From positions 1 to 64,000 of the IMG/VR virus record IMGVR_UViG_3300017992_000023: a stretch of 64,000 nt of DNA; one strand, written 5' to 3'. The notes beneath the pieces are model-generated. The model searched no databases. It was not told the DNA's origin and saw nothing but the letters and a program-made list of their open reading frames with translations. This stretch comes from a virus. Each line of letters starts with the position of its first letter. Position 1 is the stretch's first letter. Below, in pieces: positions 1-64,000 of the stretch. Made by a program: the position numbers and the translations under genes.

Positions 1-43
1 CCTATAGGAATTACTTAAAAAACATACCATCCGAGGAGACATC

Positions 44-271
44 ATGTCTAAGCATATTTCTGTAATCTTCTTCCTACTGTTTGCAGCAAGCACAGCTCTG
101 GCCGGTTTTGATGGCGCTAATGCTCCAGGAGGTCAGCAAGTTGGTGGAGCTCCTAATTCGTCCCAAACTGGTGGAGTAGGCTATAAGAGCGGAAAGCCCT
201 CTTCTGCTAAATCCTCTTCAGGCAGTAAGACACCAGAGGGTGGCGCTAAGAGTCAGAAAGGCAAGAAGTAA
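44..271 (+). CDS. small exported Gly/Ser-rich protein
   Basis: 75 residues. The first ~20 residues form a clear Sec signal peptide (MSKH, hydrophobic core, cleavage near ALA-G). The mature part is almost entirely Gly, Ser, Lys, Ala and Gln with no hydrophobic core, so it is probably disordered. A strong Shine-Dalgarno (GAGGAG) sits 6 bases before the ATG, and the stop overlaps the next ATG (TAATG), so the two are coupled. No family recognised. An exported protein beside the late genes could act in the envelope during lysis or superinfection; that is inference. Confidence 0.65.
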   Translation: MSKHISVIFFLLFAASTALAGFDGANAPGGQQVGGAPNSSQTGGVGYKSGKPSSAKSSSGSKTPEGGAKSQKGKK

Positions 272-534
272 TGATTAGAGCACTCTTACTCCTTCTTTTC
301 TCTGGAGCCTCTTTTGCTGGTCCATACGCAGGAATCACTTATTCTCATGATAATGATATGGGATTTTGCTCTGATGTAGAGTATTGTGATTCAGTCAGAC
401 TGTTCGCTGGATATGACCTCAATATCACAGAAAACACTTATTTAGATGCATATGTATCATATAGAGATCAGCTAAATGGATCTCCAGAAAGGAAGCCTAA
501 GAGTGCCTCTGTCACAATTATCCATAGATTTTGA
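271..534 (+). CDS. small exported protein with outer-membrane-barrel-like features
   Basis: 87 residues. A signal peptide spans about residues 1-16 (hydrophobic run, then SFA-G). The mature protein has alternating aromatic and polar residues (GPYAGITYSHD, YDLNITENTYLDAYVSY) and ends in Phe with the preceding pattern SVTIIHRF, as outer-membrane beta-barrel proteins do. It is far too short for a full barrel, so it may be a fragment, an oligomeric barrel unit or a mimic. Coupled to the preceding exported protein by a TAATG overlap. Function unknown. Confidence 0.6.
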   Translation: MIRALLLLLFSGASFAGPYAGITYSHDNDMGFCSDVEYCDSVRLFAGYDLNITENTYLDAYVSYRDQLNGSPERKPKSASVTIIHRF

Positions 535-537
535 ACC

Positions 538-702
538 ATGAATGAATGTATGAAGATCCTTTTTCGAGAGGTAGAAAGAGCTGAAGATTACCTCTTCCAC
601 GCAAAAAGGACTGGAGATTTAGATCTTCAAATGCTATACTTCTCTGAGATCCAACTCCTTAAGAGGATCCTTAGAGAGCTCTCGGAAGAATACAATGGCT
701 AG
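538..702 (+). CDS. hypothetical small helical protein
   Basis: 54 residues (MNECMKILFREVERAEDYLF...). Starts 3 bases after the previous stop and overlaps the next gene (ATGGCTAG). Composition is charged and helical (REVERAEDYL, LLKRILRELSEE). The start lacks a strong Shine-Dalgarno, so expression may rely on coupling. It fills the only gap between its neighbours and is open throughout. No family recognised. Confidence 0.5.
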   Translation: MNECMKILFREVERAEDYLFHAKRTGDLDLQMLYFSEIQLLKRILRELSEEYNG

Positions 703-940
703 GAATTACCGACAAGAATACGACAGATACCAGGGGAAACCAGAACAAAAGAAGCGTCGAGCTAAGCGTAATGCTGCTCGTCGTAAGCTGATGAAAGCGG
801 GTAGGGTAAGGCTAGGAGACGGTAAGGATGTCGATCATTCTAACGGCAATCCTAACGATAACTCAGCTAAGAACTTAAAAGTAAAATCTAAAAGTTCCAA
901 CAGATCATTCAAACGGAACAAGAAGGCAGGCAAGGCTTAA
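695..940 (+). CDS. small HNH-like nuclease protein
   Basis: 81 residues, very basic. The second half has the core of phage HNH proteins: D-V-D-H followed by NGNPNDNSAKNL and NRSF, where His of the DH pair and the second Asn would be active-site residues. No zinc-binding cysteines are present. The N-terminal half is Lys/Arg-rich (KKRRAKRNAARRK). It lies directly upstream of the small terminase and overlaps it by one base. Small HNH proteins are common beside terminase genes and some assist packaging cleavage; whether this one is active is not known. Confidence 0.65.
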   Translation: MARNYRQEYDRYQGKPEQKKRRAKRNAARRKLMKAGRVRLGDGKDVDHSNGNPNDNSAKNLKVKSKSSNRSFKRNKKAGKA

Positions 941-1476
941 TGGCTAAAAGTGACGAGAAACCCAAACTGACCCCAATGGAGGAGCTATTCGTAGAGCAAT
1001 ACTGCTCTGAGACGAATGGTAACGCTACTGAGGCTGCTAGACGTGCTGGGTACTCTCGTAGTGTCGTTGAGAAAGCATATGAGCTCCCTAGGAAGCATCA
1101 CATAGCTCAAGCAATAGACAACTGGCGAGAAGCCAGGAAACGCTCTTTTTGGGTCACTGAGAGCCAGATACTGCAAAGGATGTGGGAAGAGGCTAACTTC
1201 TATGATCAGGGGGCTACTCATGCAGGTAGAATCTCTGCTCTGGTTAATCTCGGTAAACATCTCGGAATGTTTGGTGAGGGGGCTAAAAAGGATGGTGTGA
1301 AAGGTGCTGGAAACACCTATAATATCATTAACTATGCCAGTGCTGATCCAATGGGGCAAAAGGTGTCCCAAGCTGTAAAAGAAAAAGAAGCTGAAGTTCT
1401 CGAAGCCCTAGAGAGTCCTGAAGAGGACGAGGGAGCACTCGTCGAAATTAAAGATTATTCTAAGTCTGAAAGGTAA
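940..1476 (+). CDS. terS: terminase small subunit
   Basis: 178 residues. The N-terminal region (LTPMEELFVEQYCSE, then NATEAARRAGYS, then IAQAID) is the helix-turn-helix pattern of Terminase_2-type small subunits that recognise phage DNA at packaging start. The middle contains a predicted oligomerisation helix and the C-terminus is acidic (EEDEGALVEIKDYS), a likely contact to the large subunit. Start overlaps the HNH-like gene stop (TAATG), with AAGG upstream. Unusually, the large subunit is about 13 kb downstream, with fibre-type genes between. Confident on family, moderate on details. Confidence 0.8.
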   Translation: MAKSDEKPKLTPMEELFVEQYCSETNGNATEAARRAGYSRSVVEKAYELPRKHHIAQAIDNWREARKRSFWVTESQILQRMWEEANFYDQGATHAGRISALVNLGKHLGMFGEGAKKDGVKGAGNTYNIINYASADPMGQKVSQAVKEKEAEVLEALESPEEDEGALVEIKDYSKSER

Positions 1477-1480
1477 TATA

Positions 1481-1678
1481 ATGAACACACAAGAATTTGC
1501 AGCTGCTTTAGCACAAGCTGAAGCCAAAGAGCAGAAAGCCATTCGTACTCAGAAATTACTGGATCAGCGCATGGAAGATTTAGATGCACGTGAAAAGAAA
1601 CTTGAGTTTCGTGAGCAGAATATTGAAATGCGTGAACTAGCTGTCACCAAACGTGAGCAGTTGTTACAGGAAAGCTAA
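1481..1678 (+). CDS. small coiled-coil protein
   Basis: 65 residues, almost entirely one charged amphipathic helix (ALAQAEAKEQKAIRTQKLL, then REKKLEFREQNIEMRELAVTKREQLL) with heptad-like spacing. It lies between the small terminase and the first large structural protein and ends in a TAATG overlap with the latter. It may be a virion or assembly protein; no family recognised. Confidence 0.6.
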   Translation: MNTQEFAAALAQAEAKEQKAIRTQKLLDQRMEDLDAREKKLEFREQNIEMRELAVTKREQLLQES

Positions 1679-3267
1679 TGGCAACAGTCACATTCGACGG
1701 TGCAACTCGTGTAAACGATGCAGATGCAAACACCGACTGGGATAACTATGGATCTGGCGGTCCTAGTCCTGCGTCAGAGCCTCAGCTTAGGTACCAGTAC
1801 TCGGGCACAGGCTCTGTTGGTGCTGTAAACAAAAAGGTAACATCGACAACCTCTAGAACTGGTGTTGAGTATAACCCCGGATCAGGGGCTGTTGATATGA
1901 CCGCGGCAGCTAACCCTCTTTGGTTTGCTAAGGTATACGTAGCTGACTTCGGTGATTTGAATTCCACTTTTGGTGTCGGCCTCATTATCGGTTCCGCCAA
2001 CAATGCTTACTATGAATATAATGTGGCTGGAACAGGAGCTAATAGATCTGTTTTTAATACCTATCCAGCCCAGGGTGGCTATCTGATTGTAGCTATTAAT
2101 CCATCTATCTCTGCTTGGAGAGAGGGCACAGGTACTGGAACTCCTGCATTGTCAGCTATCGATTATTTTGCTGTAGGTGCTCAATTTGTTGTTGGTGGTG
2201 CTAAATCAGAGAACGTAGCAATGGACGCTATCGATATCGGACGAGGGCTCCTGTTAACTGGAACCAGTGGTTCATTTGCTGACTTCCTCTCAACAGACCA
2301 GGATACAATTGCAAATCGTTGGGGTGTTGTAACAGGAAACGCTCCCGTTATTAATGCTCGTGGTCTCCTGACTATTGGCAGTGCGACAGCAACTACTTTC
2401 TCAGATTCTACTTATACTGTACTGTTTGTTGATGGTTATCATGGACCTGGAGATGTAGGAACTAAGTTCGATCTTCAGAATGCCAGTACAGATATAACAC
2501 TAGATTCTACCCTAATCGGCCTTGGCTCTAGTACTACCTCTGATACTCGCCCAGACCTTACGGTAACTGGAACCTCTGGCTCTATGAGTATTGGCGGTTC
2601 TATTACTAACCACAGAAATATAGTATTAACAAGCGTTGTAGACGTAGATGGAGCTACTTTAGGTGCTAGTGATATCACACAAAGTTCAGCACATATTCAA
2701 AATAGTACTATAATCACCGATAGTGCTTCTGGTGTCGCTGCTATTGATGATGCCACTTTTGGGCAGACGTCTGGGCTACACGATTGCTCTTTTGTCCAAG
2801 GTGGATCTGGTCATGCAATAGAGATTACTTCGCCAGGAACTTATAACTTCTATGGGTTTACCTTTAGTGGATATGGAGCAGACACAACTAATAGCGCTGT
2901 TATCTATAACAACTCCGGTGGTGCTGTTACTATTAATGTAAATAGTGGAGAGTCTCCTACCTTCCGAAACGGGACAGGGGCCTCTACTAGTATTGTTACT
3001 GGTCAGGTAACACTGACCCTAACTGGCCTGAAGGTTAATACCGAAGTCCGTATCTATTCAGCAGGAACGCAGACACCACTGGCCGGAGTAGAGGATTCTG
3101 GAACAACTTTCGCGTATACTTACTCATACGCTCCGTCTACTGAGGTAGACATTGTAATTCATAATATCAATTACCAGTACATTAAACTGACAAATGTATT
3201 GTTGGGGTCAGGTGATGCCAGCTTACCGATCCAACAGATTCCTGATCGCTGGTACGACAATCCGTAG
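1678..3267 (+). CDS. virion structural protein, beta-helix-like
   Basis: 529 residues, rich in Gly, Ser, Thr, Asp and Val and poor in Lys and Cys, typical of tail-spike or fibre proteins. The middle (residues ~260-420) has short repeated beta-strand units such as TDITLDSTLIGLG, SGSMSIGGSITNHRNIVL and SAHIQNSTIIT, as in right-handed parallel beta-helices. The C-terminal ~90 residues (LTGLKVNTEVRIYSAG, ending PIQQIPDRWYDNP) look like a small beta-sandwich plus tail. First of three consecutive large structural genes upstream of the fibre. Exact role in virion not established. Confidence 0.6.
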   Translation: MATVTFDGATRVNDADANTDWDNYGSGGPSPASEPQLRYQYSGTGSVGAVNKKVTSTTSRTGVEYNPGSGAVDMTAAANPLWFAKVYVADFGDLNSTFGVGLIIGSANNAYYEYNVAGTGANRSVFNTYPAQGGYLIVAINPSISAWREGTGTGTPALSAIDYFAVGAQFVVGGAKSENVAMDAIDIGRGLLLTGTSGSFADFLSTDQDTIANRWGVVTGNAPVINARGLLTIGSATATTFSDSTYTVLFVDGYHGPGDVGTKFDLQNASTDITLDSTLIGLGSSTTSDTRPDLTVTGTSGSMSIGGSITNHRNIVLTSVVDVDGATLGASDITQSSAHIQNSTIITDSASGVAAIDDATFGQTSGLHDCSFVQGGSGHAIEITSPGTYNFYGFTFSGYGADTTNSAVIYNNSGGAVTINVNSGESPTFRNGTGASTSIVTGQVTLTLTGLKVNTEVRIYSAGTQTPLAGVEDSGTTFAYTYSYAPSTEVDIVIHNINYQYIKLTNVLLGSGDASLPIQQIPDRWYDNP

Positions 3268-3278
3268 GAGGATTAAAC

Positions 3279-4673
3279 ATGCCCCTTATTACTGACCCCG
3301 ATAATCTCAATCAAGGTACTGAGATTACTATTGATACAACTAATCTTGAGATCACTCTCAATATCGCAGGTAACTTATCTGCTGATGGTGTGACAGGACA
3401 ATGCCTGTACTCATTTCTGAAAGAAGAATGGAAGAATGACGCAACCAAGATTCCATTCCTGTTCCCAATGGAAGCGATCACGCCGGAATCGTTTGAATTC
3501 ATTAACGACTGGCGTCCGGCTGATGATGCTACCCGTAAACTGCTTCGCCAGTGCGGTTGGGCAGAACGTGACGCAGGCACAATCGTACGTGAGTACATGG
3601 GCTTTATCTCACTGGGTAACATTGACGCTACCAGTAAAACAGTGGGTGACAAGGCTTACTATGCCTTCGCAGGTGATGCGGCTCGTACTGAGTTCACCTA
3701 CGCAGGCCCAGTTGATGAGGCTGTACAGATTTTCGGTGGACCGTCTGACGGCGACTTTGATGTGCGTGACCAAACCACTGACCTGTTGACGGCCTTCATT
3801 CGTATTCAGGGTAAAACCTACGATCAGGTTACAGCAACAGACATCGGTGTAAGCACACTGACTTACATTGCTTATCGATTCCCGCTGTCGGAAGCAACAG
3901 ACCTGAAATACTCAGATCAGTCTCCGTACACCGGAATGACGATTACTTATTATGCCACTCCTCAAGCGTCTGACACGTTCCTGACCAACGACTTGTCTGG
4001 TGGCCCTTATAACTTCCACGTAGTCATTGATCCAAATGGTGCGACAGCTTCCAAGACCTATGCGTTCTTGAAAGACCAGTTGCGTACTGATGCAGACATT
4101 GATGATGGCGCAGGTACAGTCAACGGCCTTCTGGCGGACGACTTGGCGGAATACGTTGGTGATACCTTCAAGACCAAAGAAATCTCTATTGGCGGTGTGG
4201 CGCTTGATGGTGACAACCTGAACAGTAACGACATCAACTCTGTGGTGTTTGTTGATGATACGGGTGCAGAGCGTTCATTCCCATTCGTTGCAGCAGGTTC
4301 TTTGGTGTTCTCACAAACGTTGCTTGACGATACTTCTGCTGAATACTGGATGTTCTTCACTAACGATGACGCAGGTGACAATTTGGGCAATGACTTCGGT
4401 ACATCAGGTGCAATTATTGTTGATGATAACTCTGGTACTGATATCCAAGGTCTTGTCTCTGCTCATGTTGATGGTGAGATCAGTTGGGACTTTGACTATG
4501 ATGGCAACACACAACGTGGTACGGGCTCAGACGGTACAGACGCACCAGTAACAGTCGTAGCGATTGGCCTTGGTGGAGCTCAATACGTTGTAACTACATC
4601 AACCATTACCCGAAACGTAGGCCAGAATATCTCGCTTGTTGCGGCTCTGGAACGTAACTACGTTAACGCATAA
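3279..4673 (+). CDS. virion structural protein (tail-associated)
   Basis: 464 residues with GAGG-type Shine-Dalgarno (AGGAGG, 8 bases before ATG). N-terminal part (NLEITLNIAGNLSADGVTGQCLYSFLKEEWK, given here in two overlapping halves: NLEITLNIAGNL and DGVTGQCLYSFLKEEWK) resembles N-terminal domains of environmental phage structural proteins of unknown role. The remainder is Asp/Thr/Gly-rich beta. Codon use differs from neighbours: arginine is almost always CGT/CGC/CGA with no AGA/AGG, whereas flanking structural genes use AGA/AGG often. This may mean high expression or recent acquisition. Confidence 0.55.
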   Translation: MPLITDPDNLNQGTEITIDTTNLEITLNIAGNLSADGVTGQCLYSFLKEEWKNDATKIPFLFPMEAITPESFEFINDWRPADDATRKLLRQCGWAERDAGTIVREYMGFISLGNIDATSKTVGDKAYYAFAGDAARTEFTYAGPVDEAVQIFGGPSDGDFDVRDQTTDLLTAFIRIQGKTYDQVTATDIGVSTLTYIAYRFPLSEATDLKYSDQSPYTGMTITYYATPQASDTFLTNDLSGGPYNFHVVIDPNGATASKTYAFLKDQLRTDADIDDGAGTVNGLLADDLAEYVGDTFKTKEISIGGVALDGDNLNSNDINSVVFVDDTGAERSFPFVAAGSLVFSQTLLDDTSAEYWMFFTNDDAGDNLGNDFGTSGAIIVDDNSGTDIQGLVSAHVDGEISWDFDYDGNTQRGTGSDGTDAPVTVVAIGLGGAQYVVTTSTITRNVGQNISLVAALERNYVNA

Positions 4674-5953
4674 TGGCAGTCTCTATCGACGGATCTAGCC
4701 TCTTAATCACTCTCGAATCGGGAGTGACGGAGGTTAATGTTGCTGACATCTACAGCGATTGGAAGCGGTGGGTGATACAAGGCGATAATGCTAAGTATCT
4801 CCCCGCTTTCAGAACTGTGGGTGGTGACCCGTTGACGTCAATTATTGATGCAGGTGCGTATTACTTCTTAAGAAACGATTTAGGCTGGAGAATTAAGCCG
4901 CCCGAAGAAGATATCACGATTTACACAGCAGGAAACCTTGCAGCTCAAGATACGGGTCTTCCTGTATTCGTACCTACCACCGGTGAGTACACCGCGGCTA
5001 TATTGGGCTTACAACCTGTGACACAGGGCGTTACACCAGTAATGGCGAGTCAGTTAGCTTTCGGTTCGTTTGCAGGTGGCGTTTGGGTTGACCAATCAAG
5101 CTCTTTGTCCGGCACGGGTCTGACAGAAACTGGTGAGCCTATTGGAAACGCAGCTAATCCAGTGAACAATTTCTCAGATGCCAGAGCAATCTCTGTAGCT
5201 AATGGATTGCCTGAGACTTTCTTTATCAAAGGTAATGCTACATTAGATTCTGGTGATGATGTGTCTGGCTTTAAGTTAATCGGCTCCAATGCGATCAGAA
5301 CGGTACTGACTGTGAACGACGCGGCAGAGACCAACAACTGCACTATTGAAGACTGTTATCTGGTTGGTAATTTGGACGGTAACACGTTGGTAGAGCGATG
5401 TGTGGTTGATAACGTCAATTACATCAACGGCTTTGTCCATAATAGTATGCTTGCCAATGGTACGATCTATTTGGGCGGTTCTCAAGTTGCTAACTTCTTA
5501 GGATGTTACTCCGGGGTTCCCGGTACAAGTACACCAACACTTGATTGTAATGGGCTTAGTAATGATCAATCGACACCGCTGGCTGTACGTGACTATAATG
5601 GTGGTATTAAGCTTGTTGGCTTGGACGGTGGTGCAAGTGTATCAATCGATCTAGTTGCTGGTCAGGTGGTTATTGATTTGACTACATGCAACAATGGCGA
5701 TGTTGTTGTACGTGGTAATGGCAAAGTAATCGATACTAGTGGTAATACTCTGATGTCAGGTACATATAATACCAATCTGGTAATACGCAATGAATCTAAT
5801 TTTGGTAAACAGATCCAGGAGCTCTGGCAGCTACAGGGTCTGGATCCCAATAGTCCAATAACTGTTACACCGACCTCTAGAACGGCTGGAGATATTGATC
5901 AGACGATAACTGGAGATGGAGTAACTACTACAACTGTAACAAGAGACCCATAA
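4673..5953 (+). CDS. virion structural protein (tail/fibre-associated)
   Basis: 426 residues, coupled by TAATG to the gene before. The N-terminal ~100 residues (VNVADIYSDWKRWVIQGDN, then YLPAFRTVGGDPL, then YYFLRNDLGWRIKPPEED) match a recurrent domain of phage structural proteins that seems to plug into the virion. The middle (residues ~150-330) has beta-helix-like turns (LIGSNAIRTVLTV, CTIEDCYLVGNLDGNTLVERCVV) and the end is a helix plus Thr-rich tail (QELWQLQGLDPNSPITVTP). A spike or baseplate-like protein is likely; no enzyme motif seen. Confidence 0.6.
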   Translation: MAVSIDGSSLLITLESGVTEVNVADIYSDWKRWVIQGDNAKYLPAFRTVGGDPLTSIIDAGAYYFLRNDLGWRIKPPEEDITIYTAGNLAAQDTGLPVFVPTTGEYTAAILGLQPVTQGVTPVMASQLAFGSFAGGVWVDQSSSLSGTGLTETGEPIGNAANPVNNFSDARAISVANGLPETFFIKGNATLDSGDDVSGFKLIGSNAIRTVLTVNDAAETNNCTIEDCYLVGNLDGNTLVERCVVDNVNYINGFVHNSMLANGTIYLGGSQVANFLGCYSGVPGTSTPTLDCNGLSNDQSTPLAVRDYNGGIKLVGLDGGASVSIDLVAGQVVIDLTTCNNGDVVVRGNGKVIDTSGNTLMSGTYNTNLVIRNESNFGKQIQELWQLQGLDPNSPITVTPTSRTAGDIDQTITGDGVTTTTVTRDP

Positions 5954-6478
5954 ATGGCTGTCAACCCTCTTCATACAGCCACTGAGGGTCTATTAGGTGG
6001 AGGAAGCCCCTTAACTATTGCAGCTAGGGGGCTCTTATCCAATTTGGCTGGGGACAATGCAATAGTCCCTGTAGTCAATATTGCACTGACGCCTTGGGTC
6101 CTCCAGGCAGATGTGCCTCTATTACCAAATGATGTTGATCTGACAGCTTCGAGCATACCGATCACATCAAACATCCCTCTCGGGATGACTGGTGAGTTAG
6201 TTACCCTAGGGGTTGTAGAGATCCCAGTAACAACTCATCCAGGAACATGGGAGCTTCCTCCGAGTATCTCGGAAATTCCAAGCCTTAATGTTCCTATAGA
6301 CACTCAAACGCCTCTAGGTCTAGAAGGCGAGATGTCTGTTATAGCGGTCCCTAATATCCCTATTAGTGTCAGTATACCTTTTGCATATACGGCACCGTCA
6401 GGGTTCCAACCTTGGAAAGAGACCATTAGGTACACCCTGTACTTACAAAGGAAGACCTGCTATACTCTTAAACGCTAG
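5954..6478 (+). CDS. small fibre-repeat protein, paralogue of the giant fibre C-terminus
   Basis: 174 residues. It carries repeats of the form (N/S)IP(I/V) followed by Thr/Gln-rich residues and a Trp or Pro (SIPITSNIPLG, EIPVTTHPGTW, NVPIDTQTPLG, NIPISVSIPF). The same units and a similar basic end (RYTLYLQRKTCYTLKR) occur at the C-terminus of the 2450-residue protein (TTLQLQRAERRTSYITK). The two therefore share a module and may sit in the same virion substructure. Follows the previous gene without a gap. Confidence 0.6.
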   Translation: MAVNPLHTATEGLLGGGSPLTIAARGLLSNLAGDNAIVPVVNIALTPWVLQADVPLLPNDVDLTASSIPITSNIPLGMTGELVTLGVVEIPVTTHPGTWELPPSISEIPSLNVPIDTQTPLGLEGEMSVIAVPNIPISVSIPFAYTAPSGFQPWKETIRYTLYLQRKTCYTLKR

Positions 6479-6511
6479 CAAACTTTAGATCTAAAGAATA
6501 GGAGAATTTGA

Positions 6512-6964
6512 ATGGCTACCACTACTGGTACTAATAACCTCTATGATCTCGTAAAAGAGAAATTGATGGATGGCACTATTGATCTGGATAATGACACCTT
6601 CCAGGTTCTGTTGACCACCTCTGCATATACCCCCAATCAAGCCACCCATGACTTCGTTGATGATATCACTAATGAGGTTACTGGTAACGGTTATGCTCGT
6701 CAGACCCTGACCTCTGTTCAGTGGGTAACGTCTGGTGGTGCTAATGGTCAGATGAAGTTCGATGCTGCTAACCCGGTATGGACTGCATCTGGCGGCTCTA
6801 TTGTTGCTCGTTACTGGGTTCTGTTCAAGAATACCGGTTCTGATGCCACTTCTCCTTTGATGGCTTACGGCCTCTTGGATGACACCCCGGCTGATGTGAC
6901 GACTACTGATGGTAATACCCTTACCCTCAATGTGAATGCTAATGGCTTCTTCACCGTAGGTTAA
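6512..6964 (+). CDS. small virion structural protein
   Basis: 150 residues with AGGAG Shine-Dalgarno 8 bases upstream. The sequence (NLYDLVKEKLMDGTIDLDNDTFQVLL, ARYWVLFKNTG, LTLNVNANGFF split here into pieces) is beta-rich and resembles small structural proteins found in many environmental phages. Codon use is strongly biased to preferred codons as in the capsid gene, suggesting high copy number. It is the last gene before a structured terminator, so it ends a transcription unit. No precise role assigned. Confidence 0.55.
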   Translation: MATTTGTNNLYDLVKEKLMDGTIDLDNDTFQVLLTTSAYTPNQATHDFVDDITNEVTGNGYARQTLTSVQWVTSGGANGQMKFDAANPVWTASGGSIVARYWVLFKNTGSDATSPLMAYGLLDDTPADVTTTDGNTLTLNVNANGFFTVG

Positions 6965-6976
6965 TGCTTAACACGG

Positions 6977-7068
6977 CCCCTCTTATTGCTTCAGGCTGGT
7001 GGATACCAGCTAGCTCAACTACGAGCACGCATCGTCCGTTGACGGTGGGCAATACTGAGGGGTTTTTT
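6977..7068 (+). terminator. rho-independent terminator with multi-helix RNA above it
   Basis: CCCCTC (6977-6982) pairs with GAGGGG (7057-7062), immediately followed by six T. Inside, ATTGC (6985-6989) pairs with GCAAT (7049-7053). The enclosed RNA folds into three hairpins: GCTGGT/ACCAGC with loop GGAT (6995-7010), GCTC/GAGC (7013-7026) and CCGT/ACGG (7036-7045). This is far more structure than a simple terminator needs. Pairings are read by eye. Confidence 0.7.
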
Positions 7069-7095
7069 CTTTATCCGCTCTATATGGATCAATAG

Positions 7096-10000
7096 ATGAC
7101 ATTTGAAGAGTATCTTGCAACACTGTCTCCAAGCCCCACTGCTACTTGGCTGTTAGATGAAACGACTGGGCCGTCGGCAGATGATGCTGTCGGTACAATC
7201 GATGGCACATATACCAATGGTGTGTCGCTTAATAATGCCGATAATCCTCCGGGGATGGCAGGGGTATCTGCGGACTTTACTGCAGCCTCTTCCCACTATG
7301 TTGCTATTCCTGGCACTTCAACTGTTGTTAATCAATCTACTTTCTCTATTATTATTTGGTTTAAGCCGGATTCGTCATCAGGCGATCTCATAACAAAAGG
7401 AGATACAGATCAGTATTCTTGGCGAGTAGGTTGGGACGGATCTGTTACCCAATGGACTTCTCTGGGTGCAACCTACCGATCTTTTAGTCCTACATCCGCC
7501 AGCAAGCCGGTTACTGTAGGCGAGTGGAACATGCTCGTGGTAGAGTTCTCTACTGCTGAGACTAAAGTGTATGTTAATGGAGAGCTTGGAGGATCCTCTA
7601 CAGACACTAGCGGTACTTGGGCAACTAATACTACTTCTGATATCCAAATCAGCGGAAGAGCTGATGGGGGCGGAGGCGGCTATTTTGATGGCAAGGTTGC
7701 CCGAGTAGATTATATTCCAGGAACCTACACCGCTAGTGAGATTAAAGACCTCTATCAAGCTGGAGCGGATGATGGGTCATATTTCTGGTATGCCGAAGAT
7801 GCAACGAGGCCAGTAGGTTACTGGCGTTTTGGTGAGCCCACTGGTGATGAATTAATCACTAACGGTACTTTTGACTCTGATATATCTAGCTGGGGGACGA
7901 TAGGGGGTATTGTCCAGTGGTCTTCGTCGGACGGCGGGACATTACGAATAAACCGTAACGGTGCCGGATACAACGAACATGGGGCAAAGCAGGGAATTTC
8001 TACAGTTGTCGGAGAACGATACCGTGTATCGGTAGATGTAGTCGCGGCGACATTTTACTCCCAAGTTCGTGTCTTGGCGGGAGACCCTGGTACAAATTGG
8101 TCTGGGGTCACAAACCTAACATCGGCAGCCTTTACTACTAATGGTCAGACAGGCACACTGACCGCTACTTTCACGGCTACGGGTACCACAACGTGGATAA
8201 TCATGATTGTGGCTAACTCCCTGTTCGCAGAGTCCAGATTTGATAATGTTACTGTTACCCATCTCGCCTCGGATGAGGTAGGTACTTCTCATTTAGACTA
8301 CAAAGGTAATCCTACCCTTAATGAACCAAGTTTGGTCGCTACGGAAAGTGACACTGCTGTAACTTTTAACGGTACTACCCAATACGTAGACGCTGCTCAC
8401 AAGTTAGGGGCCCTCATTGATGGAGCCTCCGCTGCAACTGTCTGTTTCTGGGCTAACTTCAATACTCTAGATAGCAGGTTTCAGCAAGTACTCAAAGTTG
8501 ACGTAGGGAACAAGGATGGTATTGGTATTGTTCTTAGGGATCCGAATGAGGGTCTCTCATATATTGGCGGAAGATCACAGAATAGCGATGCTTACGATAG
8601 CCTAGAGTTTACCCCATCTATAACTGCTGGGAATACTTACTTCTTTGCCTGTGTATTTGACTACGCCAATGGTGAGGTCATTGTGTATATCGATGGGGCA
8701 GAAGCCGGTAGCGATGATACAATGACGTGGGGTAGTACCACATATGTCCATACAGATACAGGAACAATAGATACCATCGGAACTACCCTGAGTTTATCTG
8801 GTCGGGACATGGACGGAACACTGGATGAGTTCGCGATCTATGACTACGCGTTATCTTCTGCCGAGATTTCGGAGATGTATGCGCGGTCAGATGATGGGTC
8901 ATATTTCTGGAAAGCCAAAAATGATCTAGACCCAGTAGCCTACTGGCGCTTGGGAGAGTCTACGGGGCCTACTGCCACTGACGAGTTAGGTAACTACGAT
9001 CTGGCGTACCAGGATAGCCCGACACTTGGGCAAGACAGCCTACTGCCCAGCTCCGACGATACTTCGGTAGAGTTCAACGGGAGTAGCGAGTTCGCCATGC
9101 GTACGGGAACCGACTTCCGCCCATCCGACGCCCAAGGCAGTATTTCCGCGTGGTTCCGTTACGCTTCACTCGGTGGATCACTGGTCTGTCTAGGTGACAA
9201 CATCGGGACGTTTTGGAAGCGCCTACAGATCGGTCTCGATAGGACTACCCAGATTCCGTACTTGATTGCGGATTGTGACACTGCCGGGTTCACGAACCGC
9301 ATAGATGGGCCTTCTGCCCCGTCCGCCAATGAGACACATCACATGGTGGTCACCAGTAATGGTAGTGACTACCGCATGTACCTGGACGGGCAGGAGCTAA
9401 CAACCAGTGTCAGCGAAGGGGCGGATGACGGTAAGTGGTTGAGTTCAATCACTGGTACCAAAGATAGGGTGACATTAGGGGCCGTGTGGGTAAGCTCCAG
9501 CGCCGCTGGTCACCTTGACGGTAATCTGGACGAAGTTTCGATATACGACTATGCACTGTCCCCCACTGATGTCGCTGACCTGTGGGCTCGCGGGGGGATC
9601 TCTGAAGAGTCTAATATTCCGGTACAGGCGATAGGTGTCACACCTCAAACCCCTCAAGCGGATACTTCTGAATCAGATACAGAGACTGCCAACCTCCCCA
9701 CACAAAGTATAAGTATCACTACTCAGCCACCAGAAGCTGTAGTTACTAACGATGCTGATATACCTGCAGAATCCATTAGTATCTCTGCACAAAATCCAGA
9801 GATCTCAGTATCAGTCGTAAAGCCGACTCCCCCGGTAATCCTAAGCGATGACGCTAGGAATGATAATGCTCTTTGGGTTGCACCTTTTGCTGAAGCTAAC
9901 GTATATGAATCTATTGGCACCTATGAGAATACTTTCTCAGAGTTTAATACGCCGTCTTCTTTTACCCATCCAGAGGGGAATGCTTGGCATAACGGGTCTT

Positions 10001-13000
10001 TAGCGGATAACGGATGGTTTGATGTAGCTGACTACACTAACCTCTCCACGGTTATCCGGTTTATCCCTAAGGCTAACAATATCAACGGTTTCCTTATGGG
10101 GGCCCGAGCTTCTGGAAATAACCGTTGGTATGCATTTCAGACTGGAACTAATAATCTAGTCTTCTCAGCAGGCGGATCTAATGCTTGGGGGACAGCGTCA
10201 GCGCCAGTTCTTGTTAATCAAGTCAACACTCTTGTATATGTTAAGAGCGGAACTACAGTTACTGCCTATCTTAACGGAGCTCAAGTAGCAACAACGTCCG
10301 GTATCAGCTTCTCCACTGGTTCTGGAGATATCCTTGGGATTATGTGTGACTTCCAGGGGAACGGATCACAAGAGTATAATGGATACATGCTATTTATGGG
10401 TATGTATGCCGAGGCCTTTGATCTCACAGATGCCCAAAGCTGGCACGACAATCCATACTCAACTTTACAGGAATCCTTCAATAATGCGTCAGATGCTCCG
10501 GCATCTTCTGTCGCACTAACAGCTGTAGCCGGGACTTTTGAAACTAGCGATAACAATCAGGTCACTGGTGATGTAGCTAATATCCCAATGATCACCTCTC
10601 TGATGACGGCTACTGCTAGTGAGCCTCCAGAGAAGTCCGTCTACTCTAAATTGTGGACTAAGATCTTTACGCATAGAAACTATAACCTTCTGGAGCTTGA
10701 AGAGCAAGTCCAGTCCTCTGATCTTACATTCAACACATCAAACTGCTGTGATTGCGTAGCCAAAGCTCCTAGCATAATCCATCAAGACTCAGATGAGTCA
10801 GTAGTGTTTACCGGCGATGAGTATTTTATAGACTCTCAGGCAATGTTCATTAACACGCAGACGGAACTGTCTGTTAGCCTGTGGTTCCAGCCAGATACTA
10901 ATGGGGGTACTACTGGAAGCTTTGACACTGATGGAGAAGGCTTGGTCTGTTGTAATAACAGCTCTGATGTATTTGCTAATTTTGGTATTGTCTGGTTTAA
11001 TAGCCGCATCCATGTGAGGGTCGCTAACCAAGACTATACTTCGGCTAATACATATACGGTCGGAGAGCCACACCTAGTTAATGTGATTTGGGATGATACT
11101 AATGGAACCTTCTACTTGAATGTAGACGGAGTCCAGGACACTCTGACCACTAGTGTTTTCTATTCATCTTTCTCTGATAATAGCTCTGTTGTTATTGGGC
11201 GTAGGACTCCGACTGCTAATGGATTCCGCGGTAAAATACAGCATATCGGCGTGGCCACTGATTTCACCGAAAGAAACAGTGACGGGTACCATTATCCGCG
11301 GCACAATGCATGGCTCTGGGCTAATGGAGCAGATATTGCTACTCCTCTGAATTACCACCTAAAGAGCTACTGGAACAGTAACGATACAGACTATCTGAAT
11401 CCGTTCGTCTATTTCCCAATGAACGATTCTTCTGGTACTCCAGCAGATGCGACTGGAAACCATAGTGACTGGTGGACTGTTAATACTGGTTCTTTGACCT
11501 GGAATGAGTCTGTAGACATTGAAGGATACTCAGATACCTGTATGTCTATGCCAAATACCAGCGAGACTAAGATTACGATGTCTCCAAAGATGTTCATCAA
11601 CTCTAATGTGGGTGATGACTATTTTGGGGATAATTTGTATTCCTCTTTCTCTTTCTGGTTTAGGATCAATGAAGTTGGAAGAGAGGGTACCGTTGAGATC
11701 GAATTCCCTCTAATTGAGTTTTCTCGTTATGGAGAGAATAACAATTTCAATATCCAGTTTAGGTTGAATTATGCTAATGATCTGAAATTATTCGCAGAGA
11801 ACGAATACTATGGGTCTGAACCTCTAGATATCGGGGTTTGGAATCATTTGGAATTCCGTACTTGGGATCAACAAATCACCCTTACTGGACTAATGTGGTA
11901 CCTCAATGGTGAGCTGGCGTTTAATAATTCATTCAGCAATGGGTTCAACTATGGTGGAGAGATTCTTGATATAATCATCAAGAACAGTAACTTCAATTCT
12001 AGTGGAGAGAAGGTTTCGTGTAGCGTAGACTTTATGAACTTTGCTATGGGTTACAGGACCTCCAAGTTCCTTAATGATGAGAGCTCCTACCTTCAACGTT
12101 TTAGGGAGCTATATCAGTTAGAGGGCATCAACTATGATTATATTAACAATCTAGATAATACCTTTAACGAAGTAATCTTCGATTGCCAGACAGCTAATGG
12201 AACGTTTGTGCCTTATGGCGATTACCTAACGTTTTTCAATGATTATGGCAGCATGTCTGTAACGCCTAATAATAGTCCCACGTATAGACAGACTAATGGT
12301 CCCATTCCAGGGATGCCTTATACAATCGGCCTGGATACATCTGCTGGTGAAGGCTTAACTATCGAGAATAACTCAGATACTGTTCCATATCGTCTTAACC
12401 TATGGTTTAAAGTGGACTCTTGGGTAGGAACAGATGATTCGCCTATTGTCTCTATTATTGATACTGTAAACAGCGGTAGGAATGTTTATGTTGAAAGAGA
12501 TTCCAGCCAGACTAATCAGATTCGCCTAAGAACCGAACAGGACTCTCAGACTGGGACGTCATTTGACATTACTCTTGGTCAGTGGAACTTATTGACTGTA
12601 GGTCATGATGGAACTGCAGACCCGACGCTCTATTTCAATGGGGTTGACCACTCCCTTACGCATACGTTCACTCAGACTTGCGGGAGAGAAAAGGTTGTTA
12701 TCGGAAATGAGTCCTCCGATACTCACGGGTGGGATGGAGATGTAGCTCTTATAGTCTTGGCCCAGCCATCTCTTGCTGTTCACGATTCAGCCTATATTGA
12801 GGCATATGCAACTGACAAACTCCAGAGAGAGTGGGCTAAAACAGGAGTAGTCTACGCTGATCCGTTCACTTCGGACTTCACCTTTGAGTTCTATCCAATC
12901 ATATCTTTTACTGGATATAATGGTAGTTGGAATGGAACCCCTCTCCTTAGGAATGAGGCAAGCCCTGTCTATCCGGCTGGGCCTAATATTGTACGTCTTG

Positions 13001-14448
13001 ACTCCGATGGGGATAGCTACACTATCGATCCTATTGCAACTGGGGATGCATTTAACCATATTGAGTGCTATATTAAGATCAATTCATGGATCGATGCAGA
13101 TGCCTACATCATGGGTATGGGAGAGAATGGCGCATCTGCTGATTGGGACATCGGGATCAAACGAGACGGCTCTACAGGGAATATCCAAGTTTTTTACCAC
13201 AACATTGGTGGAACCCTCCTAGAAGGAACTTCTGTCGGTATTACGACTGGGGTCTGGCACCATGTAGCCCTTGTATATGCAGAAGACGCTTCTTTCAATC
13301 AGTACCTAGAGCTCTATATTGACGGAGTCCGAGTAGCCGTAGACACAAATCCCCTCAACCTCTACAGGACTGGTGGAGAGATCCAGGCTTTCTGGGGAAA
13401 TGAGAGTGGTGCTATTAATATGAGCATGACTCTTGGAGCTGTTGGTCCTGAGATCCTCCCGCCATTATCCGGGAGAATTGAGGCGCATTATGATGCATCC
13501 CTGGATCCTAGCAATACAAGCTTAGAGGAACCTCTGCAAGTTAATCTGGAAGCAGCAGAGATCCCATTCTGTAAGCCAGTATCTAACTGGGTCAATCAGC
13601 CCCCAGAAGGTGTAATTCTTAGTTCTATTAATCTTCCGATATCCACTCAATCTGGAGACTGGGTAACTACAGAGAAGCACCAGATTAATATGCTAGCATC
13701 CACCATCCCAGTGGAACCTAGGAGCCCTACTTGGGTTGCATCTGAAGTTGAGCTCTTTGAAGTTCTTATGAGCACTGTGAATATCCCTGTGTCTGTCGCA
13801 GATCCCGGGACATTCTATACGGCTAATAGGTGGTCTTCGACCCCTGCTTCTACAATCCCAGTAGATACTCAGACTAATACTTGGACCTCCTTAGATTTTT
13901 CTCAGGTAGAGCTAAACTCTCTAAATGTGCCTTTGAATTCATTGGCTGTATCCTGGAGCACTCAGGAGAATAATCGTATTAACCTCCTGCTCAATACTGT
14001 TGAGGTAGATGAGAGGATCTTCCATAGAACGTTAGTAACTGAGCATACCTGGGCTGGTTTAGAGCCCGTCTCTTTGCCTATAGCTAGCAATGCACCTAGC
14101 GCAGTCGTGGAGGAGCATGTAGTAGTCTCTATGGATGCTGCAGGAATCCCTATTACGGAGCTATCGCAAACTTTTGATGCTACTGAAAAGCACCAGATCT
14201 TATTGAATTCTCAAGTAATTCCGATGGTGGCGGCTAAGCAAAAGTGGAATGCATCTAGGAACACTGACGATGTTGAGGTATATTCGACCACTCTCCAACT
14301 CCAGAGGGCCGAGAGACGCACCTCTTACATTACTAAAAGCGCCAAGTATTCCTCAGGAATCCATCGAGTTATTCGATATTCTTCCGGAATTGAGCGATTT
14401 GAGAGAAAAACTATGCGTATTAGGCGCACATTCAGCCTAAAAGCTTGA
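7096..14448 (+). CDS. giant LamG-repeat tail fibre / receptor-binding protein
   Basis: 2450 residues. Tandem concanavalin-like (LamG-type) domains: three related repeats at about residues 13-225, 236-600 and 610-835, each opening with a YWRFGE or YWRLGE-type motif and closing with DEFAIYDYALS-type motifs, joined by a DDGSYFW linker. At least four more divergent lectin-like domains follow to ~residue 2150. Repeat 2 contains an extra ~140-residue carbohydrate-binding-module-like domain (residues ~251-391). The end has NIPV-type repeats and a basic tail (IRRTFSLKA). Repeat 3 (about 8990-9600) is visibly GC-richer than its surroundings, suggesting recombination. Likely adheres to surface polysaccharide; no catalytic motif seen. 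Shine-Dalgarno is weak (GGA, 9 bases upstream). Confidence 0.7.
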   Translation: MTFEEYLATLSPSPTATWLLDETTGPSADDAVGTIDGTYTNGVSLNNADNPPGMAGVSADFTAASSHYVAIPGTSTVVNQSTFSIIIWFKPDSSSGDLITKGDTDQYSWRVGWDGSVTQWTSLGATYRSFSPTSASKPVTVGEWNMLVVEFSTAETKVYVNGELGGSSTDTSGTWATNTTSDIQISGRADGGGGGYFDGKVARVDYIPGTYTASEIKDLYQAGADDGSYFWYAEDATRPVGYWRFGEPTGDELITNGTFDSDISSWGTIGGIVQWSSSDGGTLRINRNGAGYNEHGAKQGISTVVGERYRVSVDVVAATFYSQVRVLAGDPGTNWSGVTNLTSAAFTTNGQTGTLTATFTATGTTTWIIMIVANSLFAESRFDNVTVTHLASDEVGTSHLDYKGNPTLNEPSLVATESDTAVTFNGTTQYVDAAHKLGALIDGASAATVCFWANFNTLDSRFQQVLKVDVGNKDGIGIVLRDPNEGLSYIGGRSQNSDAYDSLEFTPSITAGNTYFFACVFDYANGEVIVYIDGAEAGSDDTMTWGSTTYVHTDTGTIDTIGTTLSLSGRDMDGTLDEFAIYDYALSSAEISEMYARSDDGSYFWKAKNDLDPVAYWRLGESTGPTATDELGNYDLAYQDSPTLGQDSLLPSSDDTSVEFNGSSEFAMRTGTDFRPSDAQGSISAWFRYASLGGSLVCLGDNIGTFWKRLQIGLDRTTQIPYLIADCDTAGFTNRIDGPSAPSANETHHMVVTSNGSDYRMYLDGQELTTSVSEGADDGKWLSSITGTKDRVTLGAVWVSSSAAGHLDGNLDEVSIYDYALSPTDVADLWARGGISEESNIPVQAIGVTPQTPQADTSESDTETANLPTQSISITTQPPEAVVTNDADIPAESISISAQNPEISVSVVKPTPPVILSDDARNDNALWVAPFAEANVYESIGTYENTFSEFNTPSSFTHPEGNAWHNGSLADNGWFDVADYTNLSTVIRFIPKANNINGFLMGARASGNNRWYAFQTGTNNLVFSAGGSNAWGTASAPVLVNQVNTLVYVKSGTTVTAYLNGAQVATTSGISFSTGSGDILGIMCDFQGNGSQEYNGYMLFMGMYAEAFDLTDAQSWHDNPYSTLQESFNNASDAPASSVALTAVAGTFETSDNNQVTGDVANIPMITSLMTATASEPPEKSVYSKLWTKIFTHRNYNLLELEEQVQSSDLTFNTSNCCDCVAKAPSIIHQDSDESVVFTGDEYFIDSQAMFINTQTELSVSLWFQPDTNGGTTGSFDTDGEGLVCCNNSSDVFANFGIVWFNSRIHVRVANQDYTSANTYTVGEPHLVNVIWDDTNGTFYLNVDGVQDTLTTSVFYSSFSDNSSVVIGRRTPTANGFRGKIQHIGVATDFTERNSDGYHYPRHNAWLWANGADIATPLNYHLKSYWNSNDTDYLNPFVYFPMNDSSGTPADATGNHSDWWTVNTGSLTWNESVDIEGYSDTCMSMPNTSETKITMSPKMFINSNVGDDYFGDNLYSSFSFWFRINEVGREGTVEIEFPLIEFSRYGENNNFNIQFRLNYANDLKLFAENEYYGSEPLDIGVWNHLEFRTWDQQITLTGLMWYLNGELAFNNSFSNGFNYGGEILDIIIKNSNFNSSGEKVSCSVDFMNFAMGYRTSKFLNDESSYLQRFRELYQLEGINYDYINNLDNTFNEVIFDCQTANGTFVPYGDYLTFFNDYGSMSVTPNNSPTYRQTNGPIPGMPYTIGLDTSAGEGLTIENNSDTVPYRLNLWFKVDSWVGTDDSPIVSIIDTVNSGRNVYVERDSSQTNQIRLRTEQDSQTGTSFDITLGQWNLLTVGHDGTADPTLYFNGVDHSLTHTFTQTCGREKVVIGNESSDTHGWDGDVALIVLAQPSLAVHDSAYIEAYATDKLQREWAKTGVVYADPFTSDFTFEFYPIISFTGYNGSWNGTPLLRNEASPVYPAGPNIVRLDSDGDSYTIDPIATGDAFNHIECYIKINSWIDADAYIMGMGENGASADWDIGIKRDGSTGNIQVFYHNIGGTLLEGTSVGITTGVWHHVALVYAEDASFNQYLELYIDGVRVAVDTNPLNLYRTGGEIQAFWGNESGAINMSMTLGAVGPEILPPLSGRIEAHYDASLDPSNTSLEEPLQVNLEAAEIPFCKPVSNWVNQPPEGVILSSINLPISTQSGDWVTTEKHQINMLASTIPVEPRSPTWVASEVELFEVLMSTVNIPVSVADPGTFYTANRWSSTPASTIPVDTQTNTWTSLDFSQVELNSLNVPLNSLAVSWSTQENNRINLLLNTVEVDERIFHRTLVTEHTWAGLEPVSLPIASNAPSAVVEEHVVVSMDAAGIPITELSQTFDATEKHQILLNSQVIPMVAAKQKWNASRNTDDVEVYSTTLQLQRAERRTSYITKSAKYSSGIHRVIRYSSGIERFERKTMRIRRTFSLKA
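7768..8910 (+). repeat. pair of identical 21-bp direct repeats at LamG repeat borders
   Basis: An identical 21-base stretch encoding DDGSYFW occurs at 7768-7788 and 8890-8910, at the junctions of LamG repeats 1/2 and 2/3. Such perfect identity within diverged repeats could seed recombination that swaps or duplicates fibre domains. Confidence 0.75.
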
Positions 14449-14473
14449 CTAATTAGTATTTTTAGTCTATATT
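14445..14473 (+). promoter_or_regulatory. strong sigma70-type promoter
   Basis: TTGACT (14445-14450), 17-base spacer, TATATT (14468-14473). It overlaps the fibre gene stop and points at the packaging/capsid genes; the next ATG is at 14499. It matches the host housekeeping consensus closely in an AT-rich gap. Confidence 0.7.
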
Positions 14474-14498
14474 CCAACAGATTAGAAACGAGGTTAAT

Positions 14499-14825
14499 AT
14501 GGCAACTTGCTCAACAACTTGTGATGCTGAGATCCATGTAGGTGATATTGGCACAGCTTTCGAGGTGACCCTGGAAGACTGTGATGGTATCGTAGACCTG
14601 ACGGGAGTCAGCACCATTGAGTACAGATTTAAAGATCCCAGCGGAACTACTACGCTTAAATCGGGTTCAGTACTGACTGATGGTACTGACGGGAAAGTCG
14701 TATACAATACCGTTGATGGGGATTTGCCCACTCCTGGCGGCTGGGAGCTCCAAGTAAGAGTTGTCCTCCCTACTGGTACTTGGCATTCAAATAAAGAAAA
14801 ATTCAAGGTCTATCCGAATATCTGA
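14499..14825 (+). CDS. small BppU-N-like structural protein
   Basis: 108 residues. Pattern DLTGVSTIEYRFKDPSGTT, then TDGTDGKVVYNTVDGDLPTPG, then WELQVRVVLPTGTWHS resembles the Ig-like beta-sandwich domain at the N-terminus of baseplate upper proteins and related small phage structural proteins. The N-terminus has three cysteines (CSTTCDAE and EDCDG). First gene after the strong promoter, ending in a TGATG overlap with the large terminase. The virion role is inferred from the fold only. Confidence 0.55.
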   Translation: MATCSTTCDAEIHVGDIGTAFEVTLEDCDGIVDLTGVSTIEYRFKDPSGTTTLKSGSVLTDGTDGKVVYNTVDGDLPTPGGWELQVRVVLPTGTWHSNKEKFKVYPNI

Positions 14826-16153
14826 TGGCTATTACAATCCCATATAACTTCCAACCTAGAACTTATCAGCTAGATCTGATGAGAGCTATGGATAGCGGGA
14901 TTAAGAGAGCTATTACTGTATGGCATCGCCGAGCAGGGAAGGATAAGACTCTTTTCAATATCCTGATCAAAAAGGCCTTTGAGAGGGTGGGGGTTTACTA
15001 TTACTTCTTCCCAGAATTCGCTCAAGGCCGACGCGTTATTTGGGACGGTATCGATGGTAATGGCTTTGCTTTTAGGGATCATATCCCGAAAGAACTAGTC
15101 AAACAGGCCCACGTAACTGATATGAAGATTCAGCTGGTTAACGGCTCAATTATTCAGATCATCGGAACTGACAAGTATGATAAAGTCCGCGGATCTAATC
15201 CAGTTGGTTGCGTATTCTCTGAGTTTGCTTATCAGAATCCAGCAGCGTGGGACGTTGTTCGTCCGATCCTCGGGGAAAATGGTGGATGGGCTGTATTTAA
15301 CTCGACTCCATTCGGCAAGAACCACTTCTTCGATCTATACGAGCATGCAAAGCACAATGAGAAGTGGTATACGGCTCTAGTGACTGTCGAAGACTCTCTC
15401 GATGAAGAGGGGAATCGTTACGTCCCGGAACATGTTATCGAAGAGGATAGGCTCTCTGGGATGGCAGAGGAGATGGTACAACAAGAGTACTACTGCTCCT
15501 TTACAGCTAACTCTCAGGGGTTCTATTACCTTGAGTACCTAACGAGAGCAGAGGAAGAGGATCGTATTGGTACTGTTCCATATTCTCCTGATATCCCTGT
15601 AGATACTTGGTGGGATATTGGAGTTGGAGACTCTACAGCTATCTGGTTTACCCAGACTGTAGGAAAAGAGATCCATGTAATTGACTATTATCAAAATAAC
15701 AGTACTGGTCTTGAGCACTACGTGAAATACCTGCAGACTCTTCCGTATGTCTACAATAGTCATAACTTCCCGCATGATATGGGACATACAGAGTTTGGTA
15801 CTGGACGGACTCGAATGGAGATGGCTGAGAGCCTCTTCACTAACGTCCGCTTGAACATCCTCCCAAAAGTTGGACTAGAGGATGGTATTAACGCAGCTAG
15901 AATTATTCTCCCACGCTGTCATTTTGATAAAGAGAAGTGCGATCAGGGTCTTAAAGCCCTCTATAATTATCATAGAGAGTGGGATGATAAGGTCGCTGAG
16001 TACAAGAATAAACCGAAGCATGACTGGTCCTCTCATGGGGCAGATGCTTTTAGATACTTTGCTGTAGGATTTGTGGCCCCTAAGAAACGCTCACACCGAG
16101 ATGATATGCTCCGTAAACACCGCCGCGGCAACCGTTCCTGGCAAGCAGCTTAA
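14825..16153 (+). CDS. terL: terminase large subunit
   Basis: 442 residues, usual length. The ATPase half has a Walker A-type motif at about residues 33-43 (VWHRRAGKDKT) and a Walker B-type strand (GCVFSEFA, acidic residue Glu). The C-terminal nuclease half opens with DTWWDIGVGDSTAIWF, whose Asp would bind metal in the RNase H-like fold, and ends in HDWSSHGADAFRYFAVG, a conserved terminase end motif. It cleaves concatemers and pumps DNA through the portal. TGATG overlap with the preceding gene; portal follows 9 bases on. Confidence 0.92.
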   Translation: MAITIPYNFQPRTYQLDLMRAMDSGIKRAITVWHRRAGKDKTLFNILIKKAFERVGVYYYFFPEFAQGRRVIWDGIDGNGFAFRDHIPKELVKQAHVTDMKIQLVNGSIIQIIGTDKYDKVRGSNPVGCVFSEFAYQNPAAWDVVRPILGENGGWAVFNSTPFGKNHFFDLYEHAKHNEKWYTALVTVEDSLDEEGNRYVPEHVIEEDRLSGMAEEMVQQEYYCSFTANSQGFYYLEYLTRAEEEDRIGTVPYSPDIPVDTWWDIGVGDSTAIWFTQTVGKEIHVIDYYQNNSTGLEHYVKYLQTLPYVYNSHNFPHDMGHTEFGTGRTRMEMAESLFTNVRLNILPKVGLEDGINAARIILPRCHFDKEKCDQGLKALYNYHREWDDKVAEYKNKPKHDWSSHGADAFRYFAVGFVAPKKRSHRDDMLRKHRRGNRSWQAA

Positions 16154-16162
16154 GAGATTCAT

Positions 16163-18175
16163 ATGAGTAGACTTACGAGAAAGAAACTAGCTAATGCACA
16201 GTGGGATCGCTATACGGCGAGTATGACCCGCGGACATCAGGCCTACCAGAAACAAGCCAAACTGAATGAGGCCTTTTACCTAGGTGGTGGCCGACAGTGG
16301 GATGATGTGATCAAAGCAGACCTGGAAGGTAAAGGCAAGCCCTGGCTTGAAGAGAACATTATTTTCTCCACTGTAAACACAGTAATTGGGTATCAGACTC
16401 AATCAAGGATGGATATCGCCTATAAGCCAAGGGAGTTGAATGATCAAGAGACCTCTGATGTTCTTACCCAGGTCGGCATGTATACGGTAGATCGTAACAA
16501 GTTCCCTTGGAAAGAGTCTCAAGTTTTCTCTGATGGCATGATTCAGCAGAGAGGGTATTTCGATATCCGCATAGACTTTGAAGATAACATGAATGGGGAT
16601 ATCAAGATTGATACCCTTGACCCTCTCGATGTTATCCCAGACCCAGATGCTAAGAGTTACGATCCGGATGATTGGGCTGATGTAATGGTACTGAAATGGG
16701 TTCCTCTATCTGATATCAAAGAGACTTATGGACCAGCTAAGTATCGGGCAATTCTTAAGTCCCTCAATCAGAATGATGAGGCTGACTGGGGAGACGGGTC
16801 TGATGGATTCGGTGAGTCTCGTAATAAGTTCGGAGATGATTCTACCTACTTCTCATATTTCCGTGATGAAGGAGAAGAGGTCCATGTACGGATTATTGAG
16901 CGACAGCATTGGAAGATGCATAATCGTCCTTTCTACTATGATATCGATACTGGAGAACTCTATCCAGCACCAGATAAACTGACTGATGCGGAGTATAAGA
17001 AAGAAGCCAAAGCACAGGGCTATGAGTTCATTAAGCGAGTCTCAAAGAGAGTACGCTGGACAGTCACCACAAAAGATGTTATACTACACGATGACTGGAG
17101 TCCCTACGAGCATTTCACAGTAGTTCCTTTCTTCCCCTATTTCCGTAGAGGTGTTACTCTAGGAATGGTGGATAATCTTATTAAGAGCCAGGAGATGCTC
17201 AATAAGGTCTACAGTCAAATTCTGCATGTAGTAAATACTACGGCCAACTCGGGTTGGACTGTTGAAGAGAATACTCTGACCAATATGGATACAGAGGATC
17301 TTGAAGATCGGGGGGCAGAAACTGGTCTTGTCATAGAACATAAAAGAGGCTCCGAAGCTCCTAAAAAGATCGAGCCTAACCCAATTCCTGCAGGTCTTAA
17401 GGACCTAGTGACAAGCGCAGTCGATCTGATCCGATTGATTAGTGGTGTTTCAGAGACCTTCCAAGGAGGCAAAGGCCCGGAGGTATCCGGCACTGCAATT
17501 CAATCTCGGGTCCAACAGTCAGCTATCCAGCTGGCCACCCCTATTGATAATCTGTTCAGAACACGTAATATGATTGCTGAGCGGATGCTTAAGCTTATCC
17601 AGAGCTTCTATACTGACCAACGAGCTTTCTTGATTGTCGGTGAGGATGAAGAGGACGCTGAGCCTAAGGAACTCGTTATCAATGAGGCCCTTGAAGAGAC
17701 TAGTGAGATCTTGAATGATGTAACTAAAGGACGCTACGATGTTGTCATCGCTGATGTCCCGACTCAGATCACCTTCCAGAATGCTCAAATGGCGCAAGCT
17801 ATCGAACTCCGTAAGTATGGAGTAGCTATCCCGGATGATGAGATGGTGCGTATGTCCACCCTCACCAGAAAGGATAAAATAGCTGGTAAGATCTCAGGAG
17901 AGAAGTCAGAGGAAGCTCAGCAGATTGAAAGAGAGCAACTCGAACTGACCTTGAAGAATATGGCTGCAGCCATTGAAGATCTCCAGTCTAAGGCTAATAA
18001 GGCTAACGTAGAGGCAGCTGCTAAGGCGACTGAGGTAGCCCAAGCTATCGCAGAGAATCCTTCAATAGCTCCACTGATTGATACCCTGTTGAATACTTAC
18101 TCCGAGGATCCCGGTGCTGTTGAAGAACCAGCAGAAATGCCTGTCCCGGAGCCTTCACCCACGCTAGGATTTTAA
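16163..18175 (+). CDS. portal protein (P22-type)
   Basis: 670 residues. Recognisable portal features: NEAFYLGGGRQWDD near the N-terminus, then ENIIFSTVNTVIGYQTQSR, the stretch VIPDPDAKSYDPDDWADV, and SGVSETFQGG with VSGTAIQSRVQQS later. These match the P22-like/Phage_portal families used by podoviruses. A long helical, Ala/Glu-rich C-terminus (residues ~560-650) probably forms the barrel inside the head. The dodecameric ring is the packaging channel and tail docking site. Directly downstream of the large terminase. Confidence 0.88.
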   Translation: MSRLTRKKLANAQWDRYTASMTRGHQAYQKQAKLNEAFYLGGGRQWDDVIKADLEGKGKPWLEENIIFSTVNTVIGYQTQSRMDIAYKPRELNDQETSDVLTQVGMYTVDRNKFPWKESQVFSDGMIQQRGYFDIRIDFEDNMNGDIKIDTLDPLDVIPDPDAKSYDPDDWADVMVLKWVPLSDIKETYGPAKYRAILKSLNQNDEADWGDGSDGFGESRNKFGDDSTYFSYFRDEGEEVHVRIIERQHWKMHNRPFYYDIDTGELYPAPDKLTDAEYKKEAKAQGYEFIKRVSKRVRWTVTTKDVILHDDWSPYEHFTVVPFFPYFRRGVTLGMVDNLIKSQEMLNKVYSQILHVVNTTANSGWTVEENTLTNMDTEDLEDRGAETGLVIEHKRGSEAPKKIEPNPIPAGLKDLVTSAVDLIRLISGVSETFQGGKGPEVSGTAIQSRVQQSAIQLATPIDNLFRTRNMIAERMLKLIQSFYTDQRAFLIVGEDEEDAEPKELVINEALEETSEILNDVTKGRYDVVIADVPTQITFQNAQMAQAIELRKYGVAIPDDEMVRMSTLTRKDKIAGKISGEKSEEAQQIEREQLELTLKNMAAAIEDLQSKANKANVEAAAKATEVAQAIAENPSIAPLIDTLLNTYSEDPGAVEEPAEMPVPEPSPTLGF

Positions 18176-18176
18176 C

Positions 18177-18305
18177 ATGAAAGATGAAGAGAAACAGAAA
18201 AAGACCGTCGGCAAGAAAGCTGCTGACGCCATGAAGAAACGTAAGAAGAAGTCCCGTCAAAGACTCGGTGATATTATGGGAGCGATTAGAGGCGCTCGTC
18301 GCTAA
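18177..18305 (+). CDS. small basic protein after portal
   Basis: 42 residues (MKDEEKQKKTVGKKAADAMKK...), strongly basic. Starts one base after the portal stop and ends in TAA at 18303. No strong Shine-Dalgarno, so coupling to portal translation is likely. Could be a DNA- or scaffold-binding minor head protein, but no family recognised. Confidence 0.5.
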   Translation: MKDEEKQKKTVGKKAADAMKKRKKKSRQRLGDIMGAIRGARR

Positions 18306-18395
18306 GCCAAATTCGCCACATAGTGTGGCATTCGTTTGCACTACGTTAAAGTGCGCAAGTCGTCAACGCAGACGTTAACAGTAAAGGAAAATTTT
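18306..18395 (+). promoter_or_regulatory. structured leader before scaffold gene
   Basis: Perfect hairpin GCCACA/TGTGGC with a TAG loop (18315-18329). A second hairpin TTGCACT/AGTGC..AA with a 2-base bulge (18336-18358) has loop ACGTTAA, which could pair with TTAAC near 18376. The motif ACGTTAAC lies at 18372-18379, just before the AAAGGA ribosome binding site. Folds read by eye. Confidence 0.45.
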
Positions 18396-19400
18396 ATGGC
18401 TGATGAAAAAGACTACGAGGAAGAGGTTGATCGCGGAGACGTGTTCATTCCGGATGATGAAGAAGTCACTGAGCTTGATGAGCTTGAGGATGACGAAGAG
18501 CTCGAAGAAGATGATGAAGAGCTAGAGGACGAAGACGATGAGGAAGTGCTCGAAGAAGACGAAGAAGACGAACCCGAAGAAGACGAAGATGATGACGAGG
18601 AGGAAGATGAGGAAGATGAAGGAGACGAGGAAGAAGCTCGGATCCCTCGGTCCCGCCTGAATCAAGTCATTAACGAGCGTGAAGCTGAACGAGAGCGAAG
18701 CGCTTGGTTGGAAGAGCAGAACGAGCGTTTGATTGAACTTCTGACTACATCACAAGGAACGGTTCAAGAGGCTCCTCCAGCACCGAAAGAACCTCCGTAT
18801 GATTTCGATGGTAAAGAAGAAGAGTACGCCGAACTGATTATTGATGGTGAAACGGCTAAAGCTGCTAAGCTCCGCAATGAGATCACCGCAGCTCGTGAGA
18901 AACAGCTGACTGAGCAAATTAGAGCAGCTAAAGAAGAGGCATCCTCTGATGCTTATACTAAGGCTGAAGCTGCACGAGAAGAAGATCGTTTCCAAAAGGC
19001 TATCCAGTCTTCTATCGAGTCCTATGATTTCTTGGATGACGCTTCTGATGCATACGATGAACGAGCTGTCACTGCAGTTAATGCTATGATGCAGGGTAAT
19101 ATTGCTGGTGGTATGACTAAGTCTAAGGCACTTCAGGAAGCAGTAGCTGAATTAGGACCTCTTTATGCAAAGAAACTTGGAATTAAAGAAGAGCCTAAAA
19201 AAGAATCCCTCGGTAAAAAGAGAACCAAAACCGCTAGGAAGAAAGCGGCAAAAGCCTCTCAACAACAGCCCCCGGCGACTAAAAGGGCTGCTAAAGGGAA
19301 GGCATCTCGTGATCTTGATACTCTTGACCTAGCTAAGATGTCTGAATCCGAGTACAACAAATTGACCCTACGTGAGCGTAAAGCTCTCCGCGGCGATTAA
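18396..19400 (+). CDS. scaffolding protein
   Basis: 334 residues starting MADEKDYEEE; this ATG is preceded by AAAGGA at a good distance, whereas an in-frame ATG 60 bases upstream falls inside the structured leader. Residues ~10-90 are almost all Asp/Glu, followed by a helical coiled-coil-like middle and a basic tail (KKRTKTARKKAAKA), ending MSESEYNKLTLRERKALRGD-like. Acidic plus helical plus basic tail between portal and capsid genes is typical of podovirus scaffolds that template prohead assembly. The basic end would contact the coat protein. Confidence 0.82.
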   Translation: MADEKDYEEEVDRGDVFIPDDEEVTELDELEDDEELEEDDEELEDEDDEEVLEEDEEDEPEEDEDDDEEEDEEDEGDEEEARIPRSRLNQVINEREAERERSAWLEEQNERLIELLTTSQGTVQEAPPAPKEPPYDFDGKEEEYAELIIDGETAKAAKLRNEITAAREKQLTEQIRAAKEEASSDAYTKAEAAREEDRFQKAIQSSIESYDFLDDASDAYDERAVTAVNAMMQGNIAGGMTKSKALQEAVAELGPLYAKKLGIKEEPKKESLGKKRTKTARKKAAKASQQQPPATKRAAKGKASRDLDTLDLAKMSESEYNKLTLRERKALRGD

Positions 19401-19522
19401 TAAAAGGCCCCTTGAAGCCTTAATTCATGTTTCAGGTATGATTCGACCGTTAACGAAATCCGGCGTCGACTCCGAAATGTCTAACTTAACTACTAATTAA
19501 ATTTGATATAGGAGAAGCAATA
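19401..19522 (+). promoter_or_regulatory. leader of the major capsid gene
   Basis: 122-base gap. Contains AAGGC/GCCTT (from 19404) closing a small loop, CGAC/GTCG around the CCGTTAACG motif (about 19444-19469) and an AT-rich stretch before AGGAGAAGC at the capsid start. No convincing promoter hexamers and no T-run terminator were seen. Likely a 5' UTR or RNA processing region. Confidence 0.4.
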
Positions 19523-20638
19523 ATGGCTTTAACTAACTTTGCTGCTTTGACTCCGGAGCAGAAGATTGTCTGGAGTCGCGATGTATGGCGCGATGCGCGT
19601 GATATGTCCTTCATCAACAAGTTCACTGGTACCGACGAGAACAACGTCATCCAGCGTATCACCGAACTTACTAAGACCGAGAAAGGCGAAAAGGTACTGA
19701 TGCACCTGTTGGCTGATCTGGTTGATGACGGCGTTATCGGCGACAATGAGCGCGAAGGTAACGAAGAAGAGATGATGACCTACACCGATGACATCACCAT
19801 TGATCTCATCTCTCATGGTGTTCGTCAGAAAGGTAAGCTGGCTGACCAGAAGACCGTAGTCTCCTTCCGTGAGCATGCTCGCGACGTACTGGCCTACTGG
19901 CTGGCTAACCGTATGGACCAACTGGCGTTCCTGACTATGGCTGGTATCGGCTATGACAAGAACAACGATGGTTCTGCTCGTGCCTCTGGTGCTTTCGCAT
20001 CCTTGGCCTTCGCTAGTGATGTAGCCGCTCCGACCGGTAACCGTCACTACATGGTTAAGAATGATGGTGCTGGTACTGTATCTATTGCCCCTGGTAATAC
20101 TGCAGGCCTGGAAGCTACCGACACTCTGACCTACGAGCACATCGTAGATCTGACCACTCTGGCTAAGACCAACTACATCAAGCCTCTGATGGCTGGTGGT
20201 AAAGAGTACTACGTGGCGTTTGTACGTCCCGAGGCTCTGGCTCAGCTGAAGAAGGATCAGGACTTCCAACGTGCTGTTGTTACTGGTCTGCCGCGTTCTG
20301 ATAAGAACCCGTTCTTCTCTGGCGGTACTGTAACCGTTGATGGTCTGGTCTTCCATGAGCATCGTCTGGTTTACAACACCAAAGGCGCTACCTCTGGCGT
20401 AGACAAGTGGGGCTCTGGCTCTGATGTTGACGGTTCTCGTATGGTCATCGCTGGTGCTCAGGGTCTCGGCATGGCCGACCTTGGCGCTCCGGAATGGTCT
20501 GAGAAGTTGTTCAACTACGACAGCTCTCCGGGTATCAACGTCGATAAGATGTTCGGTCTCCTGAAGCCGAAGTACTACACTAACTACTCGAAGTCTATCG
20601 AAGACTTTGGTATCATGTGTGTAGACCACGCGGTCTAA
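19523..20638 (+). CDS. major capsid protein (N4-like, DUF4043-type)
   Basis: 371 residues with AGGAG Shine-Dalgarno. Sequence pattern ISHGVRQKGKLADQKTV, then REHARDVLAYWLANRMDQ and KPKYYTNYSKSIEDFG near the end matches the N4 gp56-like/DUF4043 coat protein family with HK97 fold. Codon bias is extreme and uniform (CTG, GGT, CGT), as expected of the most abundant virion protein; this bias also leaves a long antisense open frame that is not a gene. Downstream is a predicted RNA pseudoknot, upstream a leader. Confidence 0.9.
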   Translation: MALTNFAALTPEQKIVWSRDVWRDARDMSFINKFTGTDENNVIQRITELTKTEKGEKVLMHLLADLVDDGVIGDNEREGNEEEMMTYTDDITIDLISHGVRQKGKLADQKTVVSFREHARDVLAYWLANRMDQLAFLTMAGIGYDKNNDGSARASGAFASLAFASDVAAPTGNRHYMVKNDGAGTVSIAPGNTAGLEATDTLTYEHIVDLTTLAKTNYIKPLMAGGKEYYVAFVRPEALAQLKKDQDFQRAVVTGLPRSDKNPFFSGGTVTVDGLVFHEHRLVYNTKGATSGVDKWGSGSDVDGSRMVIAGAQGLGMADLGAPEWSEKLFNYDSSPGINVDKMFGLLKPKYYTNYSKSIEDFGIMCVDHAV

Positions 20639-20649
20639 AGCAACCTAAT

Positions 20650-20699
20650 CTACTGGCCTCTTTGATGCTGTGAGGTCAGTAGCATCCGTTAACAGCATC
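20650..20699 (+). ncRNA. H-type RNA pseudoknot between capsid and decoration genes
   Basis: Stem 1: CTACTGGCCTC (20650-20660) with GAGGTCAGTAG (20672-20682), 11 pairs including one G-U. Its loop GATGCTGT (20664-20671) is perfectly complementary to ACAGCATC (20692-20699), 8 pairs. Linkers are 3, 0 and 9 bases, geometrically suited to an H-type pseudoknot. The decoration gene ribosome binding site AGGAG starts at 20706, just after it. Confidence 0.65.
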
Positions 20700-20718
20700 C
20701 TATTTAGGAGCTAATATT

Positions 20719-21105
20719 ATGGCTATTGTTAAAAACCCGGGTCGTCAGGAAGTAATCTGTGCGGTCCAAAAGATTGATGGTGCTACTCTCGGTGCTGCTG
20801 CTGCTAACGAAGCAGTAGACCTGCCGGAAGGTGCCATTGTAGTTGGCGGTTATCTCAACGTAACCGAAGCGTTTACCGGTGGTGCTGATATCACTCTGGC
20901 TGTCTCTGGCGGTGGTGTAACCCTCACTGCTACTGATGCAGATACTGGTACCTCTTCCAATGGTCTGACCGTTGATGGTTCGGTTGTTGGTGCTGGTGGC
21001 GATGTAATCAGCGTGACCAATGCTGGTACTACCCCGACCGGTGGTACTGCGTATCTGGTTGTTGAATACGTTGTAGAAGGCCGTGCAGCTTTCTCTGAAG
21101 GTTAA
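20719..21105 (+). CDS. head decoration-type protein (paralogue 1)
   Basis: 128 residues, small, Gly/Ala/Val/Thr-rich beta protein with highly biased codons, so probably abundant. Shares NPGRQE at the start and EY(V/I)V(E/I)GRA(A/S)F near the end with the next gene, along with a central EAF..A..(I/L)T pattern, marking tandem paralogues. Position directly after the coat gene and size suggest a capsid decoration or cement protein; this role is inferred. Followed by a strong terminator. Confidence 0.6.
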   Translation: MAIVKNPGRQEVICAVQKIDGATLGAAAANEAVDLPEGAIVVGGYLNVTEAFTGGADITLAVSGGGVTLTATDADTGTSSNGLTVDGSVVGAGGDVISVTNAGTTPTGGTAYLVVEYVVEGRAAFSEG

Positions 21106-21123
21106 TAAGCCCTCGTAGCTTTT

Positions 21124-21148
21124 CCCGGCCCTTCGGGGCTGGGTTTTT
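21124..21148 (+). terminator. rho-independent terminator with UUCG tetraloop
   Basis: CCCGGCCC (21124-21131), loop TTCG, GGGCTGGG (21136-21143), then TTTTT (21144-21148). Eight pairs including one G-U. Lies 18 bases after the first decoration gene and would lower expression of all genes downstream relative to capsid genes. Confidence 0.9.
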
Positions 21149-21162
21149 CTAAGGAATTATAT

Positions 21163-21552
21163 ATGGCACAAACATTAGAATGTGGCTTAATGAACCCAGG
21201 CAGACAGGAGATGATTGTCGCTACTGCTAGTTTTTGGTTTAGCGATGTTAAGTCTACAGATCCTTTCCCAGCAGTTCAGTTGCCGCCTAAAGCCGCTATC
21301 CTTAGAGGAAAGTTTGCTATAGAAGAGGCTTTTGATGTTGCTACATCTCTGACCATCTCTGTTAATGGCACAGAAATTTTAACTGACCAAAACTTAAATA
21401 ACGTAGAGATTGTTGACTTAGCACCTTACTGTGCTGTGAGTCCTAATCCTGAAACAGTCAACTTACAACTAAACCAAGTCCCTACACAAGGGTTTGCTAG
21501 ATTTACTGTCGAGTATATTGTAATTGGTAGAGCTAGCTTTACACAAGATTAA
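21163..21552 (+). CDS. head decoration-type protein (paralogue 2)
   Basis: 129 residues, paralogous to the preceding gene: NPGRQEMIVA near the start, EEAFDVATSLTISVNG in the middle and TVEYIVIGRASF at the end. Identity is low outside these motifs and codon use is less biased, so it is expected to be less abundant, in agreement with the terminator between the copies. A second capsid or head-tail accessory protein; not proven. Confidence 0.6.
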   Translation: MAQTLECGLMNPGRQEMIVATASFWFSDVKSTDPFPAVQLPPKAAILRGKFAIEEAFDVATSLTISVNGTEILTDQNLNNVEIVDLAPYCAVSPNPETVNLQLNQVPTQGFARFTVEYIVIGRASFTQD

Positions 21553-21572
21553 ACTTTTACGAGGAGTTTATT

Positions 21573-22004
21573 ATGAGATTTAGAAGTCAATCAGATGAGG
21601 TAGTACGTATCGCTAATACTAGCGGGCATGTAGCAGTCGTAGGTCCTGAATGGACCAACGTACATAAGAGCCTAGAAGCCGACGCTTACGCTGCTGGTCT
21701 TATCTCTCAGAACATGACTAAAGACCGGGCTATCAAGCAAGTCCCTGATAGCATGGTAGAAGGAATGTCCAAAATCGCTCTTGAGAAGGAGCAAGTAAAA
21801 TCACTCATTAAGAAGTGGTACACTAACCTCTCTGAGTATGAGCATTGCTTCAAGAAGAATAATGAGCCTGCTATGACTGAGATCACTAAAGCTCTTGGAT
21901 TTAAGACCCAAGCTGGATATGTAGCTCAAATGGCTCATGAAGTACGACAAGAACTAGGTATCCCGAAAGGCCATCTGAAGCCTTTGACTGAAGCTGAGGA
22001 ATAA
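21573..22004 (+). CDS. hypothetical head-tail region protein
   Basis: 143 residues with GAGGAG upstream. N-terminus (FRSQSDEVVRIANTSGHVAVVGPEW) looks like a small beta domain, the rest is helical (KDRAIKQVPDSMVEGMSKI, LIKKWYTNLSEYEHCF). Sits between decoration genes and the tail adaptor, a usual place for head completion or assembly factors. Not recognised. Confidence 0.6.
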   Translation: MRFRSQSDEVVRIANTSGHVAVVGPEWTNVHKSLEADAYAAGLISQNMTKDRAIKQVPDSMVEGMSKIALEKEQVKSLIKKWYTNLSEYEHCFKKNNEPAMTEITKALGFKTQAGYVAQMAHEVRQELGIPKGHLKPLTEAEE

Positions 22005-22007
22005 TTG

Positions 22008-22712
22008 ATGCTCCTGCTAGACCAAATCAAATTTCTGCGTGAATCCATCTTGGATGACATCGGTGGTACTGGTGTGGATTGGCAGGACATTAATGAGACT
22101 CAAGCGGAGTCCTCCCAGCTTCGCTGGACTAATGAAGAACTAGCCTTCTTCCTTACTCAGGCTGAACGTGAAGTTGCTAGACGAGCTAAGCTGCTGAAAG
22201 ATACCACTGGAAACTACGATATCACTACTGTAGCTGACCAGATGGAATACCCATTGGACGAGAAAGTTCTCCGTGTAATTCATGCAGAGATTGATGGAAA
22301 GCCTCTGGCTGATAAAGAAATAGAAGAGATCTACAAGACCTACCGGTGGAAAGAGCGAAAGGGGACCCCTCAAGTCATTATCACTGATCATAGCGCTAGA
22401 TCTGTTAGCCTGTGGCCTATTCCAGATGCAGTCTTCACCGCGGAACTCATTGTATACCGTCTTCCGCTAGTGGACCTTGATTGGGATCTTGCAGATTCTC
22501 AGAGCCCTGAGATCCCTGAGATGCATCATTTCCCGATGATTAACTACGCAGCTTACTTGGCGTATATGAAAGATGAGGCTAATGCTCTTGATCCTACTAG
22601 GGCTGCTCAGTATAAAGGCCTTTTCGATACCGATTATCCGGATCAAACTTGGTCTGCAGAAATGCGTAAGATGCGTAATAGGGGCCGAACCGTTAAGTAT
22701 GGGGGTCTTTGA
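22008..22712 (+). CDS. head-to-tail adaptor / tail tube protein
   Basis: 234 residues from the ATG at 22008 (a TTG just before it is less likely; GAGGA is 8 bases upstream). Helical N-terminus (RWTNEELAFFLTQAEREVARRAKLL), beta middle (YPLDEKVLRVIHAEIDGKPL), SVSLWPIPDA, and helical end with ALDPTRAAQYKGLFD match phage adaptor/tubular proteins (T7 gp11-like architecture, DUF6682-type). It would form the ring beneath the portal. TGATG overlap with the next gene. Confidence 0.65.
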   Translation: MLLLDQIKFLRESILDDIGGTGVDWQDINETQAESSQLRWTNEELAFFLTQAEREVARRAKLLKDTTGNYDITTVADQMEYPLDEKVLRVIHAEIDGKPLADKEIEEIYKTYRWKERKGTPQVIITDHSARSVSLWPIPDAVFTAELIVYRLPLVDLDWDLADSQSPEIPEMHHFPMINYAAYLAYMKDEANALDPTRAAQYKGLFDTDYPDQTWSAEMRKMRNRGRTVKYGGL

Positions 22713-23989
22713 TGCCTCAACACCCTAAGACAGTTGGCATAGCTTCATTCAAGGGACTCAACAATGTCCTGAGACCAGAGCGTACTCCAAAAGAGTACTT
22801 GAAGACTGCTGATAATGTTGACATTGATAAGTCAGGTGGGATCCAGAAACGAGAGGGCTATACCCTAATCGACTCTGGGTCCTACCATTCTGTTTGGGCC
22901 GATGGAAACCTTTGCTTCGCTGTGAAAGACGGAGATTTAGTTCAGCTAGATCCTCAACTTAACCCGACAGTGGTTGTCCCAAATGTCGGCTTAGATCCTA
23001 TCTCTTACTTCCGTATTGAAAACTCTGTCTACTACAGCTCTCGAAGTGTTAATGGGGTCTTAGAGAATGGAACTTCTAGAGACTGGGGAATCTCACGACC
23101 GAATCCCTATCCTACACTCAGTCAGGTTACTGGGAGCTTAGAGTCAGGTAAGTATCAAGTAGCTATTACTTACGCTAGTATTGATGGTCGCGAGTCTGGA
23201 GCTAGAGTCTCGGGGGAGATTGAGGTCTCTACAGGATCTGGCATTCAGCTCTCTGGTATCCCCGAGTCAGAAGATCCGACTGTTGACATGGTCAATATCT
23301 ATATGTCTCATGATAATGGACAGGTGCTTTACTATAAGGCCTCTGTATCTAATGGGACATCCAGCTATGTACTGGCGGATGATACTGGCCTAAGGCGTCC
23401 ACTAGACACCTTCAACCAAGTTCCAGCTCCGAAAGGTCACATAGTCGCACAGGCTCATAGCCGTGCTTGGATTGCTGAAGACAATTATCTATGGCATAGT
23501 GATCCATTTCAATATGAGCACTTCTCTCTGGCAGACAGCTATATCCACTTCCCAGATAGAATACGAGCAGTGATGCCAGTTGAAGGGGGTCTTTGGGTGG
23601 CCTCCGATGGTCTATACTATTTAGCAGGAGAAGATCCTGAGAGAATGGATCTAGATCTCAAAGAGCCTATTAAAGTCGTGGAGGGGTCAGCTGTACGTAT
23701 CCCAGGAGCTTATGTCTTTATTGAGAATACTCCTATAGGATACAAGTGGATCATTTCTTCAAATAGGGGAATCTACGTTCTGTTCAATGACGGGATTGCC
23801 CTTAATATGACCTCCCAGAACTATGAGTTCCCTAGTGCCGATGAGGGAGCAGCGACATTCATGCAAGTAGACGGATTGAACAAATACATCTCCTTACTTA
23901 AGCAACCTAAGAGTGATTCAGAGAATGCTACAGTAGGAGATCTAGTAACAGCGACTATTATCCGAAATGGAGTAGTTGTTCCTGAGTAA
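22712..23989 (+). CDS. tail tube/nozzle protein, beta-propeller-like
   Basis: 425 residues from ATG 22712. Pattern FKGLNNVLRPERTP, then YLKTADNVDIDKSGGIQKREGYTLI (shown in pieces), then repeated strands such as HSVWADGNLCFAVKDG, GGLWVASDGLYYLAGEDPE and RGIYVLFNDGIALN. These features match podovirus tail nozzle or stabilisation proteins (T7 gp12/P22 gp10-type), which are propeller-like. Translationally coupled to the adaptor gene. Confident on class, less on the exact family. Confidence 0.68.
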   Translation: MPQHPKTVGIASFKGLNNVLRPERTPKEYLKTADNVDIDKSGGIQKREGYTLIDSGSYHSVWADGNLCFAVKDGDLVQLDPQLNPTVVVPNVGLDPISYFRIENSVYYSSRSVNGVLENGTSRDWGISRPNPYPTLSQVTGSLESGKYQVAITYASIDGRESGARVSGEIEVSTGSGIQLSGIPESEDPTVDMVNIYMSHDNGQVLYYKASVSNGTSSYVLADDTGLRRPLDTFNQVPAPKGHIVAQAHSRAWIAEDNYLWHSDPFQYEHFSLADSYIHFPDRIRAVMPVEGGLWVASDGLYYLAGEDPERMDLDLKEPIKVVEGSAVRIPGAYVFIENTPIGYKWIISSNRGIYVLFNDGIALNMTSQNYEFPSADEGAATFMQVDGLNKYISLLKQPKSDSENATVGDLVTATIIRNGVVVPE

Positions 23990-24004
23990 TCACTGGAGAT
24001 TGTA

Positions 24005-24577
24005 ATGGATAAGAATATCATGCAAGAAATCCTTCGTGGAAAGTTCGAACAGAACGACGAAGGTGGTATGTACCTCCCTGGTGCAAAAGTTAATATCGGC
24101 GGTGTGTTCGCTAACTGGCTCAACGATGATGTAGAAGATACCCAGTACTCTGGGAATATCGTAGTTGACGAAGGTTTGAACCATATCCTGGATGTTGCCC
24201 TGTCTAATGCCACCCAAGAGTCTACTTGGTATGTTGGTATTTACAAAAATAACTACACCCCGGTAGCAGGTGATACTGCATCTGTTTTTGCTGGTGCAGG
24301 TAAGGGGAATGAGATCAATTCAGAGATCGACGAGATTGTCCGTCCGACTTTCGTTGATGCCGGAGCTTCTGGTAAGATCATTACTAACACCGCTAGTCCT
24401 GCAGTCTTCACTGCTAACCAAGCTGTCACCGCTTATGGTGCATTCTTGATCAGTGACAATGTCTTGGGCGGTTTGACTGGTGTCCTGTGCTCTGCATCCT
24501 TGTTTGCTTCTCAGCGTGACATGGTTGATACGGATGTTCTGAACGTCACCTATCAGCTGCAGATTGCTGACGCTTAA
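24005..24577 (+). CDS. small virion structural protein
   Basis: 190 residues with GGAG before ATG. Strongly biased codons. Contains a beta-rich core (STWYVGIYKNNYTPVAGD, TAYGAFLISDN, VLNVTYQLQIAD). In composition and layout it recalls the 150-residue structural protein at 6512, possibly the same superfamily; this is a weak resemblance. Ends in TAATG with the next gene. Exact role unknown. Confidence 0.55.
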   Translation: MDKNIMQEILRGKFEQNDEGGMYLPGAKVNIGGVFANWLNDDVEDTQYSGNIVVDEGLNHILDVALSNATQESTWYVGIYKNNYTPVAGDTASVFAGAGKGNEINSEIDEIVRPTFVDAGASGKIITNTASPAVFTANQAVTAYGAFLISDNVLGGLTGVLCSASLFASQRDMVDTDVLNVTYQLQIADA

Positions 24578-26970
24578 TGACTAAGAAGCCGATCTTCAAG
24601 CGATTTACGGGGGACAAGAAGCTAGCCCAAAGGTATATGCCTAAGGCTAGATCGATGATCCGCGAGCTTGAAGAGAGGCCGTTTGATGCTGGATTGCCTG
24701 TGAGAATTAATCGCAGGCAATTTGGTGCTAAAGAAGAACAGGCTACTCTGACTATCTATGAGCACGCTACTCATTTTGTGGCTCATATTGACGCTGTTCA
24801 GAAGGAACAAAAAGAAGGTGGCCGCGGAGGTGTATGGTTAATCCCATACGATGATGCTAACTCCGCTGGCTATGATGGAGGGGGAAATCCCGTCGCTCCT
24901 AAGACCCTCGTAGATGATGAAGGCAAGTCTTACTACAATCCGCTGGGATCTTGGGCACATCATTCTTTAGAGCCTAAGAAGTCTACAAGAGGTGACTTCG
25001 GTCCGCAAGAAGCTGGGATCCAGCCTACTACAGCTGATGAACCAGTAGACCCAACCTATGCCTATTACGTTGTATCTGATCATGGAGTTGGAAGAAGAAA
25101 CACTACGTTCTCTTACCATGAGCCATCTGACTCTTATCTCTCATGGGAACTAGGGTGGGACAACATAGGTTATATTGGCTTCAGTATTTCTGAGGTCGAA
25201 AATAGAGGCATCAATCGAACATACAGCAACCGGTATTTCCATAATCCTGCTGGGCAATACTTAACGTGGAATGGGCACTCTCTTGGCCAAGTTCCAACTG
25301 AAGGAGCCCACAATGATTTCAGAGCAATACTGGGTGCAAACTTGCTAGGAGGCGATACAGGATCTCTAACGGTCCTTTTGACTACCATCGAATACTCCAG
25401 CAATTTAAATTATACTTATGGCGCATGGACTAATGAAGTCCGTACTCCCATAGTAAAAGTCTGGTCTAGGAGCTTCCCAGGAAACCTAGAACCTAAGTAT
25501 AAGTTTCCAGACAACTCTATAGCCACCGAGGAAAATCCAGCTGGTTGGAATCTTATAGGAACTTTAGAGGTCCCAGCTAAATGGGATTTCCATACCAGAC
25601 AAGAGTATACTACTGGGCACTTTGGTCAGCCTCATAGAAGCTATTATTATGTCTGGCCGAGGGTTCATGGTGTAGCAGCCTTCAATGAAGAGCCTGTGAG
25701 AGATCCAGAGACTAATGAGATTCTCTACTATGAGATCTCTGGACCTTGGCACATGAATGCTATACATGAGTGGGACCTCGGGGATCCTGTTGCTAGGCCC
25801 CCTGACTACAGTGAAGATCCTGTAGTGACTGAGTACTCCTTCTGCGGGACCCAGGTTACTGGTGCTTTTTGGCACTTAAAGATCTCTCCAGATCTACTAG
25901 GAATAGTAGAACAAGAATGGGAAGCTGTCATTCATGATATTGACGAGACCATCACTCCTGCATCTGAGAGCCCTCTTAGTGAGGGGTATCATACAATTCT
26001 CAGGGGAATCAACCCAGGAGATGGGTGGGTCAAAGCAGCTATTGACTATCGAGGCGGAGAGCGAGTATATCTAGAGGGTAGAGGCTTTGTTGATGATGAC
26101 TACTATACCGGCAGTCAAGAGTTTACAGCAGCCTTTAATTCGGTAAGCCAGATAAGATGGAATGGTCACTCATTTACCGGACAGAGGACTGAGTACTTTG
26201 ATACTCCCTCTAATCCGCTAATCAACTTGGATCAGTTTGATGCTGATTATAATCACTTCGTGATTCAAGGAATAGATCTTCGTTATGACAGGGCATGGGT
26301 CACCTCTTATTTTGTAGAGAAAAGATGGCACTGGACTGGAACTGAATTTGATTATTTAGATGTCTTTACACAGAAGGCCTCTAATTTCCTTATCGTAGGA
26401 AAGGACATCTTGAGAGAAGGGCAGACACCAGAGGATCTGGATATCCCTAATAACACGATTATCCATATGTGGGATGAGTTCGATGGGGGCCAGCCCCTCC
26501 TTACCCCATATAACTTGAATGGTGACGATCCTGGAACTCCTTCGTCTCCAATAAACACTCTGAGAGATGCCTGTAGCTCATATGAGACAACTCAGTGGTA
26601 CTTGCAGAACCAGGAACTTATTTGGCCTATGAGTATGGACCTCTGCTGGAATGGTCATGATGGATCTACTAGAGATAAGAACATCGAGGGCTTCAGCTAT
26701 CGAGCAGGGTATCAAACAGATGCTGACAAACTTGTCTCGGCCTGCATAGGATTCTCTTGCACTCATGAGGGGAATGTGATCCTCGGGAAAAAGAGACAAC
26801 AATTCGGTTTCTCTACTTTTAGAAATCTACAACCCATATACGGGATTCAGTGGGATATCTCGGGAGAGAAAGCAATCGTATGGGACACCCTGAACTTTGA
26901 TACTGCTTATGTGGATACCTACAATATGCCTAGTAATGACTCTGACTGTGATTGGCTTGGAATGATCTAA
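24577..26970 (+). CDS. large tail structural protein, unrecognised
   Basis: 797 residues, high Trp/Tyr/Gly/His content (YEHATHFVAHIDAV, RYFHNPAGQYLTWNGHSLGQ, HWTGTEFDYLDVFTQ), suggesting an extended beta structure with many aromatic surfaces. The first 60 residues are basic. No catalytic motif or transmembrane segment seen. Coupled to neighbours on both sides by TAATG overlaps, so part of the tail operon. A tail spike or host-contact protein is plausible. Confidence 0.55.
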   Translation: MTKKPIFKRFTGDKKLAQRYMPKARSMIRELEERPFDAGLPVRINRRQFGAKEEQATLTIYEHATHFVAHIDAVQKEQKEGGRGGVWLIPYDDANSAGYDGGGNPVAPKTLVDDEGKSYYNPLGSWAHHSLEPKKSTRGDFGPQEAGIQPTTADEPVDPTYAYYVVSDHGVGRRNTTFSYHEPSDSYLSWELGWDNIGYIGFSISEVENRGINRTYSNRYFHNPAGQYLTWNGHSLGQVPTEGAHNDFRAILGANLLGGDTGSLTVLLTTIEYSSNLNYTYGAWTNEVRTPIVKVWSRSFPGNLEPKYKFPDNSIATEENPAGWNLIGTLEVPAKWDFHTRQEYTTGHFGQPHRSYYYVWPRVHGVAAFNEEPVRDPETNEILYYEISGPWHMNAIHEWDLGDPVARPPDYSEDPVVTEYSFCGTQVTGAFWHLKISPDLLGIVEQEWEAVIHDIDETITPASESPLSEGYHTILRGINPGDGWVKAAIDYRGGERVYLEGRGFVDDDYYTGSQEFTAAFNSVSQIRWNGHSFTGQRTEYFDTPSNPLINLDQFDADYNHFVIQGIDLRYDRAWVTSYFVEKRWHWTGTEFDYLDVFTQKASNFLIVGKDILREGQTPEDLDIPNNTIIHMWDEFDGGQPLLTPYNLNGDDPGTPSSPINTLRDACSSYETTQWYLQNQELIWPMSMDLCWNGHDGSTRDKNIEGFSYRAGYQTDADKLVSACIGFSCTHEGNVILGKKRQQFGFSTFRNLQPIYGIQWDISGEKAIVWDTLNFDTAYVDTYNMPSNDSDCDWLGMI

Positions 26971-28070
26971 TGGCAACATATAATGATACAATTGATGAGA
27001 ACCTAAATACCTCTCATAACTTCTTAGTGGGGTTCAGTGCTGCTGTGTCAGAGAACCTGGAAGTCTCCACTAGCTTTGCATTAGATCTCTACACACATAT
27101 CCTAGAAGGGATCAACGCTACCAGCTCTCTTATCTCCTCAGGCTCTTTCTCCAGCTCTCTAGTGGACAAAGTGACTCTTAGGGATACCATATCCGTTCTA
27201 TTCCCTATTCTCCTCTCAGATATCATTACAGTGGACGACAGCATAACCGAGCTTAAGCTACGTCTAGCAGATATCATTGAGTCTCTGAGAGTAAATGATA
27301 CTCCCAGCTCCAGGGCAACTTTTAATACTGCTCTAGCCCTGAGCCTTGTCATGACAGATCTGGCTGAAAGAGGTTGGCGAAAAGAGATCCTGGAGCTTGT
27401 CGATGTATATGACGAAGTGGTCGACTTATTCGTAAGATCTGCTATACTTATAGATCAAATTGAACTAACTATGGTTCAGAGTGAATTCTTTATTCTCGGA
27501 GCTCTAGCTCAAGAAGATCTCACGGCGCTGGATGATATAGACCTACAGTCCATTCTGAACAGTGAACTAGTAGACCAATTCCAGTTTGTGGGAGCTATGA
27601 GAGCTGATGGGTTTTATAATACCTACAGCTTTAATCCGGAAGGATATGCTCTGTCCACTTATTCTAATTTTAATTTCAATAGCATTGCTGAGTTCCAGGG
27701 GCAATACTTGATGGCCAATAGTGAAGGCCTCTATCAATACGGTGGAACTACTGACTCTCTCGTTGATATTGTCGCAACTCTTAAGACTACAGCTATTGAC
27801 TTTAACACCTCCTCTAAGAAGCAGGTGAAGAAGATGTACTTGGGTGTAACTAATGATTGCTCCATCATCTTGAAGGTCCTCGTAGATGGGAAGAGTTCCC
27901 AATATTACGAACTGGACTCTAAGACGGTAGGGTTAGACACTCAAGCTATTAAAATAGGTAAAGGCCTAGTAGGGCGCTACTGGCAATTTGAATTGATTAC
28001 TAAAAACAACTCTAGCCTCGAACTTGATGAGATCGAGTTTATCCCCGTTGAGTTCAGGAGAAAGATTTAA
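26970..28070 (+). CDS. tail structural protein, unrecognised
   Basis: 366 residues from ATG 26970 (MATYNDT), chosen because of the TAATG overlap with the preceding stop; an in-frame TTG 18 bases upstream is less likely. Helical, Leu/Ser/Asp-rich first half (LLSDIITVDDSITELKLRLADI), beta second half (YALSTYSNFNFNSIAEFQGQYLMANSEG, in pieces) including a strand-rich C-terminus (ELDEIEFIPVEFRRKI). The C-terminal half resembles carbohydrate- or propeller-type domains found in tail proteins. No confident family. Confidence 0.55.
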   Translation: MATYNDTIDENLNTSHNFLVGFSAAVSENLEVSTSFALDLYTHILEGINATSSLISSGSFSSSLVDKVTLRDTISVLFPILLSDIITVDDSITELKLRLADIIESLRVNDTPSSRATFNTALALSLVMTDLAERGWRKEILELVDVYDEVVDLFVRSAILIDQIELTMVQSEFFILGALAQEDLTALDDIDLQSILNSELVDQFQFVGAMRADGFYNTYSFNPEGYALSTYSNFNFNSIAEFQGQYLMANSEGLYQYGGTTDSLVDIVATLKTTAIDFNTSSKKQVKKMYLGVTNDCSIILKVLVDGKSSQYYELDSKTVGLDTQAIKIGKGLVGRYWQFELITKNNSSLELDEIEFIPVEFRRKI

Positions 28071-29932
28071 TGGGAACTTACAACTACGTACCAATCGTAA
28101 ATCCTAATATTGACATTACGTCGGCTATCAATAACGCCAATAATGCCTATAGGACTGCGATTGATTTCTTAGATGAGCTGGACAACTACATTCCAATGTC
28201 TAGCTATGAGATTGCAGAAACTGCTTTCGATGGGGTTACTCCACCTGTAATTGATTTTGATCCGGGGGAGACACCTGATGCTCCTGACCGAGATATCCAG
28301 TTTGACCCTAATTTTCCGTCAGTACCAAACCTGACTGAAGTAGACAAGTCGGGCCTTAGTGTAACCGTTCCCACTTTCACAGGCACGGCCCCGGTTCTAG
28401 ACGACATCGAGAATCCTGGTGCTCTAGACGTGTCTGCTCCAGGAGATGCTCCAGATGTTGACTTTAATTTCACAGATCCTACCAGTCCTGATTACACTCT
28501 TCCTAGTGTTCCGACTTTTCAAGAACTGGACATACCTTCACTCCCTACAATCACACAATACGAGTTTACTGCCGACGCGCCGACTGACGAAAACATTCAG
28601 ATACCAGGAAACACATTTAGCTTCTCGGAATCGGAATATCACTCGAATCTAGTTGATGCAGTAACAGCAGAGCTTATTGATCGTGTTCAAAACGGTGGAA
28701 CCGGGCTAAACCCGACCATCGAGAATGCTATCTGGGAAAGAGCCAAAGACCGAGAAGAAAAAGAGTCGATGAAGACCATTGACACCATTCTATCTAAGAA
28801 TGCTAGTCGTGGCTTCCAACGTCCTCCTGGCTCCGTCCTTGCAGCTATTGATGAGGCTACCCAAGAAGTACAAGGCAAGATTGCTGATCTGTCCCGAGAG
28901 ATTGCTATTAAGCAAGCGGATCTAGAGCAGTCCAATATCAAGCATGCTATCGAGCAGGCTATTGTTCTAGAGCAAGTCCTGATTAATCTTCATAATGATG
29001 TTCAGAATCGAGCCCTAGAAGTCCAAAAGTATATCCAACAGACAGCTATCGCTATTTTCGAGGCATCTGTTCAACAGTTTAGTGTTCGTCTTCAGGCTTA
29101 TAAGACTGCTGCTGATGTTTTTGAAACGCAAGTTAGAGCAGAACTTACTAAAGCTGAGGTCTATAAAGCACAAATAGAGGGCGTAAAAGCCCAAGTAGAC
29201 ATCAACGATTCTAAGGTTAGGCTCTATGTTTCCCAAATCGAAGGCATTCGCCAGATTGTGGAGATCTATAAAGCTGAGTGGTCGGCTGTTGAAACTAAGG
29301 TTCGAGCTGAAGCTGCTAAGCTGGAAGGTTTCCGATCCCAGGTTGATGCTTATACAGCGCAGGTTGGAGCGTATCAGGCGGAAGTAGGTGCATATGCTGA
29401 GCGAGTTAAGGCAGAAGTCGCTAAGGCAGACGTCTTTGACTCTCAAGTAAAGGCATACGCATCCCAGGTTCAAGCCTATGCGTCCCAGGTAGATGCTGGA
29501 AAGGTTATTGCAGATACGGATATTGAAGTCAATAAGCTAACCCTACAACACACTCTCGGCAAGATTGAAGCTATTGTGAAGAATACTCAAGCACAAGCAG
29601 CTGTCTTTAACGCCGAGGTAGATAAGTTCCGCTCTGAAGTACAAGCGTACTCTGCAGACATCTCCAAAGAGGAGGTCCGTTCTAGGGTTCTCCAGAATAT
29701 CTTTGAGTTGCAGCTGCAACAAGCCAAGTACAAGGCAGATGTGGATCTCAAGAATACTGATCAAAACATCGCTAATGCTCGTAATGCCGCAGAGCTTCTA
29801 CTAGAGAAACTGAAATCTGGAGCCTCTATTGGCTCTGGTCTGGTAGCAGCCTCTATGAGCGGAATCAATATGAGCCTGAGCGAATCTCTGAGTGCAAGCC
29901 ACGTAGAGACACATACATACCAGGAGAAATAA
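28070..29932 (+). CDS. ejection-type internal virion protein with long coiled coil
   Basis: 620 residues. Residues 1-190 are Pro/Asp-rich and low in helix (PPVIDFDPGETPDAPDRDI). From ~200 on it is almost entirely helical, with repeats of the form VxAYxxQVxAYxxQV (QVDAYTAQVGAYQAEVGAYAERV, shown in two parts: QVDAYTAQVGAY and EVGAYAERV). The C-terminus is Gly/Ser-rich with SGASIGSGLVAASMSG, a possible membrane-active segment. Located just upstream of the giant zincin protein, as internal virion proteins usually are. Role inferred. Confidence 0.58.
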   Translation: MGTYNYVPIVNPNIDITSAINNANNAYRTAIDFLDELDNYIPMSSYEIAETAFDGVTPPVIDFDPGETPDAPDRDIQFDPNFPSVPNLTEVDKSGLSVTVPTFTGTAPVLDDIENPGALDVSAPGDAPDVDFNFTDPTSPDYTLPSVPTFQELDIPSLPTITQYEFTADAPTDENIQIPGNTFSFSESEYHSNLVDAVTAELIDRVQNGGTGLNPTIENAIWERAKDREEKESMKTIDTILSKNASRGFQRPPGSVLAAIDEATQEVQGKIADLSREIAIKQADLEQSNIKHAIEQAIVLEQVLINLHNDVQNRALEVQKYIQQTAIAIFEASVQQFSVRLQAYKTAADVFETQVRAELTKAEVYKAQIEGVKAQVDINDSKVRLYVSQIEGIRQIVEIYKAEWSAVETKVRAEAAKLEGFRSQVDAYTAQVGAYQAEVGAYAERVKAEVAKADVFDSQVKAYASQVQAYASQVDAGKVIADTDIEVNKLTLQHTLGKIEAIVKNTQAQAAVFNAEVDKFRSEVQAYSADISKEEVRSRVLQNIFELQLQQAKYKADVDLKNTDQNIANARNAAELLLEKLKSGASIGSGLVAASMSGINMSLSESLSASHVETHTYQEK

Positions 29933-29933
29933 T

Positions 29934-31148
29934 ATGGCTCTATCTGATTATGAAAAAGAGCTAGGTAAACGAGCTAAACTTGCTAGCCCTACAGTTACTG
30001 GACAAGGTAATCCAGATGAGCTGAGAGAGCTCCCTTCTCTTGTTAAGAAAGGCCTTAAAGCAGCAGACAGAGGGATTTCAGCAGGTGTCGCTGGTCTTAT
30101 TAGGCGAGCCGTAGGACAAAATAAACCCCCCTCTACCGTATCCCCCTCTCCCGTAGGCGGGCCTGATGCTCAGCGTACAGCAAACATGAACGAAAAAGCT
30201 GGGGGAGCTGGCGGTACTGCTGGAGCTGATGCTTCTGGTACTGGTGTAGGAACTGTTGGAGCTTTTGATGTAGCTGCTGCTGCCCGTCCTGCGCAACAAC
30301 TTATTAAGAATACCCAAGCTCAACGAGAGTTTGATAATCAGCCGATGAAGCGCTCCCAAGGTGCTTTTCGCACTGATGGAACTGCTCTAGGCCAAACTGG
30401 TGCTGGGACCTTTAATACCGTTAGTGGAGTCACCTCAACTGATACTGGGCCTGCGCTGCAAGCTGCTAAGTTAGCTGCAGTTAGACGTGGAGAATCTCTT
30501 GAGCCGACTCGACGTGCTTATGCCCCTGATGCTACTCAACAGATTCGGGAGGAAGCTAAAGCTCGTCAAGCCTTCTATGATGACATTCTCTCTAAGGCTG
30601 GTAGAGGCCCCGGTGGGGAGATTAGCCTTCGAGCTGCTTTGGGGGTAATTGCTCAGATGGAGGGTCAACGTCTTCAGTCCGAAGCTAAGCTCCGCGGACA
30701 GGACATTACCTTCGATACCGCTACTGCTGATAGAGAGCAGCAAGCGGAAATTGCTTTCAACCGTCAGCGGATCGAAGAGGTTCTTGGTCAGCTTGGCCTC
30801 CAGTCTGAAGCTGCTGACCGGGCCTCCCGTGAAGGTCTCGCCTCGGAGGAACTGGCTCAGCGAGCTGCTCAATTCGAAAAGACTTACGGACTTGAACAAG
30901 GAGATCAAGAGCTTCAGAGGACTCGACTCGCCGCGGAGACTGCTGCAGCTGGTCAGAAGGCAGTGACTGATCTAGCAGAAACTCGTCGCAAAGCAGAGAA
31001 AGATCGAATCGACGCTCTAGCGAAGCTTTCTGGGTTTGCCACTGGTAAAGATATTGAAGGCATGCCTGTCGCCTCACCCGAAGTCTTTAAACTCTTGGAA
31101 CAATTCCTCTATCCTAGTGATAAGAAGAAACTTGGTGATGAGAAGTAA
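29934..31148 (+). CDS. internal virion protein
   Basis: 404 residues with AGGAG before ATG. N-terminal 130 residues are Gly/Ala-rich (GGAGGTAGADASGTGVGTVG); the rest is helical and highly charged with Gln/Glu/Arg/Ala (AKARQAFYDDILSKAG, QRLQSEAKLRGQD, EQQAEIAFNRQRIEEVLGQ). Layout resembles internal core proteins ejected with DNA. No catalytic motif. Shares the operon with the coiled-coil protein before it and the giant protein after it. Confidence 0.55.
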   Translation: MALSDYEKELGKRAKLASPTVTGQGNPDELRELPSLVKKGLKAADRGISAGVAGLIRRAVGQNKPPSTVSPSPVGGPDAQRTANMNEKAGGAGGTAGADASGTGVGTVGAFDVAAAARPAQQLIKNTQAQREFDNQPMKRSQGAFRTDGTALGQTGAGTFNTVSGVTSTDTGPALQAAKLAAVRRGESLEPTRRAYAPDATQQIREEAKARQAFYDDILSKAGRGPGGEISLRAALGVIAQMEGQRLQSEAKLRGQDITFDTATADREQQAEIAFNRQRIEEVLGQLGLQSEAADRASREGLASEELAQRAAQFEKTYGLEQGDQELQRTRLAAETAAAGQKAVTDLAETRRKAEKDRIDALAKLSGFATGKDIEGMPVASPEVFKLLEQFLYPSDKKKLGDEK

Positions 31149-31160
31149 TAGGAATAATAT

Positions 31161-34100
31161 ATGGCCCTTACTGAAGCTCAACTTAAAGCTATTGAAGAGT
31201 ATAATAAGTCTCGGACCTCTTCACCAAAGCTAGGTCAGACTCAAGACACTCGTTGGGAGTTTACCAAGGGTGTCTCTTCTGGTATTGATCAACTACAGGG
31301 CATGGGCTACGGCCTAGCTGCTCTTGCTGGTGATGCTATTGGGTCTGAAGGCTTACGTGAATTCGGCTTAGAGGGATATGAAAGGAATGTCCAAGAAGCC
31401 CAAGAGAATGCTCCTCGTATAGGTCGAGTTGAAGACGTAGAGAGTTTTGGGGACTTCACTGATCTGGTCTCTGGTACGCTTGGCCAATTGGTTCCAACTG
31501 CAGCTGCTATGGCTACTGGCGGCGGCTTGGCTGGTATGGCTGTTAAGTCTGCAGCTAGAAATCAAATAACCAAGCTAGCTGGAGAAGCTCTCGCTAAGAG
31601 AGTCGCTCTGGCTCAAACTGCTGGTACCTTCGGAGCCTCTATGGGGATGGCAACTGGCGGCATCTATGGCGATGTAGCTTCTGAAGGAGCTGAAGGGGCT
31701 GGTGCTATTCTGCCAGCTTTGGCTGGTGGTGCTGCGTCTGGCGCTTTAGATGCTCTCCCTATTCTACGTCTTGGTAAAGCTTTTGGGTTCGGTGGTGAGC
31801 TGAAGAAAAAGATTGTCGGGAAGATAGGCGAGCGCATTGCCAAAGAGGGCGGAAAGCAAGCATTCATCGAGGGTGGGACGGAAGCACTACAGTCTACTAT
31901 TGAAGAAGCTACTAAAGCCTTTATCATGGAGCGAGGTCTCCCAGATGATATGGGATCTATTCTGCTTAACTCTGTTGTCGCTGGCGCTATCGGTGGTAGT
32001 GTTATGGGTGGCGCTACTGGTGCTATCGCTGGTGAGTCCCCTCCTCCTGGTCCCATCGAGAAAGCAGCTCAAGGGCTGGAGAAGCAAGTAGAAGAAGGTA
32101 AGAACCCAGTATCTGGTGAAGACTTTGGATTCTCTGATATTGCCGCTGCATCCAATCAACTGCAGAGTATTGACCAGCAAATCAAAGCAAACCCCAATGG
32201 CCCTATGGCTTCTAAGCTTCGTGAGAAAGCTGGTGTAGTCTTGGATGAGATCGCCAATAAATACATCCTGGGCGAGACCGATGCTGAGGGTAAACGAGTA
32301 GAGCCGATTAAGGTCGCCAAGATGGAAGCCGAGGATCTCATCAACTTCTACCGAGATTATGTCGGTGGAGGGGAGATCGAGATCGGCGGAGTAGCTCCCG
32401 AGACGAATGAGCAACGTGAAGCTCGACTAGCCGATGAAGAGGCTGCTCGTGTTGGTAAGGCTGAGCGTGAACAAGGCACTATGGCTGAGGGCCCTCAAAA
32501 TATTGCTGAGGAAGAGCGTGAGGCTATGAACCAGCAGCTCAATGCAGAAGCTGCAGCCCAAGTAGAAGAAGAGCAAATCCTCCAGGCCGAGACTGAGAAA
32601 CTAACTAACGCTATTGAGGAGAGAGCTGAGGAGATTGTTAATCCTACCCCAGAGCCAGAGGCTACCCCAGAGCCAAAGCCTGTTCCTGAGGTAGAACCGG
32701 AAGATCCTATCGAGCCAGAAGAAGTTGCGGAGACTGTTCAGGACACTAGTGACGAGGATGTCATTCGTGAACTCCCTGAGTTTATCCCCCAAGAAGAAGC
32801 CCCGGAAGTAGCAGCGGAAGCTGAAGCACAAGCTGAGATCGCCACTGAGCGCCGAGAGCCTGAGATTGAGAAGGCTGAAGCTATTGCTGTAGAGGCTAAG
32901 ATTGCTGAGCAGACTGAAAAGGACCTCGCAGAAAAAGTAGCTGAAGACAATCAGAAGCTGGAGGAAAGCCTTCAGGTAGTCAGAAATATGGCCTCCGAAG
33001 GAGCTTCTATCGAATCCCTTAACAAAGCTCTTGACCTTATCTCACAGAAGACTGGTAATCCAGATGCCCGTGGGATGGGCGAGGCTATTATCATCGAAGA
33101 GATGAAAAAGCGTCAGGAGAATTACAATAAGTGGGCTGAGTTCTACCGGTTGTCTGAGAAGCCAGTAGACTCTTTTACAGGTACTCCGCCGGTTGGTTAT
33201 GTCTTTGGTAGCGATTATGTTCCTAGTAAGTTCTGGAATGCTCGTAGAGTAATTAAACCTGATGAGTACATGGATGGTGTCCGTGAAGACATGGAGAAAA
33301 ACTTCGGCCCCGATCCCTTTAAGAAGGAAGCTAGTAATCTTGCAGACAAAAAAGCAAAGACAGTTCAAGAACCTGCCCTTAGTGATTCTGAAGCGGCAGA
33401 AGGTGGCCAAGTCCAAGAAACGATGGAAGACCGAGACGCAGAGAGAGCGCGACGCCTTCCAGAGCTAACAGTCCCGCAGATGCGTCAGCTTCTGAAGGAA
33501 GCCAATGTCCCTGGACGCTCTAAGTTCAAGAAGAAACCTGATCTCGTTAATGCTGTCCTTGAGAACATTAATGGTCTTGAGACGACTATTGATGAAATGC
33601 TTTCGTTTAAGAAGGGCGCTAAAAAGCCTACAGCTAAGGCCACCCTAAAGAAGCAAAAAGAAGCTAGGGATGCACTAGAGGCTAAGCGCGAGCGTGAAGC
33701 TGCTCTGGCTGATGACCCTCTAGCACAAGCTGCTATGGAAGAGGGGATCGATATCCCCGAGGTTACCAGAGACGGTGAGAATATCGGTAAAGAAGAGCTC
33801 CGCAAGATGGAGCAAGAGATGCTTGACCTTGAACGGGGCCAGGATGACCTAGCTGGAACAGGACTTGAAGATTTCGGATCTTATGATGAGGATCCATTTG
33901 AGTTCAGTGTGACTGAAATGGGTAAAGGGATGGAGTTCACCAAAGCAAAAAATATTGCTAAGGGAGAACTAAGACAAGTCCTTGAGTCCTCTGAATACAA
34001 CGAACATCAGAAAGAAGTCGCTGAGCGGATGATCAGGTACATTGATGAGAAACAGATGATCCCTGACTATAAGCTCTATATAGACATGCAGTCTGATGCA

Positions 34101-37100
34101 GCTCGTGATGCTATGGGGCTAAATGCTCCTAGTGGGAGCCTTCCCCAGCTAGAGGGGAGGGAGGTCCTACTTAATGACAATCCGCTTTTCAAGTACAGAC
34201 TTACGGGACAGTGGAAGAAACGAGCGGGGCGGTATGTTCTCCAGGGTATTGATCAGAAGACCTCACAAACTGTTTGGACTACTGCAGGCTCGTTGGGCCT
34301 TAACTCTGAGGTGGATGCCCTTATTCGTCGTTCTGAGATGAAGGTTATCAGAGATTTCGAGAAGAGTCCCGCTCGTACTGCTGAAAGCTTTTCCCGCTCC
34401 ATTCTGGAGCAACGTCTACAGTTCGGTGTCCGCGGAAACTATATCCCTGGTGACACTGAGTTCGCTAAGAGATACGAAAAGCGCATCAAAGAACTGGAGA
34501 AAGATTTCTACAACTGGGTATCCAAGCTGAAGATTCCATCGGGTGAGATTAAGTTTGTCTTCATCAAAGATATGAGTGATGCCCCAGATAGTCTAGGTCG
34601 CAAAGCCACTCTTCCTGTAGAGCTTGGCTACGGTGGAATGCATAGAAGTAAGCCCGGTGCTCCTACCGAAATCTACATGAACCCACATAACTTTGTTCTG
34701 TATCAAGACTACAAGAAAGAATTCTTGGGCACCTTCCTGCATGAACTAGTAGGTCATCATGGTCTTCGCAGGCTCTTCGATTCTATCGGATTCAATTACG
34801 CTAACGGCGGTATCTCTAAGTATGACGATTTTCTTGATCGTATTGCTGACACTAATAGAGAGATTCTAGAGAAGGCTCTGGATCTCCGTTTCCGTTGGGA
34901 TAAGATTGACCTGAAAGGTGGTCGACTAAAGGGTCAGAAGGGCTCTGGTATCCGCCCTTATACAGTAGTGGGTCAGGATGGGAAGACTAAAGAGACTATC
35001 TATGTCTCCAATGAAGCACGTCGTCGTCTCCTAGACGAATATATTGCTGAGCGAGCTAAAGAGTTCAGTGATCCTAAGCTCCGTGAGAAATGGACGAAGG
35101 GTGAAGAGAGCCTCATGAAAAGGTTGAGGACCTGGGTTAAACACAGACTTCGCACTATCTTTGGAGAGCATAAAATCACCGATGAAGATCTGATGGCTAT
35201 GGTTGCTCAATCCTATGAGAACCTATATGGCCAGGGCGTTGCTTTGCCTAATGCAAAGGGCAAGAAGAAGCTGATGGTCAAGCCTCGTCTTGAAACTCTT
35301 GCCCAAATGACTGAGCAAGATGTCGGGTATGATCAGTTTTCTCCAGCTGAATCCTATAATGAAGCAGCAGATAATGGAGATCTTCCTCCGCGCACTAAAG
35401 AGGAGGCCTACCAAGAACGTTTGGAAGCTCTAAAGCAAGCAGCTGCAGAGGGTATGAGTATTAAAGAGATCACAGCTGCTGATGCTGTAATGAATAGTGG
35501 GTACGCTGATGTCACCGAGAATGCTTTCACTTCCTATGGAATCAAGGTATGGCGTAAGTTCCGTAATGAGTTCACCCCAATGTACTCTTTCTTCAATGCT
35601 GAGGGAACCCTTCGTAACCATAAGATGAAGGAGGCAGTAGCCCAGAAAGTCTTGGGAAATATTGAGCGTACCAATGTTCTGGCTCGTAAAGCCCAGAAGG
35701 TCCTGAAAAACCTGTCTCAGCAACAGAAGCGAGTTGTGATGGAGTTTATGCGGAGTGACCGTATCAATGTTGAGGATATCAATCTAACCCAGAGCCAAAA
35801 AGACGCACTAGTATCTTATAAAGAAGAGATCAGTAAGTTCGGTGAGCGTCTGGTACGGATTGGTAAACTAGATCCTGAGACTTACCTCGCGAACCAAGGA
35901 AAGTATCTACCAGCTCGATACATGTTGTATGCATCTCGTGCTATGGGTTCTGGGCGTAAAGCTTCTCCCTTAACTTACCTGATGAAGAAAGCTCCAGAGC
36001 TGACTGCTCGTGATAAAGCTATGCTTGGTGAATTGCAGAACCCAGAGTTCATTATTCCCGAGGCTCTCAGCCTGATTGGTCGTGACGTTGCTCTCCTGGA
36101 GTATACACACCTAATAGGGAAACTCTCTTCAGAGAAGGATCTCGGATGGGTGCTTGGAGACAATAAGATCGAACAGTACAATACTGGTAAAAAGATTACT
36201 ATTGATCGTGCAGAAACACTGGTAGAGAGCTACCGAAAGATTCTGGAAGATGTACGCAGAGGTGATCTGACCTATGAACCAGAACATGTAAAAGCGCTAG
36301 AAGAGGAGTTGGCACATACTGAGAATGAACTCAAGAAGTACAATGAAGCTCTAGAGGCCAAGATTAAGTCAGAGGTTGGCCTGCCCCTTGACCAACCATT
36401 CCCGGCTGATGAGTTCAAGAAGGCTGTGTCTCATGCCTATCGAAAGATGCCTATGGAACGAGGCTATGGAGATCTGGCTGGGCGTTGGGTACGTAAAGAG
36501 ATCTATGATGAGTTCACAGAGACCACCTTTGCTATCGAGGATATGAATGGTCTAACTAAAGCCCTGGCTCCTGGCGGTAAGATGGACAGAGCTAACCAGC
36601 TTTGGAAACTGTCGAAGGTCGTCTTGAACCCACCTTCTTGGTTCCGTAATGCTATCGGTAACTTTGTATTGCTGGATATAGCCTCTCCTACTAATTCTCT
36701 GAAACTCATGAAGATGTGGGTCGAAGAGTTAGTCAAGGTCTATAAGGGCAAGCCCTCTGAGTATTGGGCAGCCGCTCATGAACATGGTCTATTCGGAACT
36801 ACCTATAGCTCCAGCGAGATCTACCTACTCTCTGAGATGACCAATGCCACTCACGCAGCTAAAGTCGCTAGAGAGATGCAGAATCTAGAGGGATCCGTAA
36901 AGTCTCAATGGCTTAAAATTCAGGGGATGATGCTAGCCACTGGAGAGGCTGCGGCTAATTTCTATGGTGGACTAGAAGGTGTTTCCAAGGCTGTAGCCAT
37001 GAGGGATTACATTGAGCGCTGGACTCGTGAGAACGGTGTAGATAGCCTGAAGAGTCTTGACCAAGCTCAACGTGATGCTGTTATGAACAGGTCTGTTATC

Positions 37101-38057
37101 CACGCTAATGAGGCTATCTTTGATTACTCCAATGTGACTGCTTGGTTTAAGGACCTGCGTCGTAATGCTTTCGGTGCTCCATTCATTACATATACAATGA
37201 AGGCACTCCCAGCTGTTGTTCGTGGGCTCTCTAGGAACCCTCAGAAGTTTATCAAATATGCCGCTCTCCCATCTATTATGAGCGCCTATGCTGTCAGTTC
37301 TTTAGGAGATCTGACTCCCGAGGAGATAGATGAGATTGAGAAGAACATGCCTAAGTGGATGCGAGAGAAGTCCTCTGTGTACTTGTGGCCGACTAAAGAT
37401 GCCAACGGTAAGATCGTACCCGTAGACTTTGGGTACTACTTCCCTTGGGCTCCTTGGCAAGATGTAGCTACTAAGAGTATCGGTAAGTTCCAGTACGCTG
37501 AGACTGGTGAAGACTATGCTTACGGAGCAGTCTCTGCAGCTTGGGATGGAGCTAATAGTCTTGGCTTACTCGGAGGTCCTATCCCAACCACTATTGTATC
37601 TCTTCTGTCCAATAAAGATACCTTTATGGGTAGGGAGATCGTAAGTGCAGGGGACTCCGCAGGCACCGCGCTCGCTAAGATCTGGAACTACGGCTACGCT
37701 ATGATGGCCCCTCCATTCTTGACTAATCACGGTGTAGCTGGTAAACTTATGGATCATTATGACATGAGTATCTTAGGGCTTCCCAATAACAATGTTGACA
37801 TTGAAGGGAACCAAAAAGAGACAATGTCTCAGTCCATACTCCGCGGTCTAGGTGTAAGCAGCTATGCAACTACAGTCAAACAGACTAAGTATCGTCGCGC
37901 TCAAGAGCACAAAGCTGAACTAAGAAAACTACAAACTGCAAGATCTAAGGTTGTAAAGAACCAGGGACTCTCTAAACAACAGAAAGTTAGAGAAATTCAA
38001 GATATCAACAGACGAATGATCCTGCTCAACAGAAAATACAGTGAGACTACGAAATGA
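31161..38057 (+). CDS. giant polyvalent internal virion protein with zincin motif
   Basis: 2298 residues, largest protein but one in the window. The N-terminal ~290 residues include several Gly/Ala-rich hydrophobic stretches (AMATGGGLAGMAV, VVAGAIGGSVMGGATGAIAG), suited to crossing the host envelope. An acidic Pro/Glu linker spans ~440-620. A SAP-like helix pair is near residues 766-803 (LTVPQMRQLLKEANVPGRSK). Near residue 1194 lies HELVGHHG, an HExxH zincin metalloprotease motif. The C-terminal ~600 residues (NPPSWFRNAIGNF, YTMKALPAVVRGLSR) resemble large polyvalent protein-associated domains. Presumably ejected into the host ahead of DNA; protease activity is inferred from the motif alone. 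Confidence 0.7.
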   Translation: MALTEAQLKAIEEYNKSRTSSPKLGQTQDTRWEFTKGVSSGIDQLQGMGYGLAALAGDAIGSEGLREFGLEGYERNVQEAQENAPRIGRVEDVESFGDFTDLVSGTLGQLVPTAAAMATGGGLAGMAVKSAARNQITKLAGEALAKRVALAQTAGTFGASMGMATGGIYGDVASEGAEGAGAILPALAGGAASGALDALPILRLGKAFGFGGELKKKIVGKIGERIAKEGGKQAFIEGGTEALQSTIEEATKAFIMERGLPDDMGSILLNSVVAGAIGGSVMGGATGAIAGESPPPGPIEKAAQGLEKQVEEGKNPVSGEDFGFSDIAAASNQLQSIDQQIKANPNGPMASKLREKAGVVLDEIANKYILGETDAEGKRVEPIKVAKMEAEDLINFYRDYVGGGEIEIGGVAPETNEQREARLADEEAARVGKAEREQGTMAEGPQNIAEEEREAMNQQLNAEAAAQVEEEQILQAETEKLTNAIEERAEEIVNPTPEPEATPEPKPVPEVEPEDPIEPEEVAETVQDTSDEDVIRELPEFIPQEEAPEVAAEAEAQAEIATERREPEIEKAEAIAVEAKIAEQTEKDLAEKVAEDNQKLEESLQVVRNMASEGASIESLNKALDLISQKTGNPDARGMGEAIIIEEMKKRQENYNKWAEFYRLSEKPVDSFTGTPPVGYVFGSDYVPSKFWNARRVIKPDEYMDGVREDMEKNFGPDPFKKEASNLADKKAKTVQEPALSDSEAAEGGQVQETMEDRDAERARRLPELTVPQMRQLLKEANVPGRSKFKKKPDLVNAVLENINGLETTIDEMLSFKKGAKKPTAKATLKKQKEARDALEAKREREAALADDPLAQAAMEEGIDIPEVTRDGENIGKEELRKMEQEMLDLERGQDDLAGTGLEDFGSYDEDPFEFSVTEMGKGMEFTKAKNIAKGELRQVLESSEYNEHQKEVAERMIRYIDEKQMIPDYKLYIDMQSDAARDAMGLNAPSGSLPQLEGREVLLNDNPLFKYRLTGQWKKRAGRYVLQGIDQKTSQTVWTTAGSLGLNSEVDALIRRSEMKVIRDFEKSPARTAESFSRSILEQRLQFGVRGNYIPGDTEFAKRYEKRIKELEKDFYNWVSKLKIPSGEIKFVFIKDMSDAPDSLGRKATLPVELGYGGMHRSKPGAPTEIYMNPHNFVLYQDYKKEFLGTFLHELVGHHGLRRLFDSIGFNYANGGISKYDDFLDRIADTNREILEKALDLRFRWDKIDLKGGRLKGQKGSGIRPYTVVGQDGKTKETIYVSNEARRRLLDEYIAERAKEFSDPKLREKWTKGEESLMKRLRTWVKHRLRTIFGEHKITDEDLMAMVAQSYENLYGQGVALPNAKGKKKLMVKPRLETLAQMTEQDVGYDQFSPAESYNEAADNGDLPPRTKEEAYQERLEALKQAAAEGMSIKEITAADAVMNSGYADVTENAFTSYGIKVWRKFRNEFTPMYSFFNAEGTLRNHKMKEAVAQKVLGNIERTNVLARKAQKVLKNLSQQQKRVVMEFMRSDRINVEDINLTQSQKDALVSYKEEISKFGERLVRIGKLDPETYLANQGKYLPARYMLYASRAMGSGRKASPLTYLMKKAPELTARDKAMLGELQNPEFIIPEALSLIGRDVALLEYTHLIGKLSSEKDLGWVLGDNKIEQYNTGKKITIDRAETLVESYRKILEDVRRGDLTYEPEHVKALEEELAHTENELKKYNEALEAKIKSEVGLPLDQPFPADEFKKAVSHAYRKMPMERGYGDLAGRWVRKEIYDEFTETTFAIEDMNGLTKALAPGGKMDRANQLWKLSKVVLNPPSWFRNAIGNFVLLDIASPTNSLKLMKMWVEELVKVYKGKPSEYWAAAHEHGLFGTTYSSSEIYLLSEMTNATHAAKVAREMQNLEGSVKSQWLKIQGMMLATGEAAANFYGGLEGVSKAVAMRDYIERWTRENGVDSLKSLDQAQRDAVMNRSVIHANEAIFDYSNVTAWFKDLRRNAFGAPFITYTMKALPAVVRGLSRNPQKFIKYAALPSIMSAYAVSSLGDLTPEEIDEIEKNMPKWMREKSSVYLWPTKDANGKIVPVDFGYYFPWAPWQDVATKSIGKFQYAETGEDYAYGAVSAAWDGANSLGLLGGPIPTTIVSLLSNKDTFMGREIVSAGDSAGTALAKIWNYGYAMMAPPFLTNHGVAGKLMDHYDMSILGLPNNNVDIEGNQKETMSQSILRGLGVSSYATTVKQTKYRRAQEHKAELRKLQTARSKVVKNQGLSKQQKVREIQDINRRMILLNRKYSETTK

Positions 38058-38383
38058 GAAATGAGAAAACTGAGTATGATGGCGATCAGGACACTCGTCT
38101 CTCTCGACTAGAAGCAATCGTGGAGAACCTAGCTCTCGAAGTTAGGGACCTCAAGGAGATTATGGTTGCTTCCGGAAAGACTAATTGGAATGTTCTGGCA
38201 TCGTGGGCAGCAGTTATTTTGGCTATCATCTCTATCGGTGCCTCAGGTTATATCTCAGACCTATCTAATCTAGAGAAGAAGATGGATGAGATCACTGCTA
38301 GGCAGATAGAGATGAGAGTCATTGAGGCTCGCATGGAGGAGCGCCTTCACTGGACACTAAAAGAGGCTGATCATCACGAATGA
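38054..38383 (+). CDS. single-span membrane protein with coiled coil (possible lysis accessory)
   Basis: 109 residues. Charged helical N-terminus (TRLSRLEAIVENLALEVRDLKE), one transmembrane segment at about residues 48-68 (NVLASWAAVILAIISIGASGY), and a second charged helix. Overlaps the giant gene by 4 bases (ATGA) and the endolysin by 4. Its layout resembles holin-superfamily or antiholin-like proteins with coiled-coil tails; a two-span holin follows later in the cassette, so this may be a regulator. Not certain. Confidence 0.6.
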   Translation: MRNEKTEYDGDQDTRLSRLEAIVENLALEVRDLKEIMVASGKTNWNVLASWAAVILAIISIGASGYISDLSNLEKKMDEITARQIEMRVIEARMEERLHWTLKEADHHE

Positions 38384-38736
38384 TTTACTTTAACTATTCA
38401 GAATTTGACTCACCAGACCAACCGGGATCTGGAGAAGCCCACATGGACCCTGAGTTCTTAGAGATGCTTGATAAGGCTAGGATCATCTCAGGAGTTCCCT
38501 ACAATATCACCTCTGGATTCAGGACTGAAGCCCATAATAGGAGTGTTGGTGGAAGCCCTACTTCAAGCCATAGGGACGGGTATGCCGCTGATATTGGATA
38601 TAGCTCTAAGAAAGAGGCCCTTCGAATCATTCAAGGGCTTGTAAGAGCTGGCTTTAGGCGGATAGGGATGGCCAACACATTTATCCATGTAGATAATGAC
38701 CCGAATAAACCGGAGGCCTACTGGGGCTATGAGTAA
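38380..38736 (+). CDS. endolysin, peptidase M15 family
   Basis: 118 residues. SSHRDGYAADI supplies zinc ligands His64 and Asp71, and FIHVD supplies His103, the M15A D-Ala-D-Ala carboxypeptidase/endopeptidase signature. The N-terminus (FNYSEFDSPD, residues 4-13) is the usual family opening. It cuts peptidoglycan crosslinks. No signal peptide, so it depends on the holin. Overlaps the membrane gene before it (ATGA) and the holin after it. Confidence 0.88.
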   Translation: MIYFNYSEFDSPDQPGSGEAHMDPEFLEMLDKARIISGVPYNITSGFRTEAHNRSVGGSPTSSHRDGYAADIGYSSKKEALRIIQGLVRAGFRRIGMANTFIHVDNDPNKPEAYWGYE

Positions 38737-38971
38737 CTTCATTTACAAACACGGCGTACTGAGTGTACTCGTAGCTCTATGGGCTATGGGTCTCGTAGGC
38801 TATGCTACATACATGATGTTCTCAGACATCTCATTAATTACCGCGGCTGCTAATGCTGCCTATGCATCTCTGCTGGGACTGCCTCCAGCAGCAATAGCAC
38901 TTTATAAATGGAGAAATTCTAATGTGGGGAACAGTACTAAGCCTCGGTCCAAAGATTCTGGGGATAGCTAA
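38729..38971 (+). CDS. holin (two transmembrane segments)
   Basis: 80 residues from ATG 38729, overlapping the endolysin stop (ATGAGTAA). Two hydrophobic segments: VLSVLVALWAMGLVGYATYMM and the AAANAAYASLLGLPPAAIAL stretch, followed by a basic hydrophilic tail (KWRNSN, SKPRSKDSG-type). Size, topology and place between endolysin and spanin genes fit a class II holin that permeabilises the inner membrane. A longer in-frame start lies inside the endolysin and lacks a good site. Confidence 0.7.
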   Translation: MSNFIYKHGVLSVLVALWAMGLVGYATYMMFSDISLITAAANAAYASLLGLPPAAIALYKWRNSNVGNSTKPRSKDSGDS

Positions 38972-39284
38972 AGGCAACCCTATGATCATAGGGGCTGTGC
39001 TAGCCATAGCATTCTCTGGATGGATTGGATATAAGGTAGCTCAGGCTAAATATGAGTCTGAGAAAGTTGAAGCTCTTGAAAACCTTATCATACAGCAACA
39101 GTTGATCTCTGAAGAAAACATGGAGATTAACGAAGATGTCGTTGAGGTTGTCGAGGTTATCAGGTGGAAAGAACGGGTAGTTCTTGAACAGGTAGACAAT
39201 TATGTGGAAGAAAATTCTAGTGCTCTTGATTGCGAGCTTGATGCTGACGGGCTGCAGCTTTGGAACTCTGCAGGTCAGGAGTGA
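38922..39284 (+). CDS. inner-membrane spanin (Rz-like)
   Basis: 120 residues. One N-terminal transmembrane helix (about residues 20-38, MIIGAVLAIAFSGWIGYKV) followed by a long periplasmic helix (EKVEALENLIIQQQLISEEN, ending near VEENSSALD), the i-spanin layout. It overlaps the holin upstream and contains the start of the o-spanin gene in another frame near its end, the nested arrangement of lambda Rz/Rz1. It fuses inner and outer membranes with its partner in the last lysis step. Confidence 0.75.
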   Translation: MWGTVLSLGPKILGIAKGNPMIIGAVLAIAFSGWIGYKVAQAKYESEKVEALENLIIQQQLISEENMEINEDVVEVVEVIRWKERVVLEQVDNYVEENSSALDCELDADGLQLWNSAGQE

Positions 39285-39447
39285 ATACCCAGCACAGACG
39301 CTGGTGAAGTGTCCTCCTCGCGTGGATGCGACGGACGGTAGGTTTAAAGCGTTGATTAAGCATCACGTCCGACAGAACGCTCAATACGATGAGTGTGCTG
39401 CCAGACATAATGAGTTAGTTGACGTTATTCAGGAGAGATCTCAATGA
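39202..39447 (+). CDS. outer-membrane spanin lipoprotein (Rz1-like)
   Basis: 81 residues. Signal peptide with lipobox LMLTGC at residues ~14-18, Cys18 being the lipidation site, followed by a short mature domain with two further cysteines (VKCPPRV, YDECAARHN). Starts inside the i-spanin in a shifted frame and extends beyond it. Lipoprotein export to the outer membrane implies a Gram-negative host. Ends 23 bases inside the convergent gene on the opposite strand. Confidence 0.8.
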   Translation: MWKKILVLLIASLMLTGCSFGTLQVRSEYPAQTLVKCPPRVDATDGRFKALIKHHVRQNAQYDECAARHNELVDVIQERSQ

Positions 39448-39625
39448 ACGTTGCTTGATACAACTTCAAGTAGCATCGGGCGATCTCTAAGAAGCCCATC
39501 TCCTCTTCAGTGATAGTACTCGGGTCTCTCCCATAGAAGTTAGCGACATACTCTGCAAGATTATCTGCAATCTTACCAAAAGTATCTCTCTCTTCTATGG
39601 AGAACCTTTCATTGCCATCAGACAT
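39425..39625 (-). CDS. hypothetical small acidic protein
   Basis: 66 residues from the ATG at 39625 (MSDGNERFSIEE), preceded by GGGGAG at a good distance; an in-frame start 66 bases further upstream would overlap the neighbour heavily. Helical and acidic (DNLAEYVANFYGRDP, EEEMGFLEIARCYLKLY). Last gene of the - strand operon, running into the o-spanin gene tail to tail. No family recognised. Confidence 0.6.
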   Translation of the reverse strand: MSDGNERFSIEERDTFGKIADNLAEYVANFYGRDPSTITEEEMGFLEIARCYLKLYQATFIEISPE

Positions 39626-39845
39626 CTGACGACTCCCCAATGATTTTATTGATCTCTCCAATCGAGTTATCGATTCGATACTGAAGGCCATTCAAAGCCA
39701 GTGAGCGTACCTCTGCATCATTCATGATCTTCAATTGCTGTTCAGTCTCAGCAATCACTTGGTTCTTCAATCCTTGCAGCTTATTCTTCTGCTGGATAAA
39801 ACCCTTCATGATACCATCAAATTTCTTATGTACGTCAGTCATCAT
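39618..39845 (-). CDS. small coiled-coil protein
   Basis: 75 residues with AGGAG before a double ATG. Mostly one long helix (KFDGIMKGFIQQKNKLQGLKNQVIAETEQQ in part) followed by a short second helix (LQYRIDNSIGEINKIIG). Lies directly downstream of the ribonucleotide reductase small subunit gene. No family recognised; regulation or structural roles are both possible. Confidence 0.6.
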   Translation of the reverse strand: MMTDVHKKFDGIMKGFIQQKNKLQGLKNQVIAETEQQLKIMNDAEVRSLALNGLQYRIDNSIGEINKIIGESSDV

Positions 39846-39855
39846 ATTCTCCTGA

Positions 39856-40833
39856 TTAATCCCAAAGGCTTCCTGTTAAGGTGCCAGTTTTAGCGTAGTC
39901 GGTGGATCGCTTTTCGAAGAAGTTGGTGTGGACTTCTGCGTTGATGATCCAATCAAGCCATCCCAGGGGGTTATACTTAACTCCATAGTTAGCTTTGAGC
40001 CCCAATTGCAGCAATCGTCTATCTGCGATATAACGGATATACTGTTTGACTTCTTCAGCCTCAAGACCCTCAATGCCGCCCATCTCAAAAGCAAGGTCGA
40101 TAAAGTGATCTTCAAGTTCAACCATCTTTCTCGCAATCTCATAGATCTCCCTCTTGAAGTCATCCGTCCAGATCCATCGATGCTGTTTAATGAACTCCCT
40201 GAAAAGCCATAGCATTCCTTCGATGTGTAGAGACTCATCTTTGATGCTCCACTCTACGATGGTACACATACCCTTCATCTTGTTGAACCGCTGAAAGTTC
40301 ATCAAGATCGCAAAGCTACTGAAGAGCTGTAAGCCCTCGGTGAAACCTGAGTAGACAGCTAGGCTTTTAGCCACACTCTCTAAGTACTCATTACTCCCCT
40401 CCTCTCCAACGATTTTGAACTGCTCAACATAGTTGTGCTTGTCCGCCATCTCCTTGAAGCTCGTGAAAGCTTGGTACTCTACCTCATCCATCCCTACCGT
40501 ATCAAGTAGGAGACTATACGCATGCATATGGACTGACTCCATATTAGCGAAAGCTCCCATCATCATCCTCAGTTCCGGTAGTTTAAAAACCGGGATATAG
40601 TTATCGAAATACCCTTGAGCTACATCGGCGTCTCCCTGTGTGAAGAACCTAAAGAGCTGTGTCAATAGATTCTTCTCAGGAAGAGTAAGCTTGTTATTCC
40701 AATCAGATACATCTGTGTGGAGTGGAACTTCTTCAGGAAGCCATCCCATCTTCTGTTGCTGATGGTAGAACTCAAATGCAGCTGGATACTGAAAGGGTTT
40801 ATAGTGTGCCCTTGTGTCCAGGATGCTGCTCAT
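39856..40833 (-). CDS. nrdB: ribonucleotide reductase class I, small (beta) subunit
   Basis: 325 residues. Carboxylate and histidine ligands of the di-iron centre are visible in FANMESVHMHAYSLL and in WSIKDESLHIEGM, both class I R2 signatures, with an upstream FFTQGDADVAQGY region. It generates the tyrosyl/oxidant radical needed by NrdA to reduce ribonucleotides. The C-terminal tail (GTLTGSLWD) would dock on NrdA. Cotranscribed with nrdA, two tiny genes apart. Supplies dNTPs for phage DNA synthesis. Confidence 0.93.
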   Translation of the reverse strand: MSSILDTRAHYKPFQYPAAFEFYHQQQKMGWLPEEVPLHTDVSDWNNKLTLPEKNLLTQLFRFFTQGDADVAQGYFDNYIPVFKLPELRMMMGAFANMESVHMHAYSLLLDTVGMDEVEYQAFTSFKEMADKHNYVEQFKIVGEEGSNEYLESVAKSLAVYSGFTEGLQLFSSFAILMNFQRFNKMKGMCTIVEWSIKDESLHIEGMLWLFREFIKQHRWIWTDDFKREIYEIARKMVELEDHFIDLAFEMGGIEGLEAEEVKQYIRYIADRRLLQLGLKANYGVKYNPLGWLDWIINAEVHTNFFEKRSTDYAKTGTLTGSLWD

Positions 40834-41033
40834 TACTTCACTACCTCCCCATCCACCTGGATATACATGATCTTGTCGGGGTTGAAGATTGTATACCCCT
40901 CATCACTGAAGATCCGTAACCAAGTTCCAGATGCATCAAACCATTTTACGTTGTTTAGAACAACTACTCGGTCTTCCAAGTACATCCTACGAGTCTTCTC
41001 ATCCACGTTAACTCTGCTATGTGCAGCCATCAT
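40833..41033 (-). CDS. hypothetical small protein between nrdA and nrdB
   Basis: 66 residues with GAGGAG before a double ATG. Beta-rich (RRMYLEDRVVVLNNVKWFDASG, then GYTIFNPDKIMYIQVDGEVV). It overlaps the nrdB start by one base (TAATG), so is coupled to it. No cysteine pair, so not a glutaredoxin. No family recognised. Confidence 0.6.
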   Translation of the reverse strand: MMAAHSRVNVDEKTRRMYLEDRVVVLNNVKWFDASGTWLRIFSDEGYTIFNPDKIMYIQVDGEVVK

Positions 41034-41139
41034 TATTCTCCTCTAGCCCTTTTAGGCCTTCAATCAAGTGGTCAAGGACTGCCTGGGCCTCAAGATACTC
41101 ACCGTCCTTGATTAGTTCCTGGCAAATCTTTAACCACAT
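41017..41139 (-). CDS. very small hypothetical protein
   Basis: 40 residues (MWLKICQELIKDGEYLEAQ...), a single amphipathic helical hairpin. It fills the gap after nrdA, ends inside the next gene and has only a distant purine-rich site (GAAGGG), so it may be expressed by reinitiation after nrdA. Evidence is open frame plus fit to the gap. Confidence 0.45.
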   Translation of the reverse strand: MWLKICQELIKDGEYLEAQAVLDHLIEGLKGLEENNDGCT

Positions 41140-41150
41140 CTCTGCATGTA

Positions 41151-42995
41151 TTACCCTTCGCAATTCAGACATTCGTCTGCACTCCCGAAAGGATCATCTA
41201 GCCGAATTCTCTCTACACTTTCTGAGAGGTTCTCGGCCTTCCTTGCCCCCTCAGATCGACAGTAATAGAGGGACTTCATTCCCTTAGCCCAAGCTAGTGT
41301 GTGGAGCCTGGAGAACTTCTTGATATCATACCCTTGGTAGATGAACAGATTCACAGACTGTGACTGACAGAGGTAAATCTGACGATCCCCCGCTAGTCCA
41401 ATAATGTACTCCTGGTCAATCTCCTTGGCAGTCTTGAAGACCTCTTTCTCCCATTCAGTCAAGCAGTCTATCCCTTGGACTGATCCATCGTCAACCAAGA
41501 TCTGCTTCCAGACCTCATTTAGCCACTCTCGATCTCGTCCAAGCTCTTTCATTCGCTCATAGAGGATCGCCTCCAGGTGCTTATTCTTGATCTCAACCGT
41601 GCCAGTAAGAGTCTGCTGTACGTAAGCATTCGCTTTCCAAGGCTCGATGCTGGGACTAGTATTAAGAAGAATACTTGTAGAAGCATTAGGAGCAATAGCA
41701 AGAAGATGGGCATTACGTAGTCCAGTCCCGACCATATCCTCTGGCTCACCACGCTCTTTAGCCAAAAGCTTCGAAGCTTCAACTGCCCTCTCCTTAACCA
41801 ATCTAAAGACCCTGTGGTTGATAGAAGCAGCCATCACATTCTCAAATGGAACATTCTTAGACTGTAAGTAGCTATGGAACCCCAAGGCTCCCAGACCCAG
41901 AGACCGCTCTGCTGCCGCGGACTTCACTGCTTTCGGGATATGCTGGGCATTCCTGATAAAGTACTCCAAGACATTATCCAAGTATCTTATAGCAAAGTAG
42001 ATAAAATCTGGATCCTCTGACCACTCATCAAACTTCTCTACATTCACAGAGGCTAGACAACAGACCGCTGTTCGTTCATCGTTAGTAGGAAGGGTAATCT
42101 CAGAGCATAGATTACTGTGATGAATCTTCAGGCCTTTAGCTTTCTGAGTCTCTGGAAGATCTCTGTTAGCCGTATCTACAAAGAAGATATATGGCTCACC
42201 AGTAGCTGCTCTCAATTGCAAGATCTTCTCATACAACTCACGAACCTTTAGCGTACCAGTTACTTGTCCACTGTCTGGATCAATTAGATGCCAGTCAGGA
42301 TCTTCCCCATTCTCAAGGGCATCTCTAACCAGTTCCATGAATACATCCGGGATATTAACTCCTTGATGAAGGTTCAAGTTCTTACGGTTGATATCGCCTC
42401 CGGAGGGCTTACGCATCTCCAGGAACTCGATGATCTCTGGATGGTCAAGATCCATATAGGCTGCATAAGAGCCCCTACGAGTCTTGCCCTGAGCCCATGC
42501 GAGCATTTGGCTATCAACTACGTGAAGAAAAGGTATGCTACCAGTGCTAACAGACCCATTGCTAGTAGTAGCTCCATCAGAACGTATATCGCCCCAATAG
42601 CCACCAATGCCTCCTCCGAAGGACGATAGCCAAGCATTTTCAGTATAGTGAGCATTTAGTCCTATCCGACTGTCAGGCACATAGTTCAAGAAACAACTGA
42701 TAGGCATCCCACCCTTTGTACTCTTGAAGTGTGTACTATTAAAGCTATCAAGTGGGTCTCCTTCAGCCCAAGAGATCCTCTCAGGAGCTGTAGATAACTC
42801 AGGAGATGCCGCGGATAGCCACTGCATACTCAGGTACTGATAGATCTTCTCAGCCATCTCAGGATAATCGGAGAAAGCCCGAGCAGTACGCAAATACATC
42901 TCTTGTGGGCTCTCTTCTCCTGGAATGAAATACCTATCTTTAAGAGTGAGCTTTGCGAAGTCCGTCAGCAAATTGTCACGTTCATAATCAATCAC
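41151..42995 (-). CDS. nrdA: ribonucleotide reductase class I, large (alpha) subunit
   Basis: 614 residues, starting with GTG at 42995 after AAGGAGG. Redox cysteines: Cys101 in PISCFLNY and the partner in AVCCLASVN; the thiyl radical cysteine is in SNLCSEITLP; radical-transfer tyrosines in SLYYCRSEG; shuttle cysteines in the C-terminal DECLNCEG. The protein is about 150 residues shorter than E. coli NrdA and begins at the helical domain, lacking the ATP-cone that allows dATP shut-off. Such loss would keep dNTP synthesis on during infection. Overlaps the DUF5664-like gene upstream. Confidence 0.93.
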   Translation of the reverse strand: MIDYERDNLLTDFAKLTLKDRYFIPGEESPQEMYLRTARAFSDYPEMAEKIYQYLSMQWLSAASPELSTAPERISWAEGDPLDSFNSTHFKSTKGGMPISCFLNYVPDSRIGLNAHYTENAWLSSFGGGIGGYWGDIRSDGATTSNGSVSTGSIPFLHVVDSQMLAWAQGKTRRGSYAAYMDLDHPEIIEFLEMRKPSGGDINRKNLNLHQGVNIPDVFMELVRDALENGEDPDWHLIDPDSGQVTGTLKVRELYEKILQLRAATGEPYIFFVDTANRDLPETQKAKGLKIHHSNLCSEITLPTNDERTAVCCLASVNVEKFDEWSEDPDFIYFAIRYLDNVLEYFIRNAQHIPKAVKSAAAERSLGLGALGFHSYLQSKNVPFENVMAASINHRVFRLVKERAVEASKLLAKERGEPEDMVGTGLRNAHLLAIAPNASTSILLNTSPSIEPWKANAYVQQTLTGTVEIKNKHLEAILYERMKELGRDREWLNEVWKQILVDDGSVQGIDCLTEWEKEVFKTAKEIDQEYIIGLAGDRQIYLCQSQSVNLFIYQGYDIKKFSRLHTLAWAKGMKSLYYCRSEGARKAENLSESVERIRLDDPFGSADECLNCEG

Positions 42996-43434
42996 TCCCT
43001 TCCTCCTTTACTATGCACATGGCTTGGTACAACTGGTCAGCGCGCATTTCGGCGTCGGCACCCTTTACTATAATCGCCCCTGGTTGATTCCATTCGGCTG
43101 GCTCATTCATAAAGAACTGATTCCATGTATCGACAGCCTCCTGATTGCTCTCGTTGGCCTTGATAGAAAACTCCAAGAGAGCTAACACATTCCAAGCAGC
43201 ATGAGCTAAGTGAGCCAAGCCAGATTCCTCATCCACTCCATCCTGCATGAGATGCCGGAAGAGAGCATCTCGATATCGATCAGGATCTACGGTCTTCCAG
43301 CCATTCGGGGTATACTTCTCAGCACCGAACGTCCCAACCTTAGCAACCTCCATAAGCGCCTTGTTAAAGCCGCCCAATACCAAGCCAGCTCGTGGCTTAC
43401 CCGCGTCGTATTTAACACCTGCTTCAGCGCTCAT
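42988..43434 (-). CDS. dATP/dGTP diphosphohydrolase-like protein (DUF5664-type)
   Basis: 148 residues from ATG 43434 (MSAEAGVKYDAGKPR), preceded by AAGGG. The pattern KYDAGKPRAGLV, then EVAKVGTFGAEKYTPNGWK, then RYRDALFRHLMQ and HLAHAAWNVLALLEF matches the phage family annotated as dATP/dGTP diphosphohydrolase N-terminal domain. Conserved acidic and His residues in helices would bind metal and nucleotide. Between MazG-like and nrdA genes, fitting a nucleotide-pool role. Substrate is not proven from sequence. Confidence 0.7.
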   Translation of the reverse strand: MSAEAGVKYDAGKPRAGLVLGGFNKALMEVAKVGTFGAEKYTPNGWKTVDPDRYRDALFRHLMQDGVDEESGLAHLAHAAWNVLALLEFSIKANESNQEAVDTWNQFFMNEPAEWNQPGAIIVKGADAEMRADQLYQAMCIVKEEGSD

Positions 43435-43753
43435 CACCGTCACCCTTAATAGTTCCTGCCTTCAACCGACCCGTCAGTTTATCCCGATTCTCAGCCATAA
43501 TCTCCTCAGGGCTCCAACCAAAGTGATCGCATAGTCGAACCATAAACCAGAAGAGATCTCCCATCTCTTTTCGGGCTCGATCCATCGCTTCGTCAAGCCC
43601 ATAGTCCCCGCGGTCATTCTTTGCGAATGCAGAGAAGAACTCTCCGACCTCTCCAACAAACCCGTTCATCAGATAGTCGTACTCATGCTCTTTTGGGTAC
43701 TTGGCTACAGTTCGAGTAAAAGCCATGTAATCATCGATCAAGATCTTACTCAT
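43424..43753 (-). CDS. MazG-like nucleotide pyrophosphohydrolase
   Basis: 109 residues. The MazG metal-binding pattern is present: FVGEVGEFFSAF (ExxE) and RKEMGDLFWFMV (ExxD) separated by about 30 residues. AAGGA precedes the ATG. Overlaps the DUF5664-like gene by 11 bases. MazG proteins in phages hydrolyse (d)NTPs or alter ppGpp-linked stress signals. Single-domain, as in other phages. Confidence 0.8.
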   Translation of the reverse strand: MSKILIDDYMAFTRTVAKYPKEHEYDYLMNGFVGEVGEFFSAFAKNDRGDYGLDEAMDRARKEMGDLFWFMVRLCDHFGWSPEEIMAENRDKLTGRLKAGTIKGDGDER

Positions 43754-43762
43754 GTTGTTTCC

Positions 43763-44014
43763 TTAGTGAGTGATTTCATCATCAGATTTCCTTGCTACCA
43801 ATGGATTCAGTTTGATAAACTTGATGTTATCAGACGGGATGATCAATAGAGGGATCTCAGATAGATTATCATTGTAGAAGACTAAAGTATCATTGGCACC
43901 CTCAGCATTCCCGAAGGCAGTACAAACTGCTTCCATTGGATCTGAACCATCGCGCCATACAATGGTGATCTTTGTTTCCTCATGTTTTCCGTCTGGAAAG
44001 TTCACAACAGCCAT
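43763..44014 (-). CDS. hypothetical beta-rich protein
   Basis: 83 residues with AAGGAGAAA before ATG. Predicted as a small alpha/beta fold (KITIVWRDGSDPMEAV, TLVFYNDNLSEIPLLIIPSD, NIKFIKLNPLV). Overlaps the nuclease gene before it by 35 bases in another frame. No family recognised. Confidence 0.55.
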   Translation of the reverse strand: MAVVNFPDGKHEETKITIVWRDGSDPMEAVCTAFGNAEGANDTLVFYNDNLSEIPLLIIPSDNIKFIKLNPLVARKSDDEITH

Positions 44015-44402
44015 ATATTTCTCCTTCTTCTGCGAGAAGATCCAAAAGAAACTCTCGCATCTCGTAGTTATTTTTTATCAAGCTCAGTAGGTGATCCACT
44101 TGAACTACAGCCAGTGTTGGCTTGCGGTTCTTTTTCATGATCAATAGAGGCTCATAGTCACCTTTATGATCTGTGGCCTGCTGATAAGCCTCATAGACAT
44201 TCAGCTTTTCTACCCATTTACACTCAATAACGTAGGGCATACGTACTCTAGCAGCTGGACTAAGTTGGACATCCTCTCCACCCTGGCCCATACCCGTAGA
44301 TCGTACATCATCTTCTTCCAGATCTTGGAACAAGTCTAATATACGATCTCGGACCTCCTGCTGTAGCTTACGCCCTTTCTGTTTAGCGCTCGCTGGTTTC
44401 AA
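43980..44402 (-). CDS. PD-(D/E)XK endonuclease, Holliday-junction-resolvase-like
   Basis: 140 residues starting with TTG at 44402 after AGAGG. Basic N-terminus (KQKGRKLQQEVRDRILDLF), then GEDVQLSPAAR and PYVIECKWVEKLN, the D...ExK nuclease core. Downstream QATDHKGDYEPLLIMKKN supplies the usual helix and strand. Phages use such nucleases to resolve branched replication intermediates before packaging. It is not the T7 gp3 family by sequence. Beside the 5'-3' exonuclease gene. Confidence 0.68.
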   Translation of the reverse strand: MKPASAKQKGRKLQQEVRDRILDLFQDLEEDDVRSTGMGQGGEDVQLSPAARVRMPYVIECKWVEKLNVYEAYQQATDHKGDYEPLLIMKKNRKPTLAVVQVDHLLSLIKNNYEMREFLLDLLAEEGEIYGCCELSRRKT

Positions 44403-44405
44403 TAG

Positions 44406-45302
44406 CTACCTCTCATCTGGTGGAAGCCAGAGCTCCCCATCGTACTTTTGCATCCATAAAAGCCTAGCGATTTCCGTTACCCGCTCACGTAGTGGCATGT
44501 CAGGTTTTGGCATACGCTCTCGCTTCTTAGGATCATCAAGTGCATCCTTATAACACTCTAAGCAAAACTCCCACAGCTTCTGTTCGTCAGTTGTCTTAAG
44601 GGATTCAATCATCTTATCAGCTGTCTTCATCCCAACACGATAGATACCATAGATGTTATCCGTCATGTCCCCAACTAGCAGTTGCTTGTAGAAAAACTTG
44701 ATACCCTCTTCCCAGGAGACTGTGAACAGTTGATTCTTAGGGACGTTAAAGTGATCCCCTGGAACCATGTTCAGGTCTTTATCCTGAGTTACAATGCAGC
44801 TCTGTCTCCCTTCCTTGCGGTACTTATACTGTGCCTTGGACATACCATCGTCCGCCTCACAGTTTGTCTCCATTGTTCCGCCGTATTCATCCATGATGAG
44901 ATCTCTAGTGTACTGCCAATAGTAGGGCCTGCGCTCTACTTCTCGGTTTCCCTTGTACGGGATGATAGTACCTAGCTTATATCTGAAATTCCCATCATCG
45001 TCTGATGTGAGAAAGATCTCATATACAGGACACTTAGTTCGCTCCTTTATAAAGCGGAGTATACGATCTAAGTGATACCTTACAGCTACTACATTTCGTG
45101 GTATAACTAGCTCTTCGATCTCCCAGAAATCATTCTGGTCCTCTTCAAGCCATTCAACCAAGTCTTGCTTACAATCGAACGTCCAACGCTCTTTTGTTTC
45201 TGTGTTAATCAGGACCTTGAAGCTTTCTTGAGTGAGATGGCCGATCTTATAGACCAGCTCATCCCCATCAATCAAAGCAACTCGATCAGTGCTTGTACCC
45301 AT
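44406..45302 (-). CDS. 5'-3' exonuclease (FEN-like, T7 gp6-type)
   Basis: 298 residues. Metal-binding acidic residues in ALIDGDELVYK, in ETNCEADDGMSKAQYKY, in IVTQDKDLNMVPGD and in LLVGDMTDNIYGI are the flap endonuclease/5'-exonuclease pattern; IYRVGMKTADKMI is the helix-hairpin-type DNA-binding part. It would remove primers and degrade host DNA for nucleotide reuse. Overlaps the gene upstream by 17 bases; ATG has only a weak site, so coupling is likely. Confidence 0.87.
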   Translation of the reverse strand: MGTSTDRVALIDGDELVYKIGHLTQESFKVLINTETKERWTFDCKQDLVEWLEEDQNDFWEIEELVIPRNVVAVRYHLDRILRFIKERTKCPVYEIFLTSDDDGNFRYKLGTIIPYKGNREVERRPYYWQYTRDLIMDEYGGTMETNCEADDGMSKAQYKYRKEGRQSCIVTQDKDLNMVPGDHFNVPKNQLFTVSWEEGIKFFYKQLLVGDMTDNIYGIYRVGMKTADKMIESLKTTDEQKLWEFCLECYKDALDDPKKRERMPKPDMPLRERVTEIARLLWMQKYDGELWLPPDER

Positions 45303-45564
45303 CTCGAAGAGAAGCTACGGCAGCCACATTGCCGTCTGCTTCCGCTGCTTCCAATTCCTCTGAGTGAATACGAGCATCCCACTCAGCACTCAACTGCTCC
45401 AAGTAGTTAAAGGCCTGCGGTGCATAAGTAACCTCCTCCTCAACTACATCAGTCTCCTTGTTATAGATAATGTATACGTTCCCCTTCATTTCAGGGTCTC
45501 GCACACTCTCACCGACGATCAGTCGATAGACACCCATTTCCTTAAGTACGGTGCCTTTTAGCAT
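45286..45564 (-). CDS. hypothetical small acidic protein in replication operon
   Basis: 92 residues with AAGGAGG 8 bases before ATG. Beta N-terminal half (GTVLKEMGVYRLIVGESV, GNVYIIYNKETDVV) and an acidic helical C-terminal half (EELEAAEADGNVAAVASLRDG). Lies between SSB and the exonuclease; TAATG overlap with the SSB stop. No family recognised; a replication accessory role would be inferred from place only. Confidence 0.6.
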   Translation of the reverse strand: MLKGTVLKEMGVYRLIVGESVRDPEMKGNVYIIYNKETDVVEEEVTYAPQAFNYLEQLSAEWDARIHSEELEAAEADGNVAAVASLRDGYKH

Positions 45565-46418
45565 TACAGGTCCTCCTTAGATACCGGCTTAAACTCTGAA
45601 CCACCACCACCGGCGTATTCGACCAGTTCAATGACTTGAACTCCTTCCAGATCAGCAGACATACCGCTACCGAAGCTGTTGTTATACTGGTATGGACGGA
45701 TCTGTACCAATACCAATGAGCCGTTGCCAATCTCTTCATTGAACGGATTAGCATCTGCATCTACAACATTCGGCTTTCCTGCCTCTTCGCCAGTCACCTT
45801 CAGTACGTTACGCTTAACCTTGAAGACGTTATTATCTCCATCCTTCTTGACTTTCAGGCCAGCCTCTCGCAGCTCTTGTGCGACATCATCCTCGACAAGT
45901 AGAGTAATGCTGTACTTTGCAGGTGGGAAACGGTCGTCTGGTTTCTGAACGTGTGCCCAATTTGCAATACCTTTTACCAACATAAGTTTATTTCTCCCTA
46001 GCTCCTTCGAGCTATCTAGATAACGGATAGCGGACTGCAAGATCGCAGGGTTATCTTGTAGCAGTCCAAGTCCAGTGTTACAGTTAGAGCATAAAAGCCC
46101 CCTAACTGCCCCTGTTTGATGGTCGTGGTCAACGCAGAGATGACCAGAGATAGTCTCGTCATCCGATCCACATATCGCGCAGCAACCATGCTGTTCATCG
46201 ATCATAGTCAGGTAATGTTCCTCAGTGATACCATAACTATGCTTAAGGTGATGGCTCCTTCGGCCTTCAGTCTTACATGAAATGCAGTACATCGCCCTCC
46301 CATCAGGGGAGGATTCTTGTCGATGGAAAGCATCGAATGCCTTCTCTGTACCACACTTCGTGCAGACCTTACGACCTCTGGAGATATCATACTCTATCTC
46401 CTCTCTCGTTCGTGGCAT
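45564..46418 (-). CDS. HNH (endonuclease VII-type) fused in frame to gp2.5-like ssDNA-binding protein
   Basis: 284 residues if read from 46418. Residues 1-145: zinc finger CTKCGTEKAFDAF...CISC, then HNH core LCVDHDHQTGAVRGLLCSNCN, with CAICG, typical of endonuclease VII-like homing nucleases. Residues 146-284: an OB-fold SSB with pattern ANWAHVQKPDDRFPPAKYSI and LVLVQIRPYQYNNSFGSGMSA then GVQVIELVEYAGGG, matching T7 gp2.5/DUF2815-type proteins. An SD and ATG at the junction would make the SSB alone (45564-45983). AAGGAGG lies 14 bases before the long start. Possibly a homing nuclease that joined the reading frame. Confidence 0.8.
   Translation of the reverse strand: MPRTREEIEYDISRGRKVCTKCGTEKAFDAFHRQESSPDGRAMYCISCKTEGRRSHHLKHSYGITEEHYLTMIDEQHGCCAICGSDDETISGHLCVDHDHQTGAVRGLLCSNCNTGLGLLQDNPAILQSAIRYLDSSKELGRNKLMLVKGIANWAHVQKPDDRFPPAKYSITLLVEDDVAQELREAGLKVKKDGDNNVFKVKRNVLKVTGEEAGKPNVVDADANPFNEEIGNGSLVLVQIRPYQYNNSFGSGMSADLEGVQVIELVEYAGGGGSEFKPVSKEDL
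45981..45998 (-). promoter_or_regulatory. internal ribosome binding site and start of the SSB
   Basis: GGGAG at 45994-45998 lies 10 bases before ATG at 45981-45983, which begins MLVKGIANW, the natural SSB start. It implies that the 139-residue SSB is made independently of the HNH-SSB fusion. Confidence 0.75.
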
Positions 46419-46454
46419 ACTATATTAGACAACCTCCTTACCAATAAAGTTCCA

Positions 46455-48434
46455 TTAGTGAGTCTCAGCCCAGTTATTACCTACCATGTACTCAGCGTCC
46501 ATAGGGATTCTCATCCCAAGATCGACACCTGCTTGGCGAATACTCTTCACACCAAGCTCGCCCACTCGACAATAGTGTCGGCTATAGATCCCATCATGTT
46601 CATGGATACCTGACCAGATTTGGTCGCCATAAGGCCTAGAGCGCACAGCTTCTAGGTTGTCCGATTCATAGGACAGTACAAACCTCTTAGGCACACCAGT
46701 TTGAAGTTCATCATGAACATTTGCAAGATACTCCCACTGAAGGCGCTCATCTCTCGCCCAGTGATCAAAGATCTGTGCAGACTTCTTCATGATGATTGAA
46801 CCGCATGACTGAAATAGAGCGTTGAGAGCAGAGTGGCTAGACCGGATCAGGATCTTACGTCCATCGATACCGGGAACATAGCCATACTCTTCTGCCATAC
46901 GCATGATCTTATCACGCAGTCGCCCTAAGCCTGGGTTGTTATCCCAAAACTCCTCGAATCGCGACTCAGCGATCTTCCTAGGAATCTTAAGAGTCTCAGC
47001 TAACTTAGGGACTTGTGCCCCATAAACGAGAGCATAGAATCCGTTCTTGCTGATATTTCGGTAGGGTGTGAACTCTGCATCGGCTTTCGTTAGCCCCTCA
47101 GTCTCTTCCGGAAAGAAGATATGAGCGTTATGCGAATGTACGTCACCCTCAAGTATCAGCTGAGCGAACTCGCCGCCATCAAACTTATAGGTATAATGCG
47201 CCATTACCCTAGCTTCTAGTCCAGCCCCATCCCAGCCAACTAAGTAGTCGCTTTGATGTGGTATGAACAGCTGACGCATCTGTTCCCCAAATAACACTTT
47301 TGGATCGGCCTTCGGCACATTAACGACAATTTTATGCTTCATCCTAGCGGTATTAGTTCCCGCTGAATCAGCACCGGCTGTCAACCTTCCGTCAGGTCTT
47401 AGCTTGTCGATCCAACCTTCGATTTGGGATTTGCGGTGAGCATAGGTATAGTACTCAGCGAGCTTTTTACCTATGGGAAGTTCCATCTGACTTAGTGTCT
47501 CAACTGGTTTCCCTTTGTCAGTTAGCTTCCATTTCTCACCACTTGGTGTCTTGAGCGTTGGTTTCCACCCGAGCTTAAGTAGCTGGTCCGCCAAACGCTC
47601 TCTTTTTGTTAATGATGGCTCTTCAAACGACACCCTAGTAAAAGGGCCACCAACCGAATGGACGTCCTCGCCCATATAGTTAACGACAGCTTGAGAATAG
47701 TCTAAGTTCTTCTTAAACGGCTTCTTAAGTTCTGTCCCGGCATACACCTCGTAGGATAGATAGGATCTGATGTCGCTATACAAGTCCTCTAGAATCGCAT
47801 CCAACGTCTTGATGTGCTGGTGCGCGAGCTGTATGTCAAATGGGAAACCTGTGACCTCTTGTTGGTGTATGATCCAGGCTATGTATTGCTCTAGCTCAAA
47901 CGCTGGAGCCCACTCCCAATCGCCTGCCTCCTCGATCATCTTGAGGAATGAGAGATGGTTGATCTCTACGTCCTCAGTACACCTATGAAGCATCTCCTTA
48001 TCAAATGTTTCCCACTCATAGTAGGGCGGCTTACCGCGGCCCACTCGATAACCCCAAGTTGCAAGACTATGGGGAGTCATCTTGTCCAGTCTCCCTGTCA
48101 AGGGATTCACTACACTTGTAGGGCAGTTAACTGGCAATTGACGATCTGGGTTTAACACCTTAGAGATTACAAGTGTATCGACTACCTTCTCTAAGGGCCA
48201 TGAGAAGCCCATAAGCTTCTCTAATACCGGTAGGTCGTATGAAATTATGTTATGACCTACAAGAAAGTCCGCGGAGTAAAGCTCATCTGTGGCATACTTC
48301 AGCGTATTCTCGTAATACTGGTTGACTGTGCCAGTCTGGAGGTCCTTTATTACGATACAATGTACTGTGTCCGGGTCAAACCCATTTGCCTCGATATCGA
48401 ATACGAGGTACTTCTCACTTTTCAAGTCATACAT
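46455..48434 (-). CDS. DNA polymerase, family A (T7-like) with 3'-5' exonuclease
   Basis: 659 residues. Exonuclease: Exo I FDIEANG, Exo II HNIISYDLPVL, Exo III TEDVEINHLSF. Polymerase: motif A GWDGAGLEARVMAHY, motif B RNISKNGFYALVYGA, motif C NVHDELQTG. At the O-helix position equal to T7 Tyr526 (E. coli Phe762) there is Tyr, as in T7. The replicative enzyme, slightly shorter than T7's. Start ATG has AGGAGAG upstream. In the replication operon between the phosphoesterase-side genes and SSB. Confidence 0.93.
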   Translation of the reverse strand: MYDLKSEKYLVFDIEANGFDPDTVHCIVIKDLQTGTVNQYYENTLKYATDELYSADFLVGHNIISYDLPVLEKLMGFSWPLEKVVDTLVISKVLNPDRQLPVNCPTSVVNPLTGRLDKMTPHSLATWGYRVGRGKPPYYEWETFDKEMLHRCTEDVEINHLSFLKMIEEAGDWEWAPAFELEQYIAWIIHQQEVTGFPFDIQLAHQHIKTLDAILEDLYSDIRSYLSYEVYAGTELKKPFKKNLDYSQAVVNYMGEDVHSVGGPFTRVSFEEPSLTKRERLADQLLKLGWKPTLKTPSGEKWKLTDKGKPVETLSQMELPIGKKLAEYYTYAHRKSQIEGWIDKLRPDGRLTAGADSAGTNTARMKHKIVVNVPKADPKVLFGEQMRQLFIPHQSDYLVGWDGAGLEARVMAHYTYKFDGGEFAQLILEGDVHSHNAHIFFPEETEGLTKADAEFTPYRNISKNGFYALVYGAQVPKLAETLKIPRKIAESRFEEFWDNNPGLGRLRDKIMRMAEEYGYVPGIDGRKILIRSSHSALNALFQSCGSIIMKKSAQIFDHWARDERLQWEYLANVHDELQTGVPKRFVLSYESDNLEAVRSRPYGDQIWSGIHEHDGIYSRHYCRVGELGVKSIRQAGVDLGMRIPMDAEYMVGNNWAETH

Positions 48435-48442
48435 TTACTCTC

Positions 48443-48595
48443 CTAAGGTGCATAGGGAGGGAGGTCCTCGCCTTCATCATCGAGCTCTATCTCGTTTATG
48501 AGATCTGCAAGCTCTTCCTCTGCATCCATTTGATCTCCATTAATCAGAGCTTCATGGATATCCGATAGTCGATACATAATATCTGTTTTAGTCAT
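48443..48595 (-). CDS. hypothetical small acidic protein before DNA polymerase
   Basis: 50 residues (MTKTDIMYRLSDIHEALINGD...), acidic and helical, ending DEGEDLPPYAP. AGGAG lies 6 bases before the ATG, and the start overlaps the phosphoesterase stop (ATGA). Fills the gap before the polymerase. No family recognised. Confidence 0.65.
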   Translation of the reverse strand: MTKTDIMYRLSDIHEALINGDQMDAEEELADLINEIELDDEGEDLPPYAP

Positions 48596-49128
48596 TGTCT
48601 ACTCCTAATCAATAGGTCTTGATATTGGACAACAGGAACTCCATAAAGTTTCATGTTCTCCTCTACGCATACATTGAGATATCTTGGATCATCAATAGTA
48701 TTCTCATGAACATGGCCATGAGCATTCGCATTCCCCCTTAGCTCTTCCGGATGGATAGGAGCATGAGAGAGCCAAATTCCTTTATACTCACAGAAACCGC
48801 GGATCACATTGAAGTATTGTGTATAGGCCTCTATACCCATGTCATCATGGTTGCCTAGAATGAGGTTCTTGGTTCCATTAATTCTTCCGATCTTACTCAG
48901 ATGATGCCACCCATCTCCTGGTTTATCCAATGTACCTGGACGACCCCAAGAGACGTCTCCTAGCATCCATAGATTGTCTTTAGGATGAACCACGGAGTTG
49001 ATAGCATCTATAAGCCACTCATCATGTTCATCTACATTGGAGCCCTTCCGATACCTATAAGAAAACTTTACAATGTTCTCATGGCCTAGATGTAAATCCG
49101 ATATAAAATATGTCTTAGGTGATGCCAT
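48592..49128 (-). CDS. calcineurin-like metallophosphoesterase
   Basis: 178 residues from ATG 49128 (MASPKTYFISDL), which has AGGAGG 6 bases upstream; a longer in-frame start lacks a site. Metal ligand motifs: ISDLHLGHEN (DxH), MLGDVSWG (GD), ILGNHDDMG (GNHD), LSHAPIHP and AHGHVHEN. Compact, with no extra domains. Phage members act on phosphate esters of nucleotides or nucleic acids; the substrate is not evident. Overlaps the gene upstream by 14 bases. Confidence 0.87.
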   Translation of the reverse strand: MASPKTYFISDLHLGHENIVKFSYRYRKGSNVDEHDEWLIDAINSVVHPKDNLWMLGDVSWGRPGTLDKPGDGWHHLSKIGRINGTKNLILGNHDDMGIEAYTQYFNVIRGFCEYKGIWLSHAPIHPEELRGNANAHGHVHENTIDDPRYLNVCVEENMKLYGVPVVQYQDLLIRSRQ

Positions 49129-49678
49129 TCGGAACCTCCTGCTCTTGGATTTGGTAGAGTCGCACAAATGACCAATCGCATTGATCTGCTCGTTTAACGC
49201 TAAACGAGTCTTCTTTGTCTAGGGCGACAAGAAATGAAGCTATGCCGAGCTCTTTCACCTTCACCCACCTCGGCAACGGACGCTCACCACCTTTATGTAC
49301 GATCCAGTCGGATTGTGCGAGTTTGGTGATCGGGTGGTCGATGCAATGAACAAATCTACCATTTCCGGAAGTTTTGCTTGAGCTTCCGTAAATAAAGACC
49401 ATTGGAGTGCTGCCATCTACACCAGCGAAGTGGTGACGAAATGACAAGCCTTTTCGCCATACCAACGTATCCATCGGTAACCCTACCAGCGGGTGCGGCT
49501 TGGGGGCGATGCGGATTTCATATTGGCCTTTTATTGACGCGGCAAGGTCTTCTAATTCGCGAATCGGGTTCCACTTTGCGCCTTCAACTAACTTAGCACG
49601 CCACTCCACTTTTTCTTCCCGCATAAACGCGTCAAGGCAGTCTTGTGCGTGTTGGATTTCTGATTCTGTGTATTTCAT
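49115..49678 (-). CDS. hypothetical protein beside ThyX
   Basis: 187 residues with AGGA upstream and ATGA overlap with thyX. Composition varied, with a helical start (ESEIQHAQDCLDAFMREEKVEWRAKL, partial) and a beta-rich centre (YEIRIAPKPHPLVG, TPMVFIYGSSSK). Base composition looks GC-richer than neighbours (runs such as GGGTGCGGCTTGG), so it may be a recent arrival. No family recognised. Confidence 0.55.
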   Translation of the reverse strand: MKYTESEIQHAQDCLDAFMREEKVEWRAKLVEGAKWNPIRELEDLAASIKGQYEIRIAPKPHPLVGLPMDTLVWRKGLSFRHHFAGVDGSTPMVFIYGSSSKTSGNGRFVHCIDHPITKLAQSDWIVHKGGERPLPRWVKVKELGIASFLVALDKEDSFSVKRADQCDWSFVRLYQIQEQEVPNGIT

Positions 49679-50559
49679 AGCGTTTTCCTATATTGAATCC
49701 ATCCCCTGAAATTGCCCGACCAAAGATCTTGATTTGAGTCTACATGAGTGATTCCCGCTTCCCACTGTACTGCGGGATTATAAACCTCCAAACAACGGGG
49801 ATCTTCCATAGGGCTAGCCTGATGCTCGAATGGACTCATATGACCGGCTTCTTGAAGCATGTCATGCAGCTTAATATCCTTCTCGATGTCAGGATCGCTC
49901 TTATCGTGATTCTGGTAGGACACACGAGCACAGCGAGCTGCAGATAGCTTTTGGTACTGATGCCCGAATGACTGGCCATAGAAACGATCTTTCTCAGTTA
50001 CGTAAGGAAGATGGCTATCGAAACGGCCCAGCTCTTCAGGCTCACAGTTATCCATAGCATCAGCCATGATTCGAGCCAGCTCATAGATCTCTGGTTGTGC
50101 ATCTGGATGAAGCCGTAGATTAAAGAAGTTCTCCCATTCAGTAGCTGTTACAACAACCTTAATAAACTGGAATGGTTCAGTCAGTCGGTTAACGATCTGC
50201 TTATGATAGCCAGCATCGCTGAACCCCTTCGCATGGATACGAGACCAATTAGCTGCTTCGAGCCAAGCCTCTTCCCTAGAGTAATTATGACCTATTCCAT
50301 AGTCCAATAGGACTTCTGTGTCCTGCTCTTCCGCGGCTTGCATTCCTGGCTTATTTTTGCCCCAATGAATGGGCATAGCTGGTTGTTCCCTGATCTGTTC
50401 TAGCAGCTTATCCACGGGGATAGCTCTGCTGCTAGAAGCATTCCTAGAGAACATCCGATGGGTCATGAACTCAGCATGAATAAACCGTGGATACTGTAAC
50501 TCAAGAGTAGTAATGCGAATACCATTAGCAATGCTGTCGGCAACCACTTTGGCATACAT
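49675..50559 (-). CDS. thyX: flavin-dependent thymidylate synthase
   Basis: 294 residues from ATG 50559 (MYAKVVADS), directly after AAAGGAGG. The signature region is MTHRMFSRNASSSRAIPVDK, the divergent ThyX variant in which the first Arg of the RHR motif is Thr; further conserved parts include VTATEWENFFNLRLHPDAQPE (partial) and ARCARVSYQNHDK. It makes dTMP from dUMP using FAD and folate, complementing the reductase genes. Overlaps the preceding small gene in another frame only if the longer in-frame start is used. Confidence 0.85.
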   Translation of the reverse strand: MYAKVVADSIANGIRITTLELQYPRFIHAEFMTHRMFSRNASSSRAIPVDKLLEQIREQPAMPIHWGKNKPGMQAAEEQDTEVLLDYGIGHNYSREEAWLEAANWSRIHAKGFSDAGYHKQIVNRLTEPFQFIKVVVTATEWENFFNLRLHPDAQPEIYELARIMADAMDNCEPEELGRFDSHLPYVTEKDRFYGQSFGHQYQKLSAARCARVSYQNHDKSDPDIEKDIKLHDMLQEAGHMSPFEHQASPMEDPRCLEVYNPAVQWEAGITHVDSNQDLWSGNFRGWIQYRKTL

Positions 50560-50584
50560 ACCTCCTTTACCAAATGATTCGGAT

Positions 50585-50875
50585 TTATACAACCTTAACC
50601 TCCAAGCCCCCTTCGAACCCCTCAAGGATCAATGTGTCTCCATCAATAATATCAACTTTTAATTCACCAATAGGCGTACTGTCGTAAAGGAACTTTACTA
50701 GGATATTACCCTGGGAATAAGATAGCTCTTGCTTGTTCCAGAGTACAAAAGATTTACCATTCTCACATTTACGGATATAGGGTTTCCTATTGTGAGACAG
50801 AAGGTTACGTTTTACCACCTCTGAAAACATAACTTCCCCCTTAATAGGAGCTGGTGAGCACATCCAATCAAACAT
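50585..50875 (-). CDS. hypothetical small beta protein
   Basis: 96 residues with GAGGAGG upstream. Beta-rich, two sheets (KPYIRKCENGKSFVLWNKQE, NILVKFLYDSTPIGELKVDI in part). Precedes thyX. No family recognised. Confidence 0.6.
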   Translation of the reverse strand: MFDWMCSPAPIKGEVMFSEVVKRNLLSHNRKPYIRKCENGKSFVLWNKQELSYSQGNILVKFLYDSTPIGELKVDIIDGDTLILEGFEGGLEVKVV

Positions 50876-51059
50876 GGCCGACAGCCTCCTCAGCCTTCTT
50901 CAGCTTCTTCTTGAGCTGGCGAACGGGGTTAACGTATGGTATACCATTATTGATATACCGATAGCGTCGGCGATTCTTGGTCGCCAGCTTCTCTTCTTTC
51001 AATCTAGCCCTATAGTCCTCATAGGATTCGTCTTCGTATCGTTTGTTAGACAGTTTCAT
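50868..51059 (-). CDS. hypothetical small basic protein
   Basis: 63 residues, very basic (RLKEEKLATKNRRRYRYINNG, VRQLKKKLKKAEEAVGHV). AGGAG lies well before the ATG. Helical with a Tyr/Arg-rich centre, compatible with nucleic-acid binding, but unrecognised. Confidence 0.6.
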   Translation of the reverse strand: MKLSNKRYEDESYEDYRARLKEEKLATKNRRRYRYINNGIPYVNPVRQLKKKLKKAEEAVGHV

Positions 51060-51283
51060 TCTAAATCTCCTGCGGTAAGGCCCCAGTCACCCTCTTGGTT
51101 GAGGCGGTAGTCCTTAGTCCACCGTTCTTTTTCTGACATAAAAAATTGTACACCAATACCCTCGCCGTGTATGCCATGAGTATCGGATCCCTCTCCCATT
51201 AGAATACTCATAGAGGCATTATACTTCTCTAGTAGGTGTTTCAGTTCCGCTCTGAAACCTGCGAGCTTAATGTTCTCTTCCAT
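51056..51283 (-). CDS. hypothetical small protein
   Basis: 75 residues with AGGAG and 7-base spacing. Starts with a helical segment (NIKLAGFRAELKHLLEKYNAS) and then a Gly-rich region (GEGSDTHGIHGEGIGVQFF). Overlaps the next gene by 4 bases (ATGA). Unrecognised. Confidence 0.6.
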   Translation of the reverse strand: MEENIKLAGFRAELKHLLEKYNASMSILMGEGSDTHGIHGEGIGVQFFMSEKERWTKDYRLNQEGDWGLTAGDLE

Positions 51284-51286
51284 TCT

Positions 51287-51553
51287 CTAACTCCTATTCG
51301 TCTGGCGCTCATAATCCGCCAGCGCAGTAGTGAGTATCTTTTGCATGGACTTCAGCCCATTGTAATCTAAAACTATGGTCGCCCTTGGGTCTTGAAGAAT
51401 CTCGGCTGCATGTTCATGCATACCTTCTACAGTCCAGCGTGACGTTTCGGCCCCTGGGTCAAATATCATCTGAAGCTGGTAATTCCCTCGGTCAGATTTC
51501 CCGTGGTAGAGCTCTATTGAGGTAGGGCCGCAATACTTATTGCCTCTACACAT
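51287..51553 (-). CDS. hypothetical small protein
   Basis: 88 residues. TAATG overlap with the preceding stop and GGAG further upstream. A Cys pair at the start (CRGNKYCG) and a helical second half (GLKSMQKILTTALADYERQ). Unrecognised. Confidence 0.55.
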   Translation of the reverse strand: MCRGNKYCGPTSIELYHGKSDRGNYQLQMIFDPGAETSRWTVEGMHEHAAEILQDPRATIVLDYNGLKSMQKILTTALADYERQTNRS

Positions 51554-51771
51554 TACATTTGTACTCCTGGTGGGACATTGGGATTGAGCTTCTCTACAGG
51601 TTCATCGATCTGCTGGATGCAGACAGCCTGATAATTAACGATAGGCCTGCCAATAGACTCTACGAGAAACTCTCGTTCATCGAAGCACTCATTCATAGAG
51701 TCGTACTCAGCATACGCGTCGATGCTGGGCTCTCCGAGTGCTACAGTTAGATAGACTAAGATCCACTTCAT
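51553..51771 (-). CDS. small exported or membrane-anchored protein
   Basis: 72 residues. Short hydrophobic N-terminus (MKWILVYLTVALGEPSIDA) that could act as a signal peptide, then acidic mature part with two Cys (NECFDEREF, QAVCIQQID) that could form a disulfide. GGAG before the ATG. No family recognised. Confidence 0.5.
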   Translation of the reverse strand: MKWILVYLTVALGEPSIDAYAEYDSMNECFDEREFLVESIGRPIVNYQAVCIQQIDEPVEKLNPNVPPGVQM

Positions 51772-51776
51772 AATAA

Positions 51777-51989
51777 TTACTCCACATAACTAAGGGTTTG
51801 TACCCTAATCGTATTTACCTTATCACATTTAGGGCATATAAACGATTGCCCATTGAGATCTGCTGCAATAGCTGGAGGCATATCGTGGATCCCATATGTC
51901 GACAAGGAGCAATCTCCGGCTTTCGACTGTGCCTCAATAATCTCACCACAGTTAGTACAGTGAAAATTCACTTCATCAAACATGCCCAT
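51777..51989 (-). CDS. small zinc-ribbon protein
   Basis: 70 residues with AAGGAGG 6 bases before ATG. Two CxxC pairs (HCTNCGE and ICPKCDK) about 40 residues apart form a zinc ribbon. Similar small ribbon proteins occur across phages and plasmids; the role is unknown, perhaps nucleic-acid or protein binding. Confidence 0.65.
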   Translation of the reverse strand: MGMFDEVNFHCTNCGEIIEAQSKAGDCSLSTYGIHDMPPAIAADLNGQSFICPKCDKVNTIRVQTLSYVE

Positions 51990-52116
51990 TCTTAACCTCC
52001 TTATGAAGCCGGTTACGTCGGAGCTCGAACCACCAGCACGTTAGTTTTCCGTAGCCTTCTCTTCCCCACAGGAATCTTTCTACGGTTGAAACAGCGTTCT
52101 CTAAAGTAGTGCTCAT
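51976..52116 (-). CDS. hypothetical small protein after primase-helicase
   Basis: 46 residues (MSTTLENAVSTVERFLWG...), with GAGGAG at the right distance and an ATGA overlap with the primase-helicase stop. Helical N-terminus, Trp/Arg-rich centre (TCWWFELRRNRLH). Unrecognised. Confidence 0.6.
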   Translation of the reverse strand: MSTTLENAVSTVERFLWGREGYGKLTCWWFELRRNRLHKEVKNGHV

Positions 52117-53762
52117 AGCTCCTCTGCCATATCCTCAGGACGTTTCTCAAGCCACCTACCAGTATCATGGTGATACTTCAGCTTAAACGTTGTACCGGTC
52201 GCTAACCCGGTGTTGCGATCTTTCAATACACGGAATGTTGTTGTGTTCCTCTCATCTTCGTCTTCAGCTTGGCTATTACGCTCAAGACCAAATAGAAAAT
52301 GGCTCCAGAACACGATAGAACCTGACCCTTTAAATTGGTCGGCTGTGACACGTCCGCCCTCTTCGTGCGGAGTTCCTGCTGGTTTACGCAGGTGTGAGAT
52401 ATAGAAGATTGTGCAACCCAGCTCTTCCGTTAAACTGGCCAATTCTTCCATAATACGGTTGAGTGCCTTGTACTCGTTATCCTCTTGAGCAACAAGTGCT
52501 GTTAGATGGTCTAGGAAAATATCCTTAATTCCTAGTGCTGTGACCATATACTTGATCTTAGATCTGATATGGTTCCAGTCTTTTGCTCCGAAGTGGTTGT
52601 ATAGGTACACCTTACCCTTAAGACTGTTGATCCCGTCCTGCAGTTCATCTACCGTCCAGTCTTCACCTGGAATATGGAACCTCTTGTTGAACTTCTTACC
52701 TGCAAGCACTTTAAGTGTTTTGGCAGCAGGCTCTTCAAGAAACAAGACTCCAACAGGAAGATTATGGACACTGATGACGTGGTTAATAATCTCTTTAAAA
52801 GCTTCAGTCTTACCTGCACCTGATCCGGCACCAATACCGTAGAGCTCTCCCCTCCGATAGCCAAACGTAGCTTTAGTAAGAGTAGGCCAAGGGAAAGACA
52901 AGCCCCATTCGACAGGCTTCATTGCTTCTTCGGCAATATCTTCGACTGAACAAATACCATCAGGCCTAGTAGTCGATGCATTCCAGAGAGAATTAAAGAA
53001 CTCATCACCCTTATTGGCTTGCAGAAGATCATTAGCATCCTTTTCAGAGAAGTGCATAACCTTCACCTTGCCTGGAGTCAGAAGTTCTGATACCTCTTTA
53101 GCGGCCTTCTGCCCTGGCTCATCCTGATCGAACGCAATTGCGATGGACTCGAATGTTTCGAGGTATTCGATATTATCTCGGATCGCTCTTGTATTAGCCC
53201 CATTCGGCAGAGACACGACCTTGTAATTCTTCCCACGCTTTTGGAACATCTGCCATGCGGACATTGCATCAAATTCACCCTCAGTGATTACAAGCAGCTT
53301 CCCGCCTTTAGGCGCTGTTTGCTGCCCAAATAGGGTATTAGCCTGTTCAGTTCTCTGTATGCGAAACTTCTTATCCGCGTCTCTTGTCTTGTATCCTACA
53401 AGCCTTCCATCCTCCGAGTAGATAGGATAGTGAACCTCTGCAATCTCTCCGGTCGATTCGTCCACAGAGCAACGGACCCCGAAATGCTCGCAAGCCTCCT
53501 TAGTCAGGCCCCGATTAGGGATGGCGATGATAGTACTCTCCGCCTTAATTTGGTCAATCATCTGACCTCCAATTGGTTTAAAAGATTGAGGAGGGTCCTT
53601 GATTCCCTCCGGATCTACGCCCCTCTGTGGAGTGTTGCAACTAAAGCAATACCCCGTGATACCTCTCTCTCCTGAGTCGTAGATCGCATAAGCATCCGAC
53701 GATCCACAATCAGGATTAGGACAAGGCAGGCCAGACTGTATCAGCTTGCCTTCAGTCTTCAT
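52113..53762 (-). CDS. DNA primase-helicase (T7 gp4-like)
   Basis: 549 residues. N-terminal zinc-binding domain with Cys14, Cys19, Cys39 and Cys42 (PCPNPDC, YCFSC). Primase TOPRIM motifs in LLVITEGEFDAMSAW (~155) and AIAFDQDEPGQKA (~215). DnaB-like helicase with Walker A GAGSGAGKTE near residue 305, DIFLDHLTALV as Walker B region, and TIFYISHLRKP. It unwinds DNA and primes the lagging strand. First replication gene encountered by transcripts from the early end. Starts after AGGAG. Confidence 0.93.
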   Translation of the reverse strand: MKTEGKLIQSGLPCPNPDCGSSDAYAIYDSGERGITGYCFSCNTPQRGVDPEGIKDPPQSFKPIGGQMIDQIKAESTIIAIPNRGLTKEACEHFGVRCSVDESTGEIAEVHYPIYSEDGRLVGYKTRDADKKFRIQRTEQANTLFGQQTAPKGGKLLVITEGEFDAMSAWQMFQKRGKNYKVVSLPNGANTRAIRDNIEYLETFESIAIAFDQDEPGQKAAKEVSELLTPGKVKVMHFSEKDANDLLQANKGDEFFNSLWNASTTRPDGICSVEDIAEEAMKPVEWGLSFPWPTLTKATFGYRRGELYGIGAGSGAGKTEAFKEIINHVISVHNLPVGVLFLEEPAAKTLKVLAGKKFNKRFHIPGEDWTVDELQDGINSLKGKVYLYNHFGAKDWNHIRSKIKYMVTALGIKDIFLDHLTALVAQEDNEYKALNRIMEELASLTEELGCTIFYISHLRKPAGTPHEEGGRVTADQFKGSGSIVFWSHFLFGLERNSQAEDEDERNTTTFRVLKDRNTGLATGTTFKLKYHHDTGRWLEKRPEDMAEEL

Positions 53763-53773
53763 ATATTCATCTC

Positions 53774-54100
53774 CTAGGACTTATTTTTTAAGATTAACAG
53801 TTGATTCTCTAGATGCCGAATCTGTTGCTCATTTCGAAGACGCGCATCCTTCTCAGCAGCCTCCTGCTCCTCGGGAGTTAGCGGTCTCATGTACCAGACA
53901 CGAACAAAAGCATACGTCTCGTCATACTCAGTGTCCCAATCAACTTCGAAATTCGCTTCATCTCGATATTCGACTGGTACCAAAGACAGAAGTTCCTGAA
54001 ACTTCTTGATGGCATCTTTAAGGTTGTTATTAATATCCCAAGCTCTGATGTGAGCTACCTCTACGGTTTTAGATCCGACATGTCCCTTGAAGCGAATCAT
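53774..54100 (-). CDS. hypothetical protein between amidotransferase region and primase
   Basis: 108 residues. Beta start (RFKGHVGSKTVEVAHIRAWD), then charged, with a helical end (EEQEAAEKDARLRNEQQIRHLE). The Shine-Dalgarno is weak (AAGGCGG, 10 bases away). Unrecognised; could belong to the amidoligase cluster or to replication. Confidence 0.55.
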   Translation of the reverse strand: MIRFKGHVGSKTVEVAHIRAWDINNNLKDAIKKFQELLSLVPVEYRDEANFEVDWDTEYDETYAFVRVWYMRPLTPEEQEAAEKDARLRNEQQIRHLENQLLILKNKS

Positions 54101-54103
54101 GAC

Positions 54104-54979
54104 TTAAGCCGCCTTAGCTTGCTTACCAAGCTTGAAGAGCATCCGCTTAGCTGCTTCCCAGTTTGGTTGGAAGATAGAGGGATCCTCGTAATCACTGTAA
54201 TCCCAGCATGAACCATCCTCCTCCAGGTGCTCAATGGCCTCATAGTCTCCAGACCTATGAGCGAGGATGAGATTACTCAATGACTGAACCCCACCATATT
54301 CATGAGCGTATTCAGATTCGCCACTAGCGTTGATAGAATCCTTGAATGGCTGTAGATCAAGGTCTCCCATGAGATCAATGAATCCTTTAATGCTGCCAAA
54401 GGCCCTATTGAGTGGCCGGAGGTATGAAGAGTCGTTGCAAGACTGAGCATCATAATCCTTCGAGAGACTGACGAAGTCCCCCTTTGCTGATGCTGTAGTA
54501 GCTACACGGAGCAGAAGAGTGTAGAAGGACAGGGATGCTGGGTGATCAGCCCACACTGAATCCCCCTCTGCCAAGAAGTATCTGGCATTTAAAAGCGGAT
54601 CACTTGATTCGATCTCCTCTACCGTAGTGAGTCCCTTTCCAGTCTCCTTAAAGACCTTGTTCAATGGCTCGATATTTTCCAGGAGATACTTAGCTTCTCC
54701 CTCAGAGGATACTCGCATAATAAGACGAGTCTTGTCCCTATCAATAGGGTTGTCCTCACCGTCGAACTCAAATCCATAGATCTTCGGGATAGCCTCGTTC
54801 CAAGCAGTCGACATGACCGCATCACCGAGGAAGTCGCGGCACTTAACCCATTCGTGCTGAGCTACAAGCGACCCATCCTCCTTCTTAGACACGAAGGTCC
54901 ACCGAAGAGTTCCATCCTGACTGATTTCAGAGAGGTCGCTACCATAGATGTCATCGAATTCAGTAAACTTTTTCATCAT
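54104..54979 (-). CDS. unrecognised protein of the amidoligase cluster
   Basis: 291 residues from ATG 54979 (MMKKFTEFDD), which has GAGGG at 5 bases and overlaps the amidotransferase stop (TAATG); a longer in-frame start lies inside that gene. Acidic, aromatic-rich (RYFLAEGDSVWADHPASLSFY, DYDAQSCNDSSYLRPLNRAFG). The C-terminus is helical and basic (AAKRMLFKLGKQAKAA). No motif recognised. It is cotranslated with the amidotransferase, so likely linked to its job. Confidence 0.6.
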   Translation of the reverse strand: MMKKFTEFDDIYGSDLSEISQDGTLRWTFVSKKEDGSLVAQHEWVKCRDFLGDAVMSTAWNEAIPKIYGFEFDGEDNPIDRDKTRLIMRVSSEGEAKYLLENIEPLNKVFKETGKGLTTVEEIESSDPLLNARYFLAEGDSVWADHPASLSFYTLLLRVATTASAKGDFVSLSKDYDAQSCNDSSYLRPLNRAFGSIKGFIDLMGDLDLQPFKDSINASGESEYAHEYGGVQSLSNLILAHRSGDYEAIEHLEEDGSCWDYSDYEDPSIFQPNWEAAKRMLFKLGKQAKAA

Positions 54980-56409
54980 TAAATCCCTCGAAAATCCCAA
55001 CCATTTTGAGAAAGGCAATGTTTGCAGATAGGGCGTCCAGCAGAATCCCAACCGGTTTCTTGGTCATCCTCTGGATCAATGTCTCCACCACACATCTCAC
55101 AACCGTTTTGAATCAGCTCTTCCCAACGCATCTCAGAGACCATCTGGTTCATTGGACCACAGCGATTCAGCTCAGGGGAGGTGTCTATATCCTCCTCAAG
55201 GATTGCAGGAGATTCATCCTCTTCTTCAACCATGAACATCGGATTTTTCCCGAAAACCGTGTAGTACGGTTCATCACCATAGACTACGCAGCTGCATCCA
55301 ATAACGTCTACGACAATCGGATCATCCTGCATACTCTCGTAGGTTTTTGCCTCTAGTCCCGGGACGTGGATCTCTGCCTCTTTACCAGAGGGAGTGCTTA
55401 CAAAACCGATGAGCTTACCGTGAGTGCTATTCACATCCGTTCCAGAGACTTTATAGTACTCAAAGTCGATAGGTTCAAAAGTGACCATATTCCCAAGCTC
55501 TAGCCCAAGATTCTTCAGGTGAGCTTTAGCAACGTCTTCTTTAGCTGCTTGCCCAGAGACTTGATTTGAAGACGAATTGGCAGCGCTCTGGGAGTTACTG
55601 CCACCCGCTGGTGTGTGGTGATTGCCTCCTTGATTACCAGTTCCACCGGGTCCTTGATAGCCGTACTTCTCATACCAAGACTCATAGATCTCGAATTCCT
55701 CGACCTCGTATTCCCGAGTATCTTCTGGGTCCATCGAGACATGGACGCCGGGCTTGAGAGACCATACATCCTCGATGTCAAACCTATTCCTTCCAGCCAA
55801 CCACTCCAGCATCCCAGCCTCTGACGCTAGCAGCAGAGTATTCTGCTTCTTCTCATACGCCAGATGTAGTGGTCGCTGTTCGTTACGAGCGAAGTGAATC
55901 TTCTCATCACGCATGTCATACCAGATAAGCGCATAAGCCCCATCAAGCTTCTCTAAGATAGTCTTAGGATCGTCCGTCTGAGAGAGGGCGTAAGCGATTG
56001 CTTCGGAATCTACATCAAATTTGGTACTGCCAGGAAGATCATTCCAGTAGTCCAAGGTCCCATTATGGACCAGGGTCACGTCTCCATGCTGGAATGGATG
56101 GGCCGTATCGTGATCGATGCCTCCCATAGTCGCCCAGCGGTTGTGTCCGATAAGAATCTGAGTCTTCTGAAGCTTAGACAGACTGCTGTCCACATACTTC
56201 AAGTCCAGGAAATCATTAGCGTGATAGGCTCGCTTAAGAACCTCGACTGAAGGGGTGGAGTTAAAGAAATTGCTCTTATCCACCTTGAAGAACCCAGTTG
56301 AATGGGGGCCGCGAATTGCATCAGCGATCAGAGCATTCTTAAAGAACTTGCCCCTATCGATATCATTGGCAGCACCACCAGTACTGATAACACCAACTAG
56401 TCCACACAT
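54979..56409 (-). CDS. class II glutamine amidotransferase with zinc-ribbon tail
   Basis: 476 residues from ATG 56409; this start puts Cys at position 2 (MCGLVGVIS), which class II glutaminases need as N-terminal nucleophile after Met removal; a TTG two codons earlier would block it. Glutaminase motifs: GHNRWATMGG (~89), LVHNGTLDYW (~113) and DSEA (~134), as in GlmS/PurF-type domains. Beyond ~250 no synthetase or isomerase domain is seen; instead a Gly/Asn/Ser-rich linker, a beta domain, and a C-terminal CEMCG...CKHC zinc ribbon. It should release ammonia from glutamine for a partner ligase. TAATG overlap with the amidoligase gene upstream. Confidence 0.85.
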   Translation of the reverse strand: MCGLVGVISTGGAANDIDRGKFFKNALIADAIRGPHSTGFFKVDKSNFFNSTPSVEVLKRAYHANDFLDLKYVDSSLSKLQKTQILIGHNRWATMGGIDHDTAHPFQHGDVTLVHNGTLDYWNDLPGSTKFDVDSEAIAYALSQTDDPKTILEKLDGAYALIWYDMRDEKIHFARNEQRPLHLAYEKKQNTLLLASEAGMLEWLAGRNRFDIEDVWSLKPGVHVSMDPEDTREYEVEEFEIYESWYEKYGYQGPGGTGNQGGNHHTPAGGSNSQSAANSSSNQVSGQAAKEDVAKAHLKNLGLELGNMVTFEPIDFEYYKVSGTDVNSTHGKLIGFVSTPSGKEAEIHVPGLEAKTYESMQDDPIVVDVIGCSCVVYGDEPYYTVFGKNPMFMVEEEDESPAILEEDIDTSPELNRCGPMNQMVSEMRWEELIQNGCEMCGGDIDPEDDQETGWDSAGRPICKHCLSQNGWDFRGI

Positions 56410-57374
56410 TAGCAAGATACCTCTAAGAAGTTTTTAAATGATTTGGAATATGCCGAAGGCTTTCCGGGTAAGTAAGCAGCCCTATTGTGCGCTGCATGTT
56501 GCAGAAGGATCGATTGCACATTGCGTGCCCCTCTCAACATAGTACGAGGTTCCAGGGTTTTCTTGAACCTCTCAGCGATGTCTTCTGGGAAGACTTGATC
56601 GAGAATCCTGTCAAATCCCTGACCAGATATTGTCTCTGGGAGCTTCATCAAATCAAACGTACCTTTCACAGCTGCCTTACGGATAGACAGAAGAGTATTG
56701 ATCCATCGCTTGACTGTGCCACCGTCATAGCACCCTGGGAAGACACGAAACTCAGCAGTCCCAAGAGTCCTGAGAGACTGCAGGTTCAATGCAGAATACT
56801 TTGGCCAGTACTGAACAATGGTACGAAGCGCATCTGCTGAGAAATCACTCTTGATCAGCGTAGACAGGTTATCCTTCAAGTCAGAAGATTTGCTGATTGG
56901 CAGGCAGTAGTTATTGCCCACTCTCTCAGGGGACTCAGAATTCAGGATAGTCTCCTCAAACATCACGTAATACAAGAGGAAATTTGCCAGCTGCTTAGGA
57001 GTCAGATCAGATACATCGACGTGGATGTGGGTGGAGGTTCGCGGGCCTACCGAAGGAAGCCGCCGCCCCAAGCTCTTCAGCTTAGCGATGGATTGATCTA
57101 AAGCCTCTAGCGCTACGCCAACATCGTACCCCTTAATAGGTTTTCCATCGCAGCTGCTGATCAATTCACAGCAAGTTCCGCGGAGGGAATGATCATGCTC
57201 CCATATCCAGTTATTCTCACGAAGGAAAGTCGAGGAATACATGGACAAATCCGATACATCTTCGAGCTCAAGCTCAATCCCCACTTGGACATCGGAATCG
57301 ATGATCGATTCATCTGATTCATGGCTTCGAGTATCCGGATAGATACCGAATAAAGGACCTACTTGATTCGTCAT
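56409..57374 (-). CDS. amidoligase (GS-fold COOH-NH2 ligase, PF12224-type)
   Basis: 321 residues with GGAGG 8 bases before ATG. Expected metal and substrate residues of the amidoligase family: Glu34/36/38 in VGIELELEDV, the DHSLRG loop (~61), Glu70 in CCELIS, His116/118 in THIHVDVSD, and Glu208/Arg210 in TAEFRVFPG. These enzymes join carboxyl to amine with ATP. N-terminal ~27 residues are extra. Adjacent to the class II amidotransferase with overlapping codons. Substrate unknown. Confidence 0.82.
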   Translation of the reverse strand: MTNQVGPLFGIYPDTRSHESDESIIDSDVQVGIELELEDVSDLSMYSSTFLRENNWIWEHDHSLRGTCCELISSCDGKPIKGYDVGVALEALDQSIAKLKSLGRRLPSVGPRTSTHIHVDVSDLTPKQLANFLLYYVMFEETILNSESPERVGNNYCLPISKSSDLKDNLSTLIKSDFSADALRTIVQYWPKYSALNLQSLRTLGTAEFRVFPGCYDGGTVKRWINTLLSIRKAAVKGTFDLMKLPETISGQGFDRILDQVFPEDIAERFKKTLEPRTMLRGARNVQSILLQHAAHNRAAYLPGKPSAYSKSFKNFLEVSC

Positions 57375-57389
57375 GAATAATTCCTCCAG

Positions 57390-58319
57390 TTAATAAATTT
57401 CAGGTTCATCTGTATCCCCTTCAGCTTCAAGCTCATCGAGGAACGCCTCAAAATCCAGCTGAGGTGCGGGTGGCTGTCCGTCAGGTGTCTCGACCCAATG
57501 AGTAACAGTATTCATTGTTGTCGGGGGATTGTGAGCCATCGCAGCTTTGAGCTCTTGCCAATAGGCTGCATCATAGGGCTTGGAATCAGGCATCTCGGTT
57601 ATTTCATCATCAACCTTAAACCCGAGCTCTTCGAGTTCCTCACGATACCTCTTCAAATCCTCAGAGATCAGCTTAATATCCCCTGAGTCTAGTGAATAAT
57701 GCCCAATAACACGACCCTCTCGGGCAACTTGAAACTCTTCTCTCTCGTAGGAAAGATGGATGGAGTAATCGTTGGACAATGCACAGCCTATTCGCTTCCC
57801 ATTAGCCAGCTCTTCAAGAGCATCCTCTAGAGTCCGATATTCCGGACCGTTCCAAGCCCGGAACAAAGCTTCGGCGTAAGGTTCCTCAGTGAAGATGGAG
57901 GCAGCGAGAGCCTCTGACTTTGCAGGATCCTTGTAGGCTATGGAGTACTTAGATGGAGTCTTCCGGTACTTATAGTTCCCCTCCACATCTGCAAGACGCG
58001 AGAAGTACACAGCTCTCGGACCGATTTCAAGAACCCCCAGCTCTGGGAAAGACAGCTCTAACTCATCTATCTCTGCCCCTATTTCCAGCACGGTATCCCA
58101 GCTGTTTTTGTGCGGGTAACTTCCCAGCCTAAACCAAGCTAGGTCAGCAGGGATAGACTCATGGTCATCACTCTCGTATTCACATGAATCTTCATGCTCT
58201 TCATTAAGACCAATAGAATAGATGAACGCTGGGATAATAGTCTTATTCGGCAACTTCACCCCAACGAAAGTGTTGGAATACTTTACATGAAGATCGTGAA
58301 TGGTCTCTCTGTAAGGCAT
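57390..58319 (-). CDS. unrecognised protein between two amidoligases
   Basis: 309 residues with AGGAGG upstream. Beta-rich, acidic, with conserved-looking segments SYPHKNSWDTVLEIGAEIDEL, LGVLEIGPRAVYFSRLAD and YSIHLSYEREEFQVAREGRV. A Pro-rich linker and a short acidic tail (FEAFLDELEAEGDTDEPEIY) end it. No catalytic motif spotted. Being sandwiched between two ligases it may be a substrate carrier, partner or third subunit; this is inference. Confidence 0.6.
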   Translation of the reverse strand: MPYRETIHDLHVKYSNTFVGVKLPNKTIIPAFIYSIGLNEEHEDSCEYESDDHESIPADLAWFRLGSYPHKNSWDTVLEIGAEIDELELSFPELGVLEIGPRAVYFSRLADVEGNYKYRKTPSKYSIAYKDPAKSEALAASIFTEEPYAEALFRAWNGPEYRTLEDALEELANGKRIGCALSNDYSIHLSYEREEFQVAREGRVIGHYSLDSGDIKLISEDLKRYREELEELGFKVDDEITEMPDSKPYDAAYWQELKAAMAHNPPTTMNTVTHWVETPDGQPPAPQLDFEAFLDELEAEGDTDEPEIY

Positions 58320-58327
58320 CGGGCCTC

Positions 58328-59155
58328 CTATGCTACTAGCAAATTAAGGTCAGCGCAGTAGCTTTGGGCTGCTTCCACGTCAGACTCGTTAATGATTCGT
58401 TGAATCTCCGCACCATCAAGAGCACCGTCTTCGAGGTAGTACATGAACTCCTCAGTGCGTTCCAGGCCCATCTTGATTGCTTCGAAAGCCCATCGCAGAG
58501 TTTCATCAGAGCGAAGCCAGAAGTTGCTCAGAGTGCGATACTCGATCCCATTGAATGGATCTTTCGCCCCCATGAACTTCGGACGGTGGCATCCAGCCTT
58601 GCCGTAAAGGGATCGACGAGTGCTGTCTGGGTCCATCACAACAGACGGGAGAGCCGCGGCAATATCGCATGCTTTGACCACATTAGCACGTCGGATAGCT
58701 TCTGCACGATTACGTGCGCTGTCCAAGTAGTCCAAACTGATATGAATATGCCCAGCGCCTGAACGAAGGTTGGTAGCACCCAGATCAGGAGGATTATTAA
58801 TGCTGAGGCTCCAAGCATTAAAGTCTGGCTCACATCCTGCGGCCTTAGCTTTGGCGTGGTCGAGCTGGTCATCATCGAAGACCCCGGTAGGTTGAACAGA
58901 TACGGACAGATCGAGCGGCTTGATGATAGTAGTGATATCGTCCATCACCAGCTTATGATTCTCGATGAATTCCTCTACAGTCGCAGAGGGTTTGGAGTTA
59001 AACTCCAGAAGGACATTGTCCTCTTGGACAGATCCGTGATTGGTAATACGTGGTTGCTTCTTTGTACCGCCAATCTTTCCGATAGAACTAATGAGCTTAC
59101 CGCTCTTATCCTTCAGAAAGATCTCTGGGTCAGAGCCTAAAAGAAAACCGTGCAT
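58328..59155 (-). CDS. phiEco32-like COOH-NH2 ligase type 2
   Basis: 275 residues with GGAGG before ATG. Family pattern clearly present: GSDPEIFLKDKSG (Glu11), DNVLLEFNSKPSA (Glu51, Asn53), GHIHISLDY (His136/138) and GIEYRTLSNFWL (Glu205, Arg207), the GS-like ligase family named after phage phiEco32. Predicted to form amide bonds with ATP. A different family from the amidoligase at 56409, so two ligations may occur. Followed by AEIQRIINESD and short C-terminus. Confidence 0.86.
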   Translation of the reverse strand: MHGFLLGSDPEIFLKDKSGKLISSIGKIGGTKKQPRITNHGSVQEDNVLLEFNSKPSATVEEFIENHKLVMDDITTIIKPLDLSVSVQPTGVFDDDQLDHAKAKAAGCEPDFNAWSLSINNPPDLGATNLRSGAGHIHISLDYLDSARNRAEAIRRANVVKACDIAAALPSVVMDPDSTRRSLYGKAGCHRPKFMGAKDPFNGIEYRTLSNFWLRSDETLRWAFEAIKMGLERTEEFMYYLEDGALDGAEIQRIINESDVEAAQSYCADLNLLVA

Positions 59156-59170
59156 TAGGTGTTCCTCCGA

Positions 59171-59704
59171 TTACTTAATCTTTGAGTCCAGTACCTTGAC
59201 AACGCTGTCAATGAACTTGTTGATCTTCTTGATCTTACGAGTGATCGCCTTGCTTTCGGTCTGGATAGACTGGAGCTTAGCTCGCTCAGCCTCAGCCTTA
59301 GCGATAGCATCAATCAGTTCATCTTCTGACATTGTGTTAACATCAGTACCGTTTACCAGTTGGCGGGTTTCGAATTTAAACATTTCATTTTCCTTTACAT
59401 TGGATGGCATAGGTATGCATGGCTTGGTGGAGTATGCAATCGCAATACTCCTCGATACAGGTAGGCCCTCTTTTATCAGTCTCTTGACAAGGTCGTCATA
59501 AGTGAAACGCAAGTTATCCTGCAGATGCGACGGAAGGGACTTTTCAATCTTAATAGCCCTGACTATCGACTGCAAGACAGATCTCTGGTATGAGCCCCCA
59601 GCCTCTATCGCCTCAATAGCGTTCTTATGCCACTTAGGGTCATTACGTATCAGCAGTGACAAGTGAAAGAGGCTATCCTCAGTTAAGTTTACCTCATCAT
59701 TCAT
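59171..59704 (-). CDS. unrecognised two-part protein of the amidoligase cluster
   Basis: 177 residues from the ATG at 59704 (MNDEVNLTED), with GAGGG 6 bases before it. First part (~107 residues) is helical (HLSLLIRNDPKWHKNAIEA, DNLRFTYDDLVKRLIKEG). Second part (70 residues) begins MFKFETRQLVNG at 59383 behind its own AAAGGA and is an acidic-then-basic helix (EDELIDAIAKAEAERAKLQS). It reads like two genes joined in frame. No family recognised for either. Confidence 0.6.
   Translation of the reverse strand: MNDEVNLTEDSLFHLSLLIRNDPKWHKNAIEAIEAGGSYQRSVLQSIVRAIKIEKSLPSHLQDNLRFTYDDLVKRLIKEGLPVSRSIAIAYSTKPCIPMPSNVKENEMFKFETRQLVNGTDVNTMSEDELIDAIAKAEAERAKLQSIQTESKAITRKIKKINKFIDSVVKVLDSKIK
59381..59396 (-). 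promoter_or_regulatory. internal ribosome binding site inside 59171-59704
   Basis: AAAGGA at 59391-59396 precedes ATG 59381-59383, which would start the separate 70-residue protein MFKFETRQ.... Spacing is 7 bases. It suggests that the second part can be made alone. Confidence 0.55.
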
Positions 59705-59915
59705 AGACATCCCTCGTGCTGATGCGTATCCCATTGGCAACGTTGGTTTGGCTGAAGTTAGCCTCCCTTTCAATGCTCTGCGCTAGGTGAGCCGCTGATA
59801 TAGCCCCTGCAAGCATCTGCCCATCTAAGAGTTCGATGATGTACTCAGCTGCTTTCAACGGGGTTGAGCAGTACCTAATACCGCCATCTGATGTTACTAA
59901 GTAGATCTTGATCAT
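59697..59915 (-). CDS. hypothetical small protein after ATP-grasp
   Basis: 72 residues. ATGA overlap with the ATP-grasp stop and 8-base overlap with the next gene. Alpha/beta with Ala/Ile-rich helices (PLKAAEYIIELLDGQMLAGA) and an initial strand pair (MIKIYLVTSDGGIRYC). Could be a small subunit or carrier; unrecognised. Confidence 0.6.
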   Translation of the reverse strand: MIKIYLVTSDGGIRYCSTPLKAAEYIIELLDGQMLAGAISAAHLAQSIEREANFSQTNVANGIRISTRDVYE

Positions 59916-60709
59916 GCTACATCCTCGATGTACTTCTTGATAGCACCAACGTAGGCATCAACAGTCGTGTCCCCGCTCAGGCCAGGGGCCGTATTAACTT
60001 CAAGAACAACAGGAGATCCATCGACATTGATCACATCAACAGCACCGAAGATAAGACCAAGGGCTTTAACAGCTCGGATAGCCTCTGCTTGGAATCCATT
60101 AGGGATAGGGATATCTGATCCATCAGCATTCTTACGAGCAAAGATCCACCCGTTTGCATGAGATCGGATAGACTTCTCAATCCCGATAGGAGGCTCACCA
60201 GTCTTACGGCGCTTCTTTGCATGGTCGATGACCTTACCATTGAAAACATGGAAGCGGTATTCACCCTTAGACTTGTTGAACTCAGTGAACAGGTGAGCTT
60301 TCGGCAGGTATGTCGCCTCGTTAGTCAGGACAATACCTTGCCCAGAGTGACCAGTCAACTTGGTCCGAGCTGCGAGAACAAGGCCGTCGTTATGCAACCA
60401 CTCTAAAGCCTGCAAGTAGTCATCAGTGTACCGGGGGATCTTGACCCCATGTTCAGACAGCAGGTTAAAGGCCAACCTCTTATTGGATGCCGTATGTACG
60501 ATACTGGGGCTGTTGAGTACACCATCTTCGGCTGCCCATTTAACCGCACGAGAAGAGCCCCAGTTAACGATGATATCTCCGGGCTTGTAAACGTAGGTGG
60601 ACCCAGTGGTCTTCAATCGACGATTAGGGACGCCTGCCTCTCTCAGAGCCGTGCTAAGGGCCTCTGCACTAACCGATCCAGATACATAGGGGTTGATAAA
60701 AAGTCGCAT
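59912..60709 (-). CDS. ATP-grasp ligase
   Basis: 265 residues from ATG 60709 (MRLFINPYVS), with GGAG 7 bases upstream; an in-frame start 93 bases earlier lies inside the neighbour. ATP-grasp features: preATP segment, ASNKRLAFNLLSEHG, the Gly-rich loop KLTGHSGQGIVL (~117-128), and metal ligands Asp225 in FGAVDV and Glu237/Asn239 in LEVNTAPGLSG. Closest in style to RimK/D-Ala-D-Ala-type carboxylate-amine ligases. Third ATP-dependent ligase of the cluster. Substrate not predictable from sequence. Confidence 0.85.
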   Translation of the reverse strand: MRLFINPYVSGSVSAEALSTALREAGVPNRRLKTTGSTYVYKPGDIIVNWGSSRAVKWAAEDGVLNSPSIVHTASNKRLAFNLLSEHGVKIPRYTDDYLQALEWLHNDGLVLAARTKLTGHSGQGIVLTNEATYLPKAHLFTEFNKSKGEYRFHVFNGKVIDHAKKRRKTGEPPIGIEKSIRSHANGWIFARKNADGSDIPIPNGFQAEAIRAVKALGLIFGAVDVINVDGSPVVLEVNTAPGLSGDTTVDAYVGAIKKYIEDVA

Positions 60710-60710
60710 A

Positions 60711-61394
60711 TCAGGACTCCATAAGCTTTTTAACTGTGTAGAAAAAGTACTGGTAGTACTGTGAGTGTGATGACATCCATTCGGGATGTGGCTGGTGCCC
60801 AAGTGTCTTGGTGTTAGGCCAGTAGACCACCTCTGGGTCTATTTGATCTCCAGCATCGTCCGTAGTACCAAAAGCAAGATGTCCTGGGCATATCTCGACA
60901 GGATTCGACTCCCTTGCATAGAGAAGGATCTCCGCATCTGGGGTTGGGACCATCATTTGATGATGATCTGAAGACACTAGAAGAATCTTTGCGCCGTCGT
61001 CACTGTACGCTGTGTGGTCACCGTGATGCCCCGTCATGTGCTGAACACAAGTGCCACCATTCAAGTAGCAGAGGAACTGAGCCCCGCGGCAGATGCCAAC
61101 AATAGGGATCTTCAACGACAAAGCTGTCCTAGCTACATGAAGCTCAAAGGCATCCCTACTGGGGCTTGTTGGCCCACATTTTGGATCCTGTATGTACCCG
61201 AAAGACAGCGGATTAACATCCTCTCCCCCGGTTAGGCACACCAAGTCTGCTTGAGATATATAATCATTTATATCTGGGTGATCTGAGAGAAAATCATGTG
61301 GGTCGATGTTGTATACGTTCGCCCCCTCAGATTCGAATAGGTCGACATAGTCCAGATCTCCTAGTACAAGTACCTTTTTGCCTGCAAGTTTCAT
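60711..61394 (-). CDS. class I glutamine amidotransferase / C26 gamma-glutamyl hydrolase-like
   Basis: 227 residues with GAGGAG before ATG. Nucleophile Cys102 in VGICRGAQF, His203 and Glu205 in QPHPEWM complete the triad. GGEDVNPLSFGY is the family's substrate-side motif seen in PuuD/gamma-Glu-GABA hydrolases. It could hydrolyse gamma-glutamyl amides or donate ammonia. Separated from the ATP-grasp start by one base, so coupled. No fused synthetase. Confidence 0.83.
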   Translation of the reverse strand: MKLAGKKVLVLGDLDYVDLFESEGANVYNIDPHDFLSDHPDINDYISQADLVCLTGGEDVNPLSFGYIQDPKCGPTSPSRDAFELHVARTALSLKIPIVGICRGAQFLCYLNGGTCVQHMTGHHGDHTAYSDDGAKILLVSSDHHQMMVPTPDAEILLYARESNPVEICPGHLAFGTTDDAGDQIDPEVVYWPNTKTLGHQPHPEWMSSHSQYYQYFFYTVKKLMES

Positions 61395-62005
61395 TTACGC
61401 TCCTCTATAAACTGTTCGAAGAAATTATCAATAGCTGTCTTATCCCAACTGCTAGACCCAACAATCCTAAGTGGGTGAAGACTAGCTTCTTTGATGAGAT
61501 CGCTGAAGTTATCCACCACGATCTCCAGGAGGTCTTCAGGTAGCGCACTCGTTCTCTCAGCTATGTTCTGATGCCCGGGCTGTGCCAGACAGAATTGAGA
61601 CCATTCGTTAAACGTATCAGTGAACCTCTTAACGATGTGGCCTGAACCAGCCAGGATACTCCTAATAAAGTCATCACCCTCCTCTCCAGGAGACCGGATA
61701 AAGGACAACAGAAACAAGGTAGAGATCTTTCCAGATCCCTTATGGAACTTGAGGGATAGGTCATCCTCCAACCATTCACCCAAGTCCCTTTTAAGCAACT
61801 CTTGGTACCCCAATCGCTCAGTGCGCGTGAGTGATGAGAAATCTGGCCTGATTACGAAATGGTCAACCTCTTCATACGCTGGAGAGATCATACCATCGTA
61901 TTTAAGCTCGGCTTCAAATTCCTCTTCATCAATCAGGTGCCTAATGCAGATAGTTTCGTGTTCCAATACCTCCCCGGACTTCAGATGATACTCGATCACG
62001 TGCAT
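61391..62005 (-). CDS. unrecognised protein of the amidoligase cluster
   Basis: 204 residues from ATG 62005 (MHVIEYHLKSG), preceded by GAGGAGGG; an earlier in-frame start is less supported. Beta start, then helical (SSLTRTERLGYQELLKRDLGEWL, FTDTFNEWSQFCLAQPGHQN). ATGA overlap with the C26 gene and 65-base overlap with the gamma-glutamylcyclotransferase gene. No motif recognised. Confidence 0.6.
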   Translation of the reverse strand: MHVIEYHLKSGEVLEHETICIRHLIDEEEFEAELKYDGMISPAYEEVDHFVIRPDFSSLTRTERLGYQELLKRDLGEWLEDDLSLKFHKGSGKISTLFLLSFIRSPGEEGDDFIRSILAGSGHIVKRFTDTFNEWSQFCLAQPGHQNIAERTSALPEDLLEIVVDNFSDLIKEASLHPLRIVGSSSWDKTAIDNFFEQFIEERK

Positions 62006-62393
62006 AGATACCCTCCTCTGCTTCTTGAACATGCGTCATCCAGTTTCCAGATGGGACTGGTTGAGCACCGCTGGGGACGTTGGCTGTTTCCATGAAATAC
62101 AGGTAAGCCTCACCCCAAGGAGTGGGGATTCGTTTCCTGTCATATAGGTCTGGATAGCCCTCCAGTGTATCCAGTACATGCAGGTCCTCTACCTCGTACA
62201 CTTCCAGATAAACAGAGTGTTCACCTTCAAGTGTAATTGCAGGATACCATGTCAGATCCCACATAGTAAAGGACGGTGGGGTCCAGAAGCCACCCATCGG
62301 CTTCCCTCCAGCATCCTTCATGATCGCATGGTTCCCCATGTCCTTCCTGAGAGTACCGTATACAGCTACACGTGCGACGGTCTTTTCAGCCAT
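61941..62393 (-). CDS. gamma-glutamylcyclotransferase-like protein
   Basis: 150 residues from ATG 62393 (MAEKTVARVAVYGTLR), with GGGGG upstream. The YGTLR loop (12-16) and the catalytic Glu78 in LDTLEGYPDLYDR are the GGCT/AIG2-like signature. These enzymes release 5-oxoproline from gamma-glutamyl amines. C-terminal ~35 residues are extra. In this cluster it could trim gamma-glutamyl conjugates. Overlaps the preceding gene's region by its tail. Confidence 0.83.
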   Translation of the reverse strand: MAEKTVARVAVYGTLRKDMGNHAIMKDAGGKPMGGFWTPPSFTMWDLTWYPAITLEGEHSVYLEVYEVEDLHVLDTLEGYPDLYDRKRIPTPWGEAYLYFMETANVPSGAQPVPSGNWMTHVQEAEEGIYARDRVSSEVRGGIGTRNYLH

Positions 62394-62394
62394 C

Positions 62395-62646
62395 TTAGCG
62401 CCCCCAAGGAGCATACAGTGGGTCCTGAGTGCAAGAGGTGCAGGTATACAGATTTGCGCTCAGAAGCTCAGCGATCCTCTCACAGTGGTCGTATGTCCCA
62501 GAGACATAGATGCTGACAGGTGGCTTCACGTTGCCGTTAGGGTCAGTAAAGCCCTCAGCATTGAACCAGAAGCCTCGTGGCTCCTCTGAGGCATTGGCTC
62601 CAAGAGAGGCCAGCGCGATGATGATAGTAATCAAAAGCTTCTTCAT
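62395..62646 (-). CDS. small periplasmic protein with conserved cysteines
   Basis: 83 residues from ATG 62646 (MKKLLITIIIALASLGANA), a textbook signal peptide cleaved after ANA, chosen over a longer in-frame start that lacks it. Mature part has three Cys (DHCERIAELL, LYTCTSCTQDP) including CxxC-type spacing. TAATG overlap with the upstream gene. Its place directly before the GGCT gene hints at an envelope link for the cluster. No family recognised. Confidence 0.6.
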   Translation of the reverse strand: MKKLLITIIIALASLGANASEEPRGFWFNAEGFTDPNGNVKPPVSIYVSGTYDHCERIAELLSANLYTCTSCTQDPLYAPWGR

Positions 62647-62915
62647 TAGCTGAGATCCTTTTTGATCAAACAGTATTGAGCAGTCACATCGACCCAAGCC
62701 TTTGCGGATGTGCCGAACGTATTGGAACTTGACCATACCTCTCCATGAGAAAGGGAGTAGAGGGTATGATTGCCATTCGGTCTCTTGACGCAAAGATAAA
62801 GCTTGTTGTTGAAAGTGGAGCCCTCACCAATAACACATCGGTATATGTGCCCTGGGATTGCCTCTGGGTAATCAGATGGGAGATGTTGAACTTTCGGTTT
62901 CTCACAGATTTCCAT
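62646..62915 (-). CDS. hypothetical small beta protein
   Basis: 89 residues with GAGGAA 9 bases before ATG. Beta-rich, with aromatic residues and Cys (GHIYRCVIGEGSTFNNKLYLCV, HGEVWSSSNTFGTSAKAWV in part). First gene after the repeat-rich gap, so it should be under its control. Unrecognised. Confidence 0.6.
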   Translation of the reverse strand: MEICEKPKVQHLPSDYPEAIPGHIYRCVIGEGSTFNNKLYLCVKRPNGNHTLYSLSHGEVWSSSNTFGTSAKAWVDVTAQYCLIKKDLS

Positions 62916-63012
62916 GATTGAACTTTCCTCAATCCTATATGTCTAATAGTCTATTAGACTGGTTAGATGATAAGTAGAGAAGGATGATAAGTCCTATAGG
63001 ACTATTAGACTA
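62916..63012 (-). promoter_or_regulatory. repeat-rich regulatory gap
   Basis: 97 bases between two - strand genes. It holds GTCTAATAG-T-CTATTAGAC (62941-62959, perfect 9-bp arms), the 12-bp palindrome GTCCTATAGGAC (62991-63002), further AGTCT/AGACT inverted arms to 63020, and the direct repeat ACTTATCATC twice (read on the - strand, 7 bases apart). No T-run follows any hairpin. Looks like an operator/promoter array or protein-binding site. Confidence 0.55.
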
Positions 63013-63204
63013 TTAGTCTGATACGACTACCTTCTTAGCTACAAAGATATGACTAGCAGATCCAGCAGCCCGTTGGACAGCCTCTTCCTTAGTCGGATAG
63101 AATCGGATAGATCCGTATATGGTCATGTTACAGTAGGTCTCCCCTCCCTGTTTCAGCAATGGTTTCAGATTGCTTTCGATGTTGTCAGCCTCGACAGGTG
63201 TCAT
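63013..63204 (-). CDS. hypothetical small protein
   Basis: 63 residues, helical start (MTPVEADNIESNLKPLLKQG) then alpha/beta (GSIRFYPTKEEAVQRAAGSA). ATGA-type overlap with the regulator gene upstream. TAA-TAG double stop lies in the repeat-rich gap. Unrecognised. Confidence 0.55.
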   Translation of the reverse strand: MTPVEADNIESNLKPLLKQGGETYCNMTIYGSIRFYPTKEEAVQRAAGSASHIFVAKKVVVSD

Positions 63205-63494
63205 CCTCGGGCCACCTGCATACCATTGTGCAGCCTACCCTCACGCTTGAATCGGCTCCATCGGGAGAGCTGGCTCTCACTGATGCCCAGCAGCTTGACA
63301 AAGTGGTTGTACTGTACATCAGCAGGACGTGACTCCAGCAGGTTAACAGCCAAAGCGGGGATGTCAGTGCCTGCAAAGATCCTACCTCGACGGGTCACAT
63401 CGCACTGGTTTGCTCGCTCTCGAAGCATTACCACTTCTCGAATGAACGAGTCATGTTCGTCCTCTTCAGGGTGCAACTGGATTACGTTACTCAC
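63201..63494 (-). CDS. small helix-turn-helix DNA-binding protein
   Basis: 97 residues starting with GTG at 63494 behind AGGAG. The C-terminal half (YNHFVKLLGISESQLSRWSRFKREG) is a helix-turn-helix, with GISESQLSRW as the turn and recognition helix. N-terminal half is charged. Lies at the head of the early genes, after a structured leader and before the repeat-rich gap it might bind. Reminiscent of CII-like or early regulators, but not assigned to a family. Confidence 0.65.
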   Translation of the reverse strand: MSNVIQLHPEEDEHDSFIREVVMLRERANQCDVTRRGRIFAGTDIPALAVNLLESRPADVQYNHFVKLLGISESQLSRWSRFKREGRLHNGMQVARG

Positions 63495-63764
63495 TGATAT
63501 TCTCCTGATAAGATAAATTTATGGAGGCTCTCAGCCCCCGAGATGGGACATAAGTAAACCTTATGGCTTACTTTACTGTTGAATAGGCACCATCTGTCAG
63601 CCCTCCTACTGGGAGTCGATGGGCATGCTCTGCTCAAGGCATGATTTGTAGTGCTGAATCACCTAGCACATTGTTAAAGATGCACTGAGTACTCGGCTCC
63701 ATGCGCTACCCAGATGAAGGATCCTCACGCAGTTTCCTTGCGGCAAGCTTTCAGTGCTTTTCAA
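63495..63764 (-). promoter_or_regulatory. 270-base early leader, non-coding, structured
   Basis: No convincing gene in any frame. Hairpins on the - strand include GGGGCT/AGCCTC (near 63523-63539), GTGCT/AGCAC, AAGTAAGCC/GGTTTACTT and distant GCACTG/CAGTGC arms enclosing smaller stems. No consensus sigma70 hexamers seen. Probably a 5' UTR upstream of the early operon or a landing region for regulators. Confidence 0.45.
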
Positions 63765-63989
63765 TTACTCAGATTCAGCCTCCTCAGCCTCCTTGAGGTA
63801 TTTGTCCATTGCTTGCTCAAGGACCTCCAGGGATTTCCCACCAAGCTCTTGTACCCGCTCATTCTGAGCAAGCTCAGTGACACCATAGGCAGCCAGCATC
63901 TTGTATGCAGTGTCCTTCTCGGGGATGATGGCATTCAAGGTCCCGCCGATAATCCAGATGCTGAAGACTACAACCCAAGCCCAGCGCAA
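63765..63989 (-). CDS. small membrane-anchored or exported protein
   Basis: 74 residues. Hydrophobic N-terminal segment (WAWVVVFSIWIIGGTLNAII, about residues 3-22), then a helical acidic tail (GGKSLEVLEQAMDKYLKEAEEAESE). Starts 11 bases from the window edge, so its own upstream region is cut off; no Shine-Dalgarno can be checked in full. Unrecognised early gene. Confidence 0.5.
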   Translation of the reverse strand: MRWAWVVVFSIWIIGGTLNAIIPEKDTAYKMLAAYGVTELAQNERVQELGGKSLEVLEQAMDKYLKEAEEAESE

Positions 63990-64000
63990 AGGTCTTGACC

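Follow-up and report, generated by a model that had tools for sequence, protein, structure and literature searches.

A bacteriophage gene cluster of the putative "peptidoglycan modification" type and its candidate substrates

Gene content and layout of the cluster

The window analyzed here is a 64,000-nucleotide stretch of a virus record (IMG/VR IMGVR_UViG_3300017992_000023). At positions 54104-62414, on the minus strand, this virus of bacteria encodes six amide-bond enzymes: a PF12224-type amidoligase (LIG1), a phiEco32-type COOH-NH2 ligase (LIG2), an ATP-grasp ligase (GRASP), a class II glutaminase (GAT2), a PuuD-like class I amidohydrolase (GAT1), and a gamma-glutamylcyclotransferase (GGCT). 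They sit among replication genes, before the primase/helicase, as in the known phage cassette discussed below. The features are as follows.

52113..53762, minus: DNA primase/helicase (phrog_239, E=3e-176), directly downstream; context, outside the pathway
53774..54100, minus: 108-aa protein joining the cassette to the replication genes; no relatives found
54104..54979, minus: D315, accessory cassette protein; family in 23/86 loci and 22/93 non-redundant loci
54979..56409, minus: GAT2, class II (Ntn) glutamine amidotransferase (PF13522 [GATase_6], E=2e-17; phrog_4736, E=5e-87)
56409..57374, minus: LIG1, Amidoligase_2 with a GS/GCS fold (PF12224, E=4e-12; phrog_7469, E=1e-42)
57390..58319, minus: MID, conserved protein between the two GS-fold ligases (phrog_11055, E=0.002)
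58328..59155, minus: LIG2, phiEco32-like COOH-NH2 ligase type 2 with a GS/GCS fold (phrog_3815, E=4e-72)
59171..59734, minus: protein of ~187-200 aa; no relatives in the fetched loci
59697..59915, minus: 72-aa protein; no relatives in the fetched loci
59912..60709, minus: GRASP, RimK-like ATP-grasp ligase (phrog_2599, E=3e-69; RimK just above the cut-off)
60711..61394, minus: GAT1, class I amidotransferase-fold hydrolase of the Peptidase_C26/PuuD type (PF07722, E=2e-19)
61391..62005, minus: protein of 204-213 aa; no Pfam or PHROG match, no BLAST relative, present in 1/86 loci
61941..62393, minus: GGCT, AIG2/GGACT fold (PF06094, E=5e-17; phrog_2520, E=3e-23)

The original prediction named these six enzymes, with intact active sites, from the sequence by eye. 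Pfam and PHROG matches bore out all six calls, and the expected catalytic residues are present and invariant among relatives. These comprise GxExE, RxxxHxH (HxH), and EFR in LIG1; G(S/A)DPE, GHxH, and EYRxLSN in LIG2; ENTAPG and the other ATP-site residues in the ATP-grasp ligase; the MCG start (Cys2), GHNR, HNG, and VDS in GAT2; YG(T/S)L and LEGYP in GGCT; and C102, H203, and E205 in GAT1, the last three across 25 cassette homologues. PDB matches of GAT1 were Lin1909 and PuuD. The Pfam family PF14395 by itself gives LIG2 only a weak match, under the family cut-off (E=0.002). The C-terminal region of GAT2 contains two CxxC pairs and is zinc-ribbon-like. Three starts were corrected: GAT2 to 56409, at the MCG start (an upstream TTG is wrong), the ATP-grasp ligase to 60709, and D315 to 54979. 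The GGCT open reading frame opens at 62414, and its start is either 62393 or 62414.

Overlaps between neighboring genes range from a few bases to several tens, and where there is a gap it measures ~16 nt at most; Shine-Dalgarno-like sites precede most of the starts. Because of these tight junctions and sites, a coupled operon, as originally proposed, is a well-supported prediction at the sequence level. The overlapping or abutting genes run on as far as the primase-helicase.

Spread, conserved partners, and cargo

Matches to LIG2 were found in 307 of 50,697 phage records. Among 86 loci anchored on this ligase, LIG1 was present in 84, GAT2 in 83, the ATP-grasp ligase in 79, GAT1 in 67, and GGCT in 32, which is the conserved co-occurrence that the original prediction had named as a check. 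Near-universal co-occurrence was seen from two independent anchors, and the order LIG2-MID-LIG1 was kept across LIG2 sequences that are mostly 30 to 45% identical. The carriers span podoviruses of Proteobacteria and crAss-like phages (Crassvirales) of Bacteroidota; the cassette is nearly confined to viruses, and cellular genomes hardly ever contain it. It adjoins genes for the primase/helicase and DNA polymerase rather than those of the virion.

We considered it conceivable that the genes are unrelated metabolic cargo lying together by chance, given that three small intervening proteins are unique to the window phage. This reading is refuted by the co-occurrence counts from two anchors and by the conserved LIG2-MID-LIG1 order, and we regard its probability as negligible.

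Five proteins of the cluster had been left unrecognized, and they fall into two kinds. Two belong to conserved families (57390-58319 and 54104-54979), whereas the 72-, 200-, and 213-aa proteins are probably cargo peculiar to the window phage. MID (57390-58319) is an overlooked conserved partner of the cassette and a contribution of the present analysis. Its family is present in 79 of 93 complete non-redundant loci and directly precedes LIG1 in 104 of 109 cases; 42 of 52 family members match phrog_11055, and the window protein is a divergent, longer member. The AlphaFold model (pLDDT 77) gave only a weak SH3/tandem-Tudor-like match in a fold search (E=0.01). The N-terminal extension of crAss-like LIG1 is of similar length to MID, but profile comparison was not significant, and we rejected the idea that MID is fused there. 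D315 (54104-54979) has two residues that are invariant in the alignment, Cys47 and His226 (numbered from 54979). Its AlphaFold model reached a pLDDT of 82; in a PDB search with it, every match had an E-value of 0.2 or above.

LIG1 and GAT2 stand side by side in 91 of 125 loci (77 + 14). Since they occur as the sole cassette genes in the complete genome of phage MEP401, the pair suggests glutamine-dependent amidation.

At least one gamma-glutamyl-removing enzyme was found in 88 of 93 loci (GAT1 only in 44, GGCT only in 23, both in 21, and neither in 5), in agreement with the make-and-trim logic that was originally suggested. The two are anti-correlated across loci (Fisher p=1e-5). That they are interchangeable removers is not established, because the LIG2 tree gives only 1 to 2 well-supported independent pairs and the alternation could not be told apart from shared ancestry. 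The presence of both hydrolases had been put forward as special, which was overstated: 22 of 131 non-redundant loci contain all six enzymes, the locus of the isolated phage CW02 among them, and the combination has been in print for years (PMC5498523).

A zinc-ribbon protein with an acidic tail (56 to 118 aa) is frequent among the cassettes (30 loci) and absent from the window. We rejected it as a LysW-like carrier; its C-terminus is not conserved, and only three phage records match.

Candidate chemistry and substrates

We postulate that the widespread cassette encodes an early cytosolic pathway that most likely alters a soluble peptidoglycan precursor and thereby the wall during infection; we assign this reading a probability of roughly 45%. 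What follows on the order of reactions, the gamma linkage, the substrate, and the benefit is inferred. The pathway would be cytosolic and probably made early in infection; in the related phage PSA-HP1 the cassette is expressed immediately (PMC7082346). LIG1, LIG2, and the ATP-grasp ligase, all ATP dependent, would form amide bonds on a soluble peptide precursor bearing carboxylates or amines. GAT2 most likely supplies LIG1 with ammonia from glutamine, and the pair would therefore act as a glutamine-dependent amide synthase, probably with help from MID to LIG1 or LIG2. The PuuD-like GAT1, GGCT, or both may then strip or recycle a gamma-glutamyl group; membership in these enzyme families suggests a gamma-glutamyl-linked product. 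A soluble cell-wall precursor is our leading guess for the substrate, and a changed wall could serve superinfection exclusion or preparation for lysis. Nothing in the chemistry calls for a wall role: the substrates of GAT1 and GGCT are gamma-glutamyl amides, and in canonical wall peptides these occur only at D-Glu. The gene tables of the relatives examined contained no wall-specific gene (flippase, transferase, or membrane anchor) with the cassette.

Gamma-glutamyl protection and deprotection has precedents in butirosin biosynthesis (BtrJ/BtrG) and in the Puu putrescine pathway. By analogy, the product of the cassette could be a small molecule particular to the virus, either a peptide or an amine in amidated or gamma-glutamylated form, on which the gamma-glutamyl is a temporary protecting group removed at the end by GGCT or the PuuD-like enzyme. 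A ligase and a dedicated remover do share the cluster: the ATP-grasp ligase with GGCT and the GS-fold ligase with the PuuD-like enzyme resemble two textbook protect/deprotect pairs, the removers are retained in alternative combinations, and no cassette partner indicates a macromolecular target. However, neither a carrier protein nor a free amine substrate was found, the cassette has no conserved carrier, transporter, or tailoring enzyme, and the zinc-ribbon protein is unconvincing as a LysW-like carrier. We consider this reading possible but rather doubtful. A more specific form of it seems unlikely: a pathway found only in viruses would make a novel small molecule or tag, amidated and protected for a time by gamma-glutamyl, that is used to take over the host or counter its defenses, and the wall would not be changed.

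The ligases might instead add amino acids to a host protein, such as a ribosomal or transcription protein, in the manner of RimK on S6. The ATP-grasp ligase is RimK-like, the PHROG it matches carries the name S6 glutaminyl transferase, and the cassette of PSA-HP1 is expressed early (PMC7082346), but the RimK similarity is at the level of fold, and three ligases with two amidohydrolases exceed the needs of a tagging reaction; we think this quite improbable. The position of the cassette within replication genes would also fit an amide-linked modification of DNA bases or nucleotides that shields the phage genome. Published digests of cassette-bearing relatives show cutting, not refractory DNA: tf DNA is cut by RsaI, HpaI, EcoRV, SmaI, and HaeIII (PMC3517423), LUZ24-like phage DNA by EcoRI, HindIII, Sau3A, and AluI (PMC3634792), and U17 DNA by 11 of 16 enzymes (PMC11945000). 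Bas91, a carrier, additionally has genes for an annotated anti-restriction nuclease and for a dCTP deaminase. DNA modification is thus disfavored and, in our estimate, very improbable; a soluble wall precursor is preferred.

Many unrelated phages devote several kilobases of their genomes to the cassette, which was first predicted more than 15 years ago. We found no biochemical test of any of its members in the literature; three of its enzymes were detected by mass spectrometry in a PEG-concentrated lysate of SU10 (PMC4281155). The substrate question is testable now because the cassette is present in Bas91 and Bas94, two tractable BASEL phages that are grown on E. coli K-12 whose O-antigen has been restored, and the substrate, if found, would add new virus-encoded chemistry.

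Comparison with known systems

Two cellular systems offer analogies only: the Puu pathway, like the cassette, combines a GS-fold ligase with PuuD, and butirosin BtrJ/BtrG combines an ATP-grasp enzyme with a GGCT. To our knowledge, both are confined to one ligase/remover pair and lack a class II glutaminase.

The window is a member of the known phage "peptidoglycan modification" cassette, a putative function, and the set is not new: it is in print as a seven-gene cassette, "degradation" enzymes included (PMC5498523). The peptidoglycan role is a proposal of Hardies 2013/Iyer 2009, as cited in PMC5498523, PMC6256558, and PMC11945000. The podovirus bearers named in the first of these include RIO-1/PSA-HP1, phiEco32, 7-11, PA11, tf, MR299-2, LUZ24, PaP3, and CW02. 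Membership is indicated by the PF12224 amidoligase with the phiEco32-type ligase, by the ATP-grasp ligase with the class II glutamine amidotransferase, and by both GGCT and the second amidohydrolase, where either could have sufficed. As one more member, the window helps to define a core in which LIG1-GAT2 is the minimal pair and MID the conserved partner. We add to the published picture the MID family, the presence of a remover in 88/93 loci, the MEP401 pair, and the near-exclusively viral spread, including Crassvirales.

The window shares with the podovirus cassette the six enzyme families, the site beside the primase/helicase, and the LIG2-unknown-LIG1 core order; it differs in having both GAT1 and GGCT (the minority pattern, 22/131), in a MID that is longer and divergent, and in the presence of D315 as an accessory gene and of three small genes unique to it. 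The nearest annotated relative is MW202615, an uncultured podovirus from Manatee Spring whose LIG2 is 46% identical to that of the window. It has GGCT, ATP-grasp, LIG2, MID, LIG1, GAT2, and D315, followed by replication genes, as does the window, but GAT1 and the genes for the 213-, 200-, and 72-aa proteins are missing from it. Cellulophaga phage phi14:2 (Crassvirales) likewise has GGCT, ATP-grasp, LIG2, GAT2, and LIG1, although GAT2 precedes LIG1, MID is not detectable, and the LIG1 N-terminus is longer. MEP401 lacks LIG2, ATP-grasp, GGCT, GAT1, and MID throughout its 43-kb genome but, like the window, has an amidoligase and GATase pair, LIG1 and GAT2, encoded by overlapping genes (PMC10580990).

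The phage and its cassette genes

Record IMGVR_UViG_3300017992_000023 is 68,553 bases long, of which the window covers positions 1 to 64,000. According to sequence matches, the plus strand encodes a portal, a major head protein, and an SU10-type adaptor, and the minus strand encodes a PolA-type DNA polymerase, primase-helicase, exonuclease, ribonucleotide reductase, and ThyX; the source is a podovirus-type phage. The cassette lies on the minus strand, immediately upstream of the primase-helicase. Gene starts were refined by Shine-Dalgarno positions, and that of GAT2 also by its obligatory MCG.

Cassette genes in the window, with coordinates, strand, and identity
61941-62393, minus, GGCT (gamma-glutamylcyclotransferase), confident identification
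60711-61394, minus, GAT1 (PuuD-like class I amidohydrolase), confident identification
59912-60709, minus, ATP-grasp ligase, confident identification
58328-59155, minus, LIG2 (phiEco32-type COOH-NH2 ligase), confident identification
57390-58319, minus, MID, conserved family
56409-57374, minus, LIG1 (PF12224 amidoligase), confident identification
54979-56409, minus, GAT2 (class II glutaminase), confident identification
54104-54979, minus, D315, recurring family

Genes of 213, 200, 108, and 72 aa had no relatives in the set of compared loci. Elsewhere, the plus strand encodes two giant proteins, of 2,450 aa (7096-14448; a weak match to an uncharacterized PHROG covers a small part of it) and 2,298 aa (31161-38057). 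In a 284-aa minus-strand protein (45564-46418), a predicted nuclease-SSB fusion, the first half matches endonuclease VII and the second Gp2.5/Enc34-like single-stranded DNA-binding proteins. One stretch of a 151-aa protein (42988-43443, minus) matches PHROGs with the conflicting names “endolysin; inhibits RNA polymerase” and “dATP/dGTP pyrophosphohydrolase.”

Recurrence of the set

The conserved co-occurrence expected by the original prediction was borne out. An IMG/VR scan anchored on LIG2 only (the best 80 matches to this phage) was pooled with the window and five annotated phages, for a total of 86 loci, a sample tilted to near relatives because each of our scans took the best 80 matches; LIG1 was present in 84/86, GAT2 in 83, ATP-grasp in 79, MID in 68, GAT1 in 67, GGCT in 32, and D315 in 23. 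The picture was the same in a second scan anchored on LIG1 (best 80 matches). Collapsing the loci of both scans at 85% LIG2 identity left 131, and the 93 flanked by 2.5 kb or more on each side all carried LIG2, LIG1, and GAT2, with ATP-grasp in 90, MID in 79, GAT1 in 65, GGCT in 44, and D315 in 22; about half of these loci were retrieved via LIG1, and the unbiased counts are those of the 86-locus set.

LIG2 matches occurred in 307 of 50,697 INPHARED records. The 84,980 prokaryote species genomes yielded only nine loci, all on MAG contigs, mostly short and most with further cassette genes; the cassette family is therefore essentially viral. It extends to Crassvirales, where Cellulophaga phage phi14:2 has GGCT, ATP-grasp, LIG2, GAT2, and LIG1. 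On a contig binned as an archaeon MAG (locus L174), GAT2-LIG1 and D315-LIG2 form separate pairs 3.5 kb apart, and neither ATP-grasp nor GGCT was detected near them. Two other loci (L176 and L180) belong to Escherichia phage Bas91, whose genome has no PstI sites in the 65.8 kb covered, versus ~14 expected.

Active sites and conserved companions

The window enzymes were aligned with cassette homologs of other phages, and the expected residues were invariant in every alignment: the GS-fold E/H/R motifs of LIG1 and LIG2, the ATP and metal site of ATP-grasp, the GAT2 residue Cys2 with the loops that bind glutamine, the GGCT signature, and the Cys-His-Glu triad of GAT1 (25 homologs). Judged by these residues, none of the six enzymes appears degraded, in agreement with the earlier claim of intact motifs. 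GAT2 ends in a zinc-ribbon-like tail with two CxxC pairs, CEMC and CKHC (55000-55110, minus), and 53 of 84 homologs have CxxC in the C-terminal part.

None of the libraries searched gave MID a functional annotation. Of 52 members, 42 match phrog_11055 and 14 phrog_4877, both PHROGs without assigned function, and the AlphaFold model, of medium confidence (pLDDT 77), has a weak SH3/tandem-Tudor-like similarity as its sole fold match. The family lies directly before LIG1 in 104/109 loci and directly after LIG2 in 95/109, an adjacency so constant that it suggests a partner of one of these ligases. D315, the second recurring uncharacterized family, has invariant Cys and His in its alignment; its structure model is confident, yet no PDB match was found. 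Related phages commonly encode a small zinc-ribbon protein (MRCxxCxxxL..E.TRK...DLCxxC, acidic tail) a short way downstream of the cassette, as in locus L068 (7222-7398) and 29 others; the window lacks it.

Possible substrates and published cassettes

Enzyme identities, intact motifs, co-occurrence, and gene order are directly observed, and that part of the original interpretation stands; the substrate and reactions, including the role of each enzyme, we infer. LIG1 and GAT2 are direct neighbors in 91/125 loci, and in MEP401, a complete 43-kb genome, they are the only cassette genes and overlap each other; from this we infer a glutamine-dependent amide synthase, in which GAT2 would supply ammonia to LIG1. 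LIG2 and ATP-grasp could join amino acid-like units, and GAT1 or GGCT, at least one of which is carried by 88/93 loci, could take off a gamma-glutamyl unit. These two are anticorrelated in the raw table, with too few independent events on the tree to separate function from ancestry.

We expect a soluble substrate, since no membrane partner conserved with the cassette was seen. A peptidoglycan precursor would match what the field has proposed, and a small-molecule protection/deprotection pathway suits the enzymes nearly equally well. The cassette genes are early and placed inside the replication block, which makes a virion substrate less likely. DNA modification was considered because cassette-bearing Gordonclarkvirinae resist restriction-modification, with no genome modification pathway known for them (PMC11990801), and because Bas91, over the 65.8 kb examined, has chance numbers of EcoRI (12) and EcoRV (38) sites; we regard it as very improbable, given that Bas91 has other candidate protections and that ordinary enzymes digest the DNA of tf, LUZ24-like phages, and U17, all of which bear the cassette. 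The function of the cassette is testable with laboratory phages.

Expression of the PSA-HP1 cassette genes immediately after infection has been reported (PMC7082346). In SU10, mass spectrometry detected the ATP-grasp, glutamine amidotransferase, and YtfP/GGCT proteins in PEG-concentrated lysate rather than gradient-purified virions (PMC4281155). In PMC10580990, Iyer et al. 2009 are credited with proposing that the wall is modified to counter superinfection. A “Peptidoglycan Modification Cassette” of seven genes, with GGCT, glutamine amidotransferase, two amidoligases, and ATP-grasp, was described as common to RIO-1, phiEco32, 7-11, PA11, tf, MR299-2, LUZ24, PaP3, and CW02 (PMC5498523), and the same account was given for phiM6 (PMC6256558) and U17 (PMC11945000). 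The enzyme set and its motifs were correctly predicted, but not the novelty of the combination: CW02 already holds all six enzymes, as does the window, which therefore carries a set of a known kind.
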